Notes under the pieces: generated by a model | Told to the model about the DNA's origin: nothing | Databases searched by the model: none | Seen by the model: only the letters and a program-made list of their open reading frames with translations | Shown: in pieces, positions 1 to 64,000 of the stretch | Layout of the letters: every line of letters starts with the position of its first letter | Numbering within the stretch: the stretch's first letter is position 1 | Translations under genes and position numbers: made by a program | Assembly (NCBI RefSeq): GCF_025961475.1 | Contig: NZ_JAOQNS010000009.1 | Location: forward strand, 86,587 to 150,586 | Length of the DNA: 64,000 nucleotides | Source of the DNA: Rhodobium gokarnense | GTDB lineage: Bacteria; Pseudomonadota; Alphaproteobacteria; Rhizobiales; Rhodobiaceae | Direction: 5' to 3'

Positions 1-13
1 CCGCCGATTCGCC

Positions 14-649
14 TCATCGGTCCGCTCGCAACGGCCCGTGCTGACGCAAAAGGGTGGAGGACAGCGGGTTGAGCGGGGCGTGCAGGAAGGTCCAGGCCGG
101 CGCCGGGCGGAGCGCGAAATCGCCGGCCTCATCCTCCGCGATACGGGCGTGGCGGTAGACCTCGGCCATCGGCGCAAACAGCGGCGAGAGCGACGCCCCC
201 GGCCGGTCGACAATGGCGATCGGCAGCGTGTCGACGATCTGCCGCCAGAACTGCCAGCGGTGGAAGCCGGCAAGGTTGTCGGCGCCCATCACCCAGACGA
301 AGTTGACGCCCGGCCGGCGCCGCCTGAGGAAGGCGATGGTGTCGGCGGAATAGGAAAGCCCCTCGGTCGCCTCGAACGCGGTGACGGTGAAGCGCGGATG
401 GTCGGCGAGCCTGCGCACGGCCGCGACCCGCGCCTCAAGGGCTTCCAGCTCGCTGTGGTCCTTCAGGGGATTGCCCGGGGTGACCAGCCACCAGATGCGG
501 TCGAGGCCGAGCCGCCTGAGCGCCGTCAGCGCCACGTGGAAATGGCCGTCATGGGGCGGATTGAAGGAGCCGCCGAACAGCCCGACCGTCAGTCCGGCAT
601 CGCCCGGCGGCACCTGGTAGAGCGAATGGGCTTCGGCAAGATCGATCAC
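14..649 (-). CDS. nadD: Nicotinate-nucleotide adenylyltransferase
   Basis: NadD transfers AMP from ATP to nicotinate mononucleotide, making nicotinate adenine dinucleotide in NAD synthesis, in the cytoplasm. The 211-residue product carries the nucleotidyltransferase signature GGSFNPPHDGH near residue 26 and the second motif SSTLLR near the C-terminus; the length is normal for the family. The start taken is a GTG at 649; the few residues before the GLFGGSF core are poorly conserved, so a slightly later start is possible. It is the last visible gene of the minus-strand block rplU-rpmA-obgE-proB-proA-nadD, an order common in Hyphomicrobiales. The operon probably continues beyond the left edge of the window. 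Confidence 0.93.
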   Translation of the reverse strand: MIDLAEAHSLYQVPPGDAGLTVGLFGGSFNPPHDGHFHVALTALRRLGLDRIWWLVTPGNPLKDHSELEALEARVAAVRRLADHPRFTVTAFEATEGLSYSADTIAFLRRRRPGVNFVWVMGADNLAGFHRWQFWRQIVDTLPIAIVDRPGASLSPLFAPMAEVYRHARIAEDEAGDFALRPAPAWTFLHAPLNPLSSTLLRQHGPLRADR

Positions 650-688
650 GGGCGGAGCATCACGGCCTGGCCACCGGCGGGCGCGTCC

Positions 689-1974
689 TCACGGGCGGAC
701 CTGCCCGCTGCCGCGCACCCGGTACTTGAAGCTGGTGAGCTGTTCGACGCCGACCGGCCCGCGCGCATGCATGCGCCCGGTGGCAATCCCGATTTCCGCG
801 CCCATGCCGAACTCGCCGCCGTCCGCGAACTGGGTCGAGGCGTTGTGCATCACGATCGCCGAATCCACCTCCGCCAGGAATTTCTCGGCCGCCGCCGCAT
901 CGTCGGTGACGATGCTCTCGGTATGGCTGGAGCCGTAGCGGGCGATATGGGCCATCGCCTCGTCGATGCCGCCGACCACCTTCACGGAGATGATGGCGTC
1001 GAGATACTCCGTCGACCAGTCTGCCTCGCTCGCCGCCTCGATGCCATCGACGGCAGAGCATGCCTCCTCGTCGCCGCGCACGGCGCAGCCGGCGGCCTGC
1101 AGGTCGGCGACAATGGCCGGAAGGTGGCTGGCGACGACGGACCGGTCGATCAACAGGGTTTCTGCCGCCCCGCAGATGCCGGTGCGGCGCATCTTGGCGT
1201 TAAGGACGATGGAGCGCGCCATGGCGAGGTCGGCCGCCTCGTGGATGTAGACGTGGCAAATGCCTTCCAGATGGGCGAACACGGGCACGCGCGCCTCTTC
1301 CTGGACGCGGCCGACAAGGCCCTTGCCGCCGCGCGGCACGATGACGTCGAGAGTGCCGCCGAGCCCCTTGAGCATTTCGCCAACGGCGGCGCGGTCGCGG
1401 GTCGGCACGATCTGGATCGCGTCCTCAGGCAGCCCGGCTTCGAGCAGCCCGCGGACGAGGCAGCCATGGATCGCCCGCGAGGAGGCAAAGGAATCCGATC
1501 CGCCGCGCAGGATCACGGCATTGCCGGCCTTCAGGCACAGCGCGCCGGCGTCGGCGGTGACGTTCGGCCGGCTCTCATAGATGACGCCGATGACGCCGAG
1601 CGGCGTGCGCACGCGCTCGATGGCAAGACCGTTCGGCCGCTCCCAGGACGAAATCGTGGTGCCGACCGGATCGGCAAGCTCGGCAATAGCCTCGATGCCG
1701 GCAGCTATCCCCTCGATCCGCTCCGGCGTCAGCTTCAGGCGGTCGATGAAGGACGCGGCCATGCCGTCGGCCTTGGCGCGCGAGACGTCCTCGGCATTGG
1801 CGGCGAGCAATTGCGCGGCCGAGCAGCGGACCATCCGCGCCATGGCGCGCAGCGCGCGGTTCTTCTCTTCGCTCGGGGCATTCGCCATCACCCGGGAGGC
1901 GGCCCGCGCCCTCGCGCCGATGTCGGCCATGACGGCGGCAACGTCGTCCACGGTTTTCGTTGCGGTCTCAAGCA

Positions 1975-1978
<4 letters not shown>
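689..1978 (-). CDS. proA: Gamma-glutamyl phosphate reductase
   Basis: ProA reduces gamma-glutamyl phosphate to glutamate-5-semialdehyde with NADPH, the second step of proline synthesis. The product has 429 residues, full length for the family, with an aldehyde-dehydrogenase-like fold. The catalytic cysteine lies in the segment [13 protein letters not shown], and the preceding PRGGKGL segment is also typical. The ATG at 1978 overlaps the proB stop codon in an ATGA junction, so ProB and ProA are translationally coupled. They act consecutively on an unstable intermediate. Confidence 0.95.
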
Positions 1979-4699
<2,721 letters not shown>

Positions 4700-4702
4700 C
4701 GC

Positions 4703-5302
4703 TTACCAGGCCTTCAGCGCGGCCCAGACGGGCCGTTCCAGCACGAAGCGCTCGACGCTGACGATGCCGGCGGCGCCAAGCGAATAGATGATGCCGTTGG
4801 CGCGGAACTGGAAGCCGCACTTCTCGATCACCCGGCGTGAGGCCGGATTGGTCACCCGACAGGCGGCGTTGATCTCGGTGAGGTCGGTCGACTCAAAGAC
4901 ATGGTCGATGATGCGGTGCGCGGCCTCGGTCGCAAAGCCCTTGCCCCAGAACGGCACGCCGATCCAGTAGCCGATATGGATTTCCTTTTCCTCCATGATC
5001 TCCACGACGCCGCAGGCGCCGACGAGATGGCGCGCACCGTTGCCGTCCGGCTGCGTCCAGATCAGGAACTTGCCGAGTGCGGGATGCTTGCCGGCACCCT
5101 TTTCCTCGATCCAGCGATGGGCGTCCTCGACCCCGTAGGGGTAGGGGATCGACATCGCCATCTCGGCGATCCGGCGGTCGTTCACGACCGCGGCGATGGT
5201 TTCGGCGTCTTCATGGCGCGGCGGCGCCAGTTCGAGCCGGTCGGTGGTCAGAAGAAGGTCGTCTTCGCTTTCAAGGTCTTCCAGTCCGTCGTCGGTGCAC
5301 AT
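4703..5302 (-). CDS. GNAT family N-acetyltransferase, RimJ/RimL-like
   Basis: A 199-residue GNAT acetyltransferase related to its downstream neighbour. It has an acidic N-terminal extension before the family start [17 protein letters not shown]. The acetyl-CoA region appears as [20 protein letters not shown], followed by [13 protein letters not shown]. The ATG at 5302 is used; three bases separate its stop from the next gene. The two tandem GNAT genes probably arose by duplication. They sit downstream of rpmA but beyond a strong hairpin at 5396-5427, so their expression may depend on read-through or on a promoter in the 5303-5395 gap. Confidence 0.85.
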
Positions 5303-5395
5303 GGCACTCTCCCCGTTGCACCCCGGTCGCTTGCGGCCGGGAGGGCATGCGCTCTGGCTCTCCTTGAAAAGCGCCTTCGGGTGGGGCCCGACGAC

Positions 5396-5427
5396 AAAAG
5401 GGGAGCCGGTTTTTCCGACTCCCCTTG
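5396..5427 (-). terminator. Intrinsic terminator downstream of rpmA
   Basis: On the minus strand a stem of about 12 pairs (AAGGGGAGTCGG with CCGGCTCCCCTT, one G-T pair) closes a five-A loop and is followed by TTTTG. It lies about 60 bases past the rpmA stop, as expected for the end of the rplU-rpmA transcript. Confidence 0.75.
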
Positions 5428-5484
5428 TCTCTTTCCGGAGCTTGCTCCGCCGGGTCGTCGGACGCCGGCGAAGTGTTTCTCCGG

Positions 5485-5754
5485 CTATTCTGCTGCGGCG
5501 TTGGCCGGCTCGACCGACACGAAAGTGCGGCCATTTGCCTTACACGTGAAGGTCACAACACCCTCGATGGTGGCGAAGATGGTGTGGTCCTTGCCCATGC
5601 CGACATTGTCGCCCGGATGCCACTTGGTGCCGCGTTGGCGGGCGATGATGTTGCCCGGGATGACGTGTTCGCCGCCGAACTTCTTGATGCCGAGGCGTCG
5701 GCCCGCGGTATCGCGGCCGTTGCGCGACGAGCCGCCTGCTTTCTTATGTGCCAT
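5485..5754 (-). CDS. rpmA: 50S ribosomal protein L27
   Basis: L27 is a large-subunit protein whose N-terminus reaches the peptidyl transferase centre. The 89-residue product begins [15 protein letters not shown] and continues with the conserved [18 protein letters not shown] segment. It does not have the N-terminal extension that is cleaved in Firmicutes. It follows rplU after 27 bases, the near-universal rplU-rpmA pair. A short alanine-rich tail is present, as in many alphaproteobacteria. Confidence 0.97.
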
Positions 5755-5781
5755 GGCGTAGTCTCCTCGTTCTGGCCTTGG

Positions 5782-6198
5782 TTACGCGTCCGCCGCCGTG
5801 GCGGGCTCTGCCGTGTCGGCGCTCGCCGGCGTGGCGGTTGCTGTCTCTTCCTTGGCCGGCTTGGCCGCCTTCTTGGCCTTGGCGCCGCCGGTCAGGATGT
5901 CGGTGATCCGCACCACAGTCTGGTGCTGGCGATGACCGTTGCGCCGCCGCGAATTCTTGCGCCGGCGCTTCTTGAAGATAATGATCTTGCGGGTCCGCGC
6001 CTGCTCGACGATCTCGCCGGTGACGCTGGCGCCCTCGACCATCGGCGCGCCGACCTGGGGCTCGCCGTCGCCGCCGACGAGGAGCACTTCCTCGAAGGTG
6101 ACGGTCTCGCCGGCATCGCCGGCAACCTTCTCGATTCGAATGACGTCTTCCGGGGCCACATGATACTGCTTGCCGCCGGTCTTGATGACTGCGAACAT
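5782..6198 (-). CDS. rplU: 50S ribosomal protein L21
   Basis: L21 binds 23S rRNA in the large subunit. The product is 138 residues: a normal L21 core starting [14 protein letters not shown] and including [16 protein letters not shown], plus a low-complexity Ala/Lys/Thr/Glu-rich C-terminal tail of about 35 residues, as in many alphaproteobacteria. An upstream in-frame start would add about 20 residues, but the family start is the ATG at 6198. It is the first gene of the minus-strand ribosomal/proline block. Its promoter must lie in 6199-6485, which it shares with a divergent oxygenase gene. Confidence 0.95.
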
Positions 6199-6379
6199 TG
6201 TCTCAATTCCTGCTGTGCCGCGCCCTGTGGCGCCGCGGAAAATCCGCGGACTTTTCAAGGACCTCGATGGTCGGGAGCCTCGGGCTGCGCATTGGGCGGT
6301 TTCCCGCCATTTCGCTCACAAGCCGCGCAATATACGGACCGCGCGCGCGAAGTCAACGCGCCCGGCCGACAATTCTCCC

Positions 6380-6393
6380 TTGATCCATATCAA
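6380..6393. promoter_or_regulatory. FNR/FixK-type binding site
   Basis: The sequence TTGATCCATATCAA is a perfect match to the FNR/FixK/Anr consensus TTGAT-N4-ATCAA. Its centre is about 99 bases before the ATG of the plus-strand oxygenase gene at 6486. A TATTTA element at 6413-6418 could be the -10, which would place the box near -40, the activator position of class II FNR promoters. It also lies in the divergent region upstream of rplU. Binding is inferred from sequence only. Confidence 0.6.
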
Positions 6394-6485
6394 GGCAATC
6401 TGCCGCAGGTTCTATTTAAGAAGAATTCAAACCAAAAAAACGATAATTCGGGCGTGAAACGATAAGGGCGCAGAAAGACGGAACG

Positions 6486-7103
6486 ATGCTCAACTACCAT
6501 CTGATCCGCAGCGTTCAGGCGGCAACGGAGCCATTCCGCTATTTTGCCGTGCCCCAGGCGCTGCCCGAAACGGCCTTGTGCCGTGTCCAGGCCGATTTCC
6601 CGATGATCCGCAATGCCGGCATCTTCCCGCTGTCGGAGCTTTCCTACGGACCGGCCTTTGCCGAGCTGATCGAGGAGATCCGCTCGCCGGAGCTGGAAGA
6701 AATCCTGTCGGAAAAGTTCGAGGTCGACCTTTCCGGCAAGCCGATCATGATCACCGTGCGCGGTCGCTGCCGCGCGACCGACGGCAAGATCCACACCGAC
6801 ACCGAATCCAAGGTCGTCACCTGCCTGCTCTATCTGAACGAGCCCTGGGAGGAATCCGGCGGCCGCCTGCGCCTGTTGCGCAACCACGACGACATCGACG
6901 ATGCCATCGTCGAGATCCCGCCCAATGGCGGCACGCTCGTCGCCTTTCGGCGCTCCGAAAACTCCTATCACGGCCACAAGCCCTATGAGGGACGGCGCCG
7001 CTACATCATGTTCAACTGGATCTCCAGCGAAGCGGCGATGAACCGCGAACTCGCCCGCCACCGCATGTCGGCGGCGCTGAAGCGGCTCAACCCGTTCTCC
7101 TGA
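6486..7103 (+). CDS. 2-oxoglutarate/Fe(II)-dependent oxygenase-like protein
   Basis: A 205-residue protein with the double-stranded beta-helix signature of prolyl-4-hydroxylase-like oxygenases. The iron-binding H-x-D is in GKIHTDTESK near residue 99, the distal His in SENSYHGHKP near residue 165, and a following Arg in EGRRRYIMF could bind 2-oxoglutarate. Such enzymes use O2 and 2-oxoglutarate to hydroxylate proteins or small molecules; the substrate here is unknown. A second gene of the same superfamily follows 78 bases downstream. The FNR/FixK-like box upstream suggests control by oxygen. Confidence 0.8.
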   Translation: MLNYHLIRSVQAATEPFRYFAVPQALPETALCRVQADFPMIRNAGIFPLSELSYGPAFAELIEEIRSPELEEILSEKFEVDLSGKPIMITVRGRCRATDGKIHTDTESKVVTCLLYLNEPWEESGGRLRLLRNHDDIDDAIVEIPPNGGTLVAFRRSENSYHGHKPYEGRRRYIMFNWISSEAAMNRELARHRMSAALKRLNPFS

Positions 7104-7690
7104 GCCGCTTTTTGCGGCTCAAACCATACGATGCGCCGCTTCGGCGGCTGGTTCGTTTAAAGGCGCCGCCCGTGCGGCAGGATGTTTGCCATGCTCGACA
7201 CCGCCCGCAGCCAGAGGATCAAGGCCACCTTCCTGAAGGCACTGGCCGCCGCCGATGACGTGGCTGATCCCTATCCCCACTGGCACCTGGACGCGACCAT
7301 TCCGGACGACGTCGTCGACGCCATTGTCGCGCTGCCCTTCGCGCCCCCCGAGGACGCCGTCTTCGACGGCCGCCGCGAGGCCAACAACCAGACCCGCGTC
7401 TTCTTCGGCAAGGAGCTGCAGAAGGAGCACCCGGTCGCCGCCGACCTCGCCGCCGCCCTCGGTGACGAGGAGGTGGTTGCGGCACTGGAAAAAACCTGCG
7501 ACGTCGACCTCTCCAAGGGCCAGCTCCGCATCGAATACTGCCTCGACACGGACGGCTTCTGGCTCGAGCCGCACACCGACATCGCCGTCAAGCAGTTCAC
7601 CATGCTGATCTATCTCTCCGGCGAGCCGGAGCTGGCCGACGCCGGCACCGACGTCTACGACACCGACATGAACCTCGTCGCCACGTCCCC

Positions 7691-9578
<1,888 letters not shown>

Positions 9579-9586
<8 letters not shown>

Positions 9587-9938
9587 GGCTCCTCCCTTTC
9601 CGCGCAGACGCCTTTTCTTCGTCTCGTAGGTCTTGCGCTGCTTTTCCGGTATTGGTTTCTGCTTCGAGGGTAGCGGACTCGGAGGCTCGACCGCACGAGG
9701 TTTCGGGATTCTGCCCACAGGCGAGCCCGACCGGATCGATCCCGAATCCGAGGTCGACGAAGCCGACGATGATCGACCAGAGGGTCTCGAGGAATTCGCG
9801 CTTCTGGTCCTCGGTGAGATCGCTGTCGGCGAGCATATGCTCGTAGAGCGCCACGTCGAGCGTCAGCACCGGGCGGGACGTCGGTGCTGACGGCTCGGAT
9901 GTCGTTTCGTCCGGCATGGGGCCGCGGTCGTCACTCAT
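9579..9938 (-). CDS. Hypothetical protein upstream of the recombinase
   Basis: A 119-residue protein of unknown function. It begins at an ATG at 9938 preceded by GGAGG nine bases upstream; a longer frame to 10166 overlaps the next gene and looks spurious. The N-terminal third is Pro/Ser/Thr-rich. The middle (DVALYEHMLADSDLT and EFLETLWSIIVGFVDLGFG) looks like a small helical domain. The C-terminus is charged. Its stop overlaps the recombinase start, so the two are translationally coupled and it may affect recombination or its control. Confidence 0.6.
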
Positions 9939-9954
9939 TGGATCGCGCCTCCGT

Positions 9955-10644
9955 TCATTGAGGGCCAGGCCGGGAACGGTGGCCACCGCGGGGTGTTGAA
10001 CGGGTGCGCTGCGTTTCCGTCCCGCCTCGATCGGACGGGCGGCTGCGAGATTTCTCCTGACTTCTCTGCGCTTCCCGCTCGGCCTTCTCCGCGTCGATCT
10101 GCGGGCGGTAGAAGCGCTCATCGAGGTCCTTGCCCCAGTCGAAGAGCTCGGCGGTCTCGACCGCACGGAACTCCTCGATCATCAGCGACTTGGCATAGGC
10201 GTCGGTAATGCCGAATTCCTGGCCGAGGGTCTGGGCCTGATGGGCGAAGGCGCGGTTGAAGCTCAGCTTGTCGCCGTTCTCCACCGTGACGCCGATGTCG
10301 ACGGCGTATTGGTACGCACCCTGCCTTTGCTCGTCGGTCAGCTTTTCCGCGCGCTCGGCGAATTCCTTGCGCAGGTCGTTCATGCTTTGGCCGGTGCGTT
10401 CCTTGAACAGATCGCGCAGAACGGTTTCGGCCTTGGTCGTGTCGAAGCGTTCGGAGCGGGCAAAGGCATAGGAATAGTCGCCGAGCTTGTCCTTGAAGGC
10501 GCCCGACTTGACGATTTCCCGCTCGATGATGCCGGTGATCGCCATCGCCTCGTCGAACTGGCGGTCGGACAGCAAGCGGCCCGGGAAGCTTTCGCGGGCG
10601 GTGGCCACGCGCTCGTTTTCTTTCGGATCATAGAAGTAATTCAC
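9955..10644 (-). CDS. Hypothetical protein of the transfer-like region
   Basis: A 229-residue, mostly helical and highly charged protein that I do not recognise. The start is a GTG at 10644 with AAGGAGAG upstream; the frame stays open further, but without a matching ribosome site. The first 180 residues appear globular, with an aromatic-rich opening (NYFYDPKENERVATARESF). The tail is Arg/Ser/Gly-rich and probably disordered. It lies 16 bases before the small gene upstream of the recombinase and heads a minus-strand group. An AT-rich stretch at 10680-10720 may hold its promoter. Confidence 0.65.
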   Translation of the reverse strand: MNYFYDPKENERVATARESFPGRLLSDRQFDEAMAITGIIEREIVKSGAFKDKLGDYSYAFARSERFDTTKAETVLRDLFKERTGQSMNDLRKEFAERAEKLTDEQRQGAYQYAVDIGVTVENGDKLSFNRAFAHQAQTLGQEFGITDAYAKSLMIEEFRAVETAELFDWGKDLDERFYRPQIDAEKAEREAQRSQEKSRSRPSDRGGTETQRTRSTPRGGHRSRPGPQ

Positions 10645-10764
10645 GGTTCTCTCTCCTTTCGTTGGCTGGCGAGAACATTTAGCGAACATAATATGATTAT
10701 ATTCCTAGTATTGCCAAGCAAAACCGGCGCAAGATTGTTGCGTTTTATTTTCCGTAAGCTTGGG

Positions 10765-11244
10765 TCATCGTGCCGGACCTTTGCGTCGGTCCTGACCGGA
10801 GCGGCGGTTCGTTGAGCGCCGGAAGGCGAGACGCAAATCACCGCGAAGATTGTTTTCGCGCATCGACTGCTTGACGATCCTGCCGAGCTCGCGGGCCTCG
10901 AAGTCACGGATTTTGTCGAGCCGGACGTGATGGGCGGCCCTGACTTCCCGTTCGGCCTGCCGAAGCGTGTCGGCCGGTGAGAAGCGGTCATGGGCGGCCC
11001 GAGGGTGCTGCAGGGTTCTCTTGGGTGTGCCGGCCTCGTTGATCATCCGGCGCCGGGCGACCTCGACACGGGTCGCATGGTTGGTCCGGAACAGATGTTC
11101 TTCCCTCGCGACTGCCTTGTCGCAGCGCTGTATGAGGTCATCGGCGCGCCGCCATTGATGAGGCGACTGGATGCCGTGCGCCTCATGGCGTAAGGCCACC
11201 CGGTCGAAGGTCCGCCGCAATTCTTCGCTCAGCGTCAAAGCCAT
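10765..11244 (-). CDS. Hypothetical Arg/His-rich protein
   Basis: A 159-residue, strongly basic helical protein with no recognised domain. It contains many Arg and His residues and ends in a basic tail (RRSTNRRSGQDRRKG). Such composition is frequent in nucleic-acid-binding accessory proteins of transfer elements, but nothing in the sequence proves that role. The ATG at 11244 precedes MALTLSEELRRTFDR. It is in line with the other minus-strand genes of the block. Confidence 0.6.
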   Translation of the reverse strand: MALTLSEELRRTFDRVALRHEAHGIQSPHQWRRADDLIQRCDKAVAREEHLFRTNHATRVEVARRRMINEAGTPKRTLQHPRAAHDRFSPADTLRQAEREVRAAHHVRLDKIRDFEARELGRIVKQSMRENNLRGDLRLAFRRSTNRRSGQDRRKGPAR

Positions 11245-11306
11245 GGTGAGCCTCGCTTTCTGGGCAGAATTTGCATGTCGAGCGGCAAATCCGGCAGACT
11301 TTCAAG

Positions 11307-11558
11307 ATGCGTTATTTTGAAGATCAACAGGATGTGCGCGATTGGCTCGAACCGCTGACCTATGCGGAATTCTGGCGTGAGGTCTCGACGTTCGATCTGC
11401 GTCTGCAATCGAAAGAGAATTGCGACGGACAGATAGCCAGCGGTGCCATCGATGAGGCGACGGTGCTGCGCGTGCTGAAGGGCATGGTGCGCATGCAGGT
11501 CATCGATCAGCAGAACCTGCCGCCGCACGATTACGTCGCGCCGCTCTCGATGCACTGA
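11307..11558 (+). CDS. Possible small acidic protein (hypothetical)
   Basis: An 83-residue open frame on the plus strand inside a minus-strand block. The translation (starting MRYFEDQQDVRDWLEP) is acidic and of normal composition, with hydrophobic positions spaced as in a folded helical protein. An alternative frame on the opposite strand is Arg/His-rich and looks like a shadow. No strong ribosome binding site precedes the ATG. I do not recognise the protein; support is moderate. Confidence 0.4.
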   Translation: MRYFEDQQDVRDWLEPLTYAEFWREVSTFDLRLQSKENCDGQIASGAIDEATVLRVLKGMVRMQVIDQQNLPPHDYVAPLSMH

Positions 11559-11575
11559 GCGGACGACTTGAGCGC

Positions 11576-11845
11576 TCATCGCTTTCCCTCCGCTTTGTGG
11601 GCGAAGCGGAGCCAGCCGCATGTGCCGTCCGTCGGATATTCGGTGATCGCGCCGTAGGGGCCGAGATAGGTGCAGCGTGTGTAGTGCCGTGCCGAATAGG
11701 TCGCATAGCTGTTCGGCCCGGTCGGACGCCAGTCGTGGGACCAGATGACATGTGGCAGGCCGTAAAGCTGGTAGATGCCAAACATGAGCGCCGGCACGAC
11801 GATCCAGAGGAAGAACGACGGACGGATCAAGCGTGGGGTCTTCAT
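11576..11845 (-). CDS. Small single-pass membrane protein
   Basis: An 89-residue protein with one predicted membrane segment (FFLWIVVPALMFGIYQLYGL) near residues 9-28, followed by a Tyr- and Trp-rich region with two Cys residues, probably outside the cytoplasm. The ATG at 11845 overlaps the stop of the coupling-protein gene in an ATGA junction, so it is coupled to it. The role is unknown; its position suggests an accessory part of the transfer apparatus. Confidence 0.65.
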   Translation of the reverse strand: MKTPRLIRPSFFLWIVVPALMFGIYQLYGLPHVIWSHDWRPTGPNSYATYSARHYTRCTYLGPYGAITEYPTDGTCGWLRFAHKAEGKR

Positions 11846-13251
11846 GACGCGTCTCCCCCACCGTCTTTCGGATCGGTGTTCTGAGGCGTGGGATCGAGGG
11901 TGATCTTCGGGTCGGGCGTCAGGACGCCGCCTTCGAGCGGGTTCTGCTGGAGATCGAAGCAGTAGGGCGCGATCTGGTGCTGGCCGATCTTTTTGGCATG
12001 TATCCAGCCGACATCCTTGACGTGGATGATCTGATCGTCGGCTGGCAGGCGCATCAGTTCGTCGGGCGTGAACAGGCGCTCTTTCGAGATGTTGATGGTG
12101 CCGGAGAACGCGTCCCTGTCGGAATTGACCCCGATCGACCGGGAGACGGCGAGCGCTTCGCCCATAGCGCGGGAGACATGCTCCGCTTCCTTGATCGAGG
12201 AAAAGCCGAACCACTGCTTGATGACGGCGTTCTCGTCGATGGTGGCGGTTTCCTTGTCGCCGTATTTGCGCTCGATCTCGGAGCGCGATTGCGCAATCAG
12301 ATGGCAGGTTCCGCCATAGCCGCGCATGGTGGTCAGTTGCGAGATGAGGGCTTTTAAGGGCGCGTTGGTGAACTCGTCGAGGATGAAGCTCACCGGCGGG
12401 GCGTTGCCCGACAGGACCACTTCCATGAAGGATTGCAGCTGCAGGGCATAGTCGGCGCCGAGCCGCTCCATGTGGCGGACGGGACCGGCAAGGAAGATGA
12501 CGAACTTCTCGCGGAGCAGCCGTTCATGGGAATGCGTCGCGGCGACGCCGACCGTGTGGAGCGCGCTTCCCGCACCATAGATACGGACGGATTTGAGGGC
12601 AGCGGTCCTGTGCTGGGGGAAGTGCTCTTCGTTCGCGCCCATGCCGATGACATCACGGGCGAGCGCCTGTAGCGCTTCGTCGCCTTCCTCGGCCTCGATC
12701 CTGGCCATGGCGAGAAGCATTTCTGGATCGGAGAGCAGCGACCAGACGCCGCCGGGCGTTCCGAGCCTCGGATTGCGCACGAGCAGCGTAGAGAGCGCGA
12801 ACTCAATCAGGGTGCGGGGACAGTCCATCCAATAGGCGTTCCTCTGGTCCCGCGGCGGCTCCTCGATCAGAGCCTGTGTCGCGTTCTCGGCGGAGAAAAT
12901 CAGCTCGCCGTTTTCCTTGACGTGGGAGGCAATGACGGCGCCGAAGCGGTTGAGCGAGATACGGTGCGGATTGTCGTGTCCGATCACCCCGAAATCGTCG
13001 ACGATTGCGACCTTGCGGCCATGCATGACGCACATCTCCGCACATTGGGCGGCGATCTCGCCTTCCTTGGAATCCGCGATGACGATGGCGCGGGCATGAT
13101 CGGCGATCAGCGACTGCAGCCAGGGCACGGCCCCGCAGGTGGTCTTGCCCCCGCCGGCGGCGGACAGAAGCAGTGAGTGCGCGTGCTTCGGGGCGTAGAT
13201 CGGCTGGCCGTCATGGCTCACCCCGATGATGCGGCGAACGATCTGGGCCAT
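11842..13251 (-). CDS. TraG/VirD4-type coupling ATPase without its own membrane anchor
   Basis: A 469-residue ATPase of the type IV coupling protein kind, which brings relaxase-bound DNA to a secretion channel. Walker A is AAGGGKTT at residues 31-38 and Walker B is FILDEFTNA. The downstream segments MRGYGGTCHLIAQSRSEIE and ENAVIKQWFGFSS match the family. Usual members start with two membrane helices; here the ATPase begins almost directly with the P-loop. The gene just upstream encodes a two-helix membrane protein and shares a TGATG junction, so the anchor may be supplied as a separate polypeptide. Confidence 0.85.
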   Translation of the reverse strand: MAQIVRRIIGVSHDGQPIYAPKHAHSLLLSAAGGGKTTCGAVPWLQSLIADHARAIVIADSKEGEIAAQCAEMCVMHGRKVAIVDDFGVIGHDNPHRISLNRFGAVIASHVKENGELIFSAENATQALIEEPPRDQRNAYWMDCPRTLIEFALSTLLVRNPRLGTPGGVWSLLSDPEMLLAMARIEAEEGDEALQALARDVIGMGANEEHFPQHRTAALKSVRIYGAGSALHTVGVAATHSHERLLREKFVIFLAGPVRHMERLGADYALQLQSFMEVVLSGNAPPVSFILDEFTNAPLKALISQLTTMRGYGGTCHLIAQSRSEIERKYGDKETATIDENAVIKQWFGFSSIKEAEHVSRAMGEALAVSRSIGVNSDRDAFSGTINISKERLFTPDELMRLPADDQIIHVKDVGWIHAKKIGQHQIAPYCFDLQQNPLEGGVLTPDPKITLDPTPQNTDPKDGGGDAS

Positions 13252-13607
13252 CAGCGCATCCCCGCCCGTCTTTGGGCGTCGTCATCGGCGAGCGCCGAGC
13301 CTTTCGGCTTGCCGCCAATGCGGTCGAGCTCCGTCAGCACGCCTTCGCGTTTTTGCAGGTTCAATACTGCCTTGATCACATCGATCAGGGTGAGGAACGC
13401 GCCAAACCCCGTGATGACGCTGAGGAGCCGGAACTGCCACCACGCGTACCCGTCCTCCGGCCACATGGCCCAGGCCATGAAGCCGAACAGGAACGCGCCG
13501 AGGAACTTGACGTTGATCCTGATGATCGCCCCGACCTTCCGACGAAACGCCGCCGAGGCCGGCTTTGCCGCAGGTTCGGGGATTGTCGTGCGGTGAGATC
13601 GCATCAT
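13251..13607 (-). CDS. Two-helix membrane protein next to the coupling ATPase
   Basis: A 118-residue protein with two hydrophobic segments (INVKFLGAFLFGFMAWAMW near residues 30-48 and WQFRLLSVITGFGAFLTLI near residues 57-75) and charged ends. GGAGG lies eight bases before the ATG at 13607. The stop overlaps the start of the coupling ATPase. The arrangement matches the missing N-terminal membrane domain of VirD4-like proteins, so I infer it anchors or recruits the ATPase. It could instead be an unrelated membrane protein. Confidence 0.7.
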   Translation of the reverse strand: MMRSHRTTIPEPAAKPASAAFRRKVGAIIRINVKFLGAFLFGFMAWAMWPEDGYAWWQFRLLSVITGFGAFLTLIDVIKAVLNLQKREGVLTELDRIGGKPKGSALADDDAQRRAGMR

Positions 13608-13981
13608 GACGCGGACCTCCGATATGAGCCAATGGCCCGAACGATCTGACCCCGCTTGGCATTGAGGTCGGCATAGCGGCCCCAGACAACGCCGGAGAGT
13701 TCCGATCCCCTCAGATCGCGCGACAGGAGCTTCAACTGTCCCGTTTGCCACCCGGCGACCAACGCCAATGCCGCGCAGGCAAACGCCGTCGCGATCTCTC
13801 CGGTGTGGAGCAGGTCGCCGAAGACAGCGGCAATGCCCATGAAGCCGCCGCCGAACAGAAGCCCGCCCGCCAAGAACGGGCGCCGCACCGAAACGACCGT
13901 CAGGGTTTCCAGGAGATAGGAATCCCGGTGCGTGTTGACGCTCGCATTCTCCGCATCCACGTCGACAAAGCCGAAGATCAT
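13604..13981 (-). CDS. Small membrane protein
   Basis: A 125-residue protein with two hydrophobic helices (RPFLAGGLLFGGGFMGIAAVF and IATAFACAALALVAGW), arranged like the neighbouring membrane protein. The ATG at 13981 follows GGGGAG and gives the opening MIFGFVDVDAENAS; an upstream start would add unsupported sequence. The stop overlaps the next gene (ATGA). The function is unknown, but the unbroken overlap pattern from 14005 to 11576 indicates one operon of transfer-related proteins. Confidence 0.65.
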   Translation of the reverse strand: MIFGFVDVDAENASVNTHRDSYLLETLTVVSVRRPFLAGGLLFGGGFMGIAAVFGDLLHTGEIATAFACAALALVAGWQTGQLKLLSRDLRGSELSGVVWGRYADLNAKRGQIVRAIGSYRRSAS

Positions 13982-13985
13982 CGCC

Positions 13986-14315
13986 TCAGCTCCCCTTCGC
14001 GGCACATTCGGGAGAGTTGAGCGCGGACTTCAGCTCGCTCTGCAGCGACTTCACCGACCGGGGAACGACTAGCCTGAGCGTCCCGGCATAGAGCGCGAAA
14101 TCGGTGCGGCGCTTCTCCAGCGTCATCGTCACCGCGCAGTCGCAGCGCGACCCCGCACGCGAGGCCGCGTAGTCCATCCGCTTTTTCCGCACGGCCCGTT
14201 TGGCGTTCTGCGCCGCTTCGAGTGTCTGGGTCAGGATGTTGTTGTCGAAGTGGCGCCGTGAACGCGGCAATACTCCTGCCCCGCCCGGCCATAGAGGCCG
14301 AAGATGGCGCTGCAA
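13986..14315 (-). CDS. Hypothetical protein, start uncertain
   Basis: An open frame of up to 109 residues whose C-terminal 75 residues look like real protein (starting MDYAASRAGSRCDCAVTMT, with two Cys in RCDCA). The N-terminal part overlaps the preceding gene by about 85 bases and is Arg/Pro-rich, so the true start is probably further in; no clear ribosome site fixes it. No domain is recognised. It sits within the tightly packed minus-strand operon. Confidence 0.5.
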   Translation of the reverse strand: MQRHLRPLWPGGAGVLPRSRRHFDNNILTQTLEAAQNAKRAVRKKRMDYAASRAGSRCDCAVTMTLEKRRTDFALYAGTLRLVVPRSVKSLQSELKSALNSPECAAKGS

Positions 14316-14521
14316 CCGAGTTTCGGGATCGCCAGCGCTTCAGGCTCGTCCGCCGTGATCTCGGCCCGGATAAAGCCGTCACACCGTGTCGCCCAACCGG
14401 ATTTTTCGATCGTTCGCTCAGCAATCACCGGCCCGGTGATAAAGAGGCTCACGCCTCCATAGAGCACCATCGCCATCAATGCCCCGCCGGCAATCGGCAA
14501 ACCGCCCGTGTCCAGGAACAT
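14231..14521 (-). CDS. Small membrane or secreted protein with conserved-looking Cys residues
   Basis: A 96-residue protein with an N-terminal hydrophobic segment (GGALMAMVLYGGVSLFITG) followed by a domain with three Cys residues (TRCDGF, KLGCSAI, EYCRVH), which would fit a periplasmic disulfide-bonded domain behind a membrane anchor. GGGGAGGAG precedes the ATG at 14521. The function is unknown; it belongs to the transfer-like operon. Confidence 0.6.
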   Translation of the reverse strand: MFLDTGGLPIAGGALMAMVLYGGVSLFITGPVIAERTIEKSGWATRCDGFIRAEITADEPEALAIPKLGCSAIFGLYGRAGQEYCRVHGATSTTTS

Positions 14522-14535
14522 TTTGGTCTCCTCCC

Positions 14536-15777
14536 CTAGCGGCGATGCTGATTGTCGCGGCGGCTATGCGACCGTCGACGGGACGGCGCGAGCGGCGTGA
14601 CGTTGTCGCCGTCGTCGCGGTTGCGGATCAGGCCGTCGTCAAAGGGCCCGCTATCGTCGTCTTCGGCGGGGGCTGCCGGCTCGGGCGGGGCGATCTTGTA
14701 CCGAGCCCACAGAAGCGCGAGCAGCGTGTAGAGCCAGAGCGCGAGCGGAAAGACCAGTTCCACCACGGCGGTAATCGCCGCGATCGGTGCAAAATGGCCG
14801 AGATAGCGGAAGGTGTCCGAGACGCCAGTGCGCCTCGGAAAGCTCGGCGGCACATTGCCACCAAGCGTGACCGTCGAAGCGACCGCCTCAAGGCTCTGAC
14901 CATGCTTGTCGAGGATGGCGTCGAGCCGCCTTGTGACGACCGGACGGCCTGCGATCTCCGTTCCCAGCTGAAGTTCTTTGCCGTAGGCGGCAATCAGGGT
15001 GACCGGAACCGCCTCATCAAGTTCGTTGGCGGCCTGCTGAATCTCCGCATCGATCTTCTGCAGAGCGGTGCGGCGGTCCCAGATGTCCTTGCCGCTGTCG
15101 CCGATCACATCCTGATAGGCGCCAAGCAACCGGTTCAGTTCCGCGAGAGCATCCCGGCGGGCCTTTTCGCCTGCATCCAACTGATGGACGATCGCCGATG
15201 CGCGACCGGCCTTGTCTTCAAGGGCCCGCGCCACCGGCCCGGGGCCTCCATTGCCGCGCCCCGAAACACAGGACGACCGCAACTCGCAGGCCCGTTTCTG
15301 ATCCAGGTCCTGGGCGACGGCACGAACGGCCGGCGCGACACGTCCGGCCTGCTGGGCCGCGCGCGAGCGGTTGCCCACATAGTGGGAAAGCTCCGTGCCA
15401 TATTCCTGGAGCTGCAGTTCGGCGACATCCTTGAAGGTGAGTTCCGCATAGGTTCCGGCGAAAAGGCCGCCGCCGACCACCAGGATGGACCCGACGCTGA
15501 CGATGCCCGCGCTGACATAGCCAATGGTCGCAAGCGACGCGCCGCGTTCCACGGCCATACGGTTGATGCCATAGGCGACCGCTGTCGCGCTTGCCGCAAG
15601 CAGCGCCGCCTTTGAAAAGGCAACGATCCCCGTCCCGCTGATGAGGTTCGGAACCGCCATCATCAGCATCCCGCCCGACGAGGCGGCAAGCGCCAGCAGC
15701 GTCACCTTGACGAAGGGCCGCTTCTTGCGCTTCGGCAGGCGGATCGGCGTATCGGGCATGTCGGATTTTGCAGCCAT
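14536..15777 (-). CDS. Multi-pass membrane protein of the transfer-like operon
   Basis: A 413-residue protein. The ATG at 15777 follows GGAAAGGACAG; the upstream extension of the frame looks spurious. Three hydrophobic helices lie in the first 120 residues (around TLLALAASSGGMLMMAV, AALLAASATAVAYGI and IVSVGSILVVGGGLF). A long, mostly helical soluble region follows, with two Cys in RACELRSSC. A fourth helix lies near VVELVFPLALWLYTLLALLW, and the tail is acidic then Arg/Ser-rich. The architecture resembles membrane components of transfer systems, but I recognise no family. It is the largest membrane protein of the block. Confidence 0.65.
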   Translation of the reverse strand: MAAKSDMPDTPIRLPKRKKRPFVKVTLLALAASSGGMLMMAVPNLISGTGIVAFSKAALLAASATAVAYGINRMAVERGASLATIGYVSAGIVSVGSILVVGGGLFAGTYAELTFKDVAELQLQEYGTELSHYVGNRSRAAQQAGRVAPAVRAVAQDLDQKRACELRSSCVSGRGNGGPGPVARALEDKAGRASAIVHQLDAGEKARRDALAELNRLLGAYQDVIGDSGKDIWDRRTALQKIDAEIQQAANELDEAVPVTLIAAYGKELQLGTEIAGRPVVTRRLDAILDKHGQSLEAVASTVTLGGNVPPSFPRRTGVSDTFRYLGHFAPIAAITAVVELVFPLALWLYTLLALLWARYKIAPPEPAAPAEDDDSGPFDDGLIRNRDDGDNVTPLAPSRRRSHSRRDNQHRR

Positions 15778-15797
15778 GGTCTGTCCTTTCCGGTCGG

Positions 15798-16586
15798 CTA
15801 TCGGGCAATGGGGAGACTGCTTCCGGCGGCCAGCATCAGCCGCTCGCAGTCGGCGCATTTGAGGAGCGCCGAGGGCTTCGCCCAAGCGTTCAATCCGCAT
15901 TCGGGACAAGTGAATTTGATGCGGTCTTTCTTCTGGGGGTTCGGGTGGTCGACATCGTCGTCGCCGCCCGCATGGAGGCCGGTGAGATTGACGCGGTCGT
16001 GCCAGTTGATCTGAAAGCCGGTGTCGAGGAGCGCGCGGCAGGCGATGTCGAACGGGCCGCCGTTGACGATGACGTGGCTCATCCGGTGACCGGTCTTCTT
16101 GCCACCCGGCAGCCCGGTGCCCGATGGGGAAAGGCCGATGCTCTCCATCTTCTCGGCCCAGACCTGATCGTGATAGCCGTTAGAACCGCGCCTGCCACGC
16201 CGGTTCAGCGGGCCGAAGTCATGCCGCCAGACATGGCATTGCTCGTGAACGAGGGTCGAAAGCGAATCCCGGAGCGGGCGGAGCCCGAGGAAAAGCGGGT
16301 TCAGCGCCACCTCGTGGCAGAGCGTTCCGTCCGAGCGTTCGAACCGTTTGGGATAAAAGTGCCCGAGGACGTTCTTTTGCCGTGTATAGCTGATCAGAAC
16401 GTCGGGAAGCTTGCCGCCGAACAGCGCGTCATTGAAATAGCTGTAGGCGTAGTAGACTTCCGCGCTCGCCTCCAGCGTCGGCGGTAGGTGGCGCTTCGAT
16501 GCTTCCTCGCTGCTCCGCGAATTGGATCGTACGATCCGTTTCGCGTCGTTCGGTGAAAGGAGTTTTGTTTTGATATCGTGCGCCAT
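15798..16586 (-). CDS. SprT-like zinc metalloprotein
   Basis: A 262-residue protein with the SprT/Spartan-type layout. A helical start is followed by the metal-binding motif HEQCHVWRHDFG (H-E-x-x-H) near residue 133, and it ends with a C-terminal zinc ribbon (CPECG and CADC near residues 229-250). SprT-family proteases in eukaryotes cut proteins cross-linked to DNA; bacterial members are poorly understood. The ATG at 16586 begins MAHDIKTKLL; upstream codons seem non-coding. Its presence in a transfer block suggests a DNA-linked protein, for example a relaxase adduct, as a possible substrate. That is only inference. Confidence 0.75.
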   Translation of the reverse strand: MAHDIKTKLLSPNDAKRIVRSNSRSSEEASKRHLPPTLEASAEVYYAYSYFNDALFGGKLPDVLISYTRQKNVLGHFYPKRFERSDGTLCHEVALNPLFLGLRPLRDSLSTLVHEQCHVWRHDFGPLNRRGRRGSNGYHDQVWAEKMESIGLSPSGTGLPGGKKTGHRMSHVIVNGGPFDIACRALLDTGFQINWHDRVNLTGLHAGGDDDVDHPNPQKKDRIKFTCPECGLNAWAKPSALLKCADCERLMLAAGSSLPIAR

Positions 16587-16698
16587 CGTGAGCCAGGTGT
16601 TCGAAAGTTCAACACCTGGACTCCCTAGGACACTGACGGCCTGCAGGTACCCAACCAAAATCCTGCATTTCAGGTAAACGGTCGGAGCGGAGGTTGTT

Positions 16699-17518
16699 TT
16701 GGCAGAGCGTCCAAAGATCGACTGGCACGACGCCTCGCATAGCGATCGCGCGATCCTCTACACCTTCACAAAGCCGATGCTCGACGAACGCGGCTGGACC
16801 GTGCCGGAGTTTCTCAAGGCTGTCGTGACACCCCCCCTTTACCGCGCCGAAGACCTATATCGACAACTTTCGGGCAGGAAAGATCAGCCGCTCGAAAGCC
16901 GCCCAGATTGCCAATTGGATCGAGGAAAACGATCCCGAGCGCGCAAGGCAGATGGTCGAGGCGATCTTGCACGCGCGAGCCGACAGATCGGAAACCGAGC
17001 CGACCGGGACATGGGAAGCACTCCTGAAATCAAACGGGGTGTTCGATGGCGTGTCGATCATATCTCTGGAGAGCCAACGCCGTGGCTTGACCCGCATTGC
17101 TGACAGAGAGCCCGTGGCGGACCGGCCCATCAAACCCGGTGAACACTTCTGCTTTCGGATAGACAGCCCGATTGCCGGTACTCTCATCGCATTCCAGCAA
17201 TACCTGTCCCTCTGGTATCGGCTGGATTTGACCGAAAGCAAAACGTTTCTCAACGTTGTTGCAGGCATGCAGCATATCCCGTTCGATCCGACGACCAGCG
17301 AGATCGTGGCTCTCAGCGAAGAAGAGCATTTTGAAAAGCACAAATACGTCTTTGTGATCTGCGACGCCCAAACCGTCGAGCGGATCGCCGCAATCACGGT
17401 ATCGAATGCGGCGATCCCACAGGCCGCGATGAACGAAATGGCGGCGGCCCTATCCGTCATCGATGAACGAGCCCGGTCCATTCTGCAGATCAACGTCCTG
17501 TTCGCTAAGCCCGGCTAG
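16699..17518 (+). pseudogene. Hypothetical gene interrupted by a frameshift in a C7 tract
   Basis: Two plus-strand frames join into one protein of about 272 residues if one base is removed from the run of seven C at 16831-16837. The first frame starts at a TTG at 16699 behind GCGGAGG and reads to the C tract. The second continues with helix-turn-helix-like sequence (YIDNFRAGKISRSKAAQIA) and a C-terminal domain to 17518. The protein is unrecognised. The homopolymer could be a sequencing error, a fixed mutation or a phase-variable switch. It converges tail-to-tail, with a 14-base overlap, on an HExxH protein gene. Confidence 0.6.
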
Positions 17519-18536
17519 GAGCCCTTCTGAGGCCCGTCAAGCTCATGAGTTTTTCGTTGACCGACAGCAGCCGGAACCACTCGCGGCCACCTGCGCTCTT
17601 GAGATCCGTCTCGCTCAAATCGGTGCCGTACTGGGACGTCTCCAGATCGAAGATCAGCGGGCTGTCCCCGCCGACATCGGCGATGAAGGATCGCGCCTTG
17701 GCCGTCACAGCAAGCGCAATCGCATCCTTGACGGCCGGTCCGAGAACCACTCGCGAATAGGCTTGGAGTTCCTCGGCCGTCGGTTCTTTTTCGGGGATGA
17801 CCATCGTACCGTCATCCGTCTCTTTCAGTTCGGCCCCCGGATAGAGCCACATCTGAAAAAGATGGTTGAGCATCACGAAGAACCGGGTCGACGATAAGGG
17901 ATGCGTGTTGCCGGGCTCCTCGTGACGCCGGTCCTCCCGTTCGATCAGCGCCATCACCGCAAAGATCGAGGCAGCGCGAAGGCGCAATTCCTCCCACCGA
18001 TCCTCGTCGTACGCGTCAAGCAGGATATCGATCGCCTCGCTGTCCGCCTGAAGCTCCATGCACGGGAATGCCAGCGTGCGATCTTTCGGGTCCAGGGCAT
18101 CAACTGGTGCCGCTTCACGCTTCGCAAGACCGGTCAGGGCAAACTGAAGGATTCCGTGTGTTTCGGGCAGGCCGGAATGTCCCGTGAGGTCGAAGTGGAG
18201 AAGCCGTACATGGGCCAGTTCGTGCAAACAAAGCCAGACCAGCGACAGATGCGTTACCGCCGCAACGTCATCGGTTATACGTGCGTCCCCCACCATTAAC
18301 AGATCGGGGTCACGAAGTGCCTCGGTCCAAAGCAGATCGAGCGTGTCGACACAGCCGGTCGTCAAGCAGACGCGAAACCGGTCGCCATCCCGCTCGATCA
18401 TCGCGCCGAACTCGGGGTCGGCCGTCACATCGAGATAAATGTCGCTCTGCAGAGGGTCCGCGGTGACGGCCGCCAACTGCGCTAGCGCGTCATCCATCGC
18501 GAAGCGAAGACGGCGTCGAGAAGCATCGAAATCCAT
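17505..18536 (-). CDS. Putative HExxH metallopeptidase
   Basis: A 343-residue protein with a zinc-peptidase signature: HELAH at residues 105-109 and a candidate third ligand Glu161 in CMELQADSEA, the E-x-x-x-D pattern seen in several gluzincins. The first 90 residues and the C-terminal 150 residues match nothing I recognise. The ATG at 18536 is chosen because a GAGG lies seven bases upstream; a TTG at 18554 is possible. There is no signal peptide, so it should act in the cytoplasm. Cytoplasmic HExxH proteases on mobile elements include phage-exclusion proteins such as Lit, but assignment to that family is not supported here. Confidence 0.65.
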   Translation of the reverse strand: MDFDASRRRLRFAMDDALAQLAAVTADPLQSDIYLDVTADPEFGAMIERDGDRFRVCLTTGCVDTLDLLWTEALRDPDLLMVGDARITDDVAAVTHLSLVWLCLHELAHVRLLHFDLTGHSGLPETHGILQFALTGLAKREAAPVDALDPKDRTLAFPCMELQADSEAIDILLDAYDEDRWEELRLRAASIFAVMALIEREDRRHEEPGNTHPLSSTRFFVMLNHLFQMWLYPGAELKETDDGTMVIPEKEPTAEELQAYSRVVLGPAVKDAIALAVTAKARSFIADVGGDSPLIFDLETSQYGTDLSETDLKSAGGREWFRLLSVNEKLMSLTGLRRAPSRA

Positions 18537-18554
18537 GGGTTCTGCCTCGATCAA

Positions 18555-18885
18555 GGTCGCACATTCCCGTGGCGTAGATCGGCCTCAAATCCCATCCCGC
18601 AACGGCACTCGCCCCGTGGACACCCATTTCTATCCCCGAAATCAAACAGATGATGCGTCAGTTTGCCCAACCTATAATCGGGTAACCGTTGCTCGACAAA
18701 AGCCGCGCAAAAACAATGCTCTACCGCAAATAGGTATTTTGCTACCACATACATCGTATTCTCGCGCAAAAATTGTCATGCTACGGTTGAAAGCCAGAGT
18801 TAACCTCGCCGTCGACACAACGATTAGGCTGCTGAATGGATAATGGCAGAGTCGAGTATACCCCCGAATTGCTCTCGTCGACGGT
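18555..18885. other. Intergenic region, no convincing gene
   Basis: About 330 bases between the divergent HExxH gene and the membrane-protein gene. A 72-codon minus-strand frame at 18551-18769 has many Cys and Phe and no ribosome site; I do not consider it coding. The region becomes AT-richer toward 18780 and probably holds both promoters, but no clear -35/-10 pair was identified. Confidence 0.4.
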
Positions 18886-18915
18886 GTGCCGTTGTCTGGG
18901 GCGAGAAACAGTGAA

Positions 18916-19770
18916 ATGACGGCGACCCGGATGTCGGAAAAAAAGCAATCTGATAACGCGGCTGCAAAGTCGCCGCTTGCGTGGCCGGTTGGTTTGATTT
19001 TGTCAGTGCTGCCGCTGGTAGCGGTCGCCGGTGTGTGGTTCGCCTATCCGATCGGCATCTATGTTCTGATTCCGGGCGCTCTTATCCCGGGTCTTATCGC
19101 GGTGATGCTCGCTGAACCGGCCTCGGCGCGGCCTCGCTCGAAGAACTGGCCGAAGAGTTTGATCGTCATGCCAATCATAGCGACGATCGTGATCTATATC
19201 GTCACCTCGATTTTGTTCGATATGCGGACGGACCAGTTCACCGAAGCTTCTGAAATCTGGCAGCGTTATTGGGTCTTTCCAGGCGCTGCCGAGGCCTCCT
19301 TGACGGATATTTCAAAGATGGTTGGATCGCGGGAAAAGGCATTTCACCTCCTTTTCATTTTGTTAACAGGGTATTCTCTGACGATTATTATTATGTTTTC
19401 ATTCTGCGGAACTTATATTGATATGTATATTTTTAGCCTAGAAAATAGAAATGCCGACAAATCAAAATACATTAAAGGCATATTTGGAATGTTGATCATA
19501 TTAATAATTTTTGACTATTTAACAATAGACAACTACCATAAGAATTTTTCTAGTAGATTGGATGAAATTAAAACGGATAATGTAAATGTCTATGGACATT
19601 ACGTAATTGGAATAATTCGATGGTATTCAAGCGGGTCTAAGGTAGCGATAAATTTGCACTTATTTCTTAATGGTCTCATTTACTTCCTCAATATGATGTT
19701 TTTTATTGCCATATACGTGGCGTACAAGTCTTTATCGCAGGGCGGTCAGCTATCTCAGCGGGGGGAATGA
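18916..19770 (+). CDS. Multi-pass membrane protein partnered with the RTX-like protein
   Basis: A 284-residue integral membrane protein with about six hydrophobic segments, including WPVGLILSVLPLVAVAGVWF, IVMPIIATIVIYIVTSILF, LLFILLTGYSLTIIIMFSF, MLIILIIFDYL and LNMMFFIAIYVAY. No family is recognised. The start is either ATG 18916 or ATG 18931. The second half of the gene is much more AT-rich than its surroundings, which suggests recent transfer. It ends 10 bases before the RTX-like gene, so the pair is probably co-expressed; the membrane protein could be an immunity factor or an accessory of the large protein. Both roles are inference. Confidence 0.65.
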   Translation: MTATRMSEKKQSDNAAAKSPLAWPVGLILSVLPLVAVAGVWFAYPIGIYVLIPGALIPGLIAVMLAEPASARPRSKNWPKSLIVMPIIATIVIYIVTSILFDMRTDQFTEASEIWQRYWVFPGAAEASLTDISKMVGSREKAFHLLFILLTGYSLTIIIMFSFCGTYIDMYIFSLENRNADKSKYIKGIFGMLIILIIFDYLTIDNYHKNFSSRLDEIKTDNVNVYGHYVIGIIRWYSSGSKVAINLHLFLNGLIYFLNMMFFIAIYVAYKSLSQGGQLSQRGE

Positions 19771-19780
19771 GGTCGATACC

Positions 19781-22700
19781 ATGGCGTATGATGATTTGTC
19801 GACGGAAGAAAAGCGTGACCTTTGGAGTGCTATTGGCGCGACTCTTACAGCTTACTGGAACAAGAATGACGAAATTATTAGATATGCGATACAAACGACT
19901 TCTGATGATTCTGTGAGGGCAGAATTAACCCACCTGCGAGGACTTGTTGGAAGTGTTGGTCTTAGTTTTTCAGCTATTTTTGCTGCCGTTGACGAGCTTA
20001 TTTTAGATGAGACGGCGCGCTCTGCGGAATGGGATGCAGCGCGAATTGCTGTCCGAAGCCTCACCTCATTTGGAACTGGACTTGTCACAGGTGCTGGAGC
20101 CGGTGCAGCCTATGGGCTCGTTATTGGTGGTCCAATCGGATCAGGTGTTGCAGCTCTCATTGGAGGTGGCATTGGTGCGTTTTATGGAGACGCTGCCGCA
20201 TTGGAAGTGCTCAACGAGTTCGAGCAATATCTTCCTGTTGAACTGACCGGCCTTGATCAGGATCCGATTCACTACGTGAATTTGGGTGATTACGGATATA
20301 TCGTCGGCAACGAGCTGCACAACACGATTTCTGTTCAGGGATCCAGCGGACGTGTTTTCGGCGGCGACGGCAATGACACCATCATAGGCTCCAATTATCC
20401 TTCGGAAGCGGATACGCTTGACGGGGGCGCCGGAAACGACAGCATTTCCGGAATGGCCGGCGACGACATCCTTTGGGGTAGCGGCGGTGACGATTTCCTG
20501 CGTGGTCAGCTTGGCGACGACTCGATCCATGGCGGCACGGAAAACGATACGATCCACGGTGGTGGCGGATCGGACACGATTTTCGGTGGTGACGGCAACG
20601 ATGTCATCGAGGGTGGTGGCGACATCGTGGACGGTGCCCAGTCATTGGACGATAGCGATGAGATACATGGCGGCGCAGGCGACGACACGATCACGACTGA
20701 AGTCGGCGATCATGAAGTCTATGGTGATGGCGGAAACGACAGCATCACCGGCGAGAACACCGCCGGATATTTCGATGGTGGCGAAGGCGACGATACGATT
20801 TCCATCGAAGCTTCGACAAACGCCGGCGGAGCGCAGATCCATGGCGGCGATGGAAATGACACCCTCGAACTTGGGGCAGGTGTGTACCTAGCCACTGGCG
20901 GAAGCGGTGATGATCGGATCGAAGTCGTTACAGAGGACGGCACCGGAAGGACGATCTCTGGAGGCGACGGAGCGGATCAAATCACTGGCAGTGATGAAGC
21001 CGATCAGCTTTTTGGTGGCGAAGGCGATGATGTATTGATCGGAGGATCGGGAAATGATTCTCTTTCTGGCGGACAGCAAGACGGTGTGGGCGATGAAGAC
21101 AATGTGCTCTTCGGTTGCGACGGGGATGACAGCCTTTTTGCGGGCTTGGGCGGCGATACTCTGGAGGGGGGCGCCGGCAACGATCAATTGACCGGATCGG
21201 ACGGTGCGGATGTTTTCATTGTTGGAGAGGGACAGGACACGATCTTTGCCGCCGACGCCGACGATCGGTTGTTCGTCCGCATGAACGTGATCAACGGAAC
21301 CGATGGCGACCCTGTGCGTGAACTGGTGCCAATACTCGGCGGGTTTATGTTTCGTGATCCTGACGAGCCCGTCCAAAATCTGACACTTCAGGGAGAAGGG
21401 GAAGCTTATTTTTATCCGCGGCGATTTGAGGCGGAATTGATTGTTCTTGACGAAAATGAGTACGATATTGAATTTACGGGTGCGTCACCAATTTTTTCCT
21501 ATCTCGATTTTGGTATTTACTACTCTCTCATCGGTTCAAATCTGCTTATCGAAATATATAATGCATCAAGCGGTCCAAATACAAGCCAAACAATTCTTAT
21601 AGAAAATTATGCTACTGGTGTTCTGGGGTTGACGTTTGAAGAGCTTCCCGACCCAGCCCAACTTGACGGCAATATTTCTCCCGGCCCCTCACAGCTCACC
21701 GATTTCAACGACAGGAACGATGCCTATGTCGCCAAATGTACCGCGCTTTTGAGCGGCGGCGACCTGGGAGAGAGCCCGCTGGTGGAAGATTACCAGCAGG
21801 AAGAGACCGGCGGCCCGGACGACGGCACCGATGGCGCCAATAATCTCACGGGAACAACGTCCTCCGAGACCATTATGGCATTTGCCGGCAACGATATGGT
21901 GGATGGAATGGGAGGGGACGACACCATCGACGGCGGAGAGGGTGAAGACACCCTCGTCGGCGGTGCCGGCAATGACTCGCTTATCGGGGGCGCAGGAAAT
22001 GACACCCTCACAGGAGGCCTTGACGATGACACCCTTGATGGCGGCAGCGGCGCCGACAGCATGGATGGCGGTGAAGGGAACGACGTTTTCGTCGTCGATA
22101 GCAGCGACGACACCGTGGTCGGCGGCGCCGGTACCGATCTGGTCCGCAGTGCTGTCACTTTCGTGCTCGGCGATACGCTCGAAGACCTGCTGCTCACCGG
22201 TGACGCCGATATCGACGGAACCGGCAGTCTGAGCGCCAACGTCCTCACCGGCAATTCCGGTGCGAATATCCTCGACGGCGGCGACGGAGACGACACCCTC
22301 GCCGGTGGCGAAGGTGCGGACACGCTTATCGGCGGCATCGGTGCCGATAGCATGGATGGCGGCGATGGTGACGATACGTTTGCTGTCGACGATGCTGGCG
22401 ACGTCGTCGTTGGTGGCGCCGGTACCGACCTGGTTCAGAGCACCGTCAGCTTCGTGCTTGGCGATACGGTTGAAGATTTGGCGCTTTCCGGCAGCGCCGA
22501 TATCGACGGAACCGGCAATCTGAACGCCAACGTCCTTACCGGCAATGCCGGTGCGAACATCCTCGACGGCGGTGATGGTGACGACACCCTTTCCGGCGGC
22601 GAAGGCGCGGACACGCTTGTTGGAGGCAATGGCCATGACATCGTGACTTACGTGTCGGCGGATGCCGGCGTGAAAGTCCACATGGGCGATCTCACCTTCA

Positions 22701-23404
22701 ATGAAGGTGACGCTGCGGGTGACAGCTATTCCGGCGTGGAGGAAATGATAGGAAGCGCCTTTGCCGATGAGATTATCGTGGTCGATGACAATTTCTGGCT
22801 AAGCGGCGGTGCCGGAAACGATACGTTGACGGCAGTCGGCGTGTCGAACGACGTGAAGGGCGGGAGCGGAGACGACGTAATTTACGCCGGGACCGGCAAC
22901 GACACCCTCTGGGGCGACGATGGGAACGACATCCTTTTCGGTTACGAAGGGGATGACAGCGTCATGGGAGGGCTGGGCGACGACTACGCGATCGGCGGCG
23001 TCGGCAACGATGTGCTTTCCGGTGGCGAGGGTGCAGACGAGTTGCACGGCCATGCCGGCGCCGACACACTCTACGGAGGCGCGGGCAGCGACGATTTGTT
23101 CGGCGACGAGGGCGACGATCGGATCGAATTTGGCGCAGGCGACGATTTTGCCCTCGGTGGCGCCGGAGCCGATACGTTCAACGGTACGCTAGATTTCGGA
23201 TGGAACGTCATCGGCGATTTTGTGGCCGGCGTCGACAAACTCGAAATCCACGACGTCGGGATTGGCAGTTTTACCGAACTCCAGGCATTCATGAGCGAGT
23301 GGAACGGCAACACCTACATCGAAATCGACGCGAACACCGGCTTCACGCTGGAAAGCGTAACGCTTGCGTCCCTCAGCGCGAGTGATTTTGATCTGGTTGC
23401 TTAG
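19781..23404 (+). CDS. Large RTX-like protein with calcium-binding repeats and a glycine-zipper segment
   Basis: A 1207-residue protein. The ATG at 19781 gives MAYDDLSTEEKRDLW. Residues 1-95 are helical. Residues about 96-145 form a Gly/Ala-rich hydrophobic stretch (GAGAGAAYGLVIGGPIGSG) like a membrane-inserting glycine zipper. Two blocks of GGxGxDxUx nonapeptide repeats follow (about residues 193-495 and 683-1136), separated by a non-repeat region of about 185 residues. The last 70 residues carry the acidic and hydrophobic pattern usual for type I secretion signals. Such repeats bind Ca2+ and fold outside the cell. No type I transporter gene is nearby. A secreted toxin or adhesin is the likeliest role. 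Confidence 0.85.
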   Translation: MAYDDLSTEEKRDLWSAIGATLTAYWNKNDEIIRYAIQTTSDDSVRAELTHLRGLVGSVGLSFSAIFAAVDELILDETARSAEWDAARIAVRSLTSFGTGLVTGAGAGAAYGLVIGGPIGSGVAALIGGGIGAFYGDAAALEVLNEFEQYLPVELTGLDQDPIHYVNLGDYGYIVGNELHNTISVQGSSGRVFGGDGNDTIIGSNYPSEADTLDGGAGNDSISGMAGDDILWGSGGDDFLRGQLGDDSIHGGTENDTIHGGGGSDTIFGGDGNDVIEGGGDIVDGAQSLDDSDEIHGGAGDDTITTEVGDHEVYGDGGNDSITGENTAGYFDGGEGDDTISIEASTNAGGAQIHGGDGNDTLELGAGVYLATGGSGDDRIEVVTEDGTGRTISGGDGADQITGSDEADQLFGGEGDDVLIGGSGNDSLSGGQQDGVGDEDNVLFGCDGDDSLFAGLGGDTLEGGAGNDQLTGSDGADVFIVGEGQDTIFAADADDRLFVRMNVINGTDGDPVRELVPILGGFMFRDPDEPVQNLTLQGEGEAYFYPRRFEAELIVLDENEYDIEFTGASPIFSYLDFGIYYSLIGSNLLIEIYNASSGPNTSQTILIENYATGVLGLTFEELPDPAQLDGNISPGPSQLTDFNDRNDAYVAKCTALLSGGDLGESPLVEDYQQEETGGPDDGTDGANNLTGTTSSETIMAFAGNDMVDGMGGDDTIDGGEGEDTLVGGAGNDSLIGGAGNDTLTGGLDDDTLDGGSGADSMDGGEGNDVFVVDSSDDTVVGGAGTDLVRSAVTFVLGDTLEDLLLTGDADIDGTGSLSANVLTGNSGANILDGGDGDDTLAGGEGADTLIGGIGADSMDGGDGDDTFAVDDAGDVVVGGAGTDLVQSTVSFVLGDTVEDLALSGSADIDGTGNLNANVLTGNAGANILDGGDGDDTLSGGEGADTLVGGNGHDIVTYVSADAGVKVHMGDLTFNEGDAAGDSYSGVEEMIGSAFADEIIVVDDNFWLSGGAGNDTLTAVGVSNDVKGGSGDDVIYAGTGNDTLWGDDGNDILFGYEGDDSVMGGLGDDYAIGGVGNDVLSGGEGADELHGHAGADTLYGGAGSDDLFGDEGDDRIEFGAGDDFALGGAGADTFNGTLDFGWNVIGDFVAGVDKLEIHDVGIGSFTELQAFMSEWNGNTYIEIDANTGFTLESVTLASLSASDFDLVA
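22049..22630 (+). repeat. Two 291-base tandem repeats inside the RTX-like gene
   Basis: Positions 22049-22339 and 22340-22630 encode two nearly identical 97-residue units, each starting GADSMDGG, containing VVGGAGTDLV, SFVLGDT or TFVLGDT, a DADIDGTG-like strand and NILDGGDGDDTL. The period is 291 bases, a whole number of codons, so unit gain or loss would keep the frame. Confidence 0.8.
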
Positions 23405-23426
23405 GATTTGGTGAAATCGTTGCGCA

Positions 23427-23454
23427 GGCCTCGCCCGAAATGTCGGGCGGGGCC
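23427..23454 (+). terminator. Possible terminator after the RTX-like gene
   Basis: A GC-rich hairpin (GGCCTCGCCCGA, loop AATG, TCGGGCGGGGCC with one mismatch) lies 23 bases after the stop codon. There is no T tract, so termination would be weak or Rho-assisted. Confidence 0.4.
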
Positions 23455-23585
23455 AGTTAGCCGAAGCCGTCCGTCTTGGGTTCGGAGAATCCGATCAAAA
23501 AACTGCCGGACTCGACGGCAGCATCGAAAAGACGTTCTCTGCGTTCGAAGTTCCTGAATTCTCTCGCATTGAGCAAACTGCCTGA

Positions 23586-23894
23586 TCAAAACGAAGACAA
23601 ATTTTGCGGCTCACTCTCCCAATCCTCGTGGCCATGGCGCACGCGGACAATCAGCACGTCGCCACCGTCTTCGATGAGATAGACGATCAGATGCGCCTTG
23701 TGGGGATGGATTCGGACCGGCGGGGAAATCTCGGTGCGCTCGCGGGTGAGCTTCGGATTGTCGGCAAGGAGCTGGAACAGGGCTTCGAGTTCGAAGTGGT
23801 AGCGTTCGGCCTGATTGGCCCCGAACAGGATCACGCCCTCGCGATAGATGCGGATGATGTCTTCTTCGGCCTTTTGCGTCAGACGATAGTCCAC
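23586..23894 (-). CDS. parE: ParE/RelE-superfamily toxin
   Basis: A 102-residue toxin of the ParE branch. It begins MDYRLTQKAEEDIIRIY, with LTxxAxxDxxxI typical of ParE, and ends in IVRVRHGHEDWES, close to the family ending RVLHGRMD. ParE proteins inhibit DNA gyrase. The antitoxin gene lies six bases upstream in the same direction, the standard parDE order. Such modules stabilise mobile elements. Confidence 0.88.
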   Translation of the reverse strand: MDYRLTQKAEEDIIRIYREGVILFGANQAERYHFELEALFQLLADNPKLTRERTEISPPVRIHPHKAHLIVYLIEDGGDVLIVRVRHGHEDWESEPQNLSSF

Positions 23895-23900
23895 GCCCGC

Positions 23901-24140
23901 CTACCGCTTGGCCTCGGCCTGTGCCGTCCGCAGCAGGTCGGCCATGGAGCGGGAACCGGCACCGCTTTCCAGTCCTTCGTCGACGAGCGCCTGCATCCGG
24001 GCGATCTTTTCCGCGCGTTCCTGGTCCTTTCGGATCAGGTCGCGGACATAGTCGCTCGTATTGCTGTAGCGCCCGGACCTTGCCTGCGCCTCGACCCAAT
24101 CCTTCATCGGATCGGGCAGGGAAACATTCATCGTGGCCAT
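23901..24140 (-). CDS. parD: ParD-like ribbon-helix-helix antitoxin
   Basis: A 79-residue antitoxin. The N-terminal ribbon-helix-helix starts TMNVSLPDPMKDWVE and continues with SGRYSNTSDYVRDLIRKD, a clear ParD/CopG-like pattern. The C-terminal half should wrap the toxin. The ATG at 24140 has GGAG six bases upstream; a start at 24152 would add four residues. It precedes parE and most likely represses the shared promoter at 24159-24188. Confidence 0.88.
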   Translation of the reverse strand: MATMNVSLPDPMKDWVEAQARSGRYSNTSDYVRDLIRKDQERAEKIARMQALVDEGLESGAGSRSMADLLRTAQAEAKR

Positions 24141-24158
24141 CGACTTCTCCATACGTTC

Positions 24159-24188
24159 AGTATGGCAGATATTGGCAAATATTGTCAA
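24159..24188 (-). promoter_or_regulatory. Promoter of the parDE operon
   Basis: On the minus strand TTGACA (24183-24188) is a perfect -35 element, followed after 18 bases by CATACT (24159-24164) as the -10. The spacer contains TTGCCAATAT-type repeats that could be ParD binding sites. The parD start lies 18 bases downstream. Confidence 0.65.
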
Positions 24189-24197
24189 AACAAAGAA

Positions 24198-24224
24198 GAG
24201 GCCGCTGCTTTTGCCAGCGGCCTC
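24198..24224 (-). terminator. Intrinsic terminator of the regulator operon at 24370-25144
   Basis: A perfect 10-bp stem (GAGGCCGCTG with CAGCGGCCTC) closes a 7-base loop; on the minus strand it is followed by TTCTTTGTTTTG. It insulates the parDE promoter from the upstream genes. Confidence 0.75.
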
Positions 24225-24369
24225 CGTGGGGAAGGAATGCAAAAGCACCCTCGATAAAACGATACCGGATGGGCCGGGCGGTTCAAGATGTATTCACACC
24301 CGTCAGCTCGCATGCCGATTGTGTGACGTCGCATGGTTCGATGCTGCAGGCACGAGCGCGCCGGCGGCC

Positions 24370-24747
24370 TCAGCCCTCGCTCTGTTGCTCCCAGGTGCGG
24401 TTGATTGCCGTCACCAAATGTCTGATCCGCGTCGTGATGCGTCCGTCGGGAAGCTTTTCAACCGCCGCCACCAGCTTGGTGATTTCCTCGATACGAATTG
24501 CCGATTGACCGTCTCCAAGGCTCGTTTCCTCGAAAAAATACGTGATCGGCAGCTTCAGTCTTTGGCTGATCCGGTAGAGGCGCTCGGCCGATATCTGATT
24601 CAAACCCTTTTCGTTCTTCTGGATTTGCTGGAAGCTGACGCCGGCAAAGGCCCCAATATCCTTTTGCGTGCAGCCCCGCATGATCCGGGCTTCGCGCAGC
24701 CGGCGCCCGAGGCGGCGGTCGAAATCGCTGATGTGTTCATCGTCCAT
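24370..24747 (-). CDS. XRE-family transcriptional regulator
   Basis: A 125-residue DNA-binding protein with a Cro/C1-type helix-turn-helix at residues 14-65 (LREARIMRGCTQKDIGAFA and SFQQIQKNEKG). The C-terminal helical part is probably a dimerisation region. GGAGGG precedes the ATG at 24747. It overlaps the upstream gene by 11 bases, so the two are coupled. It probably autoregulates from the AT-rich intergenic region 25145-25290. Confidence 0.85.
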   Translation of the reverse strand: MDDEHISDFDRRLGRRLREARIMRGCTQKDIGAFAGVSFQQIQKNEKGLNQISAERLYRISQRLKLPITYFFEETSLGDGQSAIRIEEITKLVAAVEKLPDGRITTRIRHLVTAINRTWEQQSEG

Positions 24748-25144
24748 CGGACCCTCCTTCCTTCGAAGGGTTGCCGTTAGCCGCGGCGTCGTTGCTGACG
24801 GAACGCATCAAGAGATGTGTCAGGTCGGCATGGTCGCGCCGGGCGTCGAGATAGATCGAGGTCATCGCCCGGGCATGGGCTCGAAGATGTGTGCCTTCCC
24901 GGTCGTCGAAGACACCGAACAGCCCGCGAACCGCCTTCTTCAGCTTCCACGCCTTGTAGGCGACGATCGCCTGCTTCGCGTTGTATCGATAGTCGTCGAC
25001 CCGTTGTTCGGCCTCCTTCAGCGTGAAGAAGTCCACGTCTTTGAAAGTACCGCCCCGTTTCAGGGTGCGGATGGCATCGTTGGCCGCGCTCGTCGGCAGG
25101 CGGTTGAGGAAGCGATCCCATAGCGTTTCGTATGTTCTGGTCAT
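24737..25144 (-). CDS. Hypothetical protein coupled to an XRE regulator
   Basis: A 135-residue, helical, basic protein without a recognised domain. The ATG at 25144 follows AAAGGGG and opens MTRTYETLWDRFLNRL. It contains aromatic and charged segments (KDVDFFTLKEAEQRVDDY). Overlap with the downstream regulator gene suggests joint function. It is transcribed divergently from a second regulator gene at 25291. Confidence 0.6.
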   Translation of the reverse strand: MTRTYETLWDRFLNRLPTSAANDAIRTLKRGGTFKDVDFFTLKEAEQRVDDYRYNAKQAIVAYKAWKLKKAVRGLFGVFDDREGTHLRAHARAMTSIYLDARRDHADLTHLLMRSVSNDAAANGNPSKEGGSDGR

Positions 25145-25290
25145 TGTAATCCCCTTTGTTAAATTGAATTCCCACAAACAATGCGGGGATTATTAGACAT
25201 AATTTGTTAATTAATCGTTAAATTCAATGAATATATTTGACTTTTGCAATAAAATATTGTAGTTTTCGAGAATATCTACATTGATACGAC

Positions 25291-25965
25291 ATGCCAATTA
25301 AGAACACAGATATCCTCACACCCGCCCAATGCCGTGCCGCCCGCGGGTTGCTCGATGTCGGTCAGACCGAACTGGGAGACCTCGCAGGCATTGCCCCGTC
25401 CACTGTCAGTATCCTGGAAGGCGGCAGACAGGCCGTCAGCCTTCAATCGCTTAAGAAAATCCGCCGGGTGCTGGAGCAGGCCGGGGCGGTGTTCCTGGAA
25501 GGTGAAGGCGTTCGCCGGCGCGAAGAGAAGATCGTGCAGATCGTCAAGGGCGAGGACGCCAATCTCCGGGTCCATGACGACATCTATCACACGCTGAAGA
25601 GACGCGGCGGCGAGGTCCTCTGTGCCGGGGTCACCGAACTCGACGAAAGCGCCGGAAAAAAGTTCGCGCTCCTAAAGCGCCATATCGAGCGGCTGCAGGA
25701 GGCGGGTATCACCGAGCGCATCCTCCTGAGGGAAGGCGATACGAACCTCGTCGCGCCGCGCGAATGGTACCGCTGGATCAAGGCGGATTACTTCGGCAGG
25801 AGCCCGTTCCAGATTTATGGCGACAAGATCGCGCTAAAGGACCTCGCCAACAATCAGATACTGATCATTCGCCATCCGCTCTTTGCGCAAAGCCAGACCG
25901 CAGCCTTCAACGCCTTGTGGGACATCGCCAGGCCCGTCGACATCGGGGCGCCCGGCGATGACTAG
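25291..25965 (+). CDS. XRE-type HTH protein with PLD-like C-terminal domain
   Basis: A 224-residue protein. Residues 10-65 form an XRE helix-turn-helix (CRAARGLLDVGQTELGDLAG, PSTVSILEGGR). The C-terminal half (residues 95-215) resembles the PLD-like ligand-sensing fold of TrmB-type regulators: EWYRWIKADYFGRSP, IYGDKIALKDL, QILIIRHPLFA, AAFNALWDIA. No HxK catalytic pair is seen, so it should sense rather than cleave. Its stop overlaps the start of the next gene by eight bases, making a regulator/acyltransferase pair. A similar PLD-like segment occurs in the TIR-like protein at 27177-28715. Confidence 0.75.
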   Translation: MPIKNTDILTPAQCRAARGLLDVGQTELGDLAGIAPSTVSILEGGRQAVSLQSLKKIRRVLEQAGAVFLEGEGVRRREEKIVQIVKGEDANLRVHDDIYHTLKRRGGEVLCAGVTELDESAGKKFALLKRHIERLQEAGITERILLREGDTNLVAPREWYRWIKADYFGRSPFQIYGDKIALKDLANNQILIIRHPLFAQSQTAAFNALWDIARPVDIGAPGDD

Positions 25966-26968
25966 CCTGGCTCCTATATATGCGGAACGGACCAATGCCC
26001 CGCGCTTGACGAAACTCGGGACGGAACACCTGTCCGTGTTGTCATCCATTCTCCGGCACGTCGAGCGGGATGATCCGTTCGGCCGGTCGGCGGCCTACTT
26101 CGCCATGACGGGTCGCAAGGGGCTTTGGGCGTATGGCGACGACGAGACCATGATGCTGGTCGCCCGCCATCCCAACCGGGACGATATTCTGTTGCTGTTC
26201 CCGCCGATCGGGCGCGATCCGGCGGGGCTTCTGGCAAGGGCCGTCGACGACCCGCTCTCCCTGCCGTCCGGCAGGCTGGAACTCGCCCGCTTCTCCACCG
26301 AGGACCAGGCACTGGCCTCCCGGCTTGGGACCATGGGCGTAAAAGAACCGCACCGGGAAAAGGTTCTCGACTGGGCCTATCCCGTTCATGTCGTCAGCCC
26401 GAAGCGCATCGTCGAACGGGAGGGCAAACCCTTCGTGTCCTTCCGCGGCCATATCAACCGCGCGATCCGGGACGGATGCCGGGCCGAGCCGATCGATCTT
26501 GCCCGGCACCGGGACGACATTCTCCGCATCATCGACCGATGGGCCGACAGCCGCAGCGACAGCGACTTCAGCCACGACGATCTCACCGGGCCGACGCACT
26601 CGGTTCTCGGCCTCATGGACCGCACCGACCTCGATATCGGCGGAACCATCTCCTGCGATAGCCACGGTGCTCCAATCGGCTTCTGGCTCTGGGAGCAAGT
26701 GGGAAACACGGCCATGTCGCTCGTCCGCGCCTATCTCCGCCACCCCGGCAACGCCGAATACGGCATCCTATCGATGGCCGAGCAACTCTCTAACGCCAAC
26801 ATTCCGGAAATGTGCCTCGGCGGGTCCGAGACCGCCGACCTCGACGCCTTCAAGCGCAAGATGCAGCCCGTCCGCTCCATCGATTTGTCGACCGTCGCTC
26901 TCCCTGATCGTACCCTCGCCGCCGGCATTGGCCGATACCCGGTCCCGCTGTTCCCGGCGAGGGTGTGA
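25958..26968 (+). CDS. DUF2156/GNAT-fold acyltransferase-like protein
   Basis: A 336-residue protein resembling the DUF2156 (phosphatidylglycerol lysyltransferase C-terminal) branch of the GNAT fold. Supporting segments are a first half with HVERDDPFGRSAAYFAM and LLLFPPIG, and a second half with IDLARHRDDILRIIDRW, followed by GAPIGFWLWEQVGNTAMSL and YGILSMAEQL, where an acyl-donor site would lie. There is no membrane domain. The ATG at 25958 overlaps the preceding regulator. Aminoacyl-tRNA or acyl-CoA could be the donor; the substrate is unknown. The assignment rests on pattern recognition and is moderate. Confidence 0.6.
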   Translation: MTSLAPIYAERTNAPRLTKLGTEHLSVLSSILRHVERDDPFGRSAAYFAMTGRKGLWAYGDDETMMLVARHPNRDDILLLFPPIGRDPAGLLARAVDDPLSLPSGRLELARFSTEDQALASRLGTMGVKEPHREKVLDWAYPVHVVSPKRIVEREGKPFVSFRGHINRAIRDGCRAEPIDLARHRDDILRIIDRWADSRSDSDFSHDDLTGPTHSVLGLMDRTDLDIGGTISCDSHGAPIGFWLWEQVGNTAMSLVRAYLRHPGNAEYGILSMAEQLSNANIPEMCLGGSETADLDAFKRKMQPVRSIDLSTVALPDRTLAAGIGRYPVPLFPARV

Positions 26969-27176
26969 GAAGACGACCAAAGATGGAGAAAGAAGAAGAC
27001 GTGGCACTAGCCGATAGGAAAAGTAGCGCTTCGGCAAGTGAGAAGTGGAATAGACGAAAATGGCGCGCCTATGCCATATTAATTTAATATAAAAAACAAT
27101 TAAGCAAATTTAAACTTCAATAAAAGCTAGTTCAGTTTCCATCATGCTCTAATTCGGCACGCAAAAATAATATTTA

Positions 27177-28715
27177 TTATTCTAACACTTCGAAATCTCC
27201 TTTAATTAAATTAGGCGCATCCAGTAATATTTTAGGATCGAATTTATAATATCCTGTTAAGGTACCGTCATTTGTTGACACAAAATCTTTTTCAAAAACG
27301 GATGCGGACACCAAATTCAACAAACTCCAAACGGGCTCCTTTACAGCAGAAACAGTTCCAGGAGACAAGCCGATTCTCTTTAAAGAATCCACGTCTGAAA
27401 CGTACGCATCTTTCAGGCCGAGCTGTTTTTTCACTTTTCTCGTACTTACTTCCATATTACCGGGAACATGAACCGCAACTAGGCCCATTCTTGTTCGATA
27501 AATAATCGACTTTAGCTCGTTTTCCAATGCTATATTCTTCGCGGTGGCAGCCTGTTGGCATGTTATTACCTCGCGGTCTAAAGTTGTTGAAATCAATTCT
27601 GGTGGTTTATTTCTTTTTTTGGATTCTAGAAAATACACAAGATCCGACTCAGTAACTTTTATTGAAATTTCCCAAAGATTATTAAAGCTTTCCATCAGCC
27701 AGCTTTTATCATGATACTCAACGATTCTTCCGCCTCCAATGTGATTCGGGTCGCGCTTCGATTGCTCAGCAATAAAAATTCGGCCGCTATTTGCGTCTTT
27801 ATTATAAAAAATAACGAAATCCTCTATTCCTGAAATCATTTGTGGCTGTTTTCCAGGAACTCGCCTTAAATGAATGCCATTCCGTAATTGCTTGTTAATT
27901 TCGACGTCAATTTTTAACAGATCCGATTCTCCATGTAAAAATATCCTTCTTATTTCTACATCCCTTCTTGATGCCTCGATATTTTTTTCAAGATAAATTT
28001 GCTGATCCTGTTCAAACTCCCAAATCTCAGAAGAAAGAGATGCAACTGCACAAATCAACGTTTTCTTATCGGCGCTTTCAATTTGCCTGTACAATTCCGC
28101 ATAATAATCATCCGAACTAACAAGAACCTCCCCGACTCTCGCATGTGATAAAATTTCTTTAATCTTATTTAGTATATATTTCTCCGATAAATCGTTTTCA
28201 ATCTTTGATATATTTCCTCGATTGTTATCTATTGTTGAAAATAGCTCGAGAGCGATGCGATCATCTTTGGCCCGTTGCATCATTTGTGCGAACTGTCTCT
28301 TTAAGAAGATATTGCTTCTTGCGATGTTTGACTTGTCAAAATTTAAATAAACTACGCCGCCAAGATCGGTTGGTAGTTTAATGCGATCGGTATCAGTATT
28401 TTTGCATAAAATAATTGCTGTATTCTTCAATCCCAATTTTGCTGAAAATAACCCAATCTCAAGAATTATATTATCTCTAGGCGACATATATTCGTTTTCT
28501 CTGCTAGATGTCATGTCATCAGGCGTGACAATAATAGCAGCTAATTGCACACTTGAAGAAGCGGAAAGTAATTTTTCCAATACGAAATCTCCGGCTTGAA
28601 AATATTCTTCCCAATTTATGGTTTTGGCGCCAATCGAATGGATCAACGAAGAAACCTCATCTACGTAAGAGCGCCCCTCAGACGAAGATGCAATAAAAAA
28701 TGTAATACTTGACAT
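27177..28715 (-). CDS. TIR-like (CAP12/PF10137) protein with PLD-like and YbaK-like regions
   Basis: A 512-residue protein from an AT-rich gene unlike its neighbours. Residues 1-130 match the TIR-like nucleotide-binding family used by CBASS Cap12 and related effectors: FFIASSSEG, NWEEYFQAGDF, LAAIIVTPDD, PRDNIILEIGLF with the candidate catalytic Glu, and LPTDLGGVVYLNF. Such domains degrade NAD+ when activated. Residues about 145-335 resemble a PLD-like sensory fold. Residues about 390-510 (VAVHVPGNMEVSTRKVKKQLG, IGLSPGTVSAV, YYKFDPKILLD) resemble the YbaK/ProRS aminoacyl-tRNA editing fold. The ATG at 28715 is used. No cyclase gene is adjacent, so the trigger is unknown. Confidence 0.72.
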   Translation of the reverse strand: MSSITFFIASSSEGRSYVDEVSSLIHSIGAKTINWEEYFQAGDFVLEKLLSASSSVQLAAIIVTPDDMTSSRENEYMSPRDNIILEIGLFSAKLGLKNTAIILCKNTDTDRIKLPTDLGGVVYLNFDKSNIARSNIFLKRQFAQMMQRAKDDRIALELFSTIDNNRGNISKIENDLSEKYILNKIKEILSHARVGEVLVSSDDYYAELYRQIESADKKTLICAVASLSSEIWEFEQDQQIYLEKNIEASRRDVEIRRIFLHGESDLLKIDVEINKQLRNGIHLRRVPGKQPQMISGIEDFVIFYNKDANSGRIFIAEQSKRDPNHIGGGRIVEYHDKSWLMESFNNLWEISIKVTESDLVYFLESKKRNKPPELISTTLDREVITCQQAATAKNIALENELKSIIYRTRMGLVAVHVPGNMEVSTRKVKKQLGLKDAYVSDVDSLKRIGLSPGTVSAVKEPVWSLLNLVSASVFEKDFVSTNDGTLTGYYKFDPKILLDAPNLIKGDFEVLE

Positions 28716-28999
28716 TACCACTTCCAATTTGAACCGCTTGGTTGCCCGCGATCATTCTCATTCTGTTTTTAATCGTGAATTTTCATTTATTTGGGACCAT
28801 TTGGGAACGACGTATGACCGCTAGCGCGCTTGGTTGTATAGCGGATTTTTCGACAATCGCCAAGCTATGTTCGCTCTTGCGGGCTTTTTCCAATTTTGCT
28901 TTTGACACGGTCAATTAGTTCGTCATGTGGCGCGCTGCAAACGTATTCGTGGAGTTTAGTGACCAGCCACTTTCTAACCTCTTTCTGCGATCGTCCAAC

Positions 29000-29686
29000 T
29001 CAGACTGGGCTATTGCGCCACATCGATTTAACAAGAAAGTAATCTTTGCAGGTAAACGGCACTGATCGATGACTGGGCTCTAACTTCAACGGATGGTCGC
29101 CGAGGGCAATGTCCCATTTGAGCATTGCTATCTGCAATTTGGAACCCTCTAGGCCTTCCTGCGTCATGGCTCGCGAGAGCGTCCAGCCAGAAACGCTGTA
29201 GCGTTTGCCAACGGTTTGGAAGCTTTCGCCCGAAGCCGCCAATCGCCGTGCCGCATTGCGCAATTGTCGCTTGCTCAGAATCGGCGGCCGACCAATCCGC
29301 TTGCCGCGTTTGCGAGCGGCTGCGAGGCCTTCTTTCGTCCGTTGGGAAAGGAGATCGCGTTCGAACTCGGCCAGAGCGCTGATGAAGATGTAGAGCAGCC
29401 TGCCGAAGGGAGACGTGGTGTCGATGCTCATGCTGGCAATGTGAATGCCGACTTCGCGTTTGTTGAGCTTTTCGATCTCGTTCAGCGCGTCCTGCGTCGA
29501 CCGGTAAGCCCGATCCAAATCCCAGATTACGAACACGTCGCCGTGGCGTAGCCGTCGCATGATCTGCGTGTAGACCGGACGGCGTTTGCTGATGGCCGAT
29601 AACGTCTCCAGGTGCAGTTCGTCATAAAGTCCCTTGAGACCATCGATTTGACGGTCCGGTCGCTGTTCGCTGGTGGACACACGCAT
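29000..29686 (-). CDS. Small serine recombinase (resolvase/invertase type)
   Basis: A 228-residue protein with a complete resolvase catalytic domain: nucleophile Ser in RVSTSEQRPDRQ at the very start, WDLDRAYRS, FGRLLYIFISALAEFERDLLSQRTKEGLAAA. A C-terminal helix-turn-helix follows (GRPPILSKRQ, SFQTVGKRYSVSGWTL), then an extra 50-residue tail. The frame upstream of the first ATG encodes KRIAY, the usual residues before RVST, but meets a TGA next to an A-rich run, so the native start may have been damaged. After the TGA at 29000-29002 the same frame stays open for about 43 codons to 28865. Confidence 0.85.
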   Translation of the reverse strand: MRVSTSEQRPDRQIDGLKGLYDELHLETLSAISKRRPVYTQIMRRLRHGDVFVIWDLDRAYRSTQDALNEIEKLNKREVGIHIASMSIDTTSPFGRLLYIFISALAEFERDLLSQRTKEGLAAARKRGKRIGRPPILSKRQLRNAARRLAASGESFQTVGKRYSVSGWTLSRAMTQEGLEGSKLQIAMLKWDIALGDHPLKLEPSHRSVPFTCKDYFLVKSMWRNSPV

Positions 29687-29873
29687 GTATGCTATTCTTT
29701 TTCATTTAATATCAGTGTGTTAAGCGGCTTCTCGCTCTCCTTTGCCCGTCACACAATTGACCCTTTCCGCGTAGTTGGGGGAACCGCCGCATCTTTACCG
29801 CTTATCCCTTGATATTCTTCAATTTTACCAAATTTCGAAGATCAACTTCAAATATCCGCAAAACCGGTCGGTT

Positions 29874-30251
29874 ATGAGCGGTGCCCCTCATGCCAATACG
29901 GTCAAGAAACTTGCTGTCGCCGGGGCATTCGTTCTCGGCATCAATACGGCGTTCGCCAGCGACAATGCGGGTTCGCCGATGACGGCGGGGCTGATCATGG
30001 ATAAGATGCCGGTACGCGAACGCTTCAGCTATGTCGCCGGGATCGTCGAAGGCTTGGCCTATGCTCGGTTTCGCAAGGATACCGCCGCAAATGGCGGTAA
30101 CGACACCAGCGGCATGAACTGCATCTATGGCTGGTTCTACACCGACAACACAAAGACGATGGACACCGTGGAGGCGGCATTCCGCAAATATGCCGACCAC
30201 TACCCGGTAACCTTGCTGGCGGTTCTGATCAAGAGAAAGTGCGGTGAGTGA
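29874..30251 (+). CDS. Small exported protein, possibly Rap1a/Tai-like
   Basis: A 125-residue protein with a signal peptide (VKKLAVAGAFVLGINTAFAS, cleavage after AFA) and a small mature domain with two Cys (GMNCIYG and the C-terminal KRKCGE). The pattern YVAGIVEGLAYARF, then Cys, then AAFRKYADHYP, then a final Cys resembles the Rap1a/Tai immunity-protein fold, but the resemblance is weak. The start is ATG 29874. Its stop overlaps the next gene, so they form an operon. Confidence 0.6.
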   Translation: MSGAPHANTVKKLAVAGAFVLGINTAFASDNAGSPMTAGLIMDKMPVRERFSYVAGIVEGLAYARFRKDTAANGGNDTSGMNCIYGWFYTDNTKTMDTVEAAFRKYADHYPVTLLAVLIKRKCGE

Positions 30252-31003
30252 TGGAACTGGTCGTCGCGGGAGCATTGGGACGGAGCTTTCGAAAGGGCGC
30301 GAATGAAGAGGCGCATCGCCGCATGCTCTGGCAGCTTCGCGAGCAGAAGGACCGGGACCGCCGACAGAGGGAGGAGCAGGTCGACCAAAGCGAGTCCGAG
30401 TTCATCGACCTCGCGACGACGATCATCACCGCCGAGCAGGCCGACCTGTTCCAGTCGGAACTCAACATCTATCACGAGGCGACCTACGAAGCGCTGCGGG
30501 ACAACGACGAACGGCTCGAAGGCGTCGGAGCCCATATCGATCGGATGTTGTCGCATGCGCATGTGCTGGAAGACGGACGCCGTGTCTTCAAGACGGAAGA
30601 CGGCACGCGGGTGTTCGACGAGTTCGGCAGGGAACTGGATGCTGAAACGATCTCGCCCGACGACATCGACGATGATCGGCCGCGATGGGAAAGCTACCGC
30701 GATGCGATGGAAGAACGGGAACGGCTCCTCCAAGAGCGTGAAAAACTCATCGAATTCCAGTCCGACCTCGACGAGGCGCAGGAGCTGCTCGACAGCGGAA
30801 AGATGACGCAAGCGGAGTTCGAGGAACGTCGCCAATACCTGCGCGACCATGCGCCCGATGCGGTGAAAGCCCATGCCAAGGGCATCGACTTCGAAAACGA
30901 CGCCAAGCCCACCGCCGCCACCAACGCCGAACCGGTCATCGACCTCGACGACGAGCTTGCAGACCTGCCGAAACCGCAGCCTTCCGTACCCGGTCTCGGA
31001 TGA
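30251..31003 (+). CDS. Hypothetical coiled-coil protein
   Basis: A 250-residue acidic protein dominated by helices and coiled coils (REQKDRDRRQREEQVDQSES near residue 30, MEERERLLQEREKLIEFQSD near residue 155). The C-terminus is Pro/Ala-rich and disordered. No enzyme motif is seen. The ATG at 30251 overlaps the stop of the exported-protein gene (TGATG). Similar pairs accompany transfer regions of alphaproteobacterial elements in my recollection, but no function can be given. Confidence 0.6.
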   Translation: MELVVAGALGRSFRKGANEEAHRRMLWQLREQKDRDRRQREEQVDQSESEFIDLATTIITAEQADLFQSELNIYHEATYEALRDNDERLEGVGAHIDRMLSHAHVLEDGRRVFKTEDGTRVFDEFGRELDAETISPDDIDDDRPRWESYRDAMEERERLLQEREKLIEFQSDLDEAQELLDSGKMTQAEFEERRQYLRDHAPDAVKAHAKGIDFENDAKPTAATNAEPVIDLDDELADLPKPQPSVPGLG

Positions 31004-31028
31004 TCCCGGCAAACCTCCGGTTTGGCTT

Positions 31029-31202
31029 TTATCTCTCGTCCACGGGCAGCCCGGCCAATGTCGTCAGCCCAAGCTGTTCGGCGGCCTTTTCGTTCTCGAT
31101 ATCCTGGTCGATGAGAAACCGGGCGCGTCCCAGTTGCCCCATCGCCCTGGCCGCATCCTCCATGGCCTGGTCGATCAGTTTCAAAATCTCCGGATTGGTC
31201 AT
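31029..31202 (-). CDS. Small helical protein (hypothetical)
   Basis: A 57-residue protein starting MTNPEILKLIDQAMEDAARA at the ATG at 31202, preceded by GAAAGGAA. The longer frame to 31415 has improbable composition upstream and is not used. The sequence is mostly one long amphipathic helix or helical hairpin and ends LPVDER. The function is unknown. It converges with the coiled-coil gene. Confidence 0.55.
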   Translation of the reverse strand: MTNPEILKLIDQAMEDAARAMGQLGRARFLIDQDIENEKAAEQLGLTTLAGLPVDER

Positions 31203-31722
31203 AACAAAATTCCTTTCGGCAAAAAGCTGGTGAGCCGGACCCTGAAAACCGTTGCACGCAACGTGCGCCTTATTCGAGCTAAGCCTTATATCGACGCGAT
31301 CCGGCCCGTAGAGCCGATATGCGTGCAAGCGGGTTTCCAGACCGCACCGGGCCAAAACAACCCGGCACAAACATCGTACAGAAAAAGATGGGCCAGTTAA
31401 ATAAATAAACGCCAAAATAAAATCGTCCGAAAGAATTCAGATAGACGATCGATCAAACCTCCGCGACATCGCGGTCCGGAAACCGACGCCCTTTCATTCG
31501 ACCAAATAACGTGAAAAGCCGAACGTCGTGAAACGCAACTGAACCTTGAATTGAAACCACCTGACCCAAAGCCGACATAATCCGTTGCGCGCCATACCGG
31601 AATTGCAGTGGAGAAATGCGCTTCCGCAAGATGTGCGTGTACTACACGCGATCTTGCCAAAGGGGGCTCAAAGGCCGCCCCCTGTTGGATACCCCGGCTG
31701 GGCCAGTGCCCAGTTCTGAGTT
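31203..31722. other. Intergenic region, no gene recognised
   Basis: About 520 bases without a convincing coding frame. Short frames on both strands have atypical composition and no ribosome sites. A CTGGGC-CAGT-GCCCAG hairpin at 31698-31713 followed by TTCTGAGTTTT could be a weak plus-strand terminator. The region separates the transfer-associated small genes from the large nuclease-like gene. Confidence 0.4.
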
Positions 31723-34700
31723 TTAGGGGTGCCAGCGCTCACCAAGTGCAGCTCGCTCGTCTTGGTCCTGAGCATCCCTGTCATATCCTTCTGCAATTGA
31801 GGTGAGCACCGCCGAAACGCGCGGATGCGAATTCCCGTACCGTGCAGCTAGCCCCCGATACTTCTCCGCCAACACCCGCTCCTGTGCCCCGCCATCGTAG
31901 GGCCCGCGGGTCGTCACTCCTCTTGCGTTGTGGACACCTAAAGTGAAGCGTTCTCGAAGGCCGCCATGTTCGGGACGATCGAGGACGTCAAGCATCACCT
32001 CGGGTAACCAGTCCTCCCACGAACGGTGGCGAGCAAAATGGGCTATCAGCGCGCCAACATGCAGCTCCGCAACCTCTCGCCGGTCAGCATCAGAAGCCAA
32101 CCTCAAGGCTTCCTCGGTCCATCCTAGAAACTGCCCCGCATTGATTTTGCCATCCTTGCTCATGCCAGGAATGGCTTTCCAACCTTCAAGCAAGTGACAG
32201 GCGGTTTCAGCCAAGAATCGGCGGTGCTCCGTTTCCATTTCTTCAAGTTCTGGTTCTGCTGCTCCATCCCGACGCCCGTAGTGCCAAGTCAGAAGCTGAA
32301 TGAATAGAGCTGGGTCCCGCGCGAGTTCCTTATGAAGAGCTAGGGTTCTTTCCCCAGTCCTATGGCCGTAGTTGCACAAGAGTGGCACGAACGGCAATTC
32401 CAGACTGGCAATCCGGTCGTCTGAAAAGTCGGGAGCATTGTCCAAGCACTCGAATACCTCTTCCAATTCGTATGCTCCGGGAGATGGTCCATTGGGTTCC
32501 TCGCCTCGGGAAATAGCTTTGAGGATGCGCTCCCAACGATCCGGCGTGATTTCGTTGCGAAGGAAGATCACGGCGTTAAAAGCTGACCGCGGTCGCTGTG
32601 CCGCTAATAATTTTGTCACTGCGAGTTCAACCTCGTCCGCAGGCGTATCATCCCACAATCTGATTGAGACTGAATTCCAATACGCCTGCTCTACATCCGG
32701 CCCGAGCGCAGCGGCGACTTCCCAGCCATCGGAGCGGCCCGGAAGTAGCTTGGCGAGTCGCTCACGCTGTGTCGGGTCCTCAAGGAGGCCCTCTTTCTCG
32801 AGGGATGCAATGGTGGCTTTTAAGTCACTCAAACCCGCGGTCCAGAAAACTTGTCTCAGAAAGCTATCTGCCGCTTCGGACTGGTTCGCGCGCAAGGCTT
32901 TTCTGGCCCATTGTGTTGCGGTTTCGGGAGGTGAATCTTGGGAGACCAGAGCTTGAGCGACTAATTCAGGACGTTTGACATCCAGCGCGAAAGGCAGGAT
33001 GGCTTCAGGTCCGAGTTCTGCTTCGATTTCAGCAAGCGCTTCGGACCTTTTTTCTTTCACCCGTGCTTCGCGCTCTCGCCAAGAAACGCGTCCATCATCC
33101 TCATCATCGATGAGGCCGCGCCACTCAACATGAGTATTTTCGAAAAGCCAACGATGACGCATTGTTGCTTGAGTTGGTTCGAGCGCATTTTCTATGCGCT
33201 GAAATGCCTCAGCCAAGTCTCGGTTATCGGGCTCATTCTGAGATGCACGGATGACCTCTCTGCGACGCAGGTCATGTCGCAATTCGGCTTTGTCGCCATC
33301 GGATGCAGAGTCACCCCAACGTTCTACCTCGGTGACAAGCCTGCCTAGATCATCGGGGTGAAGCCTCGACGCAACCTCAAGCACCTTGTCGAGTTCGAGC
33401 TTGCTATACGGAACCAAGTCTAAGAGTAGATGGCTAGCCCCAACTGCTGCATCCCAAATACCACTATTCGTTGCTTCTGGAACTTCTTTCTCCAATGCCC
33501 TCCATCGAGGGCGGGAGGTTCTGAAAGCAAGTCCTGGCCCACCACCAGGCAACAGAGAAATGCACACATCAATTGTCGGTGTTCGGTAGGACCCCGAAAG
33601 TTCTCGAAGGACCTTGAGGCGCTCAGTCACGTTCAATGAAGTTGCCGGTAGCCATGCCAAAAACAGGGCCTTTGCGGTGGACGCCGGTGAATTCGTCCAG
33701 TTATCATCCGTGGGAAATCGCTGCAAATCGAACACAATTTTGGCGACGCGAGAAAAGTGCTCGGGATGCCATGCCAGAATTTCCAAGGCCCAAAGCAAAT
33801 TTGTCCGCAAACACTCACCGCCCATGGCGCCGCCAGTGGTACCCATGATTTCTTGAATGGCGGGATCCTTTCCTCTTAGTTCCTCTTCAAGGCAGTCAAG
33901 AAACGCATAAGGAGCAGCCTCCGCAAGTGCACGAAGATGGCCGCGAATGCTCAGCCAACGCTCGTCATCAGCGCCGGCTATCAACTCGCGAACAACTTGG
34001 CTCGCGCGGTAAGCGAGGTCGACTTTGAGACTACTTCCACAAATTTCGGCTCCGTATACTGAGAGAATGCACAATGCGTCGCTGAGCCCGGATAGCAAAG
34101 CCCCTGAATAGCTGCGCGCTTTGCCAAGCACATTTGCCATCCACCATTTGTCCTTGGGGAGGTCTAAGGCAGGATCTCTGTCGCCCAACAATTCTGGAAC
34201 GAGTTGAAAGAAACGATCCAAGTCGTCCCGGTCTATGTAGGGGCCAATTGCAAACAGCGCGTCTAATTGCGAGACGACAACGTCTACGTTCCCATATCTC
34301 GCAATGGGCACGTCATCCAAAGCAAGCAGTTCATCTCTGGCTCGTTCAATCTCGCCATCATCCAGCTCTCCAAGAAGCTGCAGAACCGCCAAATCGTCGA
34401 AACTTTCTCGATCGACCCATGATCCCGCAAGCGCGAACGGCAATAGTCTCTTGGCCAAGGCGCGATCGCGAGCCCAAAGAGGGCGTCGGATTTCCGGATC
34501 AGGCGACAGGTGCCGCCGGAGAATTGGCACCGAATGTCCGGTCTTCAACGCAAGACTCTCAGCGTCATCGCATGACAACCCCATTGCCTGGAGTTCGTCA
34601 CGAAAGACCTCAGATGGGACATGCGAAAGCTGCGATGCTTCCCGAACGTCTTGTCGTCCGCGAGGATAGGCCCGCACGATAGTAAGATTGCGTCTGTCGC

Positions 34701-35514
34701 CAAAATCCGGTTCTTGGCCCTCGGGGAGATCTGCAATTATAATGAGTCGAGCATCGCTCCGAGGAATTGCAATATCGGCTCTCGTCACCACGAGGGTGCG
34801 ATCAAGGAGATCGTCAGCACTTTCTTCGGTGAGTGCCGCGATTACAAACGCTACCGCTTCGCTTCGATCATCTGCTGCAACCGATACCACAGCGTCGCCG
34901 TTACGAAGGTCTCGTAACAACGTTGCCGATTCATCGTGTCGTCGAGTGGCAACCAATCGACGCGAGATCGGCGGATTGGAGGCAGTTGACCATCTTACCC
35001 ACCACTCATTTGGCGTAAGCAGGCCTGGTTGATCAAAACCGAGAAGTTCCCCGATCCAACGAGAAGTAGCAGGTGCTTCGTCAAGCCAGTTTTCTAGATC
35101 TATTGCATCCCACGCCAGAACATTGGCCCAAGAGTTTTCTGCCTGCCGCTCCCTTTGCCATTCATTCTTTGCTGGCCAGCGTCGGGGCGTGACAAAAACG
35201 AAACTCGTGGTTGCTCGTTCTTCCTCAGGTGTTTCATCCGTCCGCTTTCGATAGTCGCTATTCGCCTTCGCGAGCGAGTTCTGATTGCAACCCATCTCCC
35301 AAATGCTTCGCCCCTGAGGGACCCACACTGTCGCTTGTTCAGCTACGGCCTGCCCATCCAATCCAGCTAGATCGACAGCTTCATTTCCCGGAAAGCGTAG
35401 TGATTGCAGGGTTATTGTTGTCTCGCGAACTAGTCGCCGCACCAGAATTGGTAAATTGCTGCGGCATTGGTGGTGATCAGCCCATTGCCTTAGAGCGGTT
35501 TCATTGACCGGCAT
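31723..35514 (-). CDS. Large protein with N-terminal PD-(D/E)XK-like nuclease and helical-repeat body
   Basis: A 1263-residue protein. Residues 40-160 resemble a Mrr-like PD-(D/E)XK nuclease: GLDG with Asp53, then VPQGRSIWEMG with Glu73, KANSDYRKRT, FVFVTPRRWPAK with Lys116, and AWDAIDLENWL. The next segment (residues about 185-300) has the shape of a STAND-type NTPase, but the expected P-loop reads VVSVAADDRSEAVAF without GK[ST], so ATP binding is doubtful. The remaining 900 residues are helical and repeat-like, as in sensor regions of defence proteins. The ATG at 35514 is used. No partner gene is adjacent. A single-gene anti-phage system is the best guess, not proven. Confidence 0.62.
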   Translation of the reverse strand: MPVNETALRQWADHHQCRSNLPILVRRLVRETTITLQSLRFPGNEAVDLAGLDGQAVAEQATVWVPQGRSIWEMGCNQNSLAKANSDYRKRTDETPEEERATTSFVFVTPRRWPAKNEWQRERQAENSWANVLAWDAIDLENWLDEAPATSRWIGELLGFDQPGLLTPNEWWVRWSTASNPPISRRLVATRRHDESATLLRDLRNGDAVVSVAADDRSEAVAFVIAALTEESADDLLDRTLVVTRADIAIPRSDARLIIIADLPEGQEPDFGDRRNLTIVRAYPRGRQDVREASQLSHVPSEVFRDELQAMGLSCDDAESLALKTGHSVPILRRHLSPDPEIRRPLWARDRALAKRLLPFALAGSWVDRESFDDLAVLQLLGELDDGEIERARDELLALDDVPIARYGNVDVVVSQLDALFAIGPYIDRDDLDRFFQLVPELLGDRDPALDLPKDKWWMANVLGKARSYSGALLSGLSDALCILSVYGAEICGSSLKVDLAYRASQVVRELIAGADDERWLSIRGHLRALAEAAPYAFLDCLEEELRGKDPAIQEIMGTTGGAMGGECLRTNLLWALEILAWHPEHFSRVAKIVFDLQRFPTDDNWTNSPASTAKALFLAWLPATSLNVTERLKVLRELSGSYRTPTIDVCISLLPGGGPGLAFRTSRPRWRALEKEVPEATNSGIWDAAVGASHLLLDLVPYSKLELDKVLEVASRLHPDDLGRLVTEVERWGDSASDGDKAELRHDLRRREVIRASQNEPDNRDLAEAFQRIENALEPTQATMRHRWLFENTHVEWRGLIDDEDDGRVSWREREARVKEKRSEALAEIEAELGPEAILPFALDVKRPELVAQALVSQDSPPETATQWARKALRANQSEAADSFLRQVFWTAGLSDLKATIASLEKEGLLEDPTQRERLAKLLPGRSDGWEVAAALGPDVEQAYWNSVSIRLWDDTPADEVELAVTKLLAAQRPRSAFNAVIFLRNEITPDRWERILKAISRGEEPNGPSPGAYELEEVFECLDNAPDFSDDRIASLELPFVPLLCNYGHRTGERTLALHKELARDPALFIQLLTWHYGRRDGAAEPELEEMETEHRRFLAETACHLLEGWKAIPGMSKDGKINAGQFLGWTEEALRLASDADRREVAELHVGALIAHFARHRSWEDWLPEVMLDVLDRPEHGGLRERFTLGVHNARGVTTRGPYDGGAQERVLAEKYRGLAARYGNSHPRVSAVLTSIAEGYDRDAQDQDERAALGERWHP

Positions 35515-35705
35515 CGACGCCCCCAATGCTGCGGAAACTGAAAGTGTTGTTCTGGCTGACGCTACACTTCTGAAGATTCGTCGGAAAGGGCAGGTTTTGG
35601 CAATTTACGGCTGCAACCCGGCGGCTAGTGAGAACTCGCCATTGTCACAACGCGACAGGCGCTGTCGCGGCTCATCAGTCGACAGCCTGCAAATGACCAG
35701 GTTGT

Positions 35706-36083
35706 TAGGTGCCCCGGTGCCGCTCGTCCTTGGCGCTATGGGCCAGAAGATCACGGCGAAGCTGCCGGATATGGTTTTTGATGATCGTGATCATCGCCGC
35801 ATGGGGGAAGACCGTTTCCCTCACCCCGGCGTAACCAGCGACGTCCTGTTCGTCGCGGGTCTCGAAGCTGCGGAATCCAGATTGGTGAGCAGTCGTTCCA
35901 CCTCGTTGTCGTTGAGCTTCGCACCTTCGATGCGGGTGGAGAAGCCGATGCTTACAATGGTCGCCACCCGGCGCCAGCGTCCCAAGCTCCCTTGAGCTCG
36001 TCGATCTCGGCAATGTGAGTGAGGGCTTCCGGGGCGACGGCCAACTCGTCGATACGGAAGGCCATATCCAATAACTTACCCAT
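35706..36083 (-). pseudogene. Remnant of a Fic-family protein gene
   Basis: Two minus-strand frames give pieces of the N-terminal region of Fic proteins (AMP-transferases). The first, from the ATG at 36083, reads MAFRIDELAVAPEALTHIAE and EIDELKGAWDAG. After a frameshift near 35955 come RIEGAKLNDNEVERLL-type and then FETRDEQDVAGYAGV, FPHAA and IRQLRRDLLAHSAKDERHRG, with further frame changes. The catalytic HPFxxGNGR motif is missing because the sequence ends abruptly near 35706. The gene is dead. Confidence 0.65.
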
Positions 36084-36606
36084 AAATACCCGAAAATGGT
36101 GATGATTTCGGACTGAGATCCACATTCCGGGTGTTGGCTGTCTTGCGGGCTCTATTTCGCTCCGCTCCACCGAACCCGCCCTTCGGCAGGCCTGCGGGCG
36201 GTTTCGGCCCATTCGGGTGACGATCCCGGACAGGAAGAGACGCGGCGGCTGGTCGCCGCCACTCGTCTTTTGCTCGCGCGTTGCACGCGCGTGGACCCCA
36301 TCAGCCAGCTTACACCGCCGCAGGGTCGCCTGATCCAATAGCCTTGGTCCGGGCTGGCCCGCTCCATTCGGCACACGTGCCTCCCGTGTGGCCCGGACCG
36401 CCTTCGGCGCCGCAAGCGGCAAGGCTTTGGGGCGCCCTGCTTGCGGTCATAGCGTCCGTTGCGGTCGCTGCCGTCGGTCCTCCGGCGGCGGCTTTTTTGT
36501 TTCCGGGATTTCGGACGCTCGGCGCTGGCCAGGGGGTCATGCGCGGCGGGTTTTCTCTCCTGAGAGCTTCGCCGGATTTGAAACCCAAACCCCAAGCGAG
36601 GACATC
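36084..36606. other. GC-rich leader region before ardC
   Basis: About 520 bases without a convincing gene, rich in inverted repeats (for example GCCCTTCGGCAGGCCTGCGGGC around 36180, and runs of GGCGGC). It contains a strong plus-strand terminator-like hairpin at 36470-36498. The leader may control transcription of the downstream ardC and ParB-like genes by attenuation. Confidence 0.4.
36470..36498 (+). terminator. Intrinsic terminator or attenuator upstream of ardC
   Basis: An 8-bp stem (GCCGTCGG with CCGGCGGC, one G-T pair) with a TCCT loop is followed by GGC and six T. It stands 108 bases before the ardC start in the same direction, so it would cut transcription short unless an alternative structure forms. 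Confidence 0.6.
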
Positions 36607-37536
36607 ATGGCCAAGAAAGACATCTATCAGGAGGTCACCAGCAAGATCATTGCCGTTCTGGAGACGGTAGACCTTGCCGACTACCAACCGCCCTTTGCGG
36701 CACTGGCAGCTCAAGGACTGCCGCTCAACCCCATCACCGAACATCGATACCAGGGCATCAACATCCCCTCCCTCTGGTTCGATCAGCAGGACAAGGGTTT
36801 TTCGTCCAGCCATTGGGCGACTTTCAACCAGTGGAAGGAGCGCGGCGCGAACGTGCGCAAGGGCGAAAAGGGCAGCCCGATCATTTTCTACAAGACGCTG
36901 GTCAGGCAAGAGTAGACCGACAGCGGCGAAACGGACGAACGCGCCGTTCCCATGCTCAAGACCTATACCGTTTTCAATGCCGATCAGGTTGACGGATACG
37001 ACCGCGCCGACCCCGTCCGCCGCGACGACATCGATCTTGTGACCCGCATCCAAGCGGCGGACCACTTCTGCGCCAGTACCGGAGCCGATATCCGTCATGG
37101 CGGTGGCAAGGCGTTCTACCACCGGGTGGAGGATTTCATTCAAATCCCGGACACCAAGGCCTTTGTGGAGACCAAACAGGCAAGCGCCACGGAGAACTAC
37201 TACGCGACGCTGCTGCACGAGCTGACCCACTGGACGGGAGCGGCGCACCGCCTTGACCGCGACAAGGCAAAAACCGGGGCTGAGCGGGACCAATACGCAT
37301 TCGAGGAACTGGTCGCCGAGCTTGGCGCGGCCTTCCTGTGTTCGGCTATCGGCATCGTGCAGACGCCGCGTGACGACCATGCCCTCTACATCAAGGGCTG
37401 GCTGACCGCGCTCCGGAACGACAAGAAGTATGTCTTCAAGGCGGCAGCACAGGCCGCGAAAGCCGCCGAGTTCCTACACGGCCTGCAAACCGAACCCTGC
37501 AAAGCATCCGAGCCTGCCCCAGAGCGGCCCCGCTAG
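36607..37536 (+). pseudogene. ardC: ArdC-like antirestriction protein gene with an in-frame TAG
   Basis: The reading frame from the ATG at 36607 encodes the ArdC N-terminal ssDNA-binding domain (YQEVTSKIIAVLE, PLNPITEHRYQGINIPSLW, FNQWKERGANVRKGEKGSP). It stops at TAG 36913-36915 and continues in the same frame with the zincin-like C-terminal domain containing HELTHW and AFEELVAELGAAFL. Without the stop the protein would have about 309 residues, normal for ArdC, which protects incoming DNA from restriction. A single-base change explains the stop. A later ATG at 36952 could express only the peptidase-like half. Confidence 0.85.
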
Positions 37537-37598
37537 GGCCGTTCACGGGTGCGCTTGTGCACCGTTCATTTCAACTCAAACATTTAAGGAGAAAACCC

Positions 37599-39317
37599 AT
37601 GAAACTAACCCATTTGACCCTCGACCAACTGAAACCCGCCAAGGTCAACGTCCGCAAGAAGGGCGGCAAGGATGTCGCCGATCTCGTGCCGAGCATCCGC
37701 TCGCTCGGCCTGCTGCAACCGCTTCTCGTGCGGCCTAACTGCGAAGGCTTTGAGATCGTCGCGGGACAGCGCCGCTATCACGCCTTAACCAAACTGGCCG
37801 AGGAAGTCGAGGCGCAGCCCGTGCCCTGCATCGTCATGGAGGACGGCGACGATGCGAAAGCCATCGAGGCCTCGCTTGCGGAAAATGTCGCCCGCCTGCC
37901 GATGGACGAGATCGACCAGTACAAGGCCTTTGCCGTGCTGGGGGAAGAAGGCAAGGACGTTGCCGAGATCGCCAGCACGTTCGGCGTGACGGAGCGGCTC
38001 GTCAAACAACGCTTGGCCATTGCCAACATCATCGGGCCGATCCTGACCGCCTATCGCAGGGGCGACATCGGGACCGAGACGCTGCGGACGATGACCCTTG
38101 CCACAAAGCGCCAGCAACAGGATTGGTGGGCGCTGTTCAAGGACGAGGACGCATACGCGCCGCACGGCTACGCGCTGCGCCAGTGGCTCTTCGGTGGCCA
38201 GCAAATCTCGGTCGAAAATGCTCTGTTCGAGCTCGAAGAGTTTATAGGCGCGATCGTTGCGGACCTCTTCGGCGACGAGCGGTATTTCGACGATACGGAC
38301 GCCTTCTGGACCTTGCAGAACGAAGCCATCGCCAAGCTGAAAGACGACATCCTCGCCAAGGGCTGGCAGGACGTGGAAATCATGGAGGTCGGCGCATTCT
38401 TCGCCAGTTGGGAGTACCGCAAGGCGACAAAGAAGGACGGAGGCCGCGTCTATATTCAGATCGCCAAGGACGGCGAGGTCACGGTCCACGAGGGCTACAT
38501 CACCGAGAAGGAAGCCAAGCGCCGCGACAAGGCGGAAGCAGGCAACACCGACGAGCAATCCTGCGAACGCCCCGAACTCACCAAGGCCATGCAAAATTAT
38601 CTCGCCCTACACCGCCACGCCGCCGTGCGGCTCGATCTCCTGAGCGATCCCGCGCTTGCCCTGCGAGTTGTTGCCGCACAGATCATTGCCGGATCGGCCC
38701 TGTGGACGGTCTACGGCGAACCACAAAAGGCAAATACCGAGGCCATTGGCGAAAGCCTTGCCGCCAGCACGGCTGAGGCGGCGTTCGCTGCCGAGCGCGA
38801 AGCCGTCCGGCTATTGCTTGGCATCGAACAGGACGACAGCGACACGCTCGTCTGCCGCCAGCACGACTACGGTCGGTCGCATGACCTTCTGACCGTCTTT
38901 GCCAAGCTCGTCGATCTCGACGACGACAGCGTCCGGCGCATCCTGACGTTCGTCGTAGCGGAAACCCTTCCGAGTGGCAGCGCGCTCGTCGAAGCGCTCG
39001 GCATTCTCAAGTCGGCCGACATGGGCGCTCACTGGGCACCGGACGACACCTTTTTCGATCTCTGGAAGGACAAGGAAGCGATCAACGCCGCTGTGAAGGA
39101 AGTCGCCGGAAAGGCCACGGCCGATGCTCACGTCACCTCAACGGCGAAGGTGCAGAAGAAGATCATCCGCGATCACATCGATGGAACCCGCAAGCCGCAC
39201 ACGCCCGACTGGCAGCCGCGCTACACGACGTTCCCGATGGGCACCTACACCAAGCGCGGCGGCATCGATGCCGTGGAGCGCGGTAAGGACCTAAAAAGGC
39301 GCTTCAAAGCTGCGTAG
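37599..39317 (+). CDS. ParB/RepB-family nuclease-domain protein
   Basis: A 572-residue protein of the ParB type found on rhizobial plasmids and integrative elements. The N-terminal ParB domain has LKPAKVNVRKKGG, IRSLGLLQPLLVRP, GQRRYHAL and ENVARLPMDEIDQYKAF. The central helix-turn-helix is EIASTFGVTERLVKQRLAIA. The long C-terminal part is element-specific. AAGGAG lies before the ATG at 37599. No parA neighbour is present, so it may act as a regulator or in element replication/stability rather than in standard partition. It follows the broken ardC by 62 bases, the usual arrangement. Confidence 0.85.
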   Translation: MKLTHLTLDQLKPAKVNVRKKGGKDVADLVPSIRSLGLLQPLLVRPNCEGFEIVAGQRRYHALTKLAEEVEAQPVPCIVMEDGDDAKAIEASLAENVARLPMDEIDQYKAFAVLGEEGKDVAEIASTFGVTERLVKQRLAIANIIGPILTAYRRGDIGTETLRTMTLATKRQQQDWWALFKDEDAYAPHGYALRQWLFGGQQISVENALFELEEFIGAIVADLFGDERYFDDTDAFWTLQNEAIAKLKDDILAKGWQDVEIMEVGAFFASWEYRKATKKDGGRVYIQIAKDGEVTVHEGYITEKEAKRRDKAEAGNTDEQSCERPELTKAMQNYLALHRHAAVRLDLLSDPALALRVVAAQIIAGSALWTVYGEPQKANTEAIGESLAASTAEAAFAAEREAVRLLLGIEQDDSDTLVCRQHDYGRSHDLLTVFAKLVDLDDDSVRRILTFVVAETLPSGSALVEALGILKSADMGAHWAPDDTFFDLWKDKEAINAAVKEVAGKATADAHVTSTAKVQKKIIRDHIDGTRKPHTPDWQPRYTTFPMGTYTKRGGIDAVERGKDLKRRFKAA

Positions 39318-39332
39318 GTTTCGGCTGCGTTG

Positions 39333-39371
39333 AAAAAATCGCGCCCGGCGCCAGAAGAAGCCGCCGGGCGC
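39333..39371 (-). terminator. Intrinsic terminator of the asparaginase/GatA-like operon
   Basis: A perfect 10-bp stem (GCGCCCGGCG with CGCCGGGCGC) with an 11-base loop; on the minus strand it is followed by GATTTTTTC. It also lies just after the ParB-like gene on the other strand, where no T tract follows. It ends transcription arriving from 39575. Confidence 0.75.
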
Positions 39372-39574
39372 ATACCTATGCTCTATCAATGGCAGCTGAG
39401 GTTTAAAGAATGGAGGCGTGCCAAAAGCACTTCTTCCCTACATTTGAAACGACCTATAGGGGTGGGAAGCGACAATTTACAACGTCCGAAGTTAATGTCG
39501 GCAAGGCAGATGTCGGGCGAGAATTCCAAATCTAGAAAGGTCCCCTTACCCCTAATCACAGAAAAAATAGATTC

Positions 39575-41086
39575 TTACACTATTTCGGTCGCCGCCTTTT
39601 CCACGCTAGCAGCTACACGAAGCACATTTTCATCGCCAAACTGTGGACCAATAACCTGAAGTCCCAGCGGCATACCATTTGTACTCGTTTCGACTGGCAG
39701 GCTAATGGCCGGAAGACCTCCCAAATTTATCGGAACAGTATAGACATCCTCGAGATACATCTCGACGGGATTTGTAGAATGCGCTCCAATTGGAAAGGCT
39801 GATGATGGCGCCGTCGGCATAAACATTACGTCTGCATTTTCAAATGCCATACGAAATTCATTTGCCACGATGTTTCGCACCTTTTGCGCTTTCAAATAAT
39901 ACGCATCGTAATAACCAGCGCTCAGAGAGAATGTTCCGAGTAATATTCTCCTTTTAACTTCTCTTCCAAATCCCTCGGCCCGTGTCCTCTCATACAGGTC
40001 ATTAATATCGTTCGGGGCCTTCGCTCTAAAACCGTACCGAACCCCATCATATCTAGCCAGATTCGAAGATGCTTCCGATAGGGCAATAATATAGTACGCC
40101 GGGAGCGCATACTTGAAGCTTGGCATTGACACTTCGACGATCTCGGCACCTATGCGCCGCGCAATTTTCTGAGCTTTGTCCCAAACTTTGTCGGCATCGC
40201 TGGTCGATTCCAGAGCAATCACTTCTTTAGGAAAAGCAATACGAAGCTTCCTTTGTTCTTTTCCCAAAGCCTGTGAAAACGCGTAAGCTCTTCCATCCAC
40301 CGACGTTGTGTCTTTTGGGTCTTCTCCTGCGATTACGTCCAAGAGAATAGCAACGTCTTCAACGCATTTCCCGAAAACGCCGGCTTGATCGAGCGATGAA
40401 CCATAAGCGATAATGCCCCATCGGGAACAAGCACCATATGTCGGCTTCATGCCGACAACGCCACAGAAGCTTGCGGGCTGCCGAATTGAGCCGCCGGTAT
40501 CAGTACCTAGGGCGCCGGCAGCAAGATTTGCTGCGACAGCGGCGGCCGACCCCCCCGACGAGCCTCCTGGAACCAAATTGCCAAATCCGAGCTTCGTGCC
40601 GACCGGATTGATGGTCGGGCCGAAGTAGCTGCTCTCGGTCGACGAGCCCATAGCAAACTCGTCCATGTTCGTCTTGCCGAGAATAACAGCGCCGGCATCG
40701 AGCAGCTTCTGGGTAACCGTAGACTCGTAGGTCGGAACAAAATTCTCCAAAATGCGGGACGCTGCAGTGGTCCTAATCCCTCTCGTGCAGTAATTGTCCT
40801 TTACGGCAATAGGAATTCCATCCAGCGGCTTTCGCTGGTTCTTCGAAATACGCTCATCGGCCTCCTTGGCTTGCTGAGCCGCCGAATCGCGAGCTTCGGT
40901 TATATAAATATTTAGATGTTTATTCTTTGTGATTTCGTCGAAATATTCTGACACCAACTCAGAATTGGAAATCTTTTTTCCTTCAATCAGCGACTTTTGT
41001 TCGCTGATCGACAACGCTGTGGGTGCCAAATTGCCATTTTGGGGAAGTTTCAGAGCGGAAAACACTTTGGAGCGCCTCGTTTTCAA
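39575..41086 (-). CDS. GatA-type amidase (orphan)
   Basis: A 503-residue amidase-signature enzyme closest to GatA, the glutaminase subunit of the Glu-tRNA(Gln)/Asp-tRNA(Asn) amidotransferase GatCAB. The Ser-cisSer-Lys triad is complete: Lys96 in IPIAVKDNY, Ser176 in PGGSSGGSA, Ser200 in GTDTGGSIRQPA. GatA-specific segments follow (SRWGIIAYGSSLDQAG, RTRAEGFGREVKRRILLGTF, YYDAYYLKAQKVR). The start appears to be a TTG at 41086 and could be later. GatB and GatC are absent. It is the last gene of a four-gene operon with two asparaginase-domain proteins, which points to Asn/Gln or tRNA-linked amide chemistry; the actual substrate is unknown. Confidence 0.82.
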   Translation of the reverse strand: MKTRRSKVFSALKLPQNGNLAPTALSISEQKSLIEGKKISNSELVSEYFDEITKNKHLNIYITEARDSAAQQAKEADERISKNQRKPLDGIPIAVKDNYCTRGIRTTAASRILENFVPTYESTVTQKLLDAGAVILGKTNMDEFAMGSSTESSYFGPTINPVGTKLGFGNLVPGGSSGGSAAAVAANLAAGALGTDTGGSIRQPASFCGVVGMKPTYGACSRWGIIAYGSSLDQAGVFGKCVEDVAILLDVIAGEDPKDTTSVDGRAYAFSQALGKEQRKLRIAFPKEVIALESTSDADKVWDKAQKIARRIGAEIVEVSMPSFKYALPAYYIIALSEASSNLARYDGVRYGFRAKAPNDINDLYERTRAEGFGREVKRRILLGTFSLSAGYYDAYYLKAQKVRNIVANEFRMAFENADVMFMPTAPSSAFPIGAHSTNPVEMYLEDVYTVPINLGGLPAISLPVETSTNGMPLGLQVIGPQFGDENVLRVAASVEKAATEIV

Positions 41087-41144
41087 CAGCGGCTATCTGA
41101 TTGCATAAAACCACACATTGGAGCACCTGCTTCTAGCCGAATTC

Positions 41145-42671
41145 TCAGGCGCGCGTAAACATGGACAGTGAGAGTTTTTCAAAGCTGAAAGTGACCCCGG
41201 GGGATGGCACGAAGGTCAGCACCACGTCACTGTCGCCAATGATATTTTTGACCTTTTCCTTCGGCAGCTGCTCGACAACGTTAAAAACGCCGCTTTCGGA
41301 GAGTTCGATACGGTGCAGCCGCCGTGGATGGCTATCCCTTGCAATCAGATCGATTTTAGGGTTTGGGAAGTTCATATAGAGGTCGATCACACCCTGTTCA
41401 GCGCCATCCTCGATCGTCACGTTAACCCCTTTCATCCGCAAAACAGCAGCCGACAAGACGGTCGGATCAAAACGCCGGTCCGGCACGATGAAGTCTGAAT
41501 AGGGCGCGTCGATTGGTTTGTCGGTTTTCTTGAAGTTGAAATCGAACAAGTTTTGCGATTGTTCACCTCGCTGGCTGATTTGCATCTGAAGCTTGACCTG
41601 CTCGCCGATGCGGGTACCCATGGTAACCATCAGCTTTGTCAGCGCTGCCTCAGGAGTCATGTCGAGACCTGAAATAACTCCATTGTCGATGAGGCCGACG
41701 CTTGCGGCATAAAGCCCCATTTCGACGGCGCCCTGAGGGCATTGGGTGATGTTGACCACCACCTTGTCGCCATTGCTGATGCCGTCGCCAAGGGCCGCAA
41801 GGAAATCAGCGTCTTCCGGTGCGTTGCCGGTGCCATATGTGCGAAAGACAACGCCTTTGACCTCATCGAGGTTGAGGATCTGGTTGAGATGGCTTGCCCT
41901 CAGGCCAGGATAGAGCGAAATATCGAGGACATCCGGATTGAGTTCGGTGTGCACCTGAAGGTCGAGCCCGACTGGAGGTGCCGGACGTATCTGGCTTTCG
42001 AAGATGCGGACATGCTCGCCGATCTCGCCAAGGGGTGGGCAGTTTGGCGTATCGAATCCGGTCCAGGCACTGGCGCTCATTTTCCGGGTGCGACAACCGC
42101 GAAGCACCTTATCGGCAAAGACGACGATGACCTCGGGTATCCTCGGCAAATCCGTTGCCTTGAAACCGGCAATTTGCAGGGCATGACCATAGTTCAAATT
42201 GGCATCTGTCCGCGCATTGGTCAGCGGAAGCTGTGAGCCGGTAATAATAACGGGTTTTGCAAGATTTTCCAGCATGAAGCTGAGGGCGGACGCGGTATAG
42301 GCGAGCGTGTCTGTGCCTTGAAGAATAATAAAACCATCATGATCTTCATAATTTTCCTCTATCTTACGCGCAATATTGATCCAATCATCTGGCGTCATTG
42401 AAGACGAGTCAAGCAATCGGCTAAATCGCTCCAGAGTCACATCGACACCGGGAGCTAATTCAGATGCTTCAGGCAAGGCATCTTCTAAATCCTCAAGCTC
42501 TAATGGCTCCAATGGGTGTCCTGGAACTGCACGGTTTGGCGCCATACCGAAGGTGCCGCCCGTATAAAGGACAAATACCTTCGAGATAATGTGATCATTT
42601 TTTACTCCATCAACCGCGTTGGAAATTTTTTCATTTGATGTCTTTGGTGACACACTATTTTTACGAGGCAT
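41145..42671 (-). CDS. Asparaginase with C-terminal extension
   Basis: A 508-residue protein of the bacterial asparaginase/glutaminase family, which hydrolyses Asn to Asp and ammonia. Catalytic residues are all present: Thr40 in YTGGTFG, Ser in DSSSM (89-91), Thr120-Asp121 in QGTDTLAY, and Lys197 in GCRTRKM. Residues 28-385 are the enzyme. About 30 residues at the N-terminus are polar. The last 120 residues (VIDLYMNFPNPKIDL, HRIELSESGVFNVVEQ, VVLTFVPSPG) form an additional, probably beta-rich domain that I do not recognise. No signal peptide, so cytoplasmic. The start shares TAATG with the upstream ATPase-asparaginase gene; the GatA-like gene follows after 58 bases. Confidence 0.85.
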   Translation of the reverse strand: MPRKNSVSPKTSNEKISNAVDGVKNDHIISKVFVLYTGGTFGMAPNRAVPGHPLEPLELEDLEDALPEASELAPGVDVTLERFSRLLDSSSMTPDDWINIARKIEENYEDHDGFIILQGTDTLAYTASALSFMLENLAKPVIITGSQLPLTNARTDANLNYGHALQIAGFKATDLPRIPEVIVVFADKVLRGCRTRKMSASAWTGFDTPNCPPLGEIGEHVRIFESQIRPAPPVGLDLQVHTELNPDVLDISLYPGLRASHLNQILNLDEVKGVVFRTYGTGNAPEDADFLAALGDGISNGDKVVVNITQCPQGAVEMGLYAASVGLIDNGVISGLDMTPEAALTKLMVTMGTRIGEQVKLQMQISQRGEQSQNLFDFNFKKTDKPIDAPYSDFIVPDRRFDPTVLSAAVLRMKGVNVTIEDGAEQGVIDLYMNFPNPKIDLIARDSHPRRLHRIELSESGVFNVVEQLPKEKVKNIIGDSDVVLTFVPSPGVTFSFEKLSLSMFTRA

Positions 42672-44932
42672 TATTTTTCCTCTCCGTTTTCTATTACATC
42701 CAGTTCGCCGACGTAATCAGTTTCCATCATGCGTTTAATCTCGGAGATTTTTCTATCAATCGGCAGGTCACCTTTGTCGACCCGCTCCTGGATCTGCGGC
42801 AGGACCCACATGAATTTGGTGACTGCCGCCGGTGGAGCCATGTTGAGTGCCGCCAGGGCCCCTGCCGCCAGCGGAGGACCGGCCGGTTCATAGTTTGCGG
42901 TCATGCGAGGCTGGATCGGGAATTGGCTTGCCAACATGACTGGGATGTACCTCTCGGTGGCCGCCTTTATGAACGAGATGAGGCTCCAATGCCCTTCCGT
43001 CGGCACGTTGCCGATACCAAGCGTTTCAATAATGATGCCGTCGAGGGTTGGATTTTTCAGCAGTGGCATCAAGAAATCGGGGTTGAGCCCAGGATAAAGG
43101 TCGATCTTAAAGACGCCGCGCGAAAATTTATTACGCAGCTCCATCTCCCGGCGCCGATCGATTTTACGTAAATCTTGCGGCCTGATGTCGATATCATCGG
43201 CAATTGTGCCGAGAGGTTGCCAAGTCGGTGAGTGCATCCCATCAAAGCGGAAATCGTCCTTCTTTTGAACTCGGACACCGCGATGAATTTGGTCGCCTAC
43301 AACCGCGACGACTTCCGGAACATTCCGCGTCGCCACCGCCACGGCGCGCGTCAGGTTAATTCGAGCGTCGCCGTGAATCACATCGGTACCGACCTGTGCG
43401 CCGACAAAGACGACAGGTACGCGCAGCCCCTCGCCTAATGCAAAAGCAATTGCGGAGGCGGTGTGAGGTAGGGTATCGGTCCCGTGCGCAACGACGAATC
43501 CGTCGAATCCGACGTAACGCCGGGCGAATATTGCGTCGGCCAACGTTTCCCAATCATCCGGGTTCATGTCGGAGCTGTCCTTGGCCATCAGGGCGACGGC
43601 CGTGACCTCGGCAATCGAATTGAGTTCGGGAAACTTGCGGAAGAAGCGGGTCAAATCCGGCGGGATGGCGTATTTCCCGTCGGGCTGCAATTCGGTGGAG
43701 ATCATGCCGCCGGTATTGATGATGCAGATACGCTTGCGGGGGGCGTCCAATTTAACGGCAACACCGGGCAGTTGACTGGAAAAAACCTCCTCGCCCAGTT
43801 CTTTCTCTATTGTTTTTGCCCACGCCTTATCGAATACGTTGCGGTAGATGTCCGATTTAATTACGAGGTGTTTTTCATCCTTGGGATCGAACCGGACGAG
43901 CCCACTCGTCAGAAGCGATGCCCGCACTTCTTTACCCAGTGTCTTGACGGCTATTGGACCCTTCAGCGCCTTTTCGTAAGCTGCAATCACGCGAAAAGCG
44001 AGATCCGGTCGCTCAACGATGATGTCTCGCGGGGAGTTGAAATGAGCGCGGCGCCAATCTCCATCCTTGGCGCGGGCTATTCGATCCGACAGGAAAGGGG
44101 CGAGTTCCCCCGTGCTTTGGACATTTTCGCTGCGGGCTTCATCAAAAAGGCAAGCGGTAAGATAGGGCTGCCCGCCGGTAGCCGTAAGAATACCTGCCGC
44201 TATAGACAATCGCTCTTTTTTGTCCGTGGCGGGATAGCCCTCGGCCCACGCAGCAATGACTGCATTATCTTCGGGATCGAAATCACGGAGATCAACCTGT
44301 TTGGCCACTATATTGAACGCTGAGCCTCCCAGAGACTTAAGTAAGTTCTCCGGCGGATTGATGCCGATCAGGACGAAACTTAGGTCCAGTTCGTCGCGCC
44401 GCGCCGCGAGGACGCGAACCGCCTCGAATAGGCTATCGGTAAAATAAGAGTAGAGCTGAACAACATCGATCTCATCGAAGGCGACCACAATCGCCCCTTG
44501 CAGTCGGCTACGCAAGAATTCGGAAAAGAAAGTGGATATCAGATTGGTCGTCGGCATTTCGCCCTGGGCGGCAAGCCATTTTCCAAGATCACCTAAATCC
44601 AGTCGAAACTCACGACACAGCGCCCGAAACAAAGTTTCCGTCCAACCGCGTGCCATACGCGTGCTGTCTTCCGGCAGGCCGAATACTTCGCGGAAGTCAA
44701 TCGTGCCGAAAGTGATTCCTTTATCTTTTAACGTATGTTGGGTCTTGACCCACAAGCTTGTCTTACCGGTCTGGCGTGGCGCCGTGATGACGAAAACATC
44801 CCGCCGTCGTTCAAGCATGCGAGTAAATTCGTGATCGACGCCGCGTTCGACATAGAGCGCTTGGTCGGATCGTACCGGCCCGCCTGAGGATTCATAGATG
44901 ACAGGGGGGCTTTCTGTATTGGGAGAAGGCAC
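42671..44932 (-). CDS. AAA_35-like ATPase fused to an asparaginase domain lacking the catalytic Thr
   Basis: A 753-residue fusion. Residues 25-380 form an AAA_35-like (STAND-related) ATPase with Walker A APRQTGKTS (51-59), Walker B VVAFDEID (149-156), GINPPEN near 190 and GGQPYLT (253-259). Residues 398-730 form an asparaginase-fold domain. The position of the nucleophilic Thr (TGGT in active enzymes) reads TGGM, with Met410, while DSSDM (452-456), HGTDT (Thr485-Asp486) and Lys557/558 are kept. The domain therefore probably binds, but should not efficiently hydrolyse, its ligand. This suggests amino-acid sensing coupled to the ATPase. The gene shares TAATG with the downstream asparaginase and lies 11 bases after the HTH gene. 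Confidence 0.82.
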   Translation of the reverse strand: MPSPNTESPPVIYESSGGPVRSDQALYVERGVDHEFTRMLERRRDVFVITAPRQTGKTSLWVKTQHTLKDKGITFGTIDFREVFGLPEDSTRMARGWTETLFRALCREFRLDLGDLGKWLAAQGEMPTTNLISTFFSEFLRSRLQGAIVVAFDEIDVVQLYSYFTDSLFEAVRVLAARRDELDLSFVLIGINPPENLLKSLGGSAFNIVAKQVDLRDFDPEDNAVIAAWAEGYPATDKKERLSIAAGILTATGGQPYLTACLFDEARSENVQSTGELAPFLSDRIARAKDGDWRRAHFNSPRDIIVERPDLAFRVIAAYEKALKGPIAVKTLGKEVRASLLTSGLVRFDPKDEKHLVIKSDIYRNVFDKAWAKTIEKELGEEVFSSQLPGVAVKLDAPRKRICIINTGGMISTELQPDGKYAIPPDLTRFFRKFPELNSIAEVTAVALMAKDSSDMNPDDWETLADAIFARRYVGFDGFVVAHGTDTLPHTASAIAFALGEGLRVPVVFVGAQVGTDVIHGDARINLTRAVAVATRNVPEVVAVVGDQIHRGVRVQKKDDFRFDGMHSPTWQPLGTIADDIDIRPQDLRKIDRRREMELRNKFSRGVFKIDLYPGLNPDFLMPLLKNPTLDGIIIETLGIGNVPTEGHWSLISFIKAATERYIPVMLASQFPIQPRMTANYEPAGPPLAAGALAALNMAPPAAVTKFMWVLPQIQERVDKGDLPIDRKISEIKRMMETDYVGELDVIENGEEK

Positions 44933-44943
44933 GCGTTACTTTC

Positions 44944-46398
44944 CTAAACTAGTTTGGTTTCAACTCTGATCGCATGCAAATAGAACCGGCAGACGGTCGG
45001 CTCACGCAAATTACCGTCGATGAGCCCGAATTCGCGGAGGCTGCGACCGTATTTCCTCCAGATATCCTCCATCTGCTTCTGGTTTGAGGATTTATCGTTC
45101 AAATTGTCGGTCTGAAGGAGAACCGCTTTAAAAAGGTCCTTCAATACATAGTTTCTGCCGATGAGGAAGCTAATTTCCAGCTTCATTCGTTCCCAGTGGG
45201 ATTCGTAGTCGCTCTCAATCTCAAGCGCCCGTTCTGTCGCCTCTTCGAAATCCTTGCCGCTTCGAATATCCCAGGCATAGAGATGGGTTAGATAGGGATG
45301 CCCATGAAAGAGTTCGTACACGTGCTTCGGATCGTACTTATCCGTTGAAACGTCCAGCAATCGAAACAGTTCGACAACATCTGTCTCGGTCAATTTCTCT
45401 AAGCGCAGTTCGCTGGCCTGTGTCGCGTAGGGAGATGCGTGGGCAGCCGACCAACTTTTGCCGGAGAATGCTGTAACCAAGACGAGCCGCTTGAATGGCG
45501 GCGCGCCGCGGGCGGCGGAGTAGCGCAACTCCGATAACCAATTCACGAGCGCCAACGGGTCGGTGATTGATCCGGCCAGTTTGAACAGCTGGTCGAGCCC
45601 GTCGATGACTACCACAACGCGCGCAAATCTCGTCCAAGCCATCTCCGCCCATCGTCGAAACGCCTCCTTCATGTCGTGGGCATCGCCCTGCAGAAGGTCC
45701 AACGGCATTCCGATCGCCCGATAAACCGCGCCGAAAATCTCCACCTGGGTTAATTTCTCACCGGCAGCAAAGGCAACATCCAAATTGACCATCACAACAC
45801 AGCAGTTTTCCATGTTGCGAGCGTAATCGTAGACCCGGTTGAGGAAAGAGGATGTTCCGCCATTAATCGGCGCGACGACGATACTTGCCGGTGCCGTCCC
45901 GTTTTCCAAGATTGATTGGATCCTGTCGTCGGCGTCACGCTCCAGATAGTTGATCGCAAAAACTGCCAGTGATCCCCGCGGTTCGACAATCACCTTGGTG
46001 GGCGTTTCAGCGTCATTTGTCCCCTCCCCTAAAGCAATGCCGGCCAAAATTTGTTTGAAGGATATGATCTCGCTCGGCTTAATGTCGTTTGCCGCACGGG
46101 CAGTTCGCACTTGCCGCGCCTCGTCAAGATCGGCCAGCGCATCAGCTGCCCCAGCTTTATGGGCTTCGATGCGGGCAATCTGAGCATTGAAAGCCACCAT
46201 GACTTTGGCTTCGTTGTCGGCGGACAAGCCCTGATGCCGTGAGCCAGAAGCGAGAAACTTGCTTATTGCTGCTTTAGAAACGCCAATGTCCGCTGCCAAA
46301 TCAGTTTGTTGTAGGCCGAGTGATCCCTTCATGAAAACCAGCTTTTTGCGATGGTGGGGTGACAGTGTGGTAGATGGGCGATTCATCGGATAACTCAT
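44944..46398 (-). CDS. HTH protein with degenerate AAA_35-like domain
   Basis: A 484-residue protein. Residues 14-60 form an XRE-like helix-turn-helix (LQQTDLAADIGVSKAAISKF). A linker leads into an AAA_35-like domain at about residues 135-480. The P-loop position reads APINGGTSSF (176-185) without the Lys of GK[ST], whereas the Walker-B-like VVVVIDGLDQLF is kept, and HGHPYLTHLYA parallels GGQPYLT of the downstream ATPase. It is probably a non-hydrolysing partner or regulator that pairs with the active ATPase. The start may be ATG 46398 or 46386. It heads the operon and likely binds the palindrome at 46468-46482. Confidence 0.75.
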   Translation of the reverse strand: MSYPMNRPSTTLSPHHRKKLVFMKGSLGLQQTDLAADIGVSKAAISKFLASGSRHQGLSADNEAKVMVAFNAQIARIEAHKAGAADALADLDEARQVRTARAANDIKPSEIISFKQILAGIALGEGTNDAETPTKVIVEPRGSLAVFAINYLERDADDRIQSILENGTAPASIVVAPINGGTSSFLNRVYDYARNMENCCVVMVNLDVAFAAGEKLTQVEIFGAVYRAIGMPLDLLQGDAHDMKEAFRRWAEMAWTRFARVVVVIDGLDQLFKLAGSITDPLALVNWLSELRYSAARGAPPFKRLVLVTAFSGKSWSAAHASPYATQASELRLEKLTETDVVELFRLLDVSTDKYDPKHVYELFHGHPYLTHLYAWDIRSGKDFEEATERALEIESDYESHWERMKLEISFLIGRNYVLKDLFKAVLLQTDNLNDKSSNQKQMEDIWRKYGRSLREFGLIDGNLREPTVCRFYLHAIRVETKLV

Positions 46399-46467
46399 TT
46401 AATGCGCGAAAAAATTGTAATTTCGGGAAATATAGGTAAAAAATTGAGTGGCTGTCATCTGCGTGGT

Positions 46468-46482
46468 TAACGAATTTCGTTA
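46468..46482. promoter_or_regulatory. Candidate operator of the asparaginase/GatA-like operon
   Basis: TAACGAATTTCGTTA is a perfect 15-base palindrome, flanked by GTTAAC on both sides (46466-46471 and 46488-46493). It lies 70 bases before the first gene, which encodes a helix-turn-helix protein, so autoregulation is plausible. Confidence 0.5.
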
Positions 46483-46527
46483 TTCTGTTAACTAATTGAC
46501 AGTACGTCGCAGATAACCTACAAAAGT

Positions 46528-46553
46528 GCTCCGGCAGATTTCTCCGCCGGAGC
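46528..46553 (-). terminator. Probable intrinsic terminator of the small membrane-protein gene
   Basis: A stem of 8 or more pairs (GCTCCGGC with a GCCGGAGC arm) encloses AGATTTCTCC and is followed on the minus strand by ACTTTTG. On the plus strand GATTTTC follows, so it may work both ways. Confidence 0.6.
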
Positions 46554-46589
46554 GATTTTCTGGTGGTCTAGCGGCGCTATCCGCTTGGC

Positions 46590-46715
46590 CTATCGGATAA
46601 GTGCGATCACCGCCGCAACCGCGATCACAACGTGCGCGGCGGTGATCAACCACTTATGCGGATCGATGCCCCTCTCGTCCCTCTTAGGCTTGTTGGTGTT
46701 TGGGCGGGGTTTCAA
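46590..46715 (-). CDS. Possible 41-residue single-pass membrane protein
   Basis: A short frame starting at TTG 46715, eight bases after a strong AAAGGAGG. The N-terminal half is basic (PRPNTNKPKRDERG) and the C-terminal half is one hydrophobic helix (WLITAAHVVIAVAAVIALIR). A terminator follows 37 bases downstream. The position upstream of the asparaginase/GatA-like operon, in the same direction, may be chance. The function is unknown. Confidence 0.45.
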   Translation of the reverse strand: MKPRPNTNKPKRDERGIDPHKWLITAAHVVIAVAAVIALIR

Positions 46716-47140
46716 TGTCCCATCCTCCTTTTTGCTAAATGCCGAAGGCGGGATTGCCTTTGGTGCAAATAATATTAAGGGCCTCGGATGGGCGTTGTCC
46801 CTGGAAACTTGGGCAAAGAGTTTCGTGTTTCGGTGACAAATGCTAGAAATTAACCGTGTTGGAAAATTGTTGAGAAATTTTGTTGACAAATAGTAGTTGA
46901 GAATCTCTTGCCGTTTTAACGCCGATGAAGATTGTATTCATTTGCCATGCTCGTGGCCTCTGAAAAGCCCGGTCGCACGACTATAGTTTTGGCAAGTTGT
47001 CGGCGATCAGTAGATGCCTGCCCTTCGAACTACGATGGCAAAAATCCATGGTCAGTATTGAAGTTGGCTCGACGCTGAATGCGCCTGTCGCGACAGCTGG
47101 TCGTAAACAGCATGTCGCAGACGAATGCCTACGGCGCTTG
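46716..47140. other. Intergenic region, no gene recognised
   Basis: About 425 bases, AT-rich between 46840 and 46960, with repeated TTGTTGA/GTTGACA motifs at 46865-46905 that may include promoters or operators. No coding frame here has a credible start or composition. It lies at the 3' end of the relaxase gene. Confidence 0.4.
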
Positions 47141-48388
47141 TCATCTTGTTGGTCGGCGCCGATCTGCAAATGCCGGATGGTCACGCAATTGACCGTAAGC
47201 GCGGATATCGTCGCGGATTTCCCGCCGCCTCGATGCGAATTCGCGGGCAAGTTCGGCCCGCATATCGACAAGCCGCCGCCGTTCGGCGAGCTGTGCGAAG
47301 ATCGAAGCGTCAAGTTCTTCCCGGTCCCGTAGCGCGCAGGCAGCCGCCTCCCGCTCGTTGCGATGCTGAATGCGCTTTGTCTCGCCGCGAGCCCAATCCC
47401 ACAGACCCTTCAAGCCGGAACGAAAGCGAGATTGGCGGATGCGGGCTTCCTGCCATTTGCGGTGTTCGATGGTCTCGATCAGCTTTTGTCGTGTGGCGCG
47501 GTGGCGGTGAACCATCGCGCGGCGCTGTTTGTGCAATTGGCTGTTGTACGGCTGAAGATCGCTTAGCAACTGGCCCTTATGCCGCTGCATAGCCTCCTGC
47601 ATTTCCTCGGCGATCTTTGCCTTTGTGGCCGCCACATCCGGCAGGTCGTCTTCATCACTCAGCCGCTGGCGGACAGCCTTCGTCCTGACGCCAATCCATT
47701 TTGGGAGCGCGCAGACCTCACCATGCATGTCGAGGGCAACGAAGCTTCTGCGGTCGCCTTTGGCCAATCGATAGCCGCGCTCCTCCAGCGCATGGATGAA
47801 GGACGTCTTCGCGTCAGATATCGCCCAGGCATCCTGCAGGGCCGCTTTGATGGCACGAGGGTCTTTTCCCTGCCGCTTCGCCTGTTGCCATTCGGCGAGC
47901 GAAAAGTTGCGCGGATCGCCCGCGTCGCTTTGGACAAGCCCACGTGGCATCGTCCAGCCGTGTTCGAGAAAAAGCTCCCGCGCCATCCCCATGAGAGTCT
48001 TCTTGGTATAGGAGAGCTGCACGGCCTTCATGTCGTCGGTCTTGATGCGGCTCCACACCGCATGGGCATGACGGCGCCCTTCTTTCTCATGAAAGACAAT
48101 CGCGCGTGGCTGGCCGTCGAGGCCTAATTCGTTTTCGATCCGCGCGATTGCCGCTTCGAAGTCCGCCGTCTCGACGACCGCCGAGGACGGCGGATTGAGG
48201 GACAGTGAAAACAGATACTGCTTGCACCGCGTGCCACGACTGACCGCGTAGGCTTCGTTCAGCGCGCCGCGCAAATCCTGCGCGACGAAACCGCGAATTT
48301 CGTGAACCTGAACATGGTCGTTCTCCTCCTTCAGGAGATGAAGAGCGAGTTGCTTCCCGCCGCCGCGCTGATTGCCGACGAGGATCAT
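47141..48388 (-). CDS. Relaxase/mobilization nuclease
   Basis: A 415-residue relaxase that should nick oriT and lead DNA into the recipient. The N-terminal domain starts ILVGNQRGGGKQLALHLL. It has VHEIRGFVAQDLRGAL, KQYLFSLSLNPP, and the three-His metal motif in EKEGRRHAHAVWSRI (about residues 104-118), followed by a C-terminal basic coiled region rich in Arg and Lys. This pattern is frequent on rhizobial plasmids and integrative elements. The start overlaps mobC in an ATGA junction. The coupling ATPase of the element lies 34 kb away. Confidence 0.85.
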   Translation of the reverse strand: MILVGNQRGGGKQLALHLLKEENDHVQVHEIRGFVAQDLRGALNEAYAVSRGTRCKQYLFSLSLNPPSSAVVETADFEAAIARIENELGLDGQPRAIVFHEKEGRRHAHAVWSRIKTDDMKAVQLSYTKKTLMGMARELFLEHGWTMPRGLVQSDAGDPRNFSLAEWQQAKRQGKDPRAIKAALQDAWAISDAKTSFIHALEERGYRLAKGDRRSFVALDMHGEVCALPKWIGVRTKAVRQRLSDEDDLPDVAATKAKIAEEMQEAMQRHKGQLLSDLQPYNSQLHKQRRAMVHRHRATRQKLIETIEHRKWQEARIRQSRFRSGLKGLWDWARGETKRIQHRNEREAAACALRDREELDASIFAQLAERRRLVDMRAELAREFASRRREIRDDIRAYGQLRDHPAFADRRRPTR

Positions 48389-48843
48389 TGACCATCGTCC
48401 GGCGTGATCCCGAGCGCTTGCATCAAAGCGTCGCGCATGGCGCGGATTTCGGCACAGGCGCGACGAAGCTCGTCGATCAATTCCGGTGTGACCGGAAGCG
48501 CGCCCATCCTTGCGGCCTTCGCCATGTCGTAGAGACTACGAGCTAGTTCCGACCGGCCCAAGGCAGCCAGGACCTGTGCCAGTGCGGCCCGGTCCATGCT
48601 CGGACGCTGCTGCTTCCGCGAGGGGCGCTTTCCCCGTCGCGGCGATGCTGTCTCACCGAAGAGCTTCCGCCGGATATGGGAGGCGAGCGACACCTTGCCG
48701 GCTTCTCGCAACAGCGTCTTCCGCTCATCGTCGCTCAGCCGGATGGAGAACGGTTTGGCGACCGGCTTGCGCCGTTTGGTCCATTTCCCCGCTTTCTCCT
48801 GAAAATCCTCTCGCAGTCCATCCGGCTTTCCCGCCGCCGTCAC
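48385..48843 (-). CDS. mobC: MobC-like relaxosome accessory protein
   Basis: A 152-residue basic protein with the MobC signature: FSIRLSDDERKTLLREAGKV as a ribbon-helix-helix near residue 33, a SHIRRKLFGE helix, and a C-terminal helical part. MobC proteins bind near oriT and help the relaxase to open the strands. The start taken is a GTG at 48843. It precedes and overlaps the relaxase gene, the classical mobC-relaxase order. Confidence 0.78.
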   Translation of the reverse strand: MTAAGKPDGLREDFQEKAGKWTKRRKPVAKPFSIRLSDDERKTLLREAGKVSLASHIRRKLFGETASPRRGKRPSRKQQRPSMDRAALAQVLAALGRSELARSLYDMAKAARMGALPVTPELIDELRRACAEIRAMRDALMQALGITPDDGQ

Positions 48844-48853
48844 GGCGTCGGCC

Positions 48854-48875
48854 CCCGGCGGGTCGGTCCGCCGGG
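48854..48875. other. Candidate oriT inverted repeat
   Basis: A perfect 8-bp inverted repeat (CCCGGCGG, loop GTCGGT, CCGCCGGG) lies 11 bases upstream of mobC, where oriT of such mob modules is usually found. An AT-rich stretch (48880-48910) follows. No nick-site consensus could be assigned. Confidence 0.35.
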
Positions 48876-49072
48876 TGATCTACCTTCTTGTTTTAATTTG
48901 ATATTTTCAGACTGGAGATGAGCGTTCCAGTTTTCTAAGATCTCAAAGACGGAGTTCGAAGTTTCTAAATCGATGTCCGCCATCGTCCTTGAAACGTCAA
49001 TGACATCAAGGAACTCTTCAAAATCAATGGCTTGAACTTCCAGCTGTTCCACCGAACTGTTACAGTGGAGCC

Positions 49073-50461
49073 ATGAAGGACATGCCCAAACACCCCCGTC
49101 TGACCAAGCGCGGAGACGTCTACTGGCACCGTGCCTCGGTCCCGGTCGACATCAGGGCGACCTACCCCAAGACCGAGGAGATCTTCTCGCTTGGCACCAG
49201 GGACCCGCAGGAAGCCCTTCGCCTCGTCCGCAAGGCCGCCGTCGAGGTCGATGAGCGGTTCGCAGCCCACCGTCGCCACCTCGCCCAGATGTCTCAGCCG
49301 CCGCTTGCCGAGCTGACGCAGGATCATCTCCAGCGACTGGAGGAGGCGTATTTCGCTCACCTGCTCGATGAGGACGAGGAGGTTCGCCTCGACGGCTTCT
49401 TCGAGGAAGGGGGGCCAGCCTCCGCCGTTCCCGTTCCGACCTTCGAGGAGCGCATCGAGGGCAGCGCGTTTCTGGCCGCCGGTGCACGGCACGAGTTGGC
49501 GAGGGGCAAGAGCGACGCGTTCTATCGCGACGAGGCCGACGAGGTCCTGAGCTGGGACGGGCTCGGCATTCGGCTGGCCCCGTCTTCACCGAGCTGGAAA
49601 CTGGCCACCCGCGCCATCCAGAGGGCCATCGTCAGGGCCCAGCAGGTCATCGAGGCACGCGACAGGGGCGATGTGGTTGACACCCCGGTGCTGCCGACAT
49701 TACCCGTCAGGGAATCCGTATCGGCCTCCTGCAGCCTTGCGTCTGAGGTCCGGAAGGACTGGATCGCTGAGAAGAGCAAGGCGGCATGGGTCGACAAGAC
49801 CCGCCGCGAGCACGAGGTCTGGTCCCAGCACTTGATCGACCTCGTCGGCGACCGCCCCATCGACCAGTACGTCAAGGCGGATGGCAGAAGGTTTAAGCTG
49901 GCCCTGCAGAAGCTGCCCCCGAACTGGAACAAGCAGGTCGGCCTAAAAGAGCTCACCTTCGCCAAGGCCGCAGAGAAGGCCGGTGCCCTCGGCCTGGCGC
50001 CGATGTCCGACAAGAACATCAACAAGATCATTGCCTTCGTCGGCTCATTCTTCAACTGGGCAGCCGGGCAGTATGACGAGGTGAAGAGCAACCCCGTCGA
50101 CAAGCTGAAGATCAAGATCAGAAGCCGCGCACGGGACGACAGGGACCCCTTCTCCATGAATCAACTGCGGGCCATGTTCGCCGCGCCGCTCTATACCGGG
50201 TGCCGGTCGGCCTACCACTGGTCCCGGCCGGGAGACGAGGTGCTTTCGGACAGCGGCCGGTATTGGGTCCCGCTCATCAGCCTCTACTCGGGCGCCCGCA
50301 TGGGCGAGATCATCCAGCTCCGGACCGAGGATGTTGGGGGAGATGCTGGTGTCACCTTCTTCATCCTCACCGCCGAACACGACGACCAGCGCCTGAAGAC
50401 CGCCAACGCCCACCGGCGCATCCCCGCGCACCCCGAACTCGTGGAGTTGGGTCTCCTTCAG
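49073..50461 (+). pseudogene. Tyrosine recombinase truncated by an IS3-family element
   Basis: The 5' 463 codons of a phage-type integrase. An N-terminal DUF6538-like arm-binding segment (PRLTKRGDVYWHRASVPVDI) is followed by a SAM-like core-binding domain (residues about 220-340) and the beginning of the catalytic domain with Arg in SLYSGARMGEIIQLR. The sequence is cut at 50461/50462 by the insertion sequence, so the HxxR motif and the nucleophilic Tyr are missing. The frame runs on into the IS to 50569. The enzyme must be inactive. Confidence 0.82.
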
Positions 50462-50493
50462 TGGAGTTGCCCCCGTTTCGCCGGACGGTCCGG
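50462..50493 (+). repeat. Left inverted repeat of the IS3-family element
   Basis: A 32-base terminal repeat beginning TGGAGTTGCCCCC and ending CGGACGGTCCGG. It interrupts the integrase gene and lies directly beside the stop codon of orfB (50494-50496). Confidence 0.8.
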
Positions 50494-51327
50494 CTACTTG
50501 GTCCGAGCTCGGATGAACTCCCTGGGGGAACACATCCGGAGCGCTGAGTCGGGATGGACTTCGTTGTAGTCCTCGATCCATCCGGGGATGCGCCGGAGCA
50601 CGGTTTCAGCATCCGGCAGCGGTTTGACGCGAACATAGTCGCGCTTGAAGGTCTTCACGAACGCTTCCGACATGCCGTTCGATTCCGGGCTCTGAAGTGG
50701 CGTGAAGCAAGGAATGAGGTTCAGCGCCGCGGCGAAGTCGCGCGTTTCCCTGGCGGTGTAGGGACTGCCGTTGTCCGACAGGTGTTAGATTGCGTGTGGC
50801 GCCCTTGTCATTCCAAGCCGTTTCTCGACAGCCTCCAGCATCATGTCGCGCACATCGGAGCCGCTGATGCCGGCGCCGGTAACGGCGACGAAGGCGATGA
50901 TCTCGCGGTCGAAGGCGTCGATGATGAAGGCCAGGCGAACGACCTCGCCGCTCCAACAGGGGAACTCCAGGGCATCGGAACACCAGCGCAGGTTCGAGGC
51001 CATCACCATGACCTTGCCGTCATGGACGCGCCCGGGCCAGTCGGCGGTATGGCGCTGAAGCAGAAGCAGAAGCCCGTGCCGCTTCATGATCCGATAGCTG
51101 CGCTTGTAATTGGCAGCAGACCGGCCGTTTTCCGCTAGTCCCCGGTTCACCAACGCGGTGATACGGCGATAGCCGTAGGTCGGCCGTTCACCGACGAGGC
51201 GCCGGATTAGCGGCAGCAGCGTTTCGTCGTCGGCCTTGGCGTAGGGCCCGCGCGATTTGGCCTCGCCGCGCTGCCGTTCGTAGAGATTGGATCGCGACAC
51301 CTTGAGCACCTCGGCGATGCGGCTCAT
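50494..51327 (-). pseudogene. IS3-family transposase orfB with internal stop
   Basis: The DDE integrase-type transposase of the element. From 51327 the frame reads SRIAEVLKVSRSNLYERQRG, then RPTYGYRRITALVNR and VRLAFIIDAFDREIIAF. A TAA at about 50785-50787 replaces the codon before HLSDNGSPYTARE. The frame then continues normally through LIPCFTPLQSPESNGMSEAF and FKRDYVRV to the stop at 50494. The DDE residues are therefore split across a nonsense codon. Confidence 0.8.
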
Positions 51328-51712
51328 CGGGAACCGTCCTTTTGCTGCGACAACAGCCGCAAGCTCTGTTTTTTACCCGTGCCTTGTCGAGAGCCTCGCG
51401 CAGGATCTCGACTTCCATGGTCTTCCTGCCGAGCAGCCGTTCCAGTTCGCGCACCCGCTCTTCCAGACGGCTCACTTCGGATGCGGCAATCACATCGTCG
51501 TCCGAGCCCACGGCTACCGTTCCTCCCTAGGTCATCAGGCGGCGTCAGCGGAACAATAGGTTCGGGGCGACGCCATTGCGCCTTGCCACTTTCGAGACGC
51601 TGGCTCTGGCCTCAAAGCTTTCCTCGATGATCCGAAGTTTTTGCTCCGTCGTCCACCGCCGTCGGCGGCCCCTTCCGGTGATCACTTCAATGCGCTGATA
51701 GTCGTCCGACAT
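51188..51712 (-). pseudogene. IS3-family transposase orfA with two internal stops
   Basis: From the ATG at 51712 the frame encodes a helix-turn-helix (RRWTTEQKLRIIEESFE, SVSKVARRNGVAPNLLFR). TGA then stands where Trp is usual, and a TAG follows shortly after. The coiled coil EVSRLEERVRELERLLGRK then continues toward the orfB overlap. Three nonsense changes in the element show it is no longer autonomous. Confidence 0.75.
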
Positions 51713-51753
51713 AAGCCTGTCCTTGGGGATATCCCCAAGCCTTCTTGCTTACG

Positions 51754-51785
51754 CCGGACTGTCCGGTCAAATGGGGGCCAGTTCA
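51754..51785 (-). repeat. Right inverted repeat of the IS3-family element
   Basis: A 32-base terminal repeat whose complement begins TGAACTGGCCCCC and matches the left repeat at about 25 of 32 positions. It borders the IS5-family remnant. Confidence 0.8.
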
Positions 51786-52451
51786 ATAACCGACGGGGTG
51801 ATCTCCGGTATTCATCATGTCCTCAAGACAGGATGTCGCTGGCGCGATGTGCCGGCCGACTACGGCCCGGCGACGACGGTCTACAACCGCTATCATCGTT
51901 GCGGCTAGGCGCGGTATCTGGCACCGCATATTCGAAAGGATGGCCGCCGCCGGGCCGATGCTCGCCGAACTCTCGATCGACAGCAGGCACGTCAAGGTGC
52001 ATCGGTCTGCACAAGGCTCAAAAGGGGAGGCGTGGACGCAAGCGATCGACACCTCACGTGGCGGACGAACGAGCAAAATCCTTTGGCCGATGATCAAGGC
52101 CGACTGGTCGCCTTCGCACTGACGCCGGGCAACATTGCCGACATCAGCATGGTAATCCTATCGCTTGAAGGGATTGCGCCTCCGAAGCGGCTCATCGCCG
52201 ACAAGGCCTATGATGCTGACAGGTTCCGCAACTGGTTAAAAGTCCGCAACATTAAAGCCGTCATCCCGTCCAAAGCGATCCGAAACCGACCCTATCCGTT
52301 CGACCGCATCGCCTATCGCCGACGCAATGTCGTCGAGCGCATGTTCGGAAAGCCGGAGAACTGGCGCCGCATCGCGAACCGGTACGATCGCCTGGCCAGA
52401 AACTATCTCGCCGCCCTGGCAATCGTTTCCATCGTCATCGCCTGGATTTGA
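51786..52451 (+). pseudogene. IS5-family transposase remnant, frameshifted and 5' truncated
   Basis: Successive plus-strand frames encode parts of an IS5-type transposase: ISGIHHVLKTGCRWRDVP and TTVYNRYHR, then in another frame GIWHRIFERMAAAG and LSIDSRHVKVHRSAQG, then from about 52065 FALTPGNIADISM, LIADKAYDADRFRNWL and RRNVVERMFGKPENWRRIA with the late DDE-region residues. At least two frameshifts are needed to join them. The 5' end is lost at the junction with the IS3-family element. CTAG follows shortly after the stop, consistent with the YTAR-type target of the family. Confidence 0.75.
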
Positions 52452-52464
52452 ATGGGTCCCCAAC

Positions 52465-52563
52465 CTAGCGCAGGATGAACGCGATCTGCGCTTCCGAGAA
52501 CTTCGACCTCTTCACGAAATTCTCCTTCTCCCGACAATCGGGATTATAAGTGGAAAATTCCAA
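52465..52563 (-). pseudogene. Left-end remnant of a second IS3-type element
   Basis: On the minus strand GTG 52515 opens KRSKFSEAQIAFILR, the standard beginning of an orfA of the IS407-like IS3 branch, then stops at TAG 52465-52467, where the IS5-type remnant begins. Upstream (52520-52563) lies leader sequence with a Shine-Dalgarno AGAAGGAGA. This suggests the IS5-type element had inserted into an older IS3-type copy. Confidence 0.6.
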
Positions 52564-52614
52564 CCCAAAACGGCCTGAAAAGCCGGAGGGATGTAAAGTC
52601 CGCAATTACAGCTT

Positions 52615-55600
52615 TTACGTTGGAACTTCTGACAAAAGCGGGATCTCGTATGCATGCTCTTCCAGGCTACCTATGAGCGATGCAAATTCAGAAGCGATAG
52701 TATCGTCTATCCGCACGTTTTTCTGCTCCCGCGCCATTTTAGGAAAACTACGTGTCAGCCGAGTAAGTTTTGTAAGCAAAATAGCATCCTCGCGAAGCCG
52801 GATCAGGTTGAGGGGCTTTCCGATACAAGCTGATAGTGCATTAACAGCGGGAAAGGAATCATGGCCGCTATACGCAATAGCCGTAGCCTCCAGAAAGCGT
52901 AGCAGTCCACTATAGGCGGTCGAGTCTAGTTGTGAAGTCCCGGAGCGCTCCAAGTCATCGAAGAATGACCAGAACCGGTTCCATGGCCCCCCCATATTTC
53001 GATCCTCGGCCGACATTACGAGGTATCGCAGGAGAACTTCCATATGAAAACTGTTAAGAGCCCGCAGGTGTGTTCTTTGGATAATATTGACTAGGCACTT
53101 AGCCCACATTTCTTCAACATCTGGCCCAGCGTCCTCCCTTCGCCAGTCTTTTATACGGGTGACATTCTCTGGTTGGCAGGCTTCATGCAATATGACAACT
53201 GCCTTGAGAGCTGGAAGAAGCGGAATCCAGGCGTCATAGTCCAATTGGCGATTTAAAGCGCAAGCTGCTCGGCAACCATTCGCCAGGGAGTAGGCTTCGT
53301 CCTTCAGATGAAAATAAGCATGGTCCAGCCATTGCGTAACCAACATTCGATCCCAATCCTCGTAATGTCGGTTCAGATCCAGAGGGGAAGGCTCAATTTC
53401 CGGATGATCACGCAGCCGAACCAGAAAGTCTCGCGAAGCGCAAGCACGAACGCGGATTTCGTTGCCAAAAAACCAGTCAGGCACGTTCAACAAATAGGGA
53501 ACATGTCGTTGTAGCGCGGCCGTAATCTCATTACGCTTTCCGGAGACCTTGTCGATAACCTGAACGGTCAGCAACCGGTTGGTCTTCCCGCCGGTGATGT
53601 CATCCCAATTGCCTTTGTCGGGAAGGGAGAGAGAGAAGATGGTATCCGTCGTGGCGCTCTCCACCAGCACATGACCGTCAAGCAGGTTGCGCGGGAACAG
53701 CGGACGGCACTGTACGGTGCTACCGATCCGCAGATTGCGGAACATCCGCGCTGCCATCCTTTCATCAATCACAGAAATGGGGCTCCGATTGGAATTGAAT
53801 TTCATTACCGCAGTAACCGGACCGTTAGTTTCCGATATCAATCGTTCGAGTTCAAATTTGTCAAGTGAGGCCCAAGCAAGATCCTGGATGCCGAGCCAGT
53901 GAATGGACCTCGTTTTCTCGCATAAACAAATGACACCAAGAGGCGTTTCCGAGCCTTGCAGAGTCACCGGCTCCGCGAGCCATACGTGGAAAGAGGGATC
54001 GGCGACCGGTCGGACACCACTTGATGGGCGTCCCTCCTCATTCCAGTGGATCCAAATGGGTTCTTTCCAAGTATCAAGAGAAAAAAGAACTTCGCGGAGC
54101 TGTTCGTTATCCCTATCGTTCAGCCCAGTGACAATATCCGTCACGTGGATCAGAAGTAGTTGAGGGCCGCACCTGAGAACAACATCGAAAGTGTCGACGT
54201 TAATACCAACAACCTTGGCCTGAGCGTATCCCCTTCTCTTGGGCGCCCAAGCCTTGGCCTGCAAACGTCTGCTTACAAACACAATATTGGAACTAGCCAG
54301 TAGATCCTCAACGGTAACTGGAATGGCGCCACCGCAAGCTTCAATCCAGTTTGACACATCGTTGCTGAACTGGACGCGCCCCTTCCATGGTCGGAAAATT
54401 CTCTGTGTCAAAAGGTCATTTCTCGCGACCGAATCGTCGAGAGACGCACGGTCGGCAACGACGGAGATACCTGGAACACCGTGGAGGACAGGTTTTTTTA
54501 GATCCGCATCGTAGTAGAGGAGCGCAACGGTTCCAGCTTGAATCCGTTCAGTTGCCGAGAACGCTCTGTAATATCCGTCCGTTTCAAAGAAAAGGTTATC
54601 GGGGAACCTCTCTCCACGCGCACGCGGTAGCGTGAAAGTGTAGGTTCCCGCACCAAAGACAGTTCCTCCTGAAATGTCCCGCTCCTCATGGAGTGGCACG
54701 ATTCCCGCGCTGTGATTAAATAGACCCAGTCCACCATACTCCCAACGGACGGACAAACGGTCCACTGCCAGCGGCGTCTCCGTCTCCAGCAAGGCGACAG
54801 AAAGTGTGTCACCGATCCCTATTAATTGAATGTCGAAAGCATCCCAAGAGAGTTCGGTGCTCCCGAATTCCCAAAAGCAGATTTTAATTGGTATTTCAAC
54901 AACATAACCAGGAACAACTTCGACCCAGATGGCATCGTTCTTGACGCTCACGACTGCTACAGGGATCCGGTCTGCTCTCCAGCCATCCCGCCTTCCCCTT
55001 AGCCGACGTAGGATCTCGAAAAGATTCCTAACAGGGAAGCCGTGACGGCGCAGCTTCCTCACGTCATAGCGCGCAGTGAGCGACCCGTTCCGTTCAACAA
55101 GAAAAACGGGACCGTCGTGACATGAGCCGGGTGGTACATCGTCGATCCCGGGAATATGCCAGTGATCTTCATACCAAGCCCAGCGCGCTGTTGTACGATC
55201 ATGGAACACCCATTCCACCGCGGACATGCGCCATGCGATTTTCTCACTTTCTTGAAGAGCATAGGTGAATTCAGCCCAATGGGGACGGCGGGTACCGGGA
55301 TTGTCACTAAGGTTTCCAACCTTCGAGACTTCCAAGTGCAGTGTTTTTTCATCGACGTGAATACGGTAGCTCGCGATGTCCTCATGGATCCTTGTTTCCC
55401 TTACTCCAAGACAATCACGTCCGTGCTGGTCCTCAAACTTTTTGATGAGCCCAATCTTAGGGTGGGCCTGCATCATCAGCACGAGGAGGTCGCGGGTTTC
55501 ACCTTCGCCATTGCGCGAAGGCAAGGGCTGAAGTTCCACGTCGGGAAGACCTCCGGCTGTAAAGATTTTTCCCTTCCCAAGAAGCTGCACCGGATCTCTT

Positions 55601-58600
55601 TGAGACTGAATTTTTCTATCGTCTAGCAGGCTTTGCTTAGGAAATATAACTGCGGGGCGCTCGGCGTGTCCGACATACCATTCGTCACTGAATGCAGCTC
55701 TTTCGACAATCAGATGCGGTTTAGATGCAGCTCCTGACGGCCCATCTGCCAGAGTTATTTTGAGAATGTCCCCCTTGGATAATGATTGCGCCCTAATGTC
55801 CGCTTCCCAATGTTTGAAATCGACACGTACACCCGGCTTTAATTCCACGCTGTGATATGTGTTCCCACCCTCTTGGAACTCGCGCATGTAAGAACAGAAA
55901 ACCCCTTCGCGATCCCTCGTCAGGATTTTGCGCAATACCGACGGAGCCCTGGGAGGCATGTTGTCTTCATAAAGGGAAGCAAAGATTTTTTCATTTGCCG
56001 CCGGCCGCTCCAGAGCGACCAGAATCGGACGATCACCGAAATATTTTTTTCCATCATGGATCTTCTTCAACAGGTCCTCGCGCACCGAAAACTTCCGGCG
56101 GGTCATCAAAACCGACCTTTGTTCGCGGAACTCATCGCCGATATCTTCGAAATCCAGACCGTCCATCCGTAGCAGAGCGAGACCTAGATCATTGCCGTGT
56201 GCGAGCGGATAGATACGGCCCGTTTTCATGAAGACGCGATTGAATCCTTCTAACGGGGGTGTTGATCCCTCGGGTTCATAGGACAGACGAACGTGGTTGA
56301 ATTCGATGTTGCGGCCTTCCTCTTCCAGGTATTTCAGCACATTCAAAATGCCAAGAACTTTGAATTCAACGGTCGGTTCTCCCGAGGCTTCGATCTTTCG
56401 AAGTGTCCGTTCATAAAGCCTGTCGTGGCTTTCAGGGTTGAACGTAATGCGCGAGGCAGAAAAATCATCGACGTCAGTGTCAATGGACCGTGACATGAAA
56501 CCTTCGACTGTTTTGACCTCGATGCCATCGGCATGTCCTACAACCGTCAACACATGCACGATCTTATATTTGCTGGCTTGACTGTAAAGAGTTCGCCCAT
56601 CAGACCACTCGACGGATTCGATGGATAGGACCATCCTGTCGTATTGGTTTTCTTCCGATTGCAGCTGACTTTCCCATGACTGCGGGGGGGGCGGTTCAGA
56701 TACAAAGCGGATCGCCTTTATCCGATCGCCGTAAAACAGGCGAAGTTCACCAGCTTGGAAGGGTTGCCCTTGATACTGAAGGTCTTCTTCCGGCAGCACA
56801 ATCGTTTGACCATAACCTACCTCGAAACGGTGATAAACGACTTGCCTCTCCTGACCGATTTTCTTATCGGCTCCAACATAGAACATGTCATCGCCGGTAT
56901 CATCCAAAGAAATCAGGCTATCTTCTTCGAAACCAGAATACTGGAGACGCAACTCTTCTATGCTGTCGATTGGGTCAACGCTGCGTAATGACGCAGCGAG
57001 ACGGCCAGGCTCTAGTTCGCCCTCAACCAGGACCGCCATGCCGCTGGGGTGGTACTGATGATGCTCCTGGTACGGACCAAGATGAGGTGGGATAGGTAAG
57101 TCAATCGGATTGCAGATATTCTCAGCGTCTTCGATTTTGAAGAACAACTGCATTCCGTGATGCGTTACCTGACCACGAAGAGGTCTTGGATCGTTCAGAT
57201 ATTCTTCAAGCCATTCGTCCCAATGTCGTCCCTTCGCCCTTGAACGTACCTGTTTGGTCGGTTGCGTTCGTCCGCTGAGGGTTTGTCTCCGCTTAACGTG
57301 GAAAGTGCGTTCCGCATCATAAAAAACTCCGGAATCAGTATTGTACGGCATCAACCGGACGACAATATTTTCAACGACGACATCACCCGATGCGGAATTC
57401 TTGTGCGCGCGTCCCCACATGGACCGACGGTTTCGTCTCAAAAAGCAGCGCGGGAACTGTCGCTTGTCCCGCTCCAGGTTGGGCAGGAAAAAACGGCAGC
57501 CCTCTTGGCTATCCAGATTGAGAATAGTCCGATAGCTCTCGCGCGGAGTGTCCTGGTCGACGTCAAACCGGGCGAGTTTTCCGGAGCCCAAGATAAATGT
57601 GTCTTTTTTACTTTTACTCGAATCACCTTGAACCTGTGTCGGGCCAAGAGGTATCAATTCGCAGTCTTTCAGCTTTTCGTCGGTAAGAGACCACAGCGCC
57701 CTGCCGTAAAGAAAGATGTTGCGTGTCGAAATGATGGGGTCGCCAGTCAAGGCGGTGACACGGATCACCGTACCGATATAGAGATCCTTGGTCTCTGCCA
57801 GATTCTCGATGTGCATATCGAGACCCACCCAATCCTCGCCGGTTTGCCAATAGATCTCGCAGGCGAGAGGAACGCTCGCCGATGTGTGACTGTCTTCGGA
57901 CGAATTGCCTTTTCCGGGGTACGGGCGGCGTGTCAGAATGCCCTCGACCTCCTCCGTGCCTTTGCACAGCCGACGTAATGCGTCGATACTCTCGATAGAA
58001 AAGCGCGGAGAGCCCCACTTGCCTCGACGATCTTGACGATGAGTAATCACAACCGGGCGATCGCGACCGATCTTCCCATGAAGGTTCGGTTCATTTTCCT
58101 CGACCCAATCAAGCAACAGAGAGTCCGTTTCGATATTAAGCAGGACTTTGTGATCACTCAGAGAACGGACATACCCCGAAGAATCGACGGACAACGGCTT
58201 GGACAATCTGAACACCGTGCCGCGACCGCTGTGATAATGTTTATCTAGCGCGTCGGACATGCTTGCAGCTTTTGCCTGATTGAACTCTAGTACGGAAACC
58301 GCTTCGCCGGCGATCTCCGGCAAGGGATCACGCATAACATTGTGCCTAGAAAGGTTCGGATTCCAGTCCGTGACCTCAACGCCCCACTCTTGGGCGTCCG
58401 CCGCTATCCTATGTTGGTCGGAAAGACGTACCGGGACCACCTCGGGAAATCCAGGCACCGAAACCGGAAGAAAGGCTTCCCAACCTCGGTCATCTCTCGT
58501 CCGATGGGCGGTCACATATTGAATCAACCTTCCATCGTACTCGTCATCGTTTACGCCATCCCAATCAATATTATGGAATGCATAGCGCCACCGGATATTT

Positions 58601-61600
58601 CGATCGTCGATGGGGTAGGTTGGATCCTCGAAAGCCTCCAAAGGCGTTAGATCCCTTCCTGCGTCAACCGGATCAAGTTCGACGCGAGCATTTCGGATGA
58701 TCGGGCGGACCGCGATCAGGAGACCTTCAGAATCGATACTCTTTTGATGGTAAAAAGCGAGTACGTCCTCAATTCTTCCGCTCAGTTCAGATGACATTTC
58801 CGTAGTGAATATCTTGAAAAGTTCTCCGGGCCGGGTTGAGAATGTCAGAAATTCTCTGCCCTCAAAATCCTCTCCTTTCTCTCCCGAATAGGCAAGAAAG
58901 GCGTAATCAGCGCCATCGCGGCACAACTTCATGACTAGATCAAGAAACGAGCCAAAGCGGATGACAATTTTATTGCTTCCCGTTTCACCCTGTCGGAGGG
59001 CCGAAAACGAATAGGCTGTGGTCCTGATCCTGAAAGCGCGAGAAAGGTCGAAATTCCAATTATCAGGTTCCTCGCCCGCCCGGAGCTGCTGCTTGCTGTC
59101 CCGCGGCTTGACCGTGACATCCGTTCCTGTGCCATCCAATTTGCCTTTCTCTGTAACGTCAAAGAATACAAGCGTCTGGCCAGCTTCATTCCACCGATGT
59201 ACCCTAACTTGCCCAGTTTTTTGCGGCGCCCAGTACTGCACCTCCTTCTTTTCTTTATTCACTCTACGAACCAGATCGAGCTCCAGCTCCACGATGTCGC
59301 CTAGCTCGGGTTTTGTCGGCACCGATTTTTCAGGAATCCTCAAGTTAAGCGTTGCCGGTGTTCTCAGTCCAGGATTGACGGTCAACTTGAATGCCGGTTG
59401 TTTGGCGCCATCTCTCCTGTCAAGATAGGTATCCTCTGCAGCATCCAGAACCATTGGCGCCAAAAAATGAAAAGTTTCATACGCAGGTTTTTGGCTACCC
59501 GCATGCATGCGTCTCGATACTTGACTATCGAACTCCTTGAGCTGATTGCGAGACATTGAAAACAGATCAAGGGTTCGGTGATCTACTCCTCCGACCTGGT
59601 CGAACGTGACCTCGAACCGGTTTGGATCCCAAACGGCAGCGCGTATGCTCAACACACTCACCCGACCGTCACCAAGAATCCGCAAGGTCGGCAACTTGTC
59701 GGGATTAGAGGACGCAATCCTTTCGGTTTGCCTGCGAACGTGAAAATTCACTTCGTTGACTCGTTGGCCGATCAAGTGCTCGCGTGTATCTATAAGTTCC
59801 TTGATCGCAGAAATAGTTGTTGAGCCAGCGATACGAACTGCGAGAACCATTAGATCGTTAAGGATTTGCCTCCGCTTCTGTTCCCCCGCCTCTTCATAGA
59901 TAAAATTAGGTTTTCGAATTCCTACGTCATCGAGATCAGTCTGCCCTCCTTCCAGATAACGCCATATCACGGACGGTAAGTTAATCAGTTGCCTCGTCCC
60001 GGCCAATCTTTCACACCACGCGCCTGCCAATCGCTCGGCAAACGCTTTGATTTCGTATGTTCCACCGAATTGAAGTAGAACAACCCAAATAGCATTCCAA
60101 AGAGGCCGACGCTCGATGACCGCCGGTTCTCCGAGGAGATCAACAAGAGCTATGCAATGAAATCGATCGAACAACAAACGTTCTCTGGCAGTTAGTAGTG
60201 CCGCCTCCAATTCCTGGGCCCAGTCATGCCCGCGCTCCGGTGAGGATTCGCCGTTCTGCCGGCAATATGCTCCCAAACGCAAAGTAAGGAGAAACAGTTC
60301 GAACTGCTTTTGCTCAGTATCGCGAACGTGTTCCAGCCATTTCTCGGCATAGCCACCGTTTTCCCAGTCGCCCACCGATGCATCTAAGGCGAAAAGAACA
60401 CGCCTTCTCGTTTTAGCAAAATTTTTCTTATCATTAATATAGGTATTAACAATTTCTACCTGCTGTTCGCGGCGTTCTATTTCAACAATTTCGGGGTACC
60501 CAAGGAATTTCGCAAGTAGCCAATGGATTTGGCGTATCGTCACGGGACGATCCGGGGCGGTCTTTCCATTCTCGCTAGTAGGCAACTTCCGCGTTGCTTC
60601 TTCAAAGAGTTCCCCAACGGTCCGGGCTAAGCCAATCCACCGGCCGGGTCCGCTATGGTTGTTCCATGCTTGGCGGTAAGCGTTGGATAGCCATTCGATA
60701 AGAACTTCAGGGAGCACCAAGTTTGCAAAGGTCTGCTCTTCATGATCATCGCTGTCTTTCCAGGCCACTGCGAGATCGACAAAGTTACGGGGTTGGATGG
60801 CCGGATACCAACCGGCGCCAATATTATCCGCACGTATGGCCGCCCCGCAAAACAGAGATTCCATCTGGACAGAATAATAATCCAGCGGAAGCTTTGAATA
60901 TTTTTTGGAGTTGCTGCGCTTGCCAAATGTATGCAACACATCGCGCGCATGCACTAAGAAAGCGAGAAAGACATCGCGCTCACCATTTGAACACGGCGCG
61001 AGCGTTTCCGAAGTAAGTATCTTCAGGGTTACGTCCAGACCAAACAGCGTCCGAAGTATAGTAAGGTAGTGTTTGTGTTTGTCGCCTACTGGCTTGTGCA
61101 AAGGATATCTTTTGTAGTAAGTGCCGGATGACTCGAACCGCATCCATGGCGACAGAAGGTGCCATTGCTCGGTTCTTGCAAATTTAAGTCTCTCACCCCC
61201 GGTGATATTGTAGCGTGGCTGAGGGCCGTCATTCGCCCGGTTGAGACCGGCGAAAATTTTCTTGATCTCGCTAGAAGCTTTGCCCCCGTTAGCGTCGGGA
61301 ATTTGAACCTCAACACTTTCAGGGAAAGCCTTCTTCCGAGGCCGCCAGAAGGGCCCCAAGCTCGCCATAGCAGCGGTTGGATCAATCCTAGCAAGGCGCG
61401 TCCACAAACCCCAAAGCCAAAGCGCAGCCAACGTTCCAAGCAGAGATTCATTATCGGCCTTGACGCCTAAGATCCGAAGAGTTCGGATCTGATCCGATAT
61501 CACTATCTTTTTTTGGCGCTCGCGAAAGACCTTAAATGACACCATCTCCCGCAGTATCTTGTTCGCGACCAATTGCCTGCTTTCCAATCCAGAGTCCCCA

Positions 61601-62367
61601 GCCAACGGAAACATCAGCTCAAAGTTCAGTAATAAAATATCGGGTGCAAAGACATCGGTGCTGAATTCTTGCGACCATAGAATATCAAGAAGAGCGCCTG
61701 CCTCGGCGTCACCGCCTTTGGTCGATCGCATCTCATTCCGGGCTCGCGTTGCAAGTAAGTAGCAATGGCGGCCAAGTTGGTACGATCCGGCGGTCTCTAG
61801 CAGGATCCTTATAGGATCCATAGCACCATCGTCCGCGTTGGAAAGGGCTTTCGCGATCTTGGATGGTTCAACGGTAGCTGCGTGTGAAAGGACCGCCAGC
61901 AAAAAGGTGGCAGCTTTGGAAGCCGTGATGGATCCATAAGGCGAGGGCTCGCGTTCTTTAGTCTCCAATTTGACCGAGGAAACAACCTCCTCGCTCCTCG
62001 CGGCGACAGCCACGAGCTTAAGAATCCTTGAACCCGTAACTTGGTTGAGGACGGCGTCGACAAGGTCCGACATTGGCGTGCCGCCAACTGCATCCTCATA
62101 TCCTAGGTCCAACAATTCACCGAAGTAGGATTCGCGAAGCTGGGTTGATATGGAAGGAGGTAGGGGAAGTCTTTGGATCTGCCGGACAACTCGAGGAAGA
62201 ACATAGACCTTGTCGACGATATCCAGGTCGCTGGTTGCTCGTAACGCCTGAAAGACAACCTCCAGGTCCGACCCGCTTGAGTCCAAGCCGTCCGCCGCAG
62301 AAAAGAATGCCAGGGTTTGCTCAACGGTCTTGTTCGCGCAGCAACAGAAAAACCAATCAACAATCAT
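52615..62367 (-). CDS. Giant 3250-residue protein of unknown function coupled to a SIR2-type gene
   Basis: One uninterrupted frame of 3250 codons. The start chosen is ATG 62367, overlapping the stop of the SIR2-type gene by 11 bases; the frame opens slightly earlier at a TTG. Roughly the first 900 residues are helical. The middle 2000 are beta-rich and look like repeated small barrels, some S1/OB-like (GYAQAKVVGINVDTFDVVL, RIPVAVVSVKNDAIWVEVV, ELGDIVELELDLV). The last 350 residues are helical again. I see no Walker, nuclease, helicase, protease or membrane motif. The tight coupling implies it works with the SIR2-type protein, perhaps as a sensor or scaffold. No family is recognised. Confidence 0.8.
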   Translation of the reverse strand: MIVDWFFCCCANKTVEQTLAFFSAADGLDSSGSDLEVVFQALRATSDLDIVDKVYVLPRVVRQIQRLPLPPSISTQLRESYFGELLDLGYEDAVGGTPMSDLVDAVLNQVTGSRILKLVAVAARSEEVVSSVKLETKEREPSPYGSITASKAATFLLAVLSHAATVEPSKIAKALSNADDGAMDPIRILLETAGSYQLGRHCYLLATRARNEMRSTKGGDAEAGALLDILWSQEFSTDVFAPDILLLNFELMFPLAGDSGLESRQLVANKILREMVSFKVFRERQKKIVISDQIRTLRILGVKADNESLLGTLAALWLWGLWTRLARIDPTAAMASLGPFWRPRKKAFPESVEVQIPDANGGKASSEIKKIFAGLNRANDGPQPRYNITGGERLKFARTEQWHLLSPWMRFESSGTYYKRYPLHKPVGDKHKHYLTILRTLFGLDVTLKILTSETLAPCSNGERDVFLAFLVHARDVLHTFGKRSNSKKYSKLPLDYYSVQMESLFCGAAIRADNIGAGWYPAIQPRNFVDLAVAWKDSDDHEEQTFANLVLPEVLIEWLSNAYRQAWNNHSGPGRWIGLARTVGELFEEATRKLPTSENGKTAPDRPVTIRQIHWLLAKFLGYPEIVEIERREQQVEIVNTYINDKKNFAKTRRRVLFALDASVGDWENGGYAEKWLEHVRDTEQKQFELFLLTLRLGAYCRQNGESSPERGHDWAQELEAALLTARERLLFDRFHCIALVDLLGEPAVIERRPLWNAIWVVLLQFGGTYEIKAFAERLAGAWCERLAGTRQLINLPSVIWRYLEGGQTDLDDVGIRKPNFIYEEAGEQKRRQILNDLMVLAVRIAGSTTISAIKELIDTREHLIGQRVNEVNFHVRRQTERIASSNPDKLPTLRILGDGRVSVLSIRAAVWDPNRFEVTFDQVGGVDHRTLDLFSMSRNQLKEFDSQVSRRMHAGSQKPAYETFHFLAPMVLDAAEDTYLDRRDGAKQPAFKLTVNPGLRTPATLNLRIPEKSVPTKPELGDIVELELDLVRRVNKEKKEVQYWAPQKTGQVRVHRWNEAGQTLVFFDVTEKGKLDGTGTDVTVKPRDSKQQLRAGEEPDNWNFDLSRAFRIRTTAYSFSALRQGETGSNKIVIRFGSFLDLVMKLCRDGADYAFLAYSGEKGEDFEGREFLTFSTRPGELFKIFTTEMSSELSGRIEDVLAFYHQKSIDSEGLLIAVRPIIRNARVELDPVDAGRDLTPLEAFEDPTYPIDDRNIRWRYAFHNIDWDGVNDDEYDGRLIQYVTAHRTRDDRGWEAFLPVSVPGFPEVVPVRLSDQHRIAADAQEWGVEVTDWNPNLSRHNVMRDPLPEIAGEAVSVLEFNQAKAASMSDALDKHYHSGRGTVFRLSKPLSVDSSGYVRSLSDHKVLLNIETDSLLLDWVEENEPNLHGKIGRDRPVVITHRQDRRGKWGSPRFSIESIDALRRLCKGTEEVEGILTRRPYPGKGNSSEDSHTSASVPLACEIYWQTGEDWVGLDMHIENLAETKDLYIGTVIRVTALTGDPIISTRNIFLYGRALWSLTDEKLKDCELIPLGPTQVQGDSSKSKKDTFILGSGKLARFDVDQDTPRESYRTILNLDSQEGCRFFLPNLERDKRQFPRCFLRRNRRSMWGRAHKNSASGDVVVENIVVRLMPYNTDSGVFYDAERTFHVKRRQTLSGRTQPTKQVRSRAKGRHWDEWLEEYLNDPRPLRGQVTHHGMQLFFKIEDAENICNPIDLPIPPHLGPYQEHHQYHPSGMAVLVEGELEPGRLAASLRSVDPIDSIEELRLQYSGFEEDSLISLDDTGDDMFYVGADKKIGQERQVVYHRFEVGYGQTIVLPEEDLQYQGQPFQAGELRLFYGDRIKAIRFVSEPPPPQSWESQLQSEENQYDRMVLSIESVEWSDGRTLYSQASKYKIVHVLTVVGHADGIEVKTVEGFMSRSIDTDVDDFSASRITFNPESHDRLYERTLRKIEASGEPTVEFKVLGILNVLKYLEEEGRNIEFNHVRLSYEPEGSTPPLEGFNRVFMKTGRIYPLAHGNDLGLALLRMDGLDFEDIGDEFREQRSVLMTRRKFSVREDLLKKIHDGKKYFGDRPILVALERPAANEKIFASLYEDNMPPRAPSVLRKILTRDREGVFCSYMREFQEGGNTYHSVELKPGVRVDFKHWEADIRAQSLSKGDILKITLADGPSGAASKPHLIVERAAFSDEWYVGHAERPAVIFPKQSLLDDRKIQSQRDPVQLLGKGKIFTAGGLPDVELQPLPSRNGEGETRDLLVLMMQAHPKIGLIKKFEDQHGRDCLGVRETRIHEDIASYRIHVDEKTLHLEVSKVGNLSDNPGTRRPHWAEFTYALQESEKIAWRMSAVEWVFHDRTTARWAWYEDHWHIPGIDDVPPGSCHDGPVFLVERNGSLTARYDVRKLRRHGFPVRNLFEILRRLRGRRDGWRADRIPVAVVSVKNDAIWVEVVPGYVVEIPIKICFWEFGSTELSWDAFDIQLIGIGDTLSVALLETETPLAVDRLSVRWEYGGLGLFNHSAGIVPLHEERDISGGTVFGAGTYTFTLPRARGERFPDNLFFETDGYYRAFSATERIQAGTVALLYYDADLKKPVLHGVPGISVVADRASLDDSVARNDLLTQRIFRPWKGRVQFSNDVSNWIEACGGAIPVTVEDLLASSNIVFVSRRLQAKAWAPKRRGYAQAKVVGINVDTFDVVLRCGPQLLLIHVTDIVTGLNDRDNEQLREVLFSLDTWKEPIWIHWNEEGRPSSGVRPVADPSFHVWLAEPVTLQGSETPLGVICLCEKTRSIHWLGIQDLAWASLDKFELERLISETNGPVTAVMKFNSNRSPISVIDERMAARMFRNLRIGSTVQCRPLFPRNLLDGHVLVESATTDTIFSLSLPDKGNWDDITGGKTNRLLTVQVIDKVSGKRNEITAALQRHVPYLLNVPDWFFGNEIRVRACASRDFLVRLRDHPEIEPSPLDLNRHYEDWDRMLVTQWLDHAYFHLKDEAYSLANGCRAACALNRQLDYDAWIPLLPALKAVVILHEACQPENVTRIKDWRREDAGPDVEEMWAKCLVNIIQRTHLRALNSFHMEVLLRYLVMSAEDRNMGGPWNRFWSFFDDLERSGTSQLDSTAYSGLLRFLEATAIAYSGHDSFPAVNALSACIGKPLNLIRLREDAILLTKLTRLTRSFPKMAREQKNVRIDDTIASEFASLIGSLEEHAYEIPLLSEVPT

Positions 62368-64000
62368 CACGATCCACCGCAAACTTTACCGGGTTTCTAT
62401 TTGCAGTTTTTTGGAAAGTATCCGGAAAATAGAGTTTTCTATTCCGACGCGCTTCCTTAATGCGCGAAAAGGTTAGGTGGTCTTTCCGCAGCTCCAGGTA
62501 CTCCGCACTCTCAATAAGCCCGAAGACCGCACGGGCCGCTAAATTCTCTGTGGAACGGTTAAGGAGTTTTTTCAACCAGTGCCGCTGAATCTTCAGCCTC
62601 GCTAGGTGCCACCAAACATAGGCCTGCTCGATACCGATGGTGTCCAGAACTTCTAAGCTTCCATCGTTGATCAGTCCCACAGCAACCAGGTCGGCCGTGA
62701 ATTTTTGTGTCATATCAGTCGGATTTAGCTCGCCCGAGCCCACGAGTGCTTTGAAGTTAATTGCATTTTTGGAACAGCAGAGTGCATAGAGTTGGGTGAG
62801 ATCGCTAAAACAGATGTGCTGGGAAGACTCTGCGCCTGCATCCCTCCCCCTGCCGCTTAGCTGTTGCTGGAGCCAGTCGTTGGCCATCTGCGAAATTGGG
62901 CCATCAGCCCCGTCACGGAACAGGATATGGCAATAAGCGACCGCGAGCGTGCACCAGACAGGACGTCCTTCTGCGCCGGGTCGAGAGGTCCACTCCGGCG
63001 GTATTGGGCTGCAAAAGTAGGTTTGATGCTGGGTCAACCACTCTGCTAAGCGGACCGGGTCGACAGCGGCGGCGAGGAAACTGTTCTTATGGCCGGGTGC
63101 CGAAGACAGAGCTTCCGCTCCCTCCCCGTTTGTCATCTCCGTCGTCTCCGACACCGTCGGGCATTGAATGCGGTCGGGTTGTTCGGGTGCAGCGCGAAAG
63201 TGATCAACTCGGCCTGCCAATTGCGGGAGGCGTTTCAGCATCTCCACCAATCTCGACGCTCCAAGTTCAAAGGATAAGATAATCTTAGATTCGCGTCGCT
63301 CCCGCAGACCTATCCATTCTGCAAGCTCGCGGCACATTCGTTGCAGTTCGTAGTTCTTTTGACTCGCGATCAGGTCACGCGGAAAGTGTATTATGATCTT
63401 GGTCAAGTGGATGATCTCGTCTAAGCGAGGGCGAGCAGCTCCGGACCACCGCGTTGGGAGCGTTTCCACTTGCCATTGGTCGTCGAGGCACGGAAGATTC
63501 AGCGCACCTTCCTGAACCGCCCGAGACAGTTCACTCTCGGTGGCGTTCAAGATGCGCGCGATGGTTTCCGGTTTCCCTCCTTCGAGCACCCCCAACAAGT
63601 TTCCCCGATCCAACCCCCAGATAGTCGCCAAGTTAAAGTTCAGCCCTTTGCAACTCACGTCATCATTCCCGCACGAGGCAAAAAAGCTGTCTTGCTCCTC
63701 CTCGGAAGAATCGAGGGGATAATCTCGACGAAGCGTAGCTTCCAGAGATGGAAAGAAACGGTGGATGTCGATCCCTGGATATGTGTTCAGTTGGAATTCG
63801 TCTTCCAACTCCTTCGGCAACGCTTCGGGACGCTTGTCACTGAATGTGGCCCATATCAGTTGCGGCCGCTTGTCTAGTTGCAACACCTGCTCGATGTAGG
63901 TCTTCATGAACACATCTTCCCATCCGCCGTAGCCAAAAACTGCGACTTCGGTGGCTTGAATAATTTCCCGAATTCTCTCACCTACCTTTGGTCTTGTTCG
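62357..64000 (-). CDS. SIR2-like domain protein, N-terminus outside the window
   Basis: The frame is open to the window edge, giving 547 visible residues. It begins within a SIR2-like domain: EVAVFGYGGWEDVFMKTYIE at about residues 18-37, then RPQLIWATFSD and YPGIDIHRFFPSLEATL, the pattern of the C-terminal half of SIR2_2-type domains (GYGG-D-F, then W, then GID-H). The NAD-binding N-terminal half (GAGxS, catalytic His) would lie beyond 64000. The remaining 430 residues are helical with four Cys near CSKNAINF and CGNDDVSC. SIR2 domains in defence proteins hydrolyse NAD+ on infection. A GTG at 63913 should not be taken as the true start. It overlaps the giant gene by 11 bases. Confidence 0.7.
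   Translation of the reverse strand, partial: RTRPKVGERIREIIQATEVAVFGYGGWEDVFMKTYIEQVLQLDKRPQLIWATFSDKRPEALPKELEDEFQLNTYPGIDIHRFFPSLEATLRRDYPLDSSEEEQDSFFASCGNDDVSCKGLNFNLATIWGLDRGNLLGVLEGGKPETIARILNATESELSRAVQEGALNLPCLDDQWQVETLPTRWSGAARPRLDEIIHLTKIIIHFPRDLIASQKNYELQRMCRELAEWIGLRERRESKIILSFELGASRLVEMLKRLPQLAGRVDHFRAAPEQPDRIQCPTVSETTEMTNGEGAEALSSAPGHKNSFLAAAVDPVRLAEWLTQHQTYFCSPIPPEWTSRPGAEGRPVWCTLAVAYCHILFRDGADGPISQMANDWLQQQLSGRGRDAGAESSQHICFSDLTQLYALCCSKNAINFKALVGSGELNPTDMTQKFTADLVAVGLINDGSLEVLDTIGIEQAYVWWHLARLKIQRHWLKKLLNRSTENLAARAVFGLIESAEYLELRKDHLTFSRIKEARRNRKLYFPDTFQKTANRNPVKFAVDRDDC

Follow-up and report, generated by a model that had tools for sequence, protein, structure and literature searches.

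P-loop NTPases of the STAND/AAA_35 type are known from systems in which an effector is fused to them or encoded next to them, such as Avs, TIR-STAND and others. The four-gene operon described here, found in a 64-kb stretch of bacterial DNA that was analysed as a whole (the window), resembles these systems in joining a P-loop NTPase to an enzymatic domain, with AAA_35 domains in genes 1 and 2 and a TIR-AAA gene in its counterpart from Aminicenantes. It differs from them in that the enzymatic domain is an asparaginase, a degraded NTPase is paired with an intact one and gene 2 has no match in PADLOC. Gene 3 is similar to type I asparaginase (AnsA), since it keeps the catalytic residues and scores 252.5 bits with TIGR00519; however, it stays below the cut-off of 260.5 and carries an extra C-terminal part, and gene 2 is fused to AAA_35 and lacks the nucleophile. 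For archaeal GatD of GatDE, 2d6f is the best-scoring solved chain with gene 2 (2.3e-39), but gene 2 reaches 188.2 bits versus an NCBIfam cut-off of 324, and other asparaginases score nearly equally. Gene 4 passes the TIGR00132 equivalog cut-off for GatA of GatCAB, whereas the window contains neither gatB nor gatC, the host has a second GatA copy and the gene is linked to asparaginases. Finally, Thoeris, which signals through histidine-ADPR, shares the ThsB-like TIR domain with gene 1 of Aminicenantes and with the surroundings of one GatA-asparaginase pair (L020), but there is no TIR among the four genes of the window operon.

Searching PADLOC 2.0.0 we obtained no match for genes 2–4 up to E 0.01, and for gene 1 only DrmMII (E 0.0098). 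The word 'asparaginase' is absent from the accessible main text of PMC7159879 and PMC8195603, and in the accessible text of PMC8987985, PMC2701414 and PMC12013270 it appears in the reference list only. The original impression that the combination is undescribed therefore holds for PADLOC and for the accessible portions of the PMC literature, in which no equivalent was found.

Organization of the operon

The operon, its putative signals and the relaxase of the carrier element lie at the following positions:

44944..46398, minus strand: gene 1 (484 aa), possible N-terminal XRE-type HTH and AAA_35-type NTPase with degraded P-loop
42671..44932, minus strand: gene 2 (753 aa), AAA_35 NTPase joined to an asparaginase domain that resembles type I and GatD (residues 398-745, approximately)
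41145..42671, minus strand: gene 3 (508 aa), type I-like asparaginase with a C-terminal part without Pfam match
39575..41086, minus strand: gene 4 (503 aa), GatA by TIGR00132, alignment and tree, start codon uncertain
39333..39371, minus strand: hairpin with T-run resembling an intrinsic terminator, some 200 bases beyond the GatA stop
46468..46482, strand not applicable: short palindrome ahead of gene 1, a weak operator candidate
47141..48388, minus strand: relaxase gene of the carrier element, 48.9 bits with Pfam Relaxase (cut-off 24.6)

At these positions the four ORFs are each open, intact and of full length, and on the minus strand they are separated by 11, -1 (a shared TAATG) and 58 bases; together with the Pfam families, which are those originally named, this confirms the proposed four-gene operon. 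The terminator assigned to it is present as well, as a perfect 10-bp stem (39341-39350/39362-39371) followed by a T-run on the minus strand; the hairpin is missing from the output of the terminator scan, which allows loops of at most 8 bases, and its loop comprises 11. The proposed operator does exist as a 7+1+7 palindrome, but its weight as evidence is low, as a comparable palindrome (7-bp arms, loop 0-6) occurs in 5.7% of base shuffles of the same stretch; as strong evidence for an operator it was rejected. Besides the relaxase, the mobile context of the operon includes resolvase, ArdC-type and ParB-like genes.

ATPase and asparaginase domains

Gene 1 scores 46.3 bits with AAA_35 (cut-off 27) and 20.8 bits with HTH_3, i.e. 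below the cut-off of 23, and gene 2 scores 53.6 bits with AAA_35 (cut-off 27). Walker A is intact in gene 2 (APRQTGKTS), whereas the P-loop of gene 1 is degraded and lacks GK[ST], so that only one of the two ATPases has an intact motif. Among nine proteins in the gene-1 position that were compared, the window protein alone lacks both Lys and Arg in the P-loop. Identity of gene 1 to three of its relatives is 17-20%; the gene 1 of L021 scores below the Pfam cut-offs for both HTH and AAA_35, the gene in this position at L040 does not match the gene-1 profile, and in Aminicenantes the position is occupied by the TIR-AAA gene.

Both asparaginase-fold proteins match the Pfam families Asparaginase and Asparaginase_C (154.9 and 57.0 bits for gene 2; 184.1 and 83.7 bits for gene 3), and both miss the cut-offs for type I asparaginase (gene 2 with 198.9 bits, gene 3 as given above) and for the archaeal GatD equivalog TIGR02153 (gene 3 with 152.2 bits). 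Taking the catalytic positions to be those of E. coli AnsA, gene 3 keeps the Thr/Thr-Asp/Lys set, and in gene 2 the first Thr, the nucleophile, is replaced by Met410 (ATG codon at 43703-43705). Thus, at most one of the two proteins in the window is an ordinary asparaginase. The nucleophile is kept in 10 of the 11 copies of the gene-2 group that were compared and lost in the window copy only. Six of the 11 enzymes in this group have Gly at the Ser60 position, and their substrate may therefore differ. In the asparaginase tree, from which the cut or interrupted L035 gene 3 and L045 gene 2 were left out, gene-2-type and gene-3-type proteins form separate groups (100/100, counted against each other) and the sister of gene 3 from the window is the second asparaginase of a phage-like contig (100/99); support for gene 3s versus the ordinary AnsA rows is only 85/85.

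Recurrence of the operon and exchange of the fourth gene

Genes 2 and 3 are adjacent in nine other genomes, which belong to the Magnetococcales class, Acidobacteria, Bacteroidetes, Aminicenantes and one alphaproteobacterium, and wherever the sequence covers that stretch they are preceded by a weakly similar gene 1 of ATPase type. Gene order is the same across these distant groups, and most neighbours are less than 30 bases apart or overlap (by up to 122 bases, with ORF starts set mechanically). The fourth gene in all nine encodes YR, in which an aminoacyl-tRNA editing domain of YbaK type is fused to a domain resembling Asp/Glu racemases; in one genome YR is cut by the contig end, and in another the contig begins inside gene 3. 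GatA as the usual fourth gene was therefore rejected. Of the conserved association originally envisaged, the coupling of genes 2 and 3 is found, as is gene 1 by its position and weak similarity, and GatA adjoins asparaginases of these lineages in two other places.

A protein search with YR yielded 16 loci, and in 11 of them the immediate upstream neighbour is an asparaginase gene in the same orientation (9 of 14 once the two seed genomes are excluded); six of these 11 also contain the fused gene 2. YR loci without an asparaginase number three (L037, L039 and L043), and L037 adjoins an NRPS-like gene. These three loci, the poor conservation of gene 1 and the lack of a convincing PADLOC match for the operon speak against the conflict or stress-response module proposed below.

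The fused gene is patchily distributed: it is present in 3 of 48 genomes of the Magnetococcales class, in 1 of 3 genomes of the window's family, and in 4/398, 2/385 and 1/397 genomes of further sets. In plasmids we found no match for gene 1, no place with 80% query coverage for gene 2 or gene 3, and for YR a single record that covers the racemase half only. In phages there was no match for YR and no place with 80% query coverage for gene 2; of 25 stretches with YR matches in viral contigs none was confirmed, and neither was any of the 15 stretches from a single-protein scan of genome contigs.

GatA and tRNA amidation in the host

The window GatA scores 508.7 bits with Pfam Amidase and 603.9 bits with the TIGR00132 equivalog model (cut-off 481.1). 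K96, S177 and S200, which we take to be the Lys and Ser residues of the amidase signature, are invariant across the four rows of the alignment. The start of the protein is uncertain (TTG at 41086, with GTG and TTG codons further downstream). A tblastn search with GatB and GatC detected neither gatB nor gatC in the 64-kb window, which bears out the description of the gene as an orphan GatA; a second GatA of the host (52% identical) is encoded on contig C4 with gatC adjoining, and gatB on contig C12.

GatA and asparaginases of the same lineages occur together at two further sites, namely on the phage-like contig (GatA, an ATPase and two asparaginases) and as a GatA-asparaginase pair in the Magnetococcales class. 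In a tree of only 13 rows, from which the L069 fragment was dropped, the linked GatAs do not group together: p-AU is 4.4e-73 with all three as a clade and 0.014 with those of the window and L065 as a clade. A single origin of the three was rejected by these topology tests. The L020 GatA is the sole match in its own genome at E 1e-80, so the L020 pair may represent a relocated housekeeping gene. No pairing with GatA was seen at five other asparaginase loci (L022, L023, L066, L100 and L101); at L100 and L101, which are viral contigs, and at L066 (also numbered L099) tblastn showed the asparaginase and neither GatA nor YR.

The host genome contains no AsnRS above the model cut-off, and Asn-tRNA should hence derive from Asp-tRNA via GatCAB. 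An AsnRS above the cut-off is found in five of the ten operon genomes and not in the other five, the window's included, so that no one tRNA pathway suits all hosts. Given the lost nucleophile of gene 2 and the lack of a host AsnRS above the cut-off, simple starvation of translation for Asn is a poor fit, and the growth arrest through removal of Asn that had been suggested is doubtful in this host.

Possible function of the operon

We tentatively propose, with a probability of roughly 35%, that the operon is a mobile conflict or stress-response module that is controlled by STAND ATPases and acts on amide donors and tRNA amidation. Its trigger, substrate, target and outcome would be the following. 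Genes 1 and 2 may constitute a STAND-type AAA_35 NTPase pair that holds the asparaginase-fold subunits, fused in gene 2 and separate in gene 3. On sensing an infection, the presence of mobile DNA or some amino-acid signal, this pair would release or assemble an amidohydrolase. The enzyme would hydrolyse Asn, Gln or both, from which GatCAB takes its amide groups, so that the misacylated species Asp-tRNA(Asn) or Glu-tRNA(Gln) would accumulate and be acted upon by the product of the fourth gene: YR might deacylate the misacylated tRNA, and GatA might supply or divert amidation together with chromosomal GatB and GatC. As the same asparaginases are accompanied by two unrelated tRNA-related partners (YbaK-type and GatA), and by GatAs of diverse lineages, tRNA amidation is a concrete and testable candidate target. 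In favour of the module are also the constant gene order in distant groups, the asparaginase genes next to YR, the separate asparaginase groups in the tree, the patchy distribution of the fused gene, the mobile context and the TIR genes that recur in or near the operons. Of the earlier interpretation, a coherent, mobile and apparently undescribed system of ATPases, asparaginases and a tRNA-related partner stands, but GatA as its usual fourth member does not.

The operon may have a role in defence; if so, it would connect STAND NTPases with amide-amino-acid and aminoacyl-tRNA chemistry. The further claim that the operon represents a new mobile immune class, in which an asparaginase/glutaminase switched on by the NTPase pair attacks the supply of amide nitrogen as well as tRNA-dependent amidation and misacylated tRNAs are left to the product of a replaceable fourth gene (YR or GatA), seems rather unlikely to us; if true, it would be an amino-acid counterpart to NAD+-depleting defence.

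Possible too, if on the unlikely side, is a regulated metabolic cassette for amides or D-amino acids, in which the ATPases exert transcriptional or allosteric control, Asp is supplied by the asparaginases, the racemase converts amino acids to D-Asp or D-Glu, a flanking D-amino-acid transaminase and a lysA-like decarboxylase extend the path, and GatA is a plain amidase. Metabolism indeed fits better with the D-amino-acid-transaminase-like and lysA-like genes that flank several loci: aminotransferase class IV genes adjoin the three operons of the Magnetococcales class, and a 106-aa piece of such a gene adjoins the Bacteroidetes operon; the L021 aminotransferase is D-amino-acid-transaminase-like (247.2 bits versus a cut-off of 277.45), and lysA-like decarboxylases, below the model cut-off, adjoin L040 and L041. 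In addition, the racemase half of YR is closest to Asp/Glu and cysteate racemases, an Ensifer plasmid carries racemase, asparaginase and aspartate ammonia-lyase genes consecutively, and in Winogradskya YR adjoins an NRPS-like gene. However, NTPases of STAND type fused to enzymes, TIR domains and a patchy distribution are not typical of metabolic genes. Among the window ORFs of at least 100 aa past 20 kb none clusters with the transaminase or decarboxylase genes, and 15 of 15 aligned racemase domains have Leu at what we take to be the position of the second Cys of Asp racemases. Even a metabolic operon would be an ATPase-fused asparaginase cassette for which the literature, as far as accessible, held no description.

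That GatA came to lie by chance behind a cassette of three ATPase and asparaginase genes, or that the operon is decaying and has lost the nucleophile of gene 2, the P-loop of gene 1 and YR, we consider unlikely. Both residue losses are confined to the window copies among those compared, YR had no match in the host genome (in a search without positive control) and the widest gap, of 58 bases, precedes GatA. Yet all four ORFs are open and of full length, GatA lies above the equivalog cut-off with its amidase residues kept, and its pairing with asparaginases recurs twice elsewhere, with GatAs from other lineages, and is not seen at the five loci listed above.

TIR-domain proteins in the vicinity

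One further gene of the island combines a TIR with a tRNA-related domain:

27177..28727, minus strand: TIR-YbaK protein (516 aa, 37% GC), Cap12/PycTIR-type TIR and YbaK-type aminoacyl-tRNA editing domain

It is quite improbable that a nucleotide signal linked to an amino acid is produced or degraded by TIR domains and amino-acid enzymes, with its amino-acid moiety processed by the asparaginase, GatA and YbaK folds. TIR domains do recur in or near the operons, this island protein fuses one to a YbaK-type domain, and the L020 GatA pair has a ThsB-like TIR and a gene of the SLOG family close by, though outside it, but of the ten operon genomes only the one from Aminicenantes was found to have a TIR within the operon.

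The TIR-YbaK protein scores 100.4 bits with CAP12-PCTIR_TIR and 31.8 bits with tRNA_edit (cut-off 25.5), and in PADLOC it matches a TIR effector (3.9e-25). Compared with the YbaK half of the YR family, it gives an hhalign probability of 77% and -0.1 bits in hmmsearch. Among the 15 plasmid records listed out of 16, 14 match the TIR part and one the YbaK part, never both. We regard the protein as a possible partner of the operon in the same island. At L032, a TIR-like gene follows YR (27.8 bits, just below the cut-off of 28).

The operon and its putative carrier

From 46398 down to 39575 the minus strand of the window carries four intact ORFs, spaced in gene order 1 to 4 by 11, -1 and 58 bases, and a hairpin with a T-run lies 3' of the GatA end; the original prediction of a tightly spaced operon with its own terminator is thus borne out.

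Gene 1 (484 aa), minus strand: AAA_35 with a sub-threshold HTH
Gene 2 (753 aa), minus strand: AAA_35 fused to an asparaginase domain
Gene 3 (508 aa), minus strand: asparaginase with a C-terminal part that has no domain match
Gene 4 (503 aa), minus strand: GatA
47141-48388: relaxase gene, flanking the operon

The G/C content of the operon is 50-55%, compared with 62% in the first 20 kb of the window. ParB-like, ArdC-type and resolvase genes also lie around it, with a coupling-protein gene and a recombinase farther left, and we read the whole as a putative mobile element. The ArdC-type antirestriction gene is apparently split into an N-terminal half (36388-36915, plus strand) and a metallopeptidase half (36952-37536, plus strand). 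The host genome (5.1 Mb; the window is on contig C9) holds a second GatA on C4, 52% identical to that of the window and with gatC adjoining, and a gatB on a separate contig (C12).

Distribution of gene 2 and of the four-gene order

Within the order (397 genomes), gene 2 was matched at E 1e-40 in the window genome alone. The family has it in 1 of 3 genomes and the class, at E 1e-60, in 2 of 385 (the window genome and G961, the latter also an alphaproteobacterium). Across the phylum, 6 of 398 genomes gave matches at E 1e-36: four are full-length (window genome, G445, G456 and G420), the other two plain asparaginases. G445, G456 and G420 lie outside the class of the window. These three share a class, called the Magnetococcales class below, in which gene 2 occurs in 3 of 48 genomes, each from a different family. 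The order in G445, G456, G420 and G961 is an ATPase-type gene 1, an AAA-asparaginase fusion, an asparaginase carrying additional parts, and lastly a protein 450-459 aa long. The copy of this last protein at locus L021 matches Pfam tRNA_edit, of YbaK type, at 28.9 bits (cut-off 25.5) and, below threshold, Asp/Glu racemase (20.4 vs a cut-off of 31); solved Asp/Glu racemases match the second half of this YbaK-racemase fusion (YR). Gene 1 is weakly conserved, the window copy being 17-20% identical to three others, and at L021 both HTH_3 and AAA_35 fall below the Pfam cut-offs. Of the four-family co-occurrence on which the original reading depends, the pairing of genes 2 and 3 stands and gene 1 is shared by position, but the fourth gene there is YR, not GatA.

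The genome_contigs collection, which covers 84,980 species, was scanned with a YR alignment built from four operon copies, and this yielded 16 loci. In 11 of them an asparaginase gene immediately precedes YR in the same orientation (9 of 14 when the two seed-genome loci are left out). Fused gene 2 is also present in 6 of those 11:

L031, Magnetococcales, seed of the alignment: gene 2, asparaginase, YR
L036, Blastocatellia: gene 2, asparaginase, YR
L040, Bacteroidetes: gene 2, asparaginase, YR
L042, Solibacteraceae: gene 2, asparaginase, YR
L044, alphaproteobacterium, seed of the alignment: gene 2, asparaginase, YR
L045, Acidobacteriota: gene 2 with one TGA interruption, cut by the contig start

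The Aminicenantes YR (L035) is on a contig that starts inside gene 3; genes 1 and 2, with the first part of gene 3, lie on a separate contig from that genome. A second arrangement (L032, L033, L034 and L041) consists of a cyclase-like gene, an asparaginase of another lineage and then YR; the cyclase-like gene of L032, the only copy domain-scanned, has an FGE-sulfatase domain. L037, L039 and L043 are without asparaginase, and L038 begins at a contig end. For L046, a YbaK-like ORF of 196 aa, no asparaginase was found. In L037 (Winogradskya consettensis, 7899-9263) YR directly precedes a condensation gene read by eye as NRPS-like.

GatA beside asparaginases

GatA lies beside related asparaginases at two further loci. 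On one IMG/VR contig (L065), GatA, next a MinD/ParA-type ATPase and then a pair of asparaginases, interspersed with small ORFs, stand between terminase and portal genes. In G445, beside the YR-type operon, GatA overlaps an asparaginase gene (L020); it is the sole GatA of that genome at E 1e-80, gatB is elsewhere, and it may be a relocated housekeeping gene. Neither gatB nor gatC was found in the window, L065 or L020, so that GatA of the window was rightly called an orphan. Five other asparaginase loci (L022, L023, L066, L100 and L101) gave neither GatA nor YR.

In a 32-row asparaginase tree, the L020 enzyme and the first of the two from L065 fall within the gene-2 group (fork 100/100), and window gene 3 has the second L065 enzyme as its sister (100/99); the separation of the gene-3 group plus that L065 enzyme from ordinary AnsA rows reaches only 85/85. 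In a GatA tree of few rows (n=13), the window copy stands on a long branch beside alphaproteobacterial GatAs (97/96), L020 groups with two housekeeping GatAs of the Magnetococcales class (98/97), and L065 joins a CPR copy and that of Limosilactobacillus (93/92). A single clade of all three was rejected (p-AU 4.4e-73), as was a clade of window and L065 (p-AU 0.014). Because these topologies are rejected, GatA and asparaginase seem to have come together on more than one occasion, as judged from few tree rows and, for L065, one contig.

Conserved and lost residues

With site roles that we take from E. coli AnsA, the first catalytic Thr is kept in 20 of 21 aligned asparaginases (10/11 in the gene-2 group, 10/10 in the gene-3 group), window gene 2 having Met there; Thr-Asp and Lys are kept in all 21, and the Ser60 position is Gly in 6 of the 11 enzymes of the gene-2 group. 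The P-loop of gene 2 is intact in 9/9 copies checked; that of gene 1 has Lys in 6/9, Arg in 2/9 and neither in the window copy. In all 15 aligned YR proteins the YbaK half retains its Lys, and Leu occupies the second-Cys position of Asp racemases, both presumed functional sites; ACNTT is unchanged in 12 (variant in L035, L036 and L042).

Possible function

The original prediction had ATPases sensing infection or amino-acid state and driving Asn/Gln removal or interference with tRNA amidation. A plain Asn-starvation toxin fits poorly: asnS is above cut-off in 5 of 10 operon genomes, and no match reaches it in the window genome, the alphaproteobacterium G961 and the three genomes of the Magnetococcales class. 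Such hosts should make Asn-tRNA from Asp-tRNA by GatCAB, whose amide donor is Gln or Asn, and for this reason we prefer a module acting on amide donor and tRNA amidation under STAND control. We infer that the fourth gene would then handle misacylated tRNA, which suits both YR and GatA. A role in D-amino-acid or amide metabolism is kept alive by the metabolic genes that adjoin some loci. A metabolic relative of the pairing is seen on an Ensifer adhaerens plasmid (L067, 7971-11094), with consecutive genes for Asp/Glu racemase, asparaginase and aspartate ammonia-lyase.

We would file the operon with NTPase plus enzyme conflict systems. An equivalent was not found in PADLOC, which gave no convincing match for any of the four proteins, or in PMC full texts, where no description of the operon was found (subscription papers are mostly outside PMC).

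TIR genes and defence matches nearby

In Aminicenantes a TIR-AAA with a ThsB-like TIR replaces gene 1, and in L032 a gene matching TIR just below cut-off (27.8 vs 28) follows YR; a relative of it in L034 is divided between two ORFs. Near the GatA pair of L020, but outside it, are a SLOG-family gene and one for a ThsB-like TIR. The window itself has:

27177-28727, minus strand: Cap12/PycTIR-type TIR joined in one protein with an aminoacyl-tRNA editing domain of YbaK type (domain matches)

Its G/C content is 37% (57% for the window), and none of the 15 plasmid matches listed has both halves together. Among ten hand-picked neighbour or partner proteins, taken without a background control, 3 did not match PADLOC at E 0.001 and 7 did: two from L036 (one only HTH-type), a weak one from L042, a type II methyltransferase from L040 and the three TIR proteins.

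Elsewhere in the window, a 3255-aa ORF (52615-62382, minus strand) overlaps a 518-aa ORF (62357-63913, minus strand); at E 0.01 neither matches anything in Pfam or PADLOC. A 1267-aa protein (31723-35526, minus strand) lacks a Pfam match and weakly matches PD-Lambda-4_A in PADLOC (E 0.00033). A sub-threshold HTH gene (25291-25965, plus strand) overlaps an LPG_synthase_C-type gene (25883-26968, plus strand); lysyltransferases have this domain too, and there it uses aminoacyl-tRNA.
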